30,637 nucleotides of DNA from Anaerolineaceae bacterium 46_22. GTDB lineage: Bacteria; Chloroflexota; Anaerolineae; Anaerolineales; Anaerolineaceae. The stretch covers positions 1 to 30,637 of the forward strand of contig LGHA01000001.1 of NCBI GenBank assembly GCA_001508595.1. The letters are read 5' to 3'. The translations under genes and the position numbers were made by a program. Of this stretch, positions 1 through 30,637 are shown piece after piece (within the stretch, counting starts at the first letter, position 1; every line of letters begins with the position of its first letter). The notes below the pieces were generated by a model. The model was given only the letters and a program-made list of their open reading frames with translations, ran no database searches and had not been told where the DNA came from.

Positions 1-1
1 T

Positions 2-397
2 CAGGCAGCGATATGGAGTCAGGCTGGGGTTTTGCACCTGGATAACGTCCGCGGTGAACCACTGCAGATCACCAGTAAAGAAATACACTCAGCCATAAAC
101 GAAAAAAGTGTGATAAAGGTTAGGGCACTGACGCTGTCACAGGTTTTTGAAGCGCATGCGATCGACAAGCTTGACCTACTGAAACTTGATTGTGAGGGAG
201 CAGAATACGAAATCCTCTCCGGTGCTTCTTCTGAGGTGTTCAATAAAATTAAGAGGATCATTATGGAATACCATGATATTGATGGTCACCATCACGATCA
301 TCTGGTATCACTCCTTGAGCGGCACGGTTACAGGGTGTATTGTCATGATAATTTTGTCCATGATGATATTGGCTACCTTTATGCTGAAAGCGTGTAA
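2..397 (+). CDS. FkbM-family SAM-dependent methyltransferase, C-terminal part (5' end outside window)
   Basis: This is the last 131 codons of a gene whose start lies before the window; the frame is open from base 2. The segment KLDLLKLDCEGAEYEIL (bases about 164-220) is the hallmark of FkbM/Methyltransf_21 proteins, a conserved stretch of the Rossmann-type methyltransferase fold with an acidic Asp-Cys-Glu-Gly-Ala-Glu core. The downstream IIMEYHDIDG and a His-rich turn are also typical of the C-terminal half. Family members O-methylate sugars and other small hydroxylated substrates, and are common in polysaccharide loci. The following genes are GT39-type membrane glycosyltransferases, so a role in modifying a surface glycan is a reasonable inference. 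The true substrate cannot be read from this fragment. Confidence 0.85.
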   Translation, partial: QAAIWSQAGVLHLDNVRGEPLQITSKEIHSAINEKSVIKVRALTLSQVFEAHAIDKLDLLKLDCEGAEYEILSGASSEVFNKIKRIIMEYHDIDGHHHDHLVSLLERHGYRVYCHDNFVHDDIGYLYAESV

Positions 398-490
398 ATG
401 CCGTAAAAGGTTGTCAGCGGGGCGAGGCTGAAGTATCATTTCCAAATAAACTATTATTTTATAAGTGTTCAATGAAATGCAGTTTTCACC
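398..490. other. Short intergenic gap, no gene
   Basis: The 93 bases between the FkbM-type gene and the first GT39-like gene are AT-rich towards the 3' side. No convincing hairpin with a T-tract and no consensus promoter was found, so co-transcription of the two genes is possible. Confidence 0.4.
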
Positions 491-2632
491 ATGCCGGAAA
501 ATTTTATGAACCATCAACATGAACCGGAAAATCAAAATCAGGAAAGCGTTTGGGATTATTTTGTTGAAAAAATAAAATTCTGGACGCATGACCCGGTTGA
601 AAAAGAAAAAATAGAAGCTCCAGGAACAATCACAAACATACCAGCTTTTCCATGGTTGAGCCTGGTGTCTTTGATCCTTGGATTAATGGCTCAACTAACA
701 TTTGAACCTTCGCCTGGACGAACGCCATGGCCCGGGATTGTCTTGTATTTAGCGGCTGGGGGATGTTTACTGGCATCCATTTTACGTCGAGAATGGCGAT
801 TACCCGATCTCAAACCTGACCAGGATGAGCCGATGAGCACAGCCTTCAGGCTTGATTTTTTCTTGATTGGCCTTCTTCTGGCAATTCTTGCATTCGTTTT
901 ATTTGGCAGCGGAAACTTTGGCTTGCTGAACACTTCTTTGTGGCTGCTTTCGATCGTTTTTGTTTTCCTTTCTTTTGGGAAAATGAATAAAAAGGAAGCT
1001 CAGCTGCGTAAAAACATTCTCCGCTGGATCAAAGCGGAGAATTGGCATATTCGTATCTCCCGCTGGACGATCATCGTCCTGGGGGTGATCGCGATTATCC
1101 TGTTCTTCAATTTTTATCGCCTTGATTCTGTTCCGCCGGAGATGGTTTCAGACCAGGCAGAAAAATTACTGGATATCAACGATATTCTTAATGGGAGCAG
1201 GGCGGTTTATTTCCCGCGAAATACCGGCAGGGAACCGATACACTTTTACCTGACAGCCATGTTTATGGCGGTCTTCAACCTGGAAGTTTCATTTTTGAAT
1301 CTGAAAATCGTCGCTGTCTTTGCGAATTTGCTAACGCTTTTTTTCATTTACTTGCTTGGCAAAGAGGTTGGGAATAAATGGGTGGGTTTAGGGGCGGCAT
1401 TATTTGCAGGGATGGCTTATTGGCCTCTTTTGTTCACAAGATTAGCACTGCGTATTCCCTATTATCCCCTGTTTGTTGCCCCGGTCATGTATTTTATGGT
1501 TCGTGGTTTTCGCCGGCAAGATGTTAAGGATATTTTGCTGACAGGACTGTTTCTTGGCCTGGGTTTGTACGGATATACCCCTTTCAGAATTGTGCCGATC
1601 TTTGTTGTTCTGGCAACAATCATTTTTCTTATTCATAAACCCGCTGAGAACAAGCGCTTACAAGTAATTTTCGCTTTAGCACTGATCACACTGGTTTCAC
1701 TGGTTGTGTTTGTTCCATTGCTGCGTTACTGGCTGGCGAATCCGGATCTGTTTGCTTATCGCGCTTTCTCAAGGCTGACAGGCATGGAAGCAGGATTTCA
1801 AAAAGCACCTGTATTGATCTTCTTGGAGAATTTTTGGAAAGCAAGCATCATGTTCTTTTGGGATAACGGTGTGATCTGGGCGCATTCTATTCCCGGAAGG
1901 CCTGCACTTGAGCTTGTCTCTGGCGCGTTATATTTTTCAGGTATTGTTGGTTTGCTGGTCCGTTACATCCGCAAACGCCGGTGGGTTGATTTATTCTTGC
2001 TGGTTTCAATCCCGATAATGATGATGCCGTCCATCTTATCCCTGGCATACCCAGGGGAGAACCCAAGCTTAAACCGGACAGCGGGTGCTGTGGTGCCGGT
2101 TTTTGTGGTTATTGGATTATCCCTTGAAACGTACATTCGCACATTTCGTGCGCGATTTTCAGGGACGTTTGCAAAAATTGCTCCCGCTGCTATTCTTGGA
2201 GTTTTGGTCTTGTGGTCTGGCTTGAATAACTATGATCTTGTCTTTAACCAGTACTATCAGATCTACAGGGCATCCAGCTGGAATACTACGGAGATTGGCG
2301 ATGCTGCCAGGTTCTTCATTGAATCCATCGGTTCGCCGGAGACCACCTACCTCGTTGGGTATCCCCATTGGGTGGATTCGCGATTGGTGGCGATCAATGC
2401 AGGGCAGGCTGGCAGGGACTTTGCAATATTTCCGGAGCAAATTCCCGCAACACAGGATGACCCTCGGGCAAAAATGTTTTTTGTGAACATGTACGATACA
2501 GAAAACATCGAATTACTCGAAGATACATATCCCCAGGGGGCTTTGTGGAAACACGATTCGGACGTTGAGAATAAGGATTTCATGATCTTTTTTGTGCCAC
2601 CAACACAGGGAACGGGAGCCAATGACAATTAA
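491..2632 (+). CDS. GT39/PMT-like multi-pass membrane glycosyltransferase
   Basis: A 713-residue integral membrane protein. A cytosolic, charged N-terminus of about 50 residues precedes a long series of hydrophobic segments. After a membrane helix near residues 192-207 comes the loop FYRLDSVPPEMVSDQAEKLL, which places an acidic residue (Asp221) where GT39/ArnT/PMT enzymes carry the catalytic Asp of the first external loop. The next loop has NTGREPIHFYL, also usual in Chloroflexota members. The C-terminal 100 residues after the last helix look soluble. Such enzymes move a sugar from a polyprenyl-phosphate donor to protein or lipid on the outer face of the membrane; the acceptor is unknown here. 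An in-frame ATG at 506, with GGAAA just before it, is an alternative start. The 3' end overlaps the next gene by 11 bases, so the two are probably translationally coupled. Confidence 0.8.
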   Translation: MPENFMNHQHEPENQNQESVWDYFVEKIKFWTHDPVEKEKIEAPGTITNIPAFPWLSLVSLILGLMAQLTFEPSPGRTPWPGIVLYLAAGGCLLASILRREWRLPDLKPDQDEPMSTAFRLDFFLIGLLLAILAFVLFGSGNFGLLNTSLWLLSIVFVFLSFGKMNKKEAQLRKNILRWIKAENWHIRISRWTIIVLGVIAIILFFNFYRLDSVPPEMVSDQAEKLLDINDILNGSRAVYFPRNTGREPIHFYLTAMFMAVFNLEVSFLNLKIVAVFANLLTLFFIYLLGKEVGNKWVGLGAALFAGMAYWPLLFTRLALRIPYYPLFVAPVMYFMVRGFRRQDVKDILLTGLFLGLGLYGYTPFRIVPIFVVLATIIFLIHKPAENKRLQVIFALALITLVSLVVFVPLLRYWLANPDLFAYRAFSRLTGMEAGFQKAPVLIFLENFWKASIMFFWDNGVIWAHSIPGRPALELVSGALYFSGIVGLLVRYIRKRRWVDLFLLVSIPIMMMPSILSLAYPGENPSLNRTAGAVVPVFVVIGLSLETYIRTFRARFSGTFAKIAPAAILGVLVLWSGLNNYDLVFNQYYQIYRASSWNTTEIGDAARFFIESIGSPETTYLVGYPHWVDSRLVAINAGQAGRDFAIFPEQIPATQDDPRAKMFFVNMYDTENIELLEDTYPQGALWKHDSDVENKDFMIFFVPPTQGTGANDN

Positions 2633-5600
2633 TCGTCAAAAATCGGCTCGGAATAAAGCGCTGCAATGGGGCAATATCTTTATCCTGGTTGCCTTGCTCA
2701 TGACACTTGCTGTAGGGGCTCATTTACGCCTGGTAGGTGTTAATTGGGATGAAAACCAGCATATGCACCCTGATGAGCGATTTCTTAGTTTGGTGCAATC
2801 TGCAATTTCACCGGTCAACAATGCTTCAGAATATTTCAACACGGAAACGTCCAGCCTAAACCCTGCAAATCGTGGGCATACCTTCTTTGTTTATGGGACA
2901 TTGCCAATTTTTATCATCCGATACATTGGGGAAGCCCTGGGAAAAACGGATTACCACGCAATTACGATTGTTGGCCGTCATGTCTCCGCAATATTTGATG
3001 TGCTAACGATTTTGCTGGTGTTTGCTATCGGGAAAAAATTATATAACCGGTGGGTGGGCTTGCTCGGTGCAGTATTTTATGCCACGGCTGTATTGCCAAT
3101 CCAACTTTCCCATTATATGACGGTGGATACGATTACCAATACATTCACATTCCTGGCAATTTATGCAGGTGTTTGGGCGCTCAAGCGTCGACCTGTTTTG
3201 GAACGCAAGCATCCTGTTGGCGTGGAGGATCAGGCTGAGGTTGACTCAAATGATGATACTGATCGTCAAGAGGTAAGCTCAGGAAGTTTTGGGATGCTCA
3301 TTAAGGATTTAGCACCGTACATTTTATTTGGCATTGCCCTGGGTGCAGCGACAGCTTCAAAGATCAACGCTGTTGTGGTGGCGATGGTCTTGCCTTTGGT
3401 TGAGGCAATTCGTTACTTTAAGAAGGATCCAGTTGAGCGGGACAGGGAAATTCTCCCGATAATTCGCAACCTTGCACTGGCAGCCGTACTTAGTTTTGTT
3501 GTCTTCCGTATTGGACAGCCCTACGCATTTAATGGGCCGGGCTTTCTCAATTTCGGCATTGACGAGAACTGGTGGCTCAGCATTCAAAATTTACGTTCCC
3601 AGGCTTCAGGGCAAGTTGATTTTCCACCGGCATTGCAATGGGCGCGTCGGCCAATTACTTTTTCTTGGGAGAATATGGCTGCCTGGGGTCTTGGTTGGCC
3701 CCTGGGAATTCTTGCAACTTTGGCGTTCCTGGGAATGGGATTGGCTATTCTGAGAAAAAAGAATTGGACCACGCACCTGCCTCTGTGGGTTTTTACAGGT
3801 TTGTACTTTGCCTGGCAATCCTTCTCGTGGGTGCGGTCTATGCGCTACCAGGTTTTGATTTATCCATCCCTGGCATTATTTGCCGGATGGGGACTGGTTG
3901 AGCTTATCACTATAAAGAAAAGCTTCAAGCTCGGTTCGATAAGGATCAAACCGAAAATTCTTCGTGCAGCAGCCATCATTCTGACAATTTTTGTCCTTGT
4001 GAGCACCGCCAGCTGGGCGTTTGCTTTTTCTCGTATTTACACACGGCCGCATACCCGTGTTGCTGCCAGCCGCTGGATTTATCAGAATATTCCAGGGGCA
4101 TTGACACTTGAGCTGCAAACAGAAACCGGGGATTTTCAGCAGCCCTTGCCTTACCGCGCAGGGGACATCTTTAGCCCGGGCGAAAGCTTTCGCATGCCAT
4201 TTTACGCTGTTGCAAATGGCAGCCTGCACAGCTTGAGCTTCCCGTATATTTTAGATCAATCGCAGATTCCAGAGCAGAAGACACTATTGCTTACGATTGT
4301 TTCTGCTGATGCCCCTGAGGAAGTACTGGGAAGTGCTCGCATCCAGGATGGTTTCGGGGCAACAGAGGGTGATTGGCGCGGCGCATCTTATGAATTTGTT
4401 TTAGATCGTCCAATAACACTGTCAGAAGGGAATCTGTATTATTTTTCTTTGGACGAGCTTGAAGGCGAAGCGACTTTTCTCTTGAATGGTTCACCATCCA
4501 TGATCATCGTGACCTTGGATGGACAAACTATTAAAAACCCCTTACCCCGCATTCAACAAGGCGTTCGCAAGGACAACCCCTACACCATGAGTGTTCAGCT
4601 TGTCCAGGATGGCCAAATAACTGCTGTCACCACACCTTATTTGGTTGACCAATCCGGAAAAACGGGTGAAAAAACGCTGAACCTCAGCCTGACGCTTGTT
4701 GATCAGGGCGGTGTTTCGCGTTTCTCCGTCCTTCATGCCACATTTGAGCCCGGGGATGATTTGCGTGGAAAAGCTTACACATTTGAATTGGATCAACCGC
4801 TTGGTGTAAAAGCTGGACAAACACTGACGGTTACCATGACCACGGATAAAGAGGGTGTTAGGCTGGTTCCCCAGGCACCGGTGCCGGTGCATGAAAGCAG
4901 CTGGGATGACGCTGTTCCTTACCCCGTTGACGGGTTTAACCCCTACAGTGAAAGCGGCGGTATCTATCGCGGTGATTTGAATTTTGAAATGTATTGGGCG
5001 GACGATCAGGTTAAACTTGAGAGATTTGAAACCAATCTAGACCTGGCAGACTACATCTTTATAAGCTCCAGCCGTCAATGGGGAACAACAACACGGGTGC
5101 CTGAAAGGTATTTATTGACGACAGCCTATTACCGCAACCTTTTAGGCTGTCCGCAGGAAGAAGATGTTGAATGGTGTTATTCTGTTGCAGAGCCCGGTAT
5201 GTTCGAAGGGACACTTGGCTTTGAGCTGGTTCAGACCTTTACCTCTCATCCCAGTATTGGTCCCCTGGAATTTAATACACAATTTGCTGAAGAAGCTTTC
5301 ACCGTTTATGATCATCCGAAGGTTCTAATTTTCAAGAAATCAAAAGACTATGACCCTATCCAGTTGCGAGAAATACTGCGGTCAGTGGATTTGAGTAAGG
5401 TAGTCTATTTTACGCCAGGGGAAGCGGCAAATTATAAAGGACCTGATCCTGAAGGACTTTATGAACCTCGGTTTAACCTGATGCTCCCAGAAGACCGCCT
5501 TCAAAGTCAGCGAGAAGGGGGCACCTGGTCAGCATTATTTGATCGAGATCGGTTGATTAATTCATCAGAATTTTTGGCGGGTGCCGCTTTTTACTGCCTG

Positions 5601-8018
5601 GTAAGCTTCCTCGGTTTGGTTGCATACCCGATCATCCGGATGGCTTTGCCAGGTTTGGCAGACAGGGGATACCCCTTATCCAAACTGGCTGGATTGTTGA
5701 TCCTGGCATTTGCAGTATGGATTCTGGGTTCTTTCGGTGTGCCCTTCTCTGTTACAACGATTGTGTTTGTCTTGTTAGGAATGATCATCATTTCCTTGCT
5801 CTTCATCTTGATGCAGAGGCAAATGCTTTGGCGTGAACTAAAGGAAAATTGGCGATATTTCTTAATTGTTGAAATCCTTGCATTGATCGCCTTTGTCTTC
5901 TTCATCCTGGTGCGCCTGGGTAATCCGGACTTGTGGCATCCATTCAAGGGTGGCGAGAAGCCTATGGACTTCTCCTACCTGAACGCTGTGCTCAAAAGCA
6001 CAAGCTTTCCGCCTTATGATCCTTGGTTTGCAGGTGGGTATATCAATTATTATTATTTTGGTTTTGTGATCCTTGGGGTTCCAATCAAATTATTAGGGAT
6101 CGTGCCTGCAGTTGCTTATAACATCGTCCTCCCAATCTGGTACAGTATTCTGATTTTGAGCGCTTTTTCTGTTGGATGGAATCTCTTTAAAGGCATTCCA
6201 GCCTTTAGCGCTGTATCGGGTGGTGAAAAGGATAAGAAAAGGTTCTTCCCGACAGCATTTTGGGTGGGTTTGGGTTCTGCAATCCTGCTGGCTTTTTTAG
6301 GGAATTTGGGCACAATTGATTTGATCATTACCGGTTTTCAACGGATCGCTTCAGGCGGCGCACTGATTGATGAAGCGGGTTTTGGTCAGCGGGTTAGCTG
6401 GGCTTTCCAGGGATTCTTCCAGTTTTTGCAGGGGACACCCATGCCCTTCTACCCGGGCGATTGGTACTGGTTTCCCAGCAGGGTCATCCCGGGTGATCCC
6501 ATTACAGAATTCCCGTATTTTACATTTATTTACGGTGATCTTCACGCACACCTGATTGCCTTTCCGATTACCCTATTTGTGATCAGCTGGAGTCTTTCAG
6601 TGGTGTTGAGTAAAGGCCGCTGGGGTGAAGCTGACGGTAAATTTAAATGGCTAGGGCGTGCCATTGGTTTCATCTTGGGTGCAATTGTGATTGGCGCTTT
6701 GAGACCGACCAACACCTGGGATTTTTACACCTATATTGTATTGGCTTCCCTGGCATTGCTTTACAGCGTTTTTAAGAATTACCAGCCAAGGTTGAAGCTA
6801 ACATTTAAGAGGGCGGGTTTTGCGGAAAAGGCTGTTGTTGCTCTTGGGGCTGTTTTCTTGCTGGTTGGGATGGCATTATTGTTCTATCAGCCTTTTGCAT
6901 ACTGGTTTGGGCAGGGCTATACACAAATTGAATTCTGGCAGGGAGATCGAACCCCGCTGAAGTCGTATTTCATCCATTGGGGATTATTCCTGTTTATCAT
7001 CATCAGCTGGATGGCCTGGGAAAGCTACCATTGGATGAAGACCACGCCACGTTCAGCATTAGCTCGTCTTGAACCTTATAAACCATGGTTATTATCGGGA
7101 TTGATCTCGCTGGCAATATTATTGCTTATTTTCTTGGTATCCGGTGTGGTTGTTGGCTTGGTGGCTGTCCCACTGGGTTTATGGGCAGTCATTTTGATGC
7201 TAAGACCGGGACGCTCGGATGGCATGCGCTTTTTGTTGTTCCTAATTGGAACTGCTGTCACGCTTACGCTTGTCGTTGAATTGATCTATCTTCCCGGTGA
7301 TATTGGGCGGATGAACACGGTCTTCAAATTCTATTTGCAGGCATGGGTGATGTTTGCCTTATCAGCAGGTGTGTGTTTGGGGTGGGTTCTGAAATCACTG
7401 CGTTATTGGCGTGAGCACCTGGCATTTTTGTGGCAAGCGATGTTATATATGCTGCTGGCAGGGGCGGCTTTGTTTACTGTGATGGGGACTATGGATAAAA
7501 TTCAGGACCGCATGGCTTTGGATGCGCCGCATACTTTAGACGGTATGGCATATATGGAATATGCGACATATTATGACCTGGGTGCCCAAATGACTTTAAG
7601 TGAAGATTACCAGGCGATCCGCTGGATGCAAGAAAATATCCAGGGTTCACCGGTGATTCTCGAGGGGCAGGCTTATGAATATCGCTGGGGAAACCGATAT
7701 ACGATCTACACAGGTTTGCCAGGGGTTGTTGGCTGGAACTGGCATCAACGGCAGCAGCGCGCGATTTTGAAAAGTAACATTGTGCAAGAGCGCGTCGATT
7801 CAGTCAATGCCTTTTACCTGACTGAGGACATTGGTCATGCCGTCGAACTCATCAATAAGTATGATGTCAAGTATGTCGTTGTGGGTCAATTGGAAAAAAT
7901 CTTTTACCCGGGTCCGGGTTTGGATAAATTTGACGCTTATGAAGGCCAGTTTTGGCAGCAGGTTTATCAGGTTGGGGAGACAACCATTTACCAGGTGTTG
8001 GAAGCGCCTGCCAATTGA
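2622..8018 (+). CDS. Giant GT39-like / DUF2298 (Chlor_Arch_YYY) fusion membrane protein
   Basis: A 1798-residue protein. I place the start at ATG 2622, preceded by GGGAG at 2614-2618 and overlapping the upstream stop, rather than at the in-frame TTG at 2592. Domains in order: a GT39-type core (about 20-480) with first-loop acidic motifs NWDENQ (Asp43-Glu44) and HPDERF (Asp51-Glu52) and the later HYMTVDTITN; a soluble extracytoplasmic part (about 490-970) holding two similar beta-rich repeats (533-626 and 664-750); new membrane helices from about 986; then a DUF2298 module to the end. That module contains YYYFG at 1143-1147, matching the YYYxG signature that names the Chlor_Arch_YYY family, and GWNWHQRQQR near 1704. 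DUF2298 function is unknown. The fusion suggests a two-active-site or donor-acceptor membrane enzyme in glycan assembly; this is inference. Confidence 0.85.
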   Translation: MTINRQKSARNKALQWGNIFILVALLMTLAVGAHLRLVGVNWDENQHMHPDERFLSLVQSAISPVNNASEYFNTETSSLNPANRGHTFFVYGTLPIFIIRYIGEALGKTDYHAITIVGRHVSAIFDVLTILLVFAIGKKLYNRWVGLLGAVFYATAVLPIQLSHYMTVDTITNTFTFLAIYAGVWALKRRPVLERKHPVGVEDQAEVDSNDDTDRQEVSSGSFGMLIKDLAPYILFGIALGAATASKINAVVVAMVLPLVEAIRYFKKDPVERDREILPIIRNLALAAVLSFVVFRIGQPYAFNGPGFLNFGIDENWWLSIQNLRSQASGQVDFPPALQWARRPITFSWENMAAWGLGWPLGILATLAFLGMGLAILRKKNWTTHLPLWVFTGLYFAWQSFSWVRSMRYQVLIYPSLALFAGWGLVELITIKKSFKLGSIRIKPKILRAAAIILTIFVLVSTASWAFAFSRIYTRPHTRVAASRWIYQNIPGALTLELQTETGDFQQPLPYRAGDIFSPGESFRMPFYAVANGSLHSLSFPYILDQSQIPEQKTLLLTIVSADAPEEVLGSARIQDGFGATEGDWRGASYEFVLDRPITLSEGNLYYFSLDELEGEATFLLNGSPSMIIVTLDGQTIKNPLPRIQQGVRKDNPYTMSVQLVQDGQITAVTTPYLVDQSGKTGEKTLNLSLTLVDQGGVSRFSVLHATFEPGDDLRGKAYTFELDQPLGVKAGQTLTVTMTTDKEGVRLVPQAPVPVHESSWDDAVPYPVDGFNPYSESGGIYRGDLNFEMYWADDQVKLERFETNLDLADYIFISSSRQWGTTTRVPERYLLTTAYYRNLLGCPQEEDVEWCYSVAEPGMFEGTLGFELVQTFTSHPSIGPLEFNTQFAEEAFTVYDHPKVLIFKKSKDYDPIQLREILRSVDLSKVVYFTPGEAANYKGPDPEGLYEPRFNLMLPEDRLQSQREGGTWSALFDRDRLINSSEFLAGAAFYCLVSFLGLVAYPIIRMALPGLADRGYPLSKLAGLLILAFAVWILGSFGVPFSVTTIVFVLLGMIIISLLFILMQRQMLWRELKENWRYFLIVEILALIAFVFFILVRLGNPDLWHPFKGGEKPMDFSYLNAVLKSTSFPPYDPWFAGGYINYYYFGFVILGVPIKLLGIVPAVAYNIVLPIWYSILILSAFSVGWNLFKGIPAFSAVSGGEKDKKRFFPTAFWVGLGSAILLAFLGNLGTIDLIITGFQRIASGGALIDEAGFGQRVSWAFQGFFQFLQGTPMPFYPGDWYWFPSRVIPGDPITEFPYFTFIYGDLHAHLIAFPITLFVISWSLSVVLSKGRWGEADGKFKWLGRAIGFILGAIVIGALRPTNTWDFYTYIVLASLALLYSVFKNYQPRLKLTFKRAGFAEKAVVALGAVFLLVGMALLFYQPFAYWFGQGYTQIEFWQGDRTPLKSYFIHWGLFLFIIISWMAWESYHWMKTTPRSALARLEPYKPWLLSGLISLAILLLIFLVSGVVVGLVAVPLGLWAVILMLRPGRSDGMRFLLFLIGTAVTLTLVVELIYLPGDIGRMNTVFKFYLQAWVMFALSAGVCLGWVLKSLRYWREHLAFLWQAMLYMLLAGAALFTVMGTMDKIQDRMALDAPHTLDGMAYMEYATYYDLGAQMTLSEDYQAIRWMQENIQGSPVILEGQAYEYRWGNRYTIYTGLPGVVGWNWHQRQQRAILKSNIVQERVDSVNAFYLTEDIGHAVELINKYDVKYVVVGQLEKIFYPGPGLDKFDAYEGQFWQQVYQVGETTIYQVLEAPAN
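4218..4871 (+). repeat. Two tandem beta-sandwich-like repeats inside the GT39-YYY fusion
   Basis: Residues 533-626 and 664-750 of the encoded protein align by eye. Shared landmarks, in order, are PYILDQS / PYLVDQS, TLLLTIVSAD / TLNLSLTLVD, and DWRGASYEFVLDRPI / DLRGKAYTFELDQPL, each followed by a turn (LSEG / VKAG) and a closing strand. The pattern of alternating hydrophobic residues suggests an extracytoplasmic beta-sandwich, possibly glycan-binding. The copies have diverged, so this is a protein-level duplication and not a recent DNA repeat. Confidence 0.7.
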
Positions 8019-8241
8019 TTTATATTTTAGATAATGGGATGGGCTGACCGCCAATATTATTTAAACTGGAAATTGAGACGCCTGAAGGGTTTTGGCAAGT
8101 ATAATAGCAAGTGACATTATTATGGATGTCGGTGATTGAGATATTTGTTCGCACTTCCCGTGGATGTGTTTTACCGGCGAAGCCCATTAACGACGATTTA
8201 TTGAAAATTTTTATGCTGAGTTGGCATCATGGAAAATCTTT
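8019..8241. other. Intergenic region, possible weak promoter only
   Basis: This 223-base gap separates the giant fusion gene from the third GT39-like gene. A perfect TATAAT occurs at 8100-8105, but no acceptable -35 element sits 16-18 bases before it (TTGAGA at 8073-8078 is 21 bases away). No terminator hairpin was seen. A 26-codon open frame from ATG 8034 has no recognisable product. Confidence 0.35.
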
Positions 8242-9942
8242 ATGAAGTTTGAAAACAAACCCATTTTTCACAAGCTGGTTTTATCAGGCGCTTTTATAAC
8301 TGCCATTGTGCTCAGGTTGCTCCGATTGGGGGCAATGCCTTTAACGGATATGGAAGCAAGTATTGCACTGCAAGCGTTGGCTGTCGGGCAAAAAACGGAG
8401 ACAATTTTTGGTGGACACATGACCTACGTGGGTTTGACCGGGATTGATTTTTTCCTGCTGCACACAGGTAATTTTTTGGCTCGGTTTTGGCCGGCGCTGT
8501 TTGGTGCATTAATCGTTTTTGTCCCGTTTCTTTTTCGAAATTACATTGGCAATTTGCCTGCAAACATCCTGTCTTTCATCCTGGCTTTATCGCCTGAGAT
8601 GGTTGGGCTTTCTCGTATGATCGGCTCACCGATGATCGCCTTTGTGCTGCTGCTTTTGACACTTGGATTGATCAATCAAAAGAAACCCATACTTTCTGGT
8701 GTATCGTTTGCCCTGGCTTTAATGGGTGGTTCGGGATTTTGGACAGGCATTGTTTTGGTCGGGCTCAGTTTATTAACTGCAAAAGCGGTTCTGCAAATAC
8801 CTTTTGAGGGATTTTTTGGCGAATTTTTCAAACACAAGGATGATCGCCTAAAGTTCTTGATCGCCTTTGGATTGACAATCGTGCTGGTTGCCACGGGGTT
8901 TTCCCTGGCGACCGAGGGCTTAAGCGGGGTGTTTTCAGGTGCTGTTGATTTTGTTCGTGGATTTGGAATGCCTTACATCGAACCCTTTGTCTTGAAACCA
9001 CTTGCGCTTGCTGCATACAGCCTGCCTGCGGTTATCTTTGGGCTCTGGGGCGGCATACAGGGGCTCATCAAGCGCAGTAAACCTGATATATTCCTGTTGA
9101 TCACAGCACTGGCCGGCTTTATTTACCTGCTCCTTTACCCGAACGCAAGCCCTACGGATATCATTTGGGTAAGCTTACCGCTCTGGACCTTATCTGCCAG
9201 GGTGATTGCTGCTGTGTGGCGTTGGCCTGAGGAAAATCAATTTGTGATGATCATCACTTCCGTAATGGTTGTGATTGTGTTTGCATTCACCCTTTTGGCA
9301 ATGCGGTCACTGGTTAGTCCAACGATCAACCAGGAGGCGCGTTTGACAACCTTCATCGCGCTTGCAGGCGGGTTTGTTTTGATGATTGCTTTGGTGCTGC
9401 TGGTGACCTATGGCTGGTCAGAAGATGTGGCGTTACCCGGATTATTGATGGGCCTTTCCGTCGTGGTTCTTCTGGGGATGCTTTCACTAACGGTCAGAAC
9501 GACCAGCATCAGCCTGGAAAGGACCCATGAATTATGGCACCCACAAGAATCCAGTTTATCGACCCAGTGGTTAAAGGTATCCCTTGATCGGGTTTTGGAA
9601 TGGAATAAAAGAACGACAATGCCTATTGAAATCGCTGTGGCTGACTTCGATACGCCTGGGATGCGCTGGGTCTTGCGGGATTACGAGAATGTGGTTTTTG
9701 TGCCTTATGTGCCGCCTTCCTCGCAGCCGGGAATTTTGATTTCAGACATACTAACTCAGCCTGAAATTTCAAACTCATATCGCGGTCAGGACCTGGTTTG
9801 GTCACAGACCCCGAATTGGCAGGGAATGACGCCTTTTCAGTATCTAAGCTGGTTGATGACCCGAGACACCCCGGAAACAACCAGGGAAATTATCTTCTGG
9901 GTAAGAACAGATTTGATGCCAGATGAGCAATTTGCACAATAA
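8242..9942 (+). CDS. Third GT39-like multi-pass membrane protein
   Basis: A 566-residue membrane protein. ATG 8242 is chosen because GGAAA at 8231-8235 lies 7 bases upstream; an in-frame TTG at 8221 has no such site. The first external loop reads LGAMPLTDMEASIALQALA, with Asp36 and Glu38 at the position of the GT39 catalytic acid. About ten further hydrophobic segments follow, and the C-terminal 130 residues look soluble and extracytoplasmic. It is shorter than its two upstream relatives and lacks DUF2298. It probably acts in the same glycan or glycoprotein pathway, but similarity is limited to the membrane core, so the enzymatic assignment is tentative. The gap upstream may allow independent expression. 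Its end lies 31 bases before the chosen start of cmk. Confidence 0.7.
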   Translation: MKFENKPIFHKLVLSGAFITAIVLRLLRLGAMPLTDMEASIALQALAVGQKTETIFGGHMTYVGLTGIDFFLLHTGNFLARFWPALFGALIVFVPFLFRNYIGNLPANILSFILALSPEMVGLSRMIGSPMIAFVLLLLTLGLINQKKPILSGVSFALALMGGSGFWTGIVLVGLSLLTAKAVLQIPFEGFFGEFFKHKDDRLKFLIAFGLTIVLVATGFSLATEGLSGVFSGAVDFVRGFGMPYIEPFVLKPLALAAYSLPAVIFGLWGGIQGLIKRSKPDIFLLITALAGFIYLLLYPNASPTDIIWVSLPLWTLSARVIAAVWRWPEENQFVMIITSVMVVIVFAFTLLAMRSLVSPTINQEARLTTFIALAGGFVLMIALVLLVTYGWSEDVALPGLLMGLSVVVLLGMLSLTVRTTSISLERTHELWHPQESSLSTQWLKVSLDRVLEWNKRTTMPIEIAVADFDTPGMRWVLRDYENVVFVPYVPPSSQPGILISDILTQPEISNSYRGQDLVWSQTPNWQGMTPFQYLSWLMTRDTPETTREIIFWVRTDLMPDEQFAQ

Positions 9943-9973
9943 TCGTATCAGACAGGATTGGAATTATTTACGC

Positions 9974-10654
9974 ATGGGATTACCAAAAACAATTGCAATT
10001 GACGGCACAGCAGGTTCGGGGAAATCAACCCTGGGATCTTTACTGGCAGAAGCCCTTGGCTATTTATATCTTGATACAGGTGTGATGTACCGTGCAGTCA
10101 CCCTGGCTGTGATCAAGGCGGGATTAAGTCTTGACGATGAATCTGCTATTGGTGAGCTTGCACGGAAAGTTCGTATCGATGTTCGACCCCCCTCGATCGA
10201 TGACGGTCGCGATGTGGATGTGCTGCTTGATGACGAAGATGTCACCTGGGAAATTCGCCAGGATGACGTAAATGCCTGGGTCTCACCCGTTTCTACACAG
10301 CGTGCAGTCAGGGATGCGATGACCGAGCAGCAGCGCCGGATTGCCCAGGAGAACAATGTCGTGATGGTTGGCAGGGACATCGGTACCGTCGTCATTCCGG
10401 ATGCGGACTTGAAAATTTACCTTGACGCATCTTTAGAGGTCAGAGCACATCGTCGATACCAGGAAATGCTCGAAAGGGGAGAGACGCCTGATTTCAACGC
10501 TGTGTTAGCGTCTTTGAAAAACCGAGATAAGATTGATTCAAATCGTGAAATTGCGCCCTTAAAACCTGCTGAGGATGCTTACATCATCGATTCGGATAAT
10601 TTGAATATTTGCCAGGTCTTCGAAACAGCGAAGGCATTGATCTATCGTATGTGA
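9974..10654 (+). CDS. cmk: Cytidylate kinase
   Basis: Phosphorylates CMP and dCMP with ATP in the cytosol, feeding CTP and dCTP synthesis. From ATG 9974 the protein has 226 residues, normal for the family. The P-loop GTAGSGKST lies at 11-19, the CMP-binding stretch LDTGVMYRA at 33-41, the family motif VGRDIGTVV near 131, and the C-terminal NREIAPLKPAEDAYIIDSD contains the lid/CMP-contact residues. An in-frame ATG at 9923, overlapping the preceding gene, would add 17 residues. Neither start has a strong ribosome-binding site, and 9974 fits the usual compact N-terminus (charged stub then IAIDG). The last codons read ATG-TGA, and the remnant of a C69 dipeptidase gene begins right there. Confidence 0.95.
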   Translation: MGLPKTIAIDGTAGSGKSTLGSLLAEALGYLYLDTGVMYRAVTLAVIKAGLSLDDESAIGELARKVRIDVRPPSIDDGRDVDVLLDDEDVTWEIRQDDVNAWVSPVSTQRAVRDAMTEQQRRIAQENNVVMVGRDIGTVVIPDADLKIYLDASLEVRAHRRYQEMLERGETPDFNAVLASLKNRDKIDSNREIAPLKPAEDAYIIDSDNLNICQVFETAKALIYRM

Positions 10655-10848
10655 TACCTTTGCAACCCTGTGGAATACAACCGGTGACGGATCTGTGATT
10701 ATTGGCAAGAACAGTGATCGTGATCCGAATGAAGTATATAAATTGCTTTTGATCCCACATGCCCGTCATCAAGATAGGGAAAAATTTATCTTGCACATAT
10801 ATTGAGATTCCCCAGGTAAACGGAACCAAGCTGATCGGTCATAAGTAA
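10650..10848 (+). pseudogene. 5' remnant of a secernin-type peptidase C69 (dipeptidase) gene, frameshifted and truncated
   Basis: Directly after cmk one frame reads CDTFATLWNTTGDGSVIIGK followed by NSDRDPNE. This matches the N-terminus of secernin/C69 dipeptidases, whose catalytic Cys follows the initiator Met and which share CDT(F/L) and DGSV(I)xxKNSDRxPNEA. After KFI, at about base 10791, the frame breaks: the +1 frame continues CTYIEIPQV, another family block, and then meets a stop at 10846-10848. No start codon precedes the Cys, and a 2-base loss from ATGTGTGAT would explain the present ATGTGAT. Only about 65 of the several hundred residues of a full enzyme remain. The gene is therefore dead. 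Sequencing error could explain the frameshift but not the missing bulk. Confidence 0.75.
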
Positions 10849-10903
10849 ATCGCATTAAAAGACCCTGTTTTATCTGAATTTATATGTCGCTGAGTCCGGA
10901 TAA

Positions 10904-10912
10904 TGCTATAAT
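10904..10912 (+). promoter_or_regulatory. Extended -10 promoter for the histidine kinase gene
   Basis: The sequence TGCTATAAT combines a perfect -10 (10907-10912) with the TG dinucleotide of an extended -10 element. No good -35 is present, as expected for this class. Initiation near 10919 would give a leader of about 19 bases without a clear Shine-Dalgarno site before ATG 10938. Confidence 0.5.
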
Positions 10913-10937
10913 AAATTAACCTATATAAATCAAAAAA

Positions 10938-13900
10938 ATGTCAGATATCTTTGCGCCACTCATGCCGGAATATACGATTGACCTCCCAAAGGACCCCATT
11001 GCCTTAGTTGCATGGGTGATCCTGTTTGGGTTAATTGTGTTTTTCATTATTCGCTTGAGGGAAAAGGGGGCAAAAATAAGACGGGAGTCTTTAATCTGGA
11101 TGGCGATTTTGAGCGTATTGGTTCTGGTATTCACGCCATTTATTGGTATCCCGCTGGAAATTAACTCAGGAAATGTTTTCAACCAGGGAAAAACTTTTCA
11201 TATCATGTTTTTTGCTGCCGTTCCCTGGCTTGCTGCTGGCGGCATTATCGGTTTCATTCCAGCGAGTTTGATAGCAGGTGTTTCGGGGCTTTTATATGCC
11301 TATTTAGAAACGCACCATATTTTTACACCCTTGATTTTCATCAGTTTTGCATTGTTCTATACCTGGGGGGTTCGCCAGAATTATCATACTGCTTTTTACC
11401 GCTATTTACGAATTCCAATTATCTCTGCTTTTTTAGCCTTGATTATGACGACGCCGCTGATCTTTCTGACCCAGATTTTCATAAGTTCTGGTGACTATCC
11501 CTTCAGGATTGCGATTGTTTTGGCGAGGATGCCGGCGATATTGATATCCTATGGTGGGATGCTGTTTTCCGGCAGCCTTATTTGTATCATCTTGCGAGCC
11601 CTTTTCCCGAACAAATGGGTAAGCCCTGCAGCCTTAATGCCGTCACCGAGTGAAAAAAGTGTAAAAAGCCGATTTTTACTGATTACGGTCCCTATCATGC
11701 TGGGAATTCTGATCCTCTTTGTTGGGGCAGTTTGGCATGTGAACGTCAATTCTTCACGAAGTGATCTGGTAGGTAAGTTGGTGAATGTCTCTGAAGTTGG
11801 TGCTGATGCCTGGACAACCTTCGTTGATACAGGTTTTCTGACCCTGGATGAAATTGGTAATGCCGTCCAATCAACTGGTGGGGCAGGTCCTGATTTCCAG
11901 CAGCTGCTTTCTAAGAAAATTGAAGAGGAGTCTTTCTTCGATCGTCTCATAATTCTTTCACCTGATGGAGAAATTATCTCAGCCTATCCAGGTTCAGGGG
12001 ATGTCGAGCCAATCGAGATACCTGATGCAGTTTTTACTGACAGCGATGATTTCGTGAAGGTGGCGGCCCGTTCTGGAAGGCTGGATGCCGAACTGAACTT
12101 TTTCGAGTTCCTTCCCCAAGCTTCTGATGGGATGGTGCGGGTACTGTTGGGGCAAACAAATATTAATCAGAACCCTTATGCCAGAGCATTTTTGTCAGCA
12201 TTTACTTCACTTAAGAAATTTGATGCCGATGGACAGATCCTGACACGTTCAGGAGAGATCCTGTTTGAACTGGATCCTGACTCTCTTTACGGAGATTTAC
12301 CTGAAGAATCCTTTGCAACGCCGACCTTTTATGAGACAGGATCTCCGGAAGGCGAGCCATTGATGAAGTATTATGCGCCGATTGAAGGTACAGCATGGGC
12401 TGTATTCACACAAATTCCTGCATCCGTCATTTACCAGGCTGCCTGGCAGCAATCTTTACCGGTTTTATTGACTGGAATCGGTATTTTGCTCGTCCTTCTT
12501 TTTGCTGCGTTATATACATGGACGCCCGTTCTTAAGGACATTCGTTTAATTTCTGAGGAAATGAAAAAACTTTCTGATGGCCGTTTTGAAATTCAGTTTA
12601 CTGAGCCAAAATCAAAGGGTGAAGTTACACAATTATTTGAACGTTTTTACCTGATGACCGGAACGCTTGGCAATCGAATGAAAAAACATGAAGATTTATT
12701 GACGTTAAACGAAAAGATGTCCTTCCAGAATAATCTCCATGATTCACTACAAGCGATTATGCAATCTGCCCTCAGCCGTGGGATATCTTCTGTTCGACTG
12801 CTTCTCAATGATGGGGTGGCGGTTGGCAAGGAGGGATTCTACGCCGGTTCTCAAACGGATACCTACAGCCACCTTGACAAAGAAGTCGCGGCAATTGTGC
12901 GTTCACAGGGCGAACTGGTTTTGCGGGATTCTCAAATTGGCAAGCGATTGACATTCAACAAAAGCCTATCTTATCCTTTAGCGATAATTGGGCTGCCAAT
13001 GTCATGGCAGGGAGACGATCAAGGTGTATTTTGGGTGGCATATCACAAAAAGAAGTCTTTTACTGCTGAGGATATTGACTTCTTCCATTCATTATCCAGC
13101 AAGGCAGCAGCAATCATTGCGAAGGGAATCTCCTTTGATAATGCGGTCACGCTGAAGACTCATTTAGAAGCGATATTGGACAACCTGACGGATGGCATCC
13201 TCCTTTTGAATGGAGAAAACCAGGTTGTTTACCACAATCACGCTGCTCGGCTGATGCTTGATCTGGAACATATCACTCTGCTTAATGCGCCTATCACATC
13301 CTTGATAAGTGACAGGCTGTTGTCTGAAGCAATAATGGCAGGTGAAAACCGGGGTAATGACGCTCGAGAATTCAGATTGGCAGATAACGGCGTTTATAAG
13401 TTGGAAATTTCATCGGTTGATCTTGCGGGTCAGCAGCAGGGTAAAGTGGTGATATTTAAAGATATTCGCAGCGCGAAAAAGCGAGAGAAGCTCGGGTCAG
13501 AATTTGTGACAACAGTCTCCCATGAACTGCGTTCACCGCTAACACTGATACATGGGTATGCAAAATTATTGCGGCTTACAGGAAATTTGAATGAGCAGCA
13601 AGATGCTTACATCAACAATATCATCAATGGGGTTGAGGAGCTGAAAACACTGGTTATTAACCTTCTTGATATTGGGCGTTTGGAATCAGGGAAAACACTA
13701 GAAATTAAGCGTATTTCGGCGCAGGGCATGGCAAAAAACGTCGTCGAGAGCATGCAGCCTTTTGCCAGGCAAAAGAACATTCACCTGGAACACGTATTAC
13801 CAGATTTCCCGGTTGAAATTGAGGGTGATGAGGCATTCCTTGCCCAGGCACTAAAAAACCTTTTAGAAAATGCAATTAAATTCACAAAAATGGGCGGCGA

Positions 13901-14183
13901 TGTGTCTTTATCTGTTAGAAAAAAGGAAGATACTGTGGTATTTGCAGTCAAAGATACCGGCATCGGGATTGCTCCCCTGGACCAGCGTCATCTTTTTGAG
14001 AAATTCAAACGCCCCAGCGTAAATTTAGGGCAAGAATCAAAAGGGAGTGGTTTGGGATTGGCAATTGTCAAATCCATTGCTGAAAGACATGGGGGGAAAG
14101 TGTGGTTTGAGAGCCAGCTTGCAAGGGGAAGCATCTTTTACCTGGAAATTCCGATCAAGTATGACAGCAGGGCTGGTTTATAG
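10938..14183 (+). CDS. Large multi-domain membrane sensor histidine kinase
   Basis: A 1081-residue sensor kinase. The N-terminal 270 residues hold about eight membrane helices, the last at about 247-268. A soluble extracytoplasmic region (about 270-505, Cache-like in size and place) follows, then a helix at 506-528 and a HAMP linker (529-580). Next come a GAF-like domain (about 600-735) and a PAS domain (about 742-845). The kinase core has the H-box VSHELRSPLTLIHGY with phosphorylatable His862, the N-box NLLENAIKFT (974-983), the G1 box DTGIGI from Asp1006, and KGSGLGLAIV near 1035. It should autophosphorylate His862 and pass phosphate to a response regulator, but no receiver domain is fused and no regulator gene lies in the window, so it is an orphan kinase here. 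The signal is unknown. Confidence 0.95.
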   Translation: MSDIFAPLMPEYTIDLPKDPIALVAWVILFGLIVFFIIRLREKGAKIRRESLIWMAILSVLVLVFTPFIGIPLEINSGNVFNQGKTFHIMFFAAVPWLAAGGIIGFIPASLIAGVSGLLYAYLETHHIFTPLIFISFALFYTWGVRQNYHTAFYRYLRIPIISAFLALIMTTPLIFLTQIFISSGDYPFRIAIVLARMPAILISYGGMLFSGSLICIILRALFPNKWVSPAALMPSPSEKSVKSRFLLITVPIMLGILILFVGAVWHVNVNSSRSDLVGKLVNVSEVGADAWTTFVDTGFLTLDEIGNAVQSTGGAGPDFQQLLSKKIEEESFFDRLIILSPDGEIISAYPGSGDVEPIEIPDAVFTDSDDFVKVAARSGRLDAELNFFEFLPQASDGMVRVLLGQTNINQNPYARAFLSAFTSLKKFDADGQILTRSGEILFELDPDSLYGDLPEESFATPTFYETGSPEGEPLMKYYAPIEGTAWAVFTQIPASVIYQAAWQQSLPVLLTGIGILLVLLFAALYTWTPVLKDIRLISEEMKKLSDGRFEIQFTEPKSKGEVTQLFERFYLMTGTLGNRMKKHEDLLTLNEKMSFQNNLHDSLQAIMQSALSRGISSVRLLLNDGVAVGKEGFYAGSQTDTYSHLDKEVAAIVRSQGELVLRDSQIGKRLTFNKSLSYPLAIIGLPMSWQGDDQGVFWVAYHKKKSFTAEDIDFFHSLSSKAAAIIAKGISFDNAVTLKTHLEAILDNLTDGILLLNGENQVVYHNHAARLMLDLEHITLLNAPITSLISDRLLSEAIMAGENRGNDAREFRLADNGVYKLEISSVDLAGQQQGKVVIFKDIRSAKKREKLGSEFVTTVSHELRSPLTLIHGYAKLLRLTGNLNEQQDAYINNIINGVEELKTLVINLLDIGRLESGKTLEIKRISAQGMAKNVVESMQPFARQKNIHLEHVLPDFPVEIEGDEAFLAQALKNLLENAIKFTKMGGDVSLSVRKKEDTVVFAVKDTGIGIAPLDQRHLFEKFKRPSVNLGQESKGSGLGLAIVKSIAERHGGKVWFESQLARGSIFYLEIPIKYDSRAGL

Positions 14184-14225
14184 ACTTTCGTACTTGATTG
14201 TGGTAGAATTCTCACCTTGAGTTAT

Positions 14226-14255
14226 TTGACAAAATATATACAAATTTGTTATAAT
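14226..14255 (+). promoter_or_regulatory. Consensus sigma70-type promoter of rpoC
   Basis: A perfect -35 TTGACA (14226-14231) and a perfect -10 TATAAT (14250-14255) are separated by 18 bases. Initiation near 14262 would give a leader of about 124 bases ahead of the rpoC GTG. This is one of the two best promoter matches in the window and argues that rpoC is transcribed independently of the upstream kinase gene. Confidence 0.8.
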
Positions 14256-14272
14256 TACGGTTTGCATGCAAA
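14240..14272. promoter_or_regulatory. Two palindromes in the rpoC promoter, possible operator
   Basis: ACAAATTTGT (14240-14249) lies in the spacer just before the -10, and TTTGCATGCAAA (14261-14272) covers the expected start site. Both are perfect inverted repeats built from CAAA/TTTG half-sites. Their centres are 22 bases apart, about two helical turns. The placement fits a repressor binding site, but AT-rich promoters produce chance palindromes. Confidence 0.35.
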
Positions 14273-14385
14273 TGAAAGTTGTTACAAAAGACATCGAAAA
14301 TACCTGAGAAGCTCTTGCTCTCTCAAGGTTTTTCTCGCGTTAACGTAAAAAGCATAAATTTTTTCCATAAAACAGGAGGCTCCTA

Positions 14386-17300
14386 GTGGAAACAAAGGGT
14401 TTAAAAGCACTGCGGATTGGTCTTGCATCTCCTGAGGTTATTCGCAGCTGGTCTTATGGCGAAGTTACAAAGCCTGAGACAATTAATTATCGACGACTAC
14501 GTCCTGAAAAAGATGGACTATTTGATGAGGCAATTTTTGGCCCCACACGTGATTACCAGTGTTACTGCGGCAAGTATAAAAACCCCCGTTATAAGGGGAT
14601 CGTTTGTGACAAGTGCGGTGTTGAAGTAACCCGTTCATCGGTTCGCCGTGAACGCATGGGGCATATTTCATTGGCTGCACCCGTCGCCCACATCTGGTAC
14701 ACTCGTCGAATCCCTTCATTTTTAGGTCTGATGTTAGATATTTCCCGACGGAATCTTGATCGGGTTTTATATTTTGCGCAGTATATCGTCACTTATGTGG
14801 ATGAGGATGCCCGGCAAAAAGCATTGAAACGGCTTGAAGATGAAATCAGCTTATCTGAAAGAGAATTGGGTGAGAAAGTTAATGCCCAAATTGCTGAAGT
14901 CAAAAAAAACCGCGACCGACAATTAAAGGATCTTGATTCCCAGCGCGATTCTTTGAAGGAAAATTATGACGAACAAATAGGCAGTCGGATTGACCCTGTT
15001 ATTAAAGAAGGGCAGCGATTGGAGAGTGAGATTCAAACCCGTATGGGTAAGAAGATCCGCAAACCGATTGAATTTAATGTCCTTGACAAAGAAATGACGA
15101 TTGTTGAAGCAGGGATCGAAGTTGGCTCTTCACACTTGAGTGAAGTTCAAACAATTGTCAAAGAAATGATTGAAGATCTTGAATCAGATCTAAAGGATCA
15201 ACGAGATCGCGAGCTTGAACACTTGAAAATTCAGCGAGAAGAGATCAAAGCAGCAGCTGAATTGAAGATGGAAGAGCTTCGCAATACCCTTGAAGACCAG
15301 GCAGAAGAAACACAAACCGAGTCCGCTCGACTGCGTGACGAACTTTATGAATTAGAACCTTTCACATTCCTCAGCGAAGCACGTTATCGTGAGTTGAAAT
15401 CACGTTGGGGGCAGGTTTTCCGTGCCGACATGGGTGCGGAAGCATTTTATGATATCCTCAAACGAATTGATTTAGATGCAATGTCTGAGGAGTTATGGGA
15501 AGAAATCCGAACAACACGCAGTAAACAAAAACGCAAAAAAGCGACACGTCGTTTGAGCATCGTTGAAGCGTTCCGTAATTCACGGAACAAGCCTGAATGG
15601 ATTATCCTCACAGAACTGCCGGTCATTCCTCCGGATTTGCGCCCAATGGTCCAACTTGACGGCGGCCGTTTTGCGACCTCGGATTTGAATGACCTTTATC
15701 GCAGAGTCATCAACCGCAATAACCGCTTGAAGCGACTGCTTGAGTTAGGTGCACCAGATGTGATTGTGCGCAATGAAAAGCGTATGCTCCAGGAATCCGT
15801 GGATTCATTGATTGACAACTCCCAGCGCGGTAAAGCCCTTTCAAGACGGGGACGCCGTGAATTACGCTCCCTGTCCGACATGCTCAAAGGTAAGAAAGGA
15901 CGTTTCCGCCGTAACCTGTTAGGAAAGCGCGTGGATTATTCTGGTCGGTCCGTGATCGTTGTTGGCCCTTATTTGCGATTGGATCAATGCGGTTTGCCAA
16001 AGTCAATGGCTTTGGAGTTGTATCGACCCTTTGTAATTTCACGATTGGTAGCACAGGAATATGCGGCAAATATCAAAGGTGCTCGTCGATTAATTGAACG
16101 TAATCGCCCCGAGGTTTGGGAGGCGCTTGAAGATGTTATCAAAGACCGCCCGGTTCTCTTAAACCGTGCACCGACACTGCATCGATTGGGTATCCAGGCT
16201 TTTGAGCCAATTCTGATTGAAGGTAGTGCGATTCAGCTTCACCCCCTGGTCACAACCGCGTTTAATGCGGACTTTGATGGCGACCAGATGGCTGTTCACG
16301 TCCCACTTTCTCAGAAAGCGGTGACCGAAGCACGTGAATTGATGCTGGCGACCAAGAACTTATTAAAACCTGCCAGCGGCGAACCCATCATCAGCCCTTC
16401 AAAGGATATGGTTCTGGGTGTCTATTACCTGACAATGGAAATAGACCAGGAACAAAAAGGTGACGGGCGTATATTCTCTGACATTGATGAAGTTGTGATG
16501 GCTTATGACCTGGGGCAGGTCAATATCCATGCACATATTAAAATCCAGGCAAAGACCTGGTATGACGAAAATAATAAACGAACGGCAGAGCCCAAAGTCC
16601 GTGTCATCGATACGACAGTAGGCCGTGCTATTTTTAATAATGCGCTGACAGAACGAATGCAGTTCTATAACGGCGAGCTGGATAAGGGTGGAATTAAAGA
16701 TCTGATCGCTGATATTTACGAAGTCACCGGACAGGAAGAAACTGTTTTGATTGCGGATCGCATTAAAGAGATTGGGTTCAAGTATGCAACCCGCTCAGGT
16801 GCAACCATTGCTGTGGCGGATATTACAGTGCCGCCAGAGAAACCTGTGATTATTCAAGAAGCCCTTGATTCTGTCGATGTGATCAACCGCGACTTCCGTC
16901 GAGGTTTGTTGACCGAGCAAGAGCGTGATGAAAAAGTGATTGAAATCTGGCAGGACACGACAGATGAAGTAGCAACGGCTGTGAAAGTTTCACTTGATCC
17001 AACGGGTGACCTGGCAACCATGGCGAAATCTGGTGCCAGCAAGGGTGGTTTCAACTCCATTGCACAGCTTGCAGGTATGCGCGGTTTGATGGCAGATCCG
17101 GCTGGGCGTATTATCCCCATGCCGATCCGCTCCAATTTCCGTGAAGGCTTGACGGCATTGGAGTACTTCATCTCAACACATGGTGCCCGTAAAGGTCTGG
17201 CTGATACCGCTTTGAGAACGGCTGATGCTGGTTATTTGACAAGACGACTGGTTGATGTTGCCCAGGACATTATTGTGAATGAAGAAGACTGCGGTACGAA

Positions 17301-18801
17301 TGAAGGTATTTGGATCCGCACCGATCAAGATATCGCCGGTCAGACTTTTTCTGAACGAATTTTCGGCCGCATTCTGGCTGAACGGGTAATTGATCCTAAT
17401 ACGGGTGAAATTATCATGGAACAAGATGATTTGCTAACCCATGACATGGTAAAGAAAGTCACTGATATTGGCGTTGATGCTGTCAAGGTTCGCTCGCCTT
17501 TGACCTGCGAAATGGTTCACGGTATCTGTGCCAAATGCTATGGCGTTGACCTCGGCCGTGGTGATATGGTGAAGTTGGGTTCCACTGCCGGTATTATCGC
17601 AGCCCAATCCATTGGTGAGCCTGGTACGCAGTTGACATTGCGTACCTTCCACACAGGTGGTGTTGCTGCAGGTGGTGATATTACGACCGGTCTCCCCCGT
17701 GTTGAGGAGTTGTTTGAAGCTCGAAAAGCACCAAAAGGTGAGGCGATCATCGCGAGAATTTCTGGCACAGCCCATGTGATTTATTCTGAGAAATACACCG
17801 ATCAACGGATTGTTCGCGTGGATCAGAGTGAAATTGTATCAGATGCCTACGATATCCCTGAGGACTGGACCATCGAGGTTAAAGAGGAAGATCAGGTTGA
17901 AAACGGGGCTGTGATAGCAACACAGGATGAAGCCGTTATCAAAGCGCAGCACAGCGGTCGTGTCCGAATTGAGGACAACCAGGTGATCGTTTCTTATGAA
18001 GTTAAGGAATCTGAAGAATATGATATCCCGACAACTTCCCGCTTGATTGTACAGGAAGGTGATAAGATCGAAGCTGGTCAGCCTGTTACAGAAGGTTCCT
18101 TAAATCCGCATACTATTTTGCGGATCAAAGGACGTGAAGCCTGCCAGCAATACTTGATGGAAGAAATTCAAAAGGTTTACCGAACCCAGGGTCAGAATAT
18201 CAATGATAAACATTTTGAAGTGATTATTCACAAGATGCTGGGTAAGGTTCAGGTTATCCGACCCGGTGATTCTGAATATTTGCCGCAGGACCTGGTTAAC
18301 CGACTTGAGATCAGACGAGTGAATGAAGAGCTTGTTGCCCAGGGTAAAAGGCCGGCGAGGTACATTGAAGTCTTGCTTGGTATCACAAAAGCAGCCCTGG
18401 AAACCGATTCATTCCTGTCGGCGTCATCCTTCCAGCACACGATCAAGGTCTTATCTGCAGCAGCGGTCGCTTCCCGAACAGACCCACTCTACGGCTTGAA
18501 AGAGAACATCATGATTGGTAAACTCATTCCTGCCGGTACCGGCTTTGAGCCCGGGCAGTTTTCTGATGAAACCCCAGGCGAACAACCGTCTGGCAAGATG
18601 CTTGAGGGGCGAGTTCTGGATTTGTTTGAGGATGAAATTGATGAAGACTATCTCATCGATGACGAAGATTTAGATGACATCGACGATGAGGATCTAGATC
18701 TTGAAGATTTTGATGATGAAGAGGAAGACGAAGACGAGGATGATGACGAGATCCTGATTGACGAATTCGATGATGACGATGATATCGAGATCGATGACTG
18801 A
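14386..18801 (+). CDS. rpoC: DNA-directed RNA polymerase subunit beta'
   Basis: The beta' subunit of RNA polymerase, 1471 residues. GTG 14386 is the start, with a perfect AGGAGG at 14374-14379, six bases away. The N-terminal zinc site is Cys59, Cys61, Cys74 and Cys77. The catalytic magnesium loop NADFDGD lies at 627-633 (Asp629, 631, 633). The second zinc site is Cys969, Cys1041, Cys1048 and Cys1051. Residues about 140-325 form a long charged, heptad-rich insertion in the clamp region that E. coli lacks; Thermus carries a different insertion in the corresponding area. The last 57 residues (1415-1471) are an extreme acidic tail with 42 Asp/Glu and no basic residue. rpoB, the usual upstream neighbour, is absent; a histidine kinase gene sits there instead. 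Expression is probably driven by the consensus promoter at 14226-14255, and a terminator follows. Confidence 0.98.
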
Positions 18802-18824
18802 TCTGATCGCCTTTAATTAAAATT

Positions 18825-18856
18825 AAAAATCCCGAGGTGTTTCCTCGGGATTTTTT
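18825..18856 (+). terminator. Intrinsic terminator of rpoC
   Basis: CCCGAGG (18831-18837) pairs with CCTCGGG (18843-18849) around a five-base loop. The stem is extended by A/T pairs and is followed by six T (18851-18856). It lies 24 bases after the rpoC stop and insulates gyrA from rpoC transcription. Confidence 0.9.
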
Positions 18857-18940
18857 GTGTTACAATGAAACATATGTTCTTTAACGTTTTTATCTTGACG
18901 CCTGTCAGATAGGATATCCAATAAGACAGGAGGAGAAATT

Positions 18941-21388
18941 ATGGACTTAGGTACTATTCGGTCGATAAACATCAATGAGGAGATGCAGCAATCTTATCTT
19001 GATTACGCTATGAGTGTAATCGTTGCGCGGGCGCTGCCAGATGCGCGGGATGGATTAAAGCCTGTTCAGCGCAGGATCCTTTATGCGATGTATGATATGG
19101 GACTGCGTCCCAATACCCCACATAAAAAGTCTGCAAGGATTGTGGGTGAGGTTTTAGGTAAATACCATCCACATGGTGATATGGCAGTCTACGATGCGAT
19201 GGCGCGCCTTGCACAGGATTTTTCCCAACGCTACATGCTGGTGGAAGGTCAGGGGAACTTCGGCAGTGTGGATGGTGACCCGCCGGCTGCGATGCGTTAT
19301 ACTGAAGCTCGCCTGACAGACCTTTCAATGGATATCATTCAACAGCTTGGAATGGATACGGTTGATTTTATCGAAAACTTTGACGGGTCGCTGGAAGAAC
19401 CAGAAGTTTTACCCTCCTCCGTGCCTAATTTGCTGATTAACGGTGCTTCGGGCATTGCTGTGGCGATGGCGACAAATATTCCGCCCCACAACCTGGGGGA
19501 AGTCGTCGATGCCCTGATGATGATGCTGGAAAATTGGTCCAAAATTGATGATATTGGGGTTGAAGACCTGATGAAGTACATCAAAGGACCCGACTTTCCC
19601 ACAGGCGGGTTGATCATAACGGATGACCGTACTGAAACCCTTGCCCAATCATATGGCAGCGGTAAGGGGCGCGTTCGCATGCGTGCCCGGGTTCGGTTGG
19701 AAGAAATGAATCGGGGAAAGAAGCGCATTATCGTCACTGAACTTCCCTATATGACGAACAAATCCTCCTTAATTGAGAAAATTGCAGAATTTGTCCGTGA
19801 TGGCGATCTTGAAGGCGTGAGCGACTTGCGAGATGAGTCAGATCGACAGGGGATGCGGATTGTGATTGAGTTGAATAAATCTGCAAACCCGGATTCAATC
19901 TTGAAGACCCTTTACAAACGGACAACAATGCAGGGCACCTTTGGCATCAATATGCTGGCTTTGGTCAAAGGGGAACCTCATAAGCTGAGCCTTAAACAGG
20001 CGTTGAAGGTTTTTCTTGATCACCGTTTGGAGGTCGTTAAACGCCGAAGCGAGTATGAACTTCGCAAATCTCAAGAACGCCAGCATATTCTTGAAGCCTA
20101 TTTAATTGCGATTGAGAATTTGGATGAAGTCATTGATACAATCCGACGGTCGCAGCGGGTGGAGACTGCCCGAACAAATTTGATGCGAAAATTCAACTTG
20201 GATGAGAGCCAGGCTCAGGCGATTTTGGATATGCCTCTGCGCCGTCTGGCTGCCCTGGAACGCCGAAAACTTGAAGATGAATACAAAGAGGTGACCAAAA
20301 GGATCAAACAACTGCAAACGCTGCTGAGGTCCCCAAAGAGAATGCGCAGTGTAATCATTGACGAACTCAAAGCTGTTCGTGAACGTTATGCTGACCCAAG
20401 GCGAACCCAGATCATCCAGATGGATGAAGGCGAGACAGCTGTAGACCTGGTGACCACGGTAGATGTGATGCCTGAAAAGGCTGTGTGGGTTGCGGTTTCC
20501 CGGGATAACCGAATTGCCCGAACCGATGAGGACAAATCCTTCAGGCAGTGGGGGGTGGATGCACCAAAATTGATTTTGAGAACGACCACCCACCAGACAA
20601 TTTATGTCGTCGCTGAAAATGGTGAAGCCGCTGCCCTATCCGTCCATGCAATCCCCGTGGCAGAGTCACCGGAAAAAGGTGCTTCGATTCCGATGATCAC
20701 ACCGCTGACAGAAAATCACCTGTTAATTAATTTGTTTTCAATTCCGGCCGAAGTAGAGGAAGATGACGGCTATTTCATGAGCGTCAGCAGACTCGGCATG
20801 GTTAAACGTTCGCTTTTGAGCGACCTTCCAGGACCTTCTGCTAATATACTGACCTTGACAAAAATTAACGACGACGATGCCCTTTGCACAATTTTATTTA
20901 CCAAGGGTGAGGAGGATGTTATCCTTGCCACAAGAAATGGTATGGGGATCCGCTTTAGTGAAGAGGACGTCCGCCCAATGGGGCTTGTCGCAGCGGGCGT
21001 TGGCGGTATCAAACTGCGCGGCAGTGATTTTGTGGTTGGTGCCGGTGTTGCAACCCGAAGGGGTGAAGTGCTTTTAGTTACGAACTATGGCAAAGCAAAA
21101 AGAATGGCTCCCGACGAATTCCCAACACAGGGACGTTATGGTTATGGTGTGATCACCTGGAAATTGCGCGATAAGGAAAATGTCATTGGCATGGTCTTTG
21201 GCTTGCTAACACATAACGGCGTGCTTCATTTCTTGAAAGCAGCCAGCCGACTTGTACGGGTCACGGATGCACCAAGCTGCAATCGTATGCAAAAGGGTGA
21301 CGAGATCATCGAGGTAAAATCAGGCGATGAAATCCTTGAGATGACCATTCCCCAGGACATGATTTATGTGTTGGATAAGCTCGATTAG
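18941..21388 (+). CDS. gyrA: DNA gyrase subunit A (type IIA topoisomerase A subunit)
   Basis: The DNA-cleaving and rejoining subunit, 815 residues, starting at ATG 18941 with AGGAGG (18928-18933) seven bases upstream. The catalytic Tyr120 lies in [10 protein letters not shown]. The quinolone-determining stretch reads [10 protein letters not shown], so the position of E. coli Ser83 is Met81, while the Asp87 equivalent (Asp85) is kept. The C-terminal half has GyrA/ParC beta-pinwheel blades, such as [15 protein letters not shown]. The GyrA box (QRRGGKG), needed for DNA wrapping in true gyrase, is not recognisable: the corresponding place reads FRQWGVD (534-540). ParC/topoisomerase IV is therefore an alternative, but length and best-blade motifs favour GyrA. 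No gyrB or parE is nearby. TTGACG at 18895-18900 might be a -35, though no good -10 follows. It converges with the next gene across only 6 bases. Confidence 0.9.
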
Positions 21389-21394
21389 CCAGAT

Positions 21395-22498
21395 TTATAT
21401 TTGAACTGGTTTGATGTGCGCATAATGGAAATTGATCTTTCCATTTGTGAGGCCGACCGTGTTACGCCCTTCAATTCTTGCACCTTCATTATTCAGGGCT
21501 TGCCATTGAAAACTGTAAATATTATTTTCATGGGACTGATTGAGCAGGGCAAAAGTCACATTGCGGTGTTGATTCATCAGGGAATCAATTAAGGGGAGGA
21601 TGGATTCACGCCCTTGAACGGCGCCATTGGCTTGAATGTGAATGGCATTGTCGGCATAAAAGTCGATGACGCTGTTTGGATTCCTGGTATTTAAGGCGTT
21701 CACATAAGTTTCAGGAAAACTTGCTTGTTGGGAAGAGGCGTCATACTGGTAATTTTTTACCAATTCCCAAAATTGGGGGGTATCTCGTCGGCAGCCTTCC
21801 CAATACCAGAAGTTGACCCCCGGAAGGTTTAATCGCTTTGCCATCTGCATGAAATCAACAATTTCACTCTCAGTAGGCACCCATCCGTGCTCCTTATATG
21901 TTGGCCCTGTGGGGATGATGGGTCTGAAGGGTTGTAAATTTGAGAATTCATTCACACATCGCTGGAGTTGTTCACCAGCATTGTTATGGGCATGGATCCA
22001 GTAAACCTGAGGCATGTTGTAATCACAGCGCTCGAGGAAATTCTTCCAGGGGAAACGTGCATGGTATGAAGGATATCTAAATGAGCTCAGGGCGATGGGT
22101 AGGCTTCCGAGATTGCTTCTCAGAATGTTCATATAACGACTTGCTGCAAGGGCTTTTGCAGGTTCTTCATAATCCTTTTCTGCATCGACAACGAAGCCAT
22201 TAAGACCCAGCTCAAGGGTCCTTCTTACTGCAATTTCACCTTCCTGGTCTGGATAACCCCCATAGACAAAATGCCAGCCCCAGACGCTAATATTCGCTGC
22301 CTGCAATTTTTTGACAACCGCTCGAGCGTAATCATAGCCTGTATCGTTGTCAATATTATATGGAAATGCGCCATCTGCGACTTTTACCAGTACATGGGAT
22401 AAATTCGCTTGTTTTGCCAGCGCTGTAATGCGATCCGGGTCGCCGTTTTCGCAAAATTTTACTTTCCAAATATAATAGCCTTTACCAGTAAGTGACAT
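21395..22498 (-). CDS. TIM-barrel glycoside-hydrolase-like protein fused to an NTF2/SnoaL-like domain
   Basis: A 367-residue protein without signal peptide or membrane helix. Residues about 5-250 have the strand/helix rhythm of a TIM barrel: SHVLVKVADG, SVWGWHFVYGG, GFVVDAEKDYE, PIALSSFRYPSY, NMPQVYWIHAHN and GVNFWYWEG. Asp105-Ala-Glu107 resembles the DxE pair of GH25-type muramidases, but I cannot prove that family. Residues about 262-367 form an NTF2/SnoaL-like cone (ETYVNALN, VIDFYADNAIHI, GRESILPLIDSL, and closing beta strands). Substrate unknown; it could act on intracellular or recycled glycans. ATG 22498 has AAGGA seven bases upstream. It is last in a minus-strand series, 24 bases after the HD gene, and no terminator separates it from convergent gyrA. 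Confidence 0.65.
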   Translation of the reverse strand: MSLTGKGYYIWKVKFCENGDPDRITALAKQANLSHVLVKVADGAFPYNIDNDTGYDYARAVVKKLQAANISVWGWHFVYGGYPDQEGEIAVRRTLELGLNGFVVDAEKDYEEPAKALAASRYMNILRSNLGSLPIALSSFRYPSYHARFPWKNFLERCDYNMPQVYWIHAHNNAGEQLQRCVNEFSNLQPFRPIIPTGPTYKEHGWVPTESEIVDFMQMAKRLNLPGVNFWYWEGCRRDTPQFWELVKNYQYDASSQQASFPETYVNALNTRNPNSVIDFYADNAIHIQANGAVQGRESILPLIDSLMNQHRNVTFALLNQSHENNIYSFQWQALNNEGARIEGRNTVGLTNGKINFHYAHIKPVQI

Positions 22499-22522
22499 TG
22501 AAATATCCTTTTTCTCGTTTTT

Positions 22523-23080
22523 TCAGCCTGCCAGGTCCAGACTTTCTGCAATTTCATTCATGGCTTCAATTACGTTTGCCACATGTTCCCAAAGTTCAAT
22601 GCCGAATTCCTCAGCACCTTTTTCCATTTCTTCCCGGTCTGCCCCAGCCGCAAAGGATTTATCCTTCCATTTTTTCTTTACGGATTTGACCTTAAGGTCA
22701 TACAGTGCACGGGATGGACGGACTAGGGCAACGGCTGTGATCAATCCTGTAACTTCATCACAGGCAAAAAGCGCCTTTTCCATCAAGGTTTCTCTTGGGA
22801 TCCCGGTGTGTGATGCATGGCTGAGCACTGCATGAATAATTTCCTCCGGTACCCCATGTTCTCGTAAGATTGGTTCACCTGCAAGGGGATGCTCTTCCAT
22901 GCTTGGGTGTATTTCCCAATCGAAGTCATGGAGCAAACCTGCCACTGCCCATTTTTCTTCGTCCTCGCCAAGTTTTCGGGCATAAAACCGCATAGCCGCT
23001 TCGACAGCCAGCATGTGTTTGACCAGATTGGGATTCTTCACGTATTCATTAACAATTGCAAATGCATCTTCTCTGTTCAT
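22523..23080 (-). CDS. HD-domain phosphohydrolase
   Basis: A 185-residue cytosolic protein of the HD superfamily, metal-dependent phosphohydrolases usually acting on nucleotides or phosphoesters. Candidate metal ligands are His22 (NLVKHMLAVEAAM), the His51-Asp52 pair in AVAGLLHDFDWEIH, His64 (EEHPLAG) and a downstream Asp in FACDEVTGL. Paired ATG codons lie at 23083 and 23080; AAGGA is seven bases from the 23080 codon, which I use. A longer in-frame start at 23125 is unlikely. The substrate cannot be read from sequence. The gene sits 61 bases after the SanA-like gene and 24 bases before the TIM-barrel fusion on the same strand, so an operon is likely. Confidence 0.85.
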   Translation of the reverse strand: MNREDAFAIVNEYVKNPNLVKHMLAVEAAMRFYARKLGEDEEKWAVAGLLHDFDWEIHPSMEEHPLAGEPILREHGVPEEIIHAVLSHASHTGIPRETLMEKALFACDEVTGLITAVALVRPSRALYDLKVKSVKKKWKDKSFAAGADREEMEKGAEEFGIELWEHVANVIEAMNEIAESLDLAG

Positions 23081-23141
23081 CATCTGTTCCTTTATATGCA
23101 ACTTTGATGCCAAATTGGTTGGCATATTTTATTTATTAGAT

Positions 23142-23801
23142 TTATTGGGGGAAAATGGGTTCGGGTTGACCTAAGATTGGCTGCGGATGCCCGATATAGA
23201 CATCCCAGTAGGCTTTAATGGATGCCAAAATTTCACGCACCCACCAGAAGGTGTAGCTGCTGAGACGATAATTTGAATCATCAGCTGGAACACCGTTAGC
23301 ATCGATATCAAAAGCATTGCAGATGAAAAGCGCACGCGGCAGGTGATAGGCTTGGGTTACAACTGTCAATTTTTCAAGGCCAAATATCGCCTTTGCCCGA
23401 TAGCAGCTGTCGTAAGTGCGTCTGCCGGCAAAATCCACAACAATGTCTTCTTCAGGGATACCCAATTCAATTGCAAATTCCTTCATCGCACCGGGCTCAT
23501 TATAATTGAGCGATGTGTTATCCCCGCTCATCAAGATTTTCTGTACCTTGCCTGAAAAATATAATTCTGATGCGGTGCGCACCCGGTCTTGCAGGACTAA
23601 ACCAGGGGTGCCGTCTCGATTTAATCCCGCCCCAAGAACAAGCGCAGCCGGTGTTTGGGGCACAGAATCGGGTAAAAAGGTTTTTTCCTTCCCATAAAGA
23701 AGCATAGCAAGCCGAAGAATGCCGATGGTAAAAAAAACGGCAAAAGAAAGATAAATTAAGAAATGGAAAAAACGGCGAATTATTTTTTGAATGGGTTTCA
23801 T
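23142..23801 (-). CDS. SanA/YdcF-like DUF218 membrane-anchored protein
   Basis: A 219-residue protein of the DUF218 (ElyC/SanA/YdcF) family. One N-terminal membrane helix (about 12-34) follows a basic start, leaving the rest probably outside. Family blocks in order are AALVLGAGLNRDGTPG, RVRTASELYFSGKV, ILMSGDN, EPGAMKEFAIELGIPEEDIV, AGRRTYDSCYRAKAIFG and TVVTQAYHLPRALF. SanA-type members influence envelope permeability in enterobacteria; their biochemistry is unclear. The ATG overlaps the upstream stop by four bases (ATGA), indicating translational coupling with the PhnD-like lipoprotein. That pairing supports a cell-envelope role but does not define it. Confidence 0.88.
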   Translation of the reverse strand: MKPIQKIIRRFFHFLIYLSFAVFFTIGILRLAMLLYGKEKTFLPDSVPQTPAALVLGAGLNRDGTPGLVLQDRVRTASELYFSGKVQKILMSGDNTSLNYNEPGAMKEFAIELGIPEEDIVVDFAGRRTYDSCYRAKAIFGLEKLTVVTQAYHLPRALFICNAFDIDANGVPADDSNYRLSSYTFWWVREILASIKAYWDVYIGHPQPILGQPEPIFPQ

Positions 23802-24895
23802 GGATTTGTTTTTTGCCTGGTGAGCGCTTGAAGATCCAGTTCTAAAGGGATGATCGCTGCTCTGAGGGGATTGTAGAAGGTATCTTCGATGGTTTTGAGC
23901 GCTTTGACATCATAATTCAAGGCAGTGCTGATTAATGTTAAGCCTTCGGGGGTGTCAGGAATATCCAAAATGGCTTCCTGCAGCTTGTAGCGGATATCGA
24001 GAGGAAGACCTGGTGCAGCGGAGAGATTGGTATTTGGGATGATCCCATCAGACTGCCAGATGATCACCACTTCTTCCTGTGCTTCGGGCAGATCCTGAAG
24101 GACGCCGCTGGAAGTTCTTGGGTCGCCGGTCAGGGCATAACCGACGCCAAAATCACAAATACCCTGTATGTATAAAGCCCGGATGACAGCATCATAATTG
24201 TAAACAAAAACCGGGTCGAGCGTTGGCGTGCTGGTATCTGCAAGCAGTCCCAATGGCAAGAGGTGTCCTGGGAGTGATTCTGGTTCGGTAAAACAGGGGC
24301 GCGTCCCTGAAAATTGCTGCAAGGCTGCAAGCGGGTCCCCTGTGCTTATATTTAATTCGGGATCATAATAGCTTGTGAATCCGCGTTCAATGTTTGCCAT
24401 GAACTGAACCCCATACGCATAAACCCCAAGGTGATTGGTGAGGAGCATGACCTGTGCTGCTCCTTCCCAATTTAAATAGATGTATTCCAGCGGTTTCAAC
24501 CAGAATAAATCCACATCGCCATTGATGATGCCTGCTGAAAGGCTCTGGAAGTCGGGATAAAAAGTGCTTTCGATGTTAAAGCCAGTGTCCTGCCCGATGA
24601 GGAAAGCAATGTCCTCTGCCGCCTCAATGGATGCGGTTTGCTCAGGTTTGAGGATGAAACCTATGGTGATGGGATTGCCCTCGGATCCTAAGGGGGGGAG
24701 GGTAGGTGTTGACGTTGGCCTTGGTGTGACAGTTTGTGTGGCAGTTGACCGGATCTCAGTGGTTGCTGATGGTGTTACTGTTGGTGGTGGGGTGTTTGGT
24801 GCACAGGCAGAGGCAAACAGGATGATCATGACCATGCCCAGCAGGCTGGTGTGGATGAATTTTCTGTGTGTATTTCTGGATTTATTCATTTTCAT
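23798..24895 (-). CDS. PhnD-like phosphate/phosphonate-type solute-binding lipoprotein
   Basis: A 365-residue lipoprotein. A basic N-terminus and hydrophobic core end in FASAC, with Cys31 as the lipidation site. A Thr/Pro/Ser-rich linker (about 32-70) then tethers the domain to the membrane surface. The mature part resembles PhnD-type periplasmic binding proteins (ITIGFILKPEQTASIEAAEDIAFLI, NGDVDLFWLKPLEYIYL, GICDFGVGYALTGDPRTS and a late DIRYKLQEAILDI). No permease or ATPase gene is adjacent, so it may serve a transporter encoded elsewhere or act as a sensor. It overlaps lipM by four bases upstream and the SanA-like gene by four bases downstream. ATG 24889 is a possible second start. Confidence 0.8.
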   Translation of the reverse strand: MKMNKSRNTHRKFIHTSLLGMVMIILFASACAPNTPPPTVTPSATTEIRSTATQTVTPRPTSTPTLPPLGSEGNPITIGFILKPEQTASIEAAEDIAFLIGQDTGFNIESTFYPDFQSLSAGIINGDVDLFWLKPLEYIYLNWEGAAQVMLLTNHLGVYAYGVQFMANIERGFTSYYDPELNISTGDPLAALQQFSGTRPCFTEPESLPGHLLPLGLLADTSTPTLDPVFVYNYDAVIRALYIQGICDFGVGYALTGDPRTSSGVLQDLPEAQEEVVIIWQSDGIIPNTNLSAAPGLPLDIRYKLQEAILDIPDTPEGLTLISTALNYDVKALKTIEDTFYNPLRAAIIPLELDLQALTRQKTNP

Positions 24896-25719
24896 ATCCG
24901 TTCAGTCCAGGATGAATGACCATATTTGGATGCTTGCAGGTCTTGTGCCCGTTGAATTTCCTTTGTCGACAAGTTTCCGGGTTCAAGGTCGAGATTAAGA
25001 ACCTCTGAAAAGGCTTGCTGGAATGCATGACTGGCTTGCTGCCAGGTGATAAGCTGCCCCAATTCATTTTCAACAGTCGTTGCATGAGCTAATAAGCGTT
25101 CTTTCGCTTTAGCTTTTGCAGTTTCATCCGGGAATTTCAAGGCTGAGATGATGCGGGTCAGATCTCCATAAAGCGGCAAAGCGCCGTGCTGTAATATGCC
25201 TTCTTTGCGTCGTGCCTGGGCTGACCCAATCAGCTTTTTACCATTGGCGGTAATTTCGTAATTGGAAGGGACTTCAAAGCAAACAGGATTGGGTTTGCGC
25301 TTATTCCCATTGGATTCCTTTTCTTCAGCCTGCGGTCTGAGGCCCAAGAGCTGCAAGCTCGCTAATAAAGCCTGGGAAAGGCGCAGGTAGCTCTCAAGAA
25401 CCCCACCTTTGACCCTTGGCTCTGTTTCGGGCGCGATGACTGCATATGTCAGTTCGTCCACATGAAGAATTGCACGTCCACCCGTTGGTCTTCGGACAAT
25501 GTCCCAACCGTTAGCTGTCAGGGCTTCAGTATCAACTTCAGCATAGGGCTGTGCATGCCCAAGGGAGAGACAGGCTGGCTGCCAGGCGTAAAGCCGGAGC
25601 GTTGGCGGCGACTCACCTGAGTAAACGGATTCTAATATGGCTTCGTCAACAGCCATGTTCCAGGATCCCTGGGCAGGTGGGTGTTCGATCAAACGCCATG
25701 TACTTTTGTCATAAACCAT
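24892..25719 (-). CDS. lipM: Octanoyltransferase LipM (BPL/LplA/LipM family)
   Basis: Transfers octanoyl groups from acyl carrier protein to a lipoyl-domain protein (GcvH in B. subtilis), the first step of de novo lipoate assembly. The 275-residue protein has the family opening WRLIEHPPAQGSWNMAVDEA, the RRPTGGRAILH loop (76-86), VCFEVPSNYEI with the expected catalytic Cys147, and GKKLIGSAQARR with Lys162 at the acyl-binding position. The C-terminal KYGHSSWTERI is also typical. The Cys favours LipM over LplA-type lipoate ligases, although annotation pipelines often call it a lipoate-protein ligase. The start has AAGGA with suitable spacing. An extended -10 lies upstream, and lipA is on the other side of the divergent region, completing the pathway. 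Confidence 0.88.
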   Translation of the reverse strand: MVYDKSTWRLIEHPPAQGSWNMAVDEAILESVYSGESPPTLRLYAWQPACLSLGHAQPYAEVDTEALTANGWDIVRRPTGGRAILHVDELTYAVIAPETEPRVKGGVLESYLRLSQALLASLQLLGLRPQAEEKESNGNKRKPNPVCFEVPSNYEITANGKKLIGSAQARRKEGILQHGALPLYGDLTRIISALKFPDETAKAKAKERLLAHATTVENELGQLITWQQASHAFQQAFSEVLNLDLEPGNLSTKEIQRAQDLQASKYGHSSWTERI

Positions 25720-25751
25720 TAATTTTGTCCTTGTGTTTATCTCTGACCTAT

Positions 25752-25760
25752 TTTATACCA
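25752..25760 (-). promoter_or_regulatory. Extended -10 promoter for the lipM operon
   Basis: Read on the minus strand the sequence is TGGTATAAA, an extended -10 element, 33 bases before the lipM ATG. No convincing -35 is present. It would drive lipM and the following minus-strand genes. Confidence 0.4.
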
Positions 25761-25850
25761 TTTAACGGTGATTGGGTGTGAAATTTGCAGAAGGTAGCCT
25801 CCGTGGTCAATCAGTATAGGGGTGTGAACTTCGAATTTTCTTGCTAAATT

Positions 25851-25881
25851 TTGCAACTTTTTTTGATTTATCCCGTATAGT
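25851..25881 (+). promoter_or_regulatory. Candidate promoter of the PspC gene
   Basis: TTGCAA (25851-25856) and TATAGT (25876-25881) lie 19 bases apart, a slightly wide spacing. Initiation near 25888 would put the AAAGGA ribosome-binding site (25892-25897) close to the 5' end of the transcript. Confidence 0.3.
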
Positions 25882-25904
25882 TAATAAAGAGAAAGGATTT
25901 TAAA

Positions 25905-26147
25905 ATGGCACCGAAAAAATTATATCGTATCCCCAGTGAAGGCATGATCGCAGGCATTTGTGCAGGTTTAGGCGAATATCTGGACCTTGATCCAACGATT
26001 TTAAGGCTGGTATTTGTTCTTCTTGCATTTGGCGGCGGCTCTGGTGTGTTGATCTACATTATTATGTGGTTGATCATACCGATTAAACCTGAAATGACAC
26101 AATTGTCAACCGAACCTGAAGAATTTGAGCAAGAGCAAGAGCTGTAA
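25905..26147 (+). CDS. PspC-domain membrane protein
   Basis: An 80-residue single-domain PspC protein. The family core is clear: KKLYRIPSEGMIAGICAGLG, then GEYLDLDPTILRLVFVLLA, a GGGSG turn, and a hydrophobic segment IYIIMWLIIPIK that spans the membrane. The tail is short and acidic. PspC-type proteins are linked to envelope-stress responses in proteobacteria; small stand-alone versions are widespread and less well understood. AAAGGA lies seven bases before ATG 25905. A strong hairpin follows, so the gene is probably monocistronic. Confidence 0.92.
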   Translation: MAPKKLYRIPSEGMIAGICAGLGEYLDLDPTILRLVFVLLAFGGGSGVLIYIIMWLIIPIKPEMTQLSTEPEEFEQEQEL

Positions 26148-26190
26148 TAAACTCGTTCTGATTCAATCCACATTAAAATAGGAATTTCAG

Positions 26191-26238
26191 CCCAAGCTAT
26201 CAATTGAATTCTTGATAGCTTGGGGTCGCGCTTTTTTT
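26191..26238 (+). terminator. Perfect 13-base inverted repeat with distal T-tract after the PspC gene
   Basis: CCCAAGCTATCAA (26191-26203) pairs exactly with TTGATAGCTTGGG (26212-26224) around an 8-base loop. Seven T follow at 26232-26238, but seven bases separate the stem from them, which is not ideal for an intrinsic terminator. A terminator is most likely; a protein-binding palindrome is an alternative. Confidence 0.6.
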
Positions 26239-26457
26239 ATGGGGAAGTTCAGTTTAAAGTCCCTGCCCTTTAGTGAAGGGATTTAGGCTTAGGTAGGTCT
26301 TAAACTTACCATTTTTTAGTCTGTTTTTTGAGTTTAGCCATTGTTTAAACGCTCAAGATGGTGTTAGTTCAATCAAATTTAGATATCAGGTTTCTGCTGG
26401 GGATTATCTTCTTTTGCTGAGGTCATCAAATGTAGTATAATTTTGTCTGGAGGTAAA
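26239..26457. other. Intergenic region before lipA with candidate -10
   Basis: No gene is visible here. TATAAT at 26436-26441, with TTGCTG at 26414-26419 (16-base spacer), could be the lipA promoter, but the start point would fall almost on the GGAGG (26449-26453), giving a leader of only about ten bases. A more distal promoter may exist. A short CCCTTTAGTGAAGGG hairpin near 26269 is too small to interpret. Confidence 0.3.
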
Positions 26458-27396
26458 ATGGCGACAAATCCGACCAGAGATAGAATAAATCCAGAAGTAA
26501 TGGATACAACACCGATGCGCCGACCAAGCTGGATAAAGGTCAGAGCGCCTTCCGGTGAGAATTATGAAAACTTACAGCACCTGATGCGCAGCAAATCCCT
26601 GCATACTGTTTGTGAAGAAGCAGGCTGCCCAAATATGGGTGAGTGCTGGGGCAGCGGTACAGCTACTTTCTTGATGCTAGGGGATGTTTGCACACGTACT
26701 TGCGGTTTCTGCGATGTGAAACATGGACGACCAGACCTATTGGATTGGGCAGAGCCGGAGCGTGTAGCACAGGCAGTTCGAAAGATGAGCTTGAGGCATG
26801 CAGTGATCACCAGCGTTAATCGCGATGAACGGCGAGATGGGGGCGCGCCGATATTTGCAATGGTGATCCGACGCATACGCGAATTGCAGCCAGGGTGCTC
26901 TGTGGAAGTATTGATCCCGGACTTTAAAGGCAGCATTGAAGCATTACAAATTGTGATGTCTGCCCGCCCAGAAATTCTTAATCATAATGTTGAAACTGTA
27001 CCGAGGCTTTTCAAATCCGTTCAACCTCAAGATCGATATGAATGGTCCCAAGCGATCTTAACAAATGCCCGAAAACTTGATTCGGAAGTCCTGACAAAAT
27101 CTGGCATTATGGTGGGTTTGGGTGAGACATTTGAAGAAGTCAAAGAGGTGATGCGAGACCTGCGTGAATGGGAGGTTGATATCCTGACGATTGGGCAATA
27201 CCTGCAGCCCAGCCGTAAGCATTTGCCGATCCGCCGGTACTATGAACCCCAGGAATTTGAAGATTTGAAAGCCTACGGCATGGAATTGGGCTTCAAATGG
27301 GTCGAGAGCGCACCACTGGTTCGATCATCCTACCACGCCGGGGAACAGGTACGCGCACTTTCTGCGATTCATCGAAAGTTAAATGAAGGAAAATAA
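26458..27396 (+). CDS. lipA: Lipoyl synthase
   Basis: Radical SAM enzyme inserting two sulfur atoms into protein-bound octanoyl chains. I start at ATG 26458, with GGAGG at 26449-26453; an in-frame TTG at 26443 overlaps that site and is rejected. The 312-residue protein has both iron-sulfur clusters: the auxiliary cluster Cys52, Cys57, Cys63 (CX4CX5C) and the SAM cluster Cys78, Cys82, Cys85 (CX3CX2C). It ends with the conserved [10 protein letters not shown], whose RSSY motif supplies a serine ligand to the auxiliary cluster. LipM, which makes its substrate, is encoded about 0.7 kb away on the opposite strand. A terminator follows. Confidence 0.97.
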
Positions 27397-27418
27397 CCAA
27401 AATAGATAATGATTTCAA

Positions 27419-27445
27419 ACGCCCGAAAGGGCGTCTATTTTTTTT
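27419..27445 (+). terminator. Intrinsic terminator of lipA
   Basis: ACGCCC (27419-27424) and GGGCGT (27429-27434) form a GC-rich stem closed by a GAAA tetraloop, followed by eight T (27438-27445). It lies 22 bases after the lipA stop. Confidence 0.88.
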
Positions 27446-27514
27446 AAGAATCCATAAGAATTGATGCTTTCAGAAATATGTTAAAATACAGGAAACGAAA
27501 AAGGAGCGTACAGC

Positions 27515-28000
27515 GTGGATATAAAAAGCATCAAAATTCAAAAACCTGATGAGATTAATTTTATTCTGGGGCAATCCCATTTTATTAAAACCGTTGAGGA
27601 TATTCATGAAGCCCTGGTCAACAGCGTCCCTGGCATTAAATTTGGGCTTGCTTTTTGTGAAGCCTCTGGTGACTGCCTGGTACGGTGGAGCGGGACAGAT
27701 GATGCGATGATTGAATTGGCAAAGCAAAATGCCATGGAGATCAGTGCGGGACATTCATTCATCCTGTTTTTAGCTGAAGGATTTTATCCGATCAACGTTC
27801 TTAACCAGCTAAAAAATGTCCCCGAAGTCTGTCGGATTTTTTGTGCCACCGCCAACCCGACCTCAGTAGTTGTTATCGAGGTTGGTGAGGGTCGTGCAAT
27901 CCTGGGTGTTGCAGATGGCAAACGGCCAATTGGTATCGAGGGTGAAGAAGATATCGCCTGGCGAAAGGGTTTGCTGCGAAAGATAGGTTATAAGCAATAA
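27515..28000 (+). CDS. Adenosine-specific kinase family protein (PF04008)
   Basis: A 161-residue cytosolic protein matching the whole PF04008/COG1839 pattern: IQKPDEINFILGQSHFIKTV, then EDIHEALVNSVPGIKFGLAF, CEASGDCLVRWSG, SAGHSFILFL, PINVLNQLKNVPEVCRIFCA, TANPTSVVVIEVGEGRAILG, and a closing EEDIAWRKGLLRKIGYK. Length is normal. From memory of the Pfam family note, an archaeal member binds adenosine and AMP and has a modified histidine; true kinase activity is weakly established. GTG 27515 is the start, with AAGGAG at 27501-27506. The nitroreductase gene follows after 23 bases, so they probably form a two-gene unit. Confidence 0.9.
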   Translation: MDIKSIKIQKPDEINFILGQSHFIKTVEDIHEALVNSVPGIKFGLAFCEASGDCLVRWSGTDDAMIELAKQNAMEISAGHSFILFLAEGFYPINVLNQLKNVPEVCRIFCATANPTSVVVIEVGEGRAILGVADGKRPIGIEGEEDIAWRKGLLRKIGYKQ

Positions 28001-28023
28001 AATTCTATAAATAAGGATAAGGT

Positions 28024-28533
28024 ATGAAAACTCTCGAAGCGATTTTCACGCGCCGCAGTGTTAGAGATTTTAAGCACGATCCAGTTTCAGATAATGATTT
28101 GAATGATTTACTCAGGGCAGCCATGCAGGCACCCTCAGCGAAGAATGAGCAGCCCTGGCATTTTATCGTCATTGATGACCCGGAACTTTTACATGCGATA
28201 CCAGAGTTCCATCCCTATTCAAAGATGTTGATGGATGCGCCTTTAGCGATTTTGGTTTGCAGTGATCGCAAATTGGAAACAAAACGGGCAAGCTGGCTGC
28301 AGGATTGTTCTGCTGCCACTCAAAATATCCTTTTGGCTGCCCATGATCTGGGATTGGGGGCGGTCTGGTTGGGAATTTTCCCTGATTCGGATCGAGTCAA
28401 GGGTATGCAAAACTTATTGTCAATCCCTGATGACGTGCGCCCGGTTTCGCTTGTTGCCGTAGGTCATCCTGCGTCCATACCTGAGCCTGAAGATCGCTAT
28501 AAAGAAGCGCGTGTTCACCGAAACAAGTGGTAA
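28024..28533 (+). CDS. Nitroreductase-family FMN oxidoreductase
   Basis: A 169-residue member of the FMN-dependent nitroreductase superfamily. The flavin-phosphate motif TRRSVRDF lies at 9-16, the isoalloxazine-side block APSAKNEQPWHFIVI at about 37-51, and the late GLGAVWLGIF block near 112-121; the C-terminal DRYKEARVHRNKW is also usual. It would use NAD(P)H to reduce nitro, quinone or related substrates as a dimer; the physiological substrate is unknown. AAGGA (28013-28017) is six bases before ATG 28024. It converges with rdgB across 28 bases with no obvious terminator. Confidence 0.92.
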   Translation: MKTLEAIFTRRSVRDFKHDPVSDNDLNDLLRAAMQAPSAKNEQPWHFIVIDDPELLHAIPEFHPYSKMLMDAPLAILVCSDRKLETKRASWLQDCSAATQNILLAAHDLGLGAVWLGIFPDSDRVKGMQNLLSIPDDVRPVSLVAVGHPASIPEPEDRYKEARVHRNKW

Positions 28534-28561
28534 GGCATTTTTGTTTTCAGGGATTTAAAAA

Positions 28562-29176
28562 TTAATTTAGATCATTTATCTTAAGCAGTCTTATTATGTC
28601 AGGCTTTAAAGCAATCAGCGCCTTTGCCCTATGGCTGATCTTGTTCTTGATATCCGGACCCAATTCCGCCATTGTTGCGCTGTATTCTGGGATGTAAAAA
28701 ACGGGGTCGTATCCAAATCCGGTATTCCCGCGCTCTTCAGGAATGATCAGTCCGTGGCATTGACCAACCCTTTTTGTGTAATTATCGCTGCTTAATGAAA
28801 GTATAGCCGTGCAGTGGAAGTGTGCATTCCAGGGTTGAGCTTTATCCGAAAGTTGTCCAAGTAGATAAGCCCGGCGATCCGCGTCATTTGCGTTTTCTTT
28901 AGGAGAAAACCTTGCAGAATGGAGTCCAGGAGCACCCTCAAGCGCATCCACCTCCAGGCCAGAGTCGTCTGCCAGCACCGGGAGCCCGGCTGCCTGGTGA
29001 TAAGCTTGAGCCTTCAGAAGTGCGTTTTCCAGGTATGTGCTGCCTGTTTCAGCCACCCTCAGGTTCAGTGCCAGATCTTTCGGTGTGATAATTTTTAGAT
29101 TAAGTGGGGACAGAATGGCTTTGATTTCTTTAATTTTTCCGGGGTTGCTGGTTGCTATGAGTAATTCTGGCTGCAT
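28562..29176 (-). CDS. rdgB: XTP/dITP diphosphatase (RdgB/HAM1)
   Basis: House-cleaning enzyme that hydrolyses ITP, dITP and XTP to monophosphates, keeping deaminated purines out of nucleic acids. The 204-residue protein has the family nucleotide-binding opening ATSNPGKIKEIKAIL, the catalytic block LADDSGLEVDALEGAPGLHS, GFGYDPVFY and the closing KNKISHRAKAL. Length is normal. AGGA lies seven bases before the start on the minus strand. A TATAAT on the minus strand (29190-29195) is close upstream, so the transcript leader may be very short. Confidence 0.96.
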   Translation of the reverse strand: MQPELLIATSNPGKIKEIKAILSPLNLKIITPKDLALNLRVAETGSTYLENALLKAQAYHQAAGLPVLADDSGLEVDALEGAPGLHSARFSPKENANDADRRAYLLGQLSDKAQPWNAHFHCTAILSLSSDNYTKRVGQCHGLIIPEERGNTGFGYDPVFYIPEYSATMAELGPDIKNKISHRAKALIALKPDIIRLLKINDLN

Positions 29177-29189
29177 CTTATTTTCCTAA

Positions 29190-29195
29190 ATTATA
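29190..29195 (-). promoter_or_regulatory. Candidate -10 of rdgB
   Basis: A perfect minus-strand TATAAT, 13 bases before the rdgB ATG, with no recognisable -35. The start point would coincide with the ribosome-binding site, so the assignment is weak. Confidence 0.25.
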
Positions 29196-29215
29196 CAAAA
29201 TTTATCTGATTATCG

Positions 29216-29244
29216 TTGACGCTTGAATAGCTGCATGTTATAAT
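29216..29244 (+). promoter_or_regulatory. Strong promoter for the DUF177-rpoD unit
   Basis: TTGACG (29216-29221), a 17-base spacer and TATAAT (29239-29244) preceded by TGT make a near-consensus promoter with an extended -10. Initiation near 29251 gives a leader of about 40 bases. Confidence 0.75.
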
Positions 29245-29290
29245 TTTGACCGTATTCCATTTTACCCAATAGTCATTGAGAAGAATCATC

Positions 29291-29797
29291 GTGAATAATT
29301 ATTCTAATCCACTTCGTCTTAACGTTGGCTACATGTACAATAAGCCAATCGGGACCAGTCGAGATGTGCCAGTTGAAATTGAGACCTTAGATCTTGAAGA
29401 CCTTTTGGTCAAAGATTTGCAAAGTAATGTTAGAATTTCTCGAACCAGTGAAGGTCTCTTATTGCAGGCAGAAGGAGAAGCACAGGTCCAAACAGCTTGT
29501 GTTCTATGCCTGGTTGATTTCTATTTACCAGTTAAATTTGACTTTGAAGAACTTTACCAGTTTCCATCTCGGTACCGGGAGGAAACAGATCTGATCTTGC
29601 CTTATGATGGTTATATTGACTTGAGATCACTTTATCGTGAGTACCTGATCCTTGCAATGCCGATTAAACCGATTTGCCAACCGGATTGCAGAGGTTTGTG
29701 TGCTGCTTGTGGTGCCAATCTTAATGAAACGACCTGTGAACATCACCCCGAATTAGAATTACTGAAGGGCATAACCAAAGGCGCAGAATCTGCTTAG
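29291..29797 (+). CDS. DUF177/YceD-family protein
   Basis: A 168-residue DUF177 (YceD) protein. GTG 29291 is preferred, with GAGAAG seven bases upstream; an in-frame TTG at 29276 would add five residues. The central CVLCLVDFYLPVKFDFEELY and the C-terminal Cys cluster PICQPDCRGLCAACGANLNE are diagnostic, and the Cys residues probably bind zinc. YceD is associated with 23S rRNA accumulation in E. coli, and in many bacteria its gene precedes rpmF (ribosomal protein L32). Here rpmF is missing: only 62 bases separate it from the sigma-factor gene, with which it probably shares the promoter at 29216-29244. Confidence 0.88.
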   Translation: MNNYSNPLRLNVGYMYNKPIGTSRDVPVEIETLDLEDLLVKDLQSNVRISRTSEGLLLQAEGEAQVQTACVLCLVDFYLPVKFDFEELYQFPSRYREETDLILPYDGYIDLRSLYREYLILAMPIKPICQPDCRGLCAACGANLNETTCEHHPELELLKGITKGAESA

Positions 29798-29859
29798 GTT
29801 GTTCATTTCAGGGGGAGCAGGCGTTAAATTTACCTCACTAAAAGCCGGGAGGATGCTCG

Positions 29860-30637
29860 ATGCTTAGTGGACACTGGCGCGAAGACCATGAAAAGAAGGT
29901 GGAAACCTTGTTGGATCGCGCTGATATCCAGGGCTATTTGACCATTGAGGATTTAATGGAAGTATTCCCGGATGGCGATGATGATGTAGAGAATTTGAGC
30001 ATCATCATGCTGAAACTCAAGCAGCAAGGGGTGGAAATATTTGATCAGGAATCTTTGACCCAGAGAATTATGAAAAGTGAAGAGGATACCCGTCCGATAA
30101 AACGGGCATCTCTTGAACAGGTCAGTACGGATGATACGGTGGGCTTATACCTGAAAGAAATGTCCCTGGTACCCTTGCTTTCCCTGGAAGAAGAGCAGTC
30201 ATTGGCAAAAAGGATAGAGGCTGGGAGGGCTGCCAGAATTGACCTGGCAAATGTAAGCAAAGATGATGGATCTGGTCGGCAGGATCAACTGCGCATTTTG
30301 ATGAAGGATGGGGAGCAAGCCTGGGAGCACCTGATCAAAGCCAATACGCGATTGGTTGTCAGTGTTGCCAAGAAGTATATGGGGCGCGGCGTACCTTTTT
30401 TGGATTTGATCCAGGAGGGTAATTTGGGATTGATGAAAGCTGTTGAAAAGTTTGATTACAACAGGGGCTTTCGCTTTTCAACCTATGCAACATGGTGGAT
30501 TCGTCAGTCGATAACCCGATCAATCGCCGACCAGGGTCGGACAATACGAATCCCGGTTCACATGATTGATCGCATCCGCGAGCTTTATAAGGTCAGCCAT
30601 GCCCTTGAGCAGAAGTTGGGGCGGAAACCCTTTGTTG
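29860..30637 (+). CDS. rpoD: RNA polymerase primary sigma factor (RpoD/SigA type), 5' part
   Basis: The first 259 codons of a sigma70-family gene that runs off the window. ATG 29860 has GGGAGG (29847-29852) seven bases upstream; the ATG at 29853 is out of frame and stops at once. Residues about 12-70 resemble region 1.1 ([20 protein letters not shown]). Region 1.2 reads [20 protein letters not shown]. Region 2 is clear: [20 protein letters not shown], then [20 protein letters not shown], and the -10-reading [19 protein letters not shown]. Region 3 begins with the [10 protein letters not shown] block. Region 1.1 and the strong region 2.4 indicate a primary or primary-like group 1/2 factor; region 4 lies outside. 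Confidence 0.95.

Follow-up and report, generated by a model that had tools for sequence, protein, structure and literature searches.

The window analysed here, the whole 30,637-nucleotide stretch from Anaerolineaceae bacterium 46_22, contains a gene that joins a GT39/PMT-type membrane transferase half to a complete DUF2298 module in a single polypeptide, and this architecture is real, conserved and informative. Judged from sequence, the fusion and the gene neighbours point to a role for DUF2298 in the same cell-surface sugar pathway as the transferase fused to it. No reaction of DUF2298 is described in the libraries and literature that we searched; through the fusion the family gains a partner, a class of donor and a set of residues that can be tested.

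The fusion gene is a single open reading frame extending from an ATG at 2622 to a stop at 8018, its start codon overlapping the stop codon of the preceding gene (491-2632). The mechanical list of open reading frames gives the frame a TTG start at 2592. The encoded protein consists, in order, of the GT39/PMT-type membrane half (residues 1-495), tandem modules (515-757), a soluble section (758-979) and DUF2298 (983-1792). The initial annotation, which described a 1798-residue GT39-YYY fusion membrane protein at this place, is borne out by the frame and by the profile matches. Table 1 lists the features.

Table 1. Positions in the window of the fusion gene, its parts and its neighbours
Feature	Position	Strand	Basis or remark
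PMT_2-type GT-C protein, 713 aa	491..2632	+	PF13231 40.3 bits (cut-off 26.1); directly upstream of the fusion gene
GT39-DUF2298 fusion gene	2622..8018	+	1798 aa
GT39/PMT-type half, residues 1-495	2622..4106	+	PMT_2 score, hhalign, topology, conservation
Repeated module copy 1, residues 515-636	4164..4529	+	found (at least 50 residues) in 35/60 aligned sequences
Repeated module copy 2, residues 637-757	4530..4892	+	found in 60/60 aligned sequences
Conserved extracytoplasmic section, residues 758-979	4893..5558	+	cysteines 843 and 852 near-invariant
DUF2298 / Chlor_Arch_YYY module, residues 983-1792	5568..7997	+	PF10060, TIGR03662
First large outer loop of DUF2298	5913..6062	+	conservation over 85 sequences, charge distribution
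Second outer motif of DUF2298 (W1283, R1287, E1296, D1306, H1308, H1310)	6468..6551	+	conservation
RMNTVFKFY motif, residues 1563-1571, outer side	7308..7334	+	conservation
C-terminal soluble domain of DUF2298, residues 1625-1798	7494..8015	+	W1705, H1708, Q1711 and R1713 conserved
Agl23-like (TIGR03663-related) GT-C-type protein, 573 aa	8221..9942	+	family-profile match 100%
(d)CMP kinase gene (cmk)	9923..10654	+	closes the conserved block

The N-terminal half has about 10 predicted membrane helices. A Pfam scan of the entire fusion protein does not list the PMT families; when residues 1-979 are scanned alone, PMT_2 (PF13231) scores 31.4 bits against a cut-off of 26.1, and PMT (PF02366) scores 19.3 bits, below its cut-off of 22.7. 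In hhalign comparisons the family profile of this half matches PMT at 99.8% (reversed control 0.5%), and its core matches STT3 at 90.1% and 95.6% in two comparisons. By profile, with reversed controls below 1%, the half is a GT-C homologue, and the GT39-type transferase core proposed at the outset is thereby confirmed. Its first outer loop carries an acid pair, D51-E52 (HPDE), that is invariant in 60 sequences. Elsewhere, the PMT matches that pass the Pfam cut-off sit in frames also carrying YYY, for example one of 1645 aa with 48.2 bits (G351 C75). A PDB sequence search with the alignment of the half returned fibronectin-binding protein A as its best row (E 0.022), over the repeated modules and unusable as a relative.

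The repeated module is about 110 residues long and occurs in two tandem copies, which match each other at 99.7% with hhalign (reversed 8.2%) and at 28% over 90 aa with BLASTP; no Pfam model matches the modules in the window. An extracytoplasmic beta-rich section had been proposed for this part of the protein. The section exists, with the two tandem modules within it, and its sequence suggests, rather than establishes, the beta-rich character.

The DUF2298 module matches both curated models along practically their whole length. PF10060 matches residues 1027-1578 over its full profile (1-488 of 488; E 9.4e-112; 374.9 bits, cut-off 27.8), and TIGR03662 matches residues 983-1792 (1-726 of 727; 516.3 bits, cut-off 300.25). 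The YYYxG signature reads YYYFG at residues 1143-1147, so the module is complete, as the initial annotation held. About 17 hydrophobic segments are predicted, and by the positive-inside rule the conserved residues fall mostly on the outer, low-charge side. In an alignment of 85 fused and standalone copies, R1098 and E1112 (in GGEKPMD) of the first large outer loop are invariant and D1133 is nearly so, and the signature follows in the same loop.

The fusion is widespread. In 72 of 80 related loci it is encoded as a single frame, and two more are interrupted by contig ends, which contradicts the idea that it might occur only in this genome and be split in all relatives. Among the 90 genomes listed in the phylum survey, 67 have YYY frames longer than 1250 aa and 16 have frames longer than 2000 aa; 23, an upper limit, have short YYY frames only. 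Some frames have the arrangement GT-YYY-YYY. The best split of the YYY tree (support 0.913) places all 114 distinct first YYY domains fused to a GT half opposite 106 of 112 distinct standalone ones, and the second copies in the long frames derive from both sides. In genome G358 the GT half and a YYY gene are separate neighbours; they are not the fusion split in two, because this YYY gene belongs with the standalone ones. Of 298 genomes sampled from the class, 289 have DUF2298, among them all 189 with a completeness of 90% or more and a contamination of 5% or less. Being nearly universal in the sampled class, it therefore probably does something basic there. Haloferax volcanii, included as a control, also has the family.

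The surrounding gene order is also conserved: PMT_2, GT-YYY, standalone YYY, Agl23-like and cmk. In 60 of 65 testable loci a PMT_2 relative ends less than 1 kb upstream of the fusion; on the downstream side, a standalone YYY gene follows in 59 of 68 testable loci, an Agl23-like gene in 55 of 59 and cmk in 53 of 59. Gene 8221-9942 has no Pfam match and scores 41.7 bits with TIGR03663, below the cut-off of 126.25, but with the profile of its family the match is 100% to TIGR03663 and 98.7% to PMT. In 30 TIGR03663 members the DE and HGP residues vary little or not at all, whereas the columns that reach 90% conservation in 61 relatives of gene 8221-9942 do not include them. Further GT39-like proteins had been noted on both sides of the fusion; they are a PMT_2 protein upstream and, downstream, an Agl23 relative whose family profile also matches PMT.

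NCBIfam named TIGR03663 after Agl23 of Haloarcula hispanica, and the likeness to that protein is taken here from the name, not from the sequence. Of 101 genomes with strong YYY, 97 also have strong TIGR03663 matches; of 50 genomes without strong YYY none has them (kinship ignored), and 27 of these 50 have weak ones. Outside the phylum, a plasmid of Pseudobutyrivibrio (Lachnospiraceae) carries a standalone DUF2298 gene inside a polysaccharide cluster, on the strand opposite to its neighbours. The fusion, the gene order and the co-occurrence with Agl23 therefore point to a place for DUF2298 in the assembly of glycans from lipid-linked sugars outside the membrane. The initial annotation had suggested that DUF2298 either is a membrane glycosyltransferase or handles the same donor or glycan as one. 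Together with the plasmid cluster, these observations support the part of that claim in which DUF2298 is a working partner of a transferase for lipid-linked sugars; the part in which it is itself a glycosyltransferase fares less well, as its core lacks a convincing GT-C match.

By profile comparison, the membrane core of DUF2298 has no convincing likeness to PMT, PMT_2, Agl23, STT3 or the GT half. Compared alone with six GT-C profiles it reaches at most 10.3%, over 23 columns; an earlier comparison of the core gave at most 2.5%, apart from one 14-column match at 5.8%. None of 21 YYY members is matched by a Pfam GT-C family, and the best row of a PDB sequence search with the DUF2298 alignment was a designed protein (E 0.1), so that no usable relative was obtained. 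The whole module aligns with the profile of the PMT_2 neighbours at 11.7% over 165 columns (reversed 1.4%), too weak to count. This alignment pairs the R..EK..D loop and YYY of DUF2298 with the R..AEK..D loop and HFYLTA of the neighbours, and in agreement with it the EKPMD loop, in sliding windows, lands best on their SDxAEKxxD loop (11.7%; best reversed 6.1%). We take this loop alignment as a weak hint. Reversed-profile controls reached up to 27.6% and 35.7% against TIGR03663.

The C-terminal part alone gives a moderate match: the last helix and C-terminal domain of DUF2298 match STT3 at 70.6% (P 3.9e-5, 151 columns; reversed 0.2%), one of several dozen comparisons, and the soluble part alone matches at 15-21%. 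The WWDYG motif of STT3 is absent from the window's DUF2298, where GWNWHQ is aligned at that place. Triosephosphate isomerases, the top PDB rows for the C-terminal profile (E 0.024), were taken as chance. Row 20 of the same search was 3vu0, a "putative uncharacterized protein" (E 0.14), which we take to be the C-terminal domain of AglB; it was not counted as evidence. DUF2298 is found in three of nine genomes with strong STT3 (E <1e-15) and in 67 of 91 others (Fisher P 0.02, kinship ignored), and strict mutual exclusion was rejected on account of the three genomes carrying both. Two scans of viral_contigs, both dependent on short conserved patterns, confirmed no relative of DUF2298 or of an STT3. 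It is conceivable, though we think it unlikely, that DUF2298 is a new branch of the STT3-related GT-C transferases or ligases, in which the C-terminal domain of STT3 type is retained, GWxWHQxQQR replaces the sequon-reading WWDYG and EKPMD forms the catalytic loop. Chloroflexota would then have joined two or three GT-C modules in one chain (GT-YYY, GT-YYY-YYY) as an assembly line by which a surface glycan is lengthened and attached.

The reading that we prefer, to which we give about an even chance, is that the block is an envelope glycan assembly unit in which the GT half transfers and DUF2298 handles the same donor or glycan, its likeliest role being that of a second GT-C-like transferase. 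We infer the pathway and the order of action as follows. The unit would act at the outer face of the cytoplasmic membrane, to which a polyprenyl-linked sugar would be brought, possibly aided by the Agl23-like protein. The GT39/PMT-type half, with its acid pair, would move the sugar from the polyprenyl carrier, and the outward-facing residues of DUF2298 would handle the same lipid-linked donor or the new glycan, E1112 being the candidate acid of the putative second transferase. The repeated modules, together with both soluble sections, would probably hold the acceptor.

A GT-C-like fold is no proof of transfer, because Agl23-type proteins are GT-C-like by profile and one is reported as a flippase. 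DUF2298 might accordingly be a flippase for a lipid-linked sugar or oligosaccharide, with the fused GT39 half consuming the delivered donor, and we see a modest chance of this. TIGR03663, its regular genomic companion, is related to GT-C by profile, yet flipping of a lipid-linked oligosaccharide in proteoliposomes is reported for the archaeal Agl23 (PMC11182771); the many hydrophobic segments of DUF2298 and its lack of a convincing core match would also suit a flippase. However, most of its conserved charged residues are placed in outer loops, and the block already contains an Agl23-like gene.

With rather poor prospects, DUF2298 might instead be a non-catalytic module that binds the acceptor or holds a complex for the GT39 half and the Agl23 and PMT_2 proteins. 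The fusion and the repeated addition of copies suggest a complex, and according to a speculation in a review, GT-C enzymes of smaller size could depend on another protein for binding the acceptor (PMC8035078). Nevertheless, the E, D, H, R and K residues conserved across several distinct loops, in an alignment of fused and standalone copies, resemble an active site. DUF2298 also stands alone on the bacterial plasmid, and at most 23 of the 90 genomes listed have short YYY frames only. That the fusion reflects shared expression only, DUF2298 having a function unrelated to glycans, is very improbable: no reaction is assigned to DUF2298, and the block includes cmk, a gene outside glycan synthesis, but single and multiple fusions, the conserved gene order, the co-occurrence with Agl23 and the polysaccharide cluster in another phylum all speak against it.

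In the literature searched, DUF2298 was mentioned within a gene list, and among the papers listed for the YYY and Agl23 families "agl23" was the one name to occur, mostly for the plant gene. For a cultured Chloroflexota bacterium, a 2025 study sees probable O-glycans on the archaellum and proposes existing bacterial machinery as their maker (PMC12488501). The GT39-DUF2298 block would be one candidate for this machinery.

Among known systems, the window's module agrees with the DUF2298/TIGR03662 family in passing both curated cut-offs at full length and keeping YYYxG. Members of the family are known as proteins with a single domain and in a two-copy form that carries TPR repeats, whereas here the module forms the C-terminal portion of a fusion with GT39. 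The N-terminal half resembles GT39 (PMT, PMT_2) in its PMT_2 score when scanned alone and in its invariant acid pair, and differs in being joined to DUF2298 and to two repeated modules. STT3/AglB is approached moderately by the last helix and C-terminal domain of DUF2298 and also by the core of the GT half, but the window's DUF2298 has neither WWDYG nor a convincing core match. With Agl23 (TIGR03663), the likeness lies in the family-profile match of gene 8221-9942 at 100% and in the genomes shared by the YYY and TIGR03663 families, while that gene scores below the cut-off and the DE and HGP residues are missing from the columns conserved at 90% in its relatives. Finally, the block resembles multi-component transmembrane glycosylation systems (GT-A, flippase, GT-C) in having several GT-C-like membrane proteins beside an Agl23-like protein, and it shares with some of the larger GT-C enzymes the possession of extracytoplasmic sections (PMC8035078); the difference is that here several polytopic modules are joined in one chain.

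The fusion gene and the PMT_2 gene at 491-2632 share bases, since the ATG of the former overlaps the stop codon of the latter, which suggests coupled translation. As stated in the initial annotation, the fusion contains a complete DUF2298 module with the YYYxG signature: PF10060 matches residues 1027-1578, TIGR03662 matches residues 983-1792, and YYYFG lies at residues 1143-1147. The GT half has ten hydrophobic segments; its first outer loop contains the HPDE acid pair (D51 and E52), which is invariant. PMT_2 exceeds the cut-off for this N-terminal half only when it is scanned without the rest of the protein; the whole-protein scan does not list it. Among 31 N-terminal halves, including that of the window, 27 matched PMT_2 and 20 matched PMT (E up to 1). 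PMT matches above the Pfam cut-off in other genomes sit in frames that also hold YYY, for example a 1645-aa frame in contig C75 of genome G351 (PMT 48.2 bits). The section previously called beta-rich holds one module of about 110 residues twice in tandem (99.7% for copy against copy by profile, 8.2% reversed), and a Pfam scan of the window's copies gave no family match. Copy 2 occurs in all 60 aligned sequences and copy 1 (at least 50 residues) in 35 of them. Cys 843 and Cys 852, near-invariant within residues 758-979, are compatible with an extracellular disulfide.

TIGR03662 was found in 289 of 298 genomes of the window's class (189 of the 189 with at least 90% completeness and at most 5% contamination), in 107 of 151 genomes across the phylum, and in 70 of 100 genomes of the class of G370, where many of the frames listed are short. 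The GT39-DUF2298 combination itself, from which the initial annotation had argued, is widespread in Chloroflexota. Frame lengths were read from the 150 best matches listed, which represent 90 genomes of the phylum set. Among these matches, 67 of the 90 genomes have a YYY frame longer than 1250 aa, 16 have one longer than 2000 aa, and 44 have a long and a short frame together. At most 23 have short frames only, an upper limit because lower-scoring frames fall outside the matches listed; three genomes (G300, G353 and G362) were counted as short-only by the list, yet their loci on reading show fused frames. Note that frame length alone says nothing about the rest of the frame, and GT halves were confirmed only where loci were read. 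A similarity search with the window's DUF2298 module, which draws in the fused type preferentially, supplied 80 loci: 72 carry the fusion in a single frame, two are cut by contig ends, and six are of other kinds (Table). In G358, a GT half (642 aa) adjoins a separate YYY gene (797 aa); because the tree places this YYY with the standalone type, the arrangement is an adjacency rather than a fusion split in two. In locus L339, a GT half (9577-11502) and a standalone-type YYY (11811-14201) are separate neighbours, followed by two Agl23-like genes.

The tree was built from 238 YYY domains from loci (233 distinct) that span most of the core model, leaving out frames with unknown residues. At the split picked as the best separator of fused and standalone labels (support 0.913), all 114 distinct GT-fused first YYY domains lie on one side, and 106 of 112 distinct standalone domains lie on the other, with six on the fused side. 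Four loci have single frames of 2415-2573 aa in which the GT half is followed by two YYY domains (Table); since the second domains fall on both sides of the tree, extra copies probably joined the frame on more than one occasion. The fusion itself seems to be ancient and to have happened once, with later additions apparently repeating the same combination. It is common equipment of its phylum, and ordinary in that respect.

Across the 80 loci, 60 of 65 testable cases have a PMT_2 relative that ends less than 1 kb upstream of the fusion. Further downstream, 59 of 68 have a standalone YYY, 55 of 59 an Agl23-like gene and 53 of 59 cmk. Elsewhere in the phylum, the order is GT-YYY, YYY, short Agl23-like, long Agl23 (L324, L325, L335 and L346). 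The nearest relatives (L035-L038), like the window, have no standalone YYY at the block position. The standalone YYY of the window's genome (807 aa; contig C143, L003 1941-4364) lies outside the glycan block, unlike that of most of the 80 relatives, near glutamyl-tRNA-synthetase-like and LysM-like/L,D-transpeptidase-like ORFs, named by eye from translation. On plasmid pNP95 of Pseudobutyrivibrio xylanivorans, a DUF2298 gene lies amid glycosyltransferase, O-antigen ligase and sugar-nucleotide genes, on the strand opposite to theirs. A Halarchaeum sp. plasmid (NZ_CP054708.1; L338 1076-1738) carries a C-terminal piece of DUF2298 (31% identity, query residues 552-783) in a stretch without annotated feature, near where the circular record ends. 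Separately, window positions 23798-24895 hold a phosphonate-type periplasmic binding protein gene amid lipoate ligase, DUF218 and HD-domain genes; the matches of ten proteins scanned around it included no ABC permease or ATPase.

In the same 151 genomes, TIGR03663 (E <1e-20) occurs in 97 of the 101 with YYY (E <1e-50) and in none of the remaining 50 (44 without a YYY match, six with weak YYY only), where the thresholds were set after viewing the lists, the tally was made by eye, and the Fisher test ignores kinship. In 27 of those 50, TIGR03663 matches more weakly. The exceptions are G000 (71% complete), G393, G414 and G428. At the curated cut-offs, TIGR03662 is counted in 99 of the 151 genomes and TIGR03663 in 96. 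Genomes that share both families do not always have them side by side: in G027, a strong TIGR03663 frame is a long way from the YYY genes. STT3-family genes are present in a minority of Chloroflexota genomes, with nine of 100 in one class (E <1e-15), three of these also with DUF2298.

We propose that the block would use polyprenyl-linked sugars to assemble a glycan, or to attach one, at the outer face of the membrane. On this reading, the GT39 half would serve as one transferase, and DUF2298 is probably another GT-C-like protein that works on the same donor or product. Agl23 of Haloarcula hispanica, tied to TIGR03663 by its NCBIfam name, is reported in PMC11182771 to flip lipid-linked oligosaccharide in proteoliposomes and to complement a yeast rft1 deletion; the companion gene may therefore supply the substrate. 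The same flipping activity lends some weight to the idea that DUF2298 is itself a flippase, which we consider rather unlikely. The component parts of the fusion are known families. The literature searched, largely outside subscription journals, yielded no reaction for DUF2298 and no account of the fusion; given this scope, either may be described elsewhere. What makes the fusion useful is the link it gives between an orphan family and a donor class, a partner enzyme and residues that can be tested.

DUF2298 has 17 hydrophobic segments (average over 85 sequences). Sidedness was taken from K + R counts near segment ends, which mostly alternate from loop to loop; by this measure, most of the strongly conserved polar residues lie outside (Table). 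The model is tentative because loop parity requires TM5 and TM6 to form one crossing.

Table. Fusion gene, DUF2298 outer-side elements, and loci of other arrangement
Feature	Position	Strand	Remarks
GT39-DUF2298 fusion gene	2622-8018	+	1798 residues
First long outer loop of DUF2298	R1098, E1112, D1133, YYY		by K/R counts
Second long outer loop of DUF2298	W1283, R1287, E1296, D1306, H1308, H1310		by K/R counts
Further outer conserved residues	N1364, D1367		by K/R counts
Further outer conserved residues	R1563, N1565, K1569		by K/R counts
C-terminal domain of DUF2298			outer side by K/R counts
Separate overlapping frames	L050, L113		GT and YYY
YYY module near start of stretch examined	L060, L082, L098		
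YYY without GT half	L105		
Two-YYY frame after GT half	L323 8099-15601		second YYY with standalone type
Two-YYY frame after GT half	L330 8065-15783		second YYY with standalone type
Two-YYY frame after GT half	L331 3467-10789		second YYY with fused type
Two-YYY frame after GT half	L332 4233-11477		second YYY with fused type

Profile comparisons (hhalign probabilities) used reversed profiles as controls and the MurJ and NuoL/M families as negative targets. The core of the GT half matched PMT at 99.8%, the PMT_2 neighbours at 97.5%, Agl23-like proteins at 90.2%, STT3 at 90.1% and TIGR03663 at 87.8% (controls below 1%). The DUF2298 core alone gave no such match to GT-C profiles, with at most 5.8% in the first comparison and at most 10.3%, over 23 columns, with a 125-sequence profile. 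The whole module aligned weakly with the PMT_2 neighbours (11.7% over 165 columns, reversed 1.4%). This alignment runs from the module's first residue, matches the extra N-terminal helices, and then sets R..EK..D against R..AEK..D and the YYY region against HFYLTA; weak as it is, its placement is the one expected from GT-C homology. The PMT_2 neighbour has a conserved SDxAEKxxD, apparently in its first outer loop, that resembles EKPMD of DUF2298 within this low-probability alignment. The stretch from the last helix of DUF2298 into its C-terminal domain reached 46.3%, 57.1% (one window) and 25.9% against the last part of the membrane region of the GT half. Against STT3, it reached 54.7% with 12 sequences (seven with WWDYG) and 70.6% with 13 (P 3.9e-5, reversed 0.2%; several dozen comparisons were made), while the soluble part alone gave only 15-21%; reversed profiles against TIGR03663 reached 27.6% and 35.7%. 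This likeness is suggestive, a hint of GT-C kinship short of proof. WWDYG is present in seven of the 12 STT3-family loci (L205, L234, L295-L302, L319 and L320), whereas DUF2298 has GWNWHQ at that position of the alignment.
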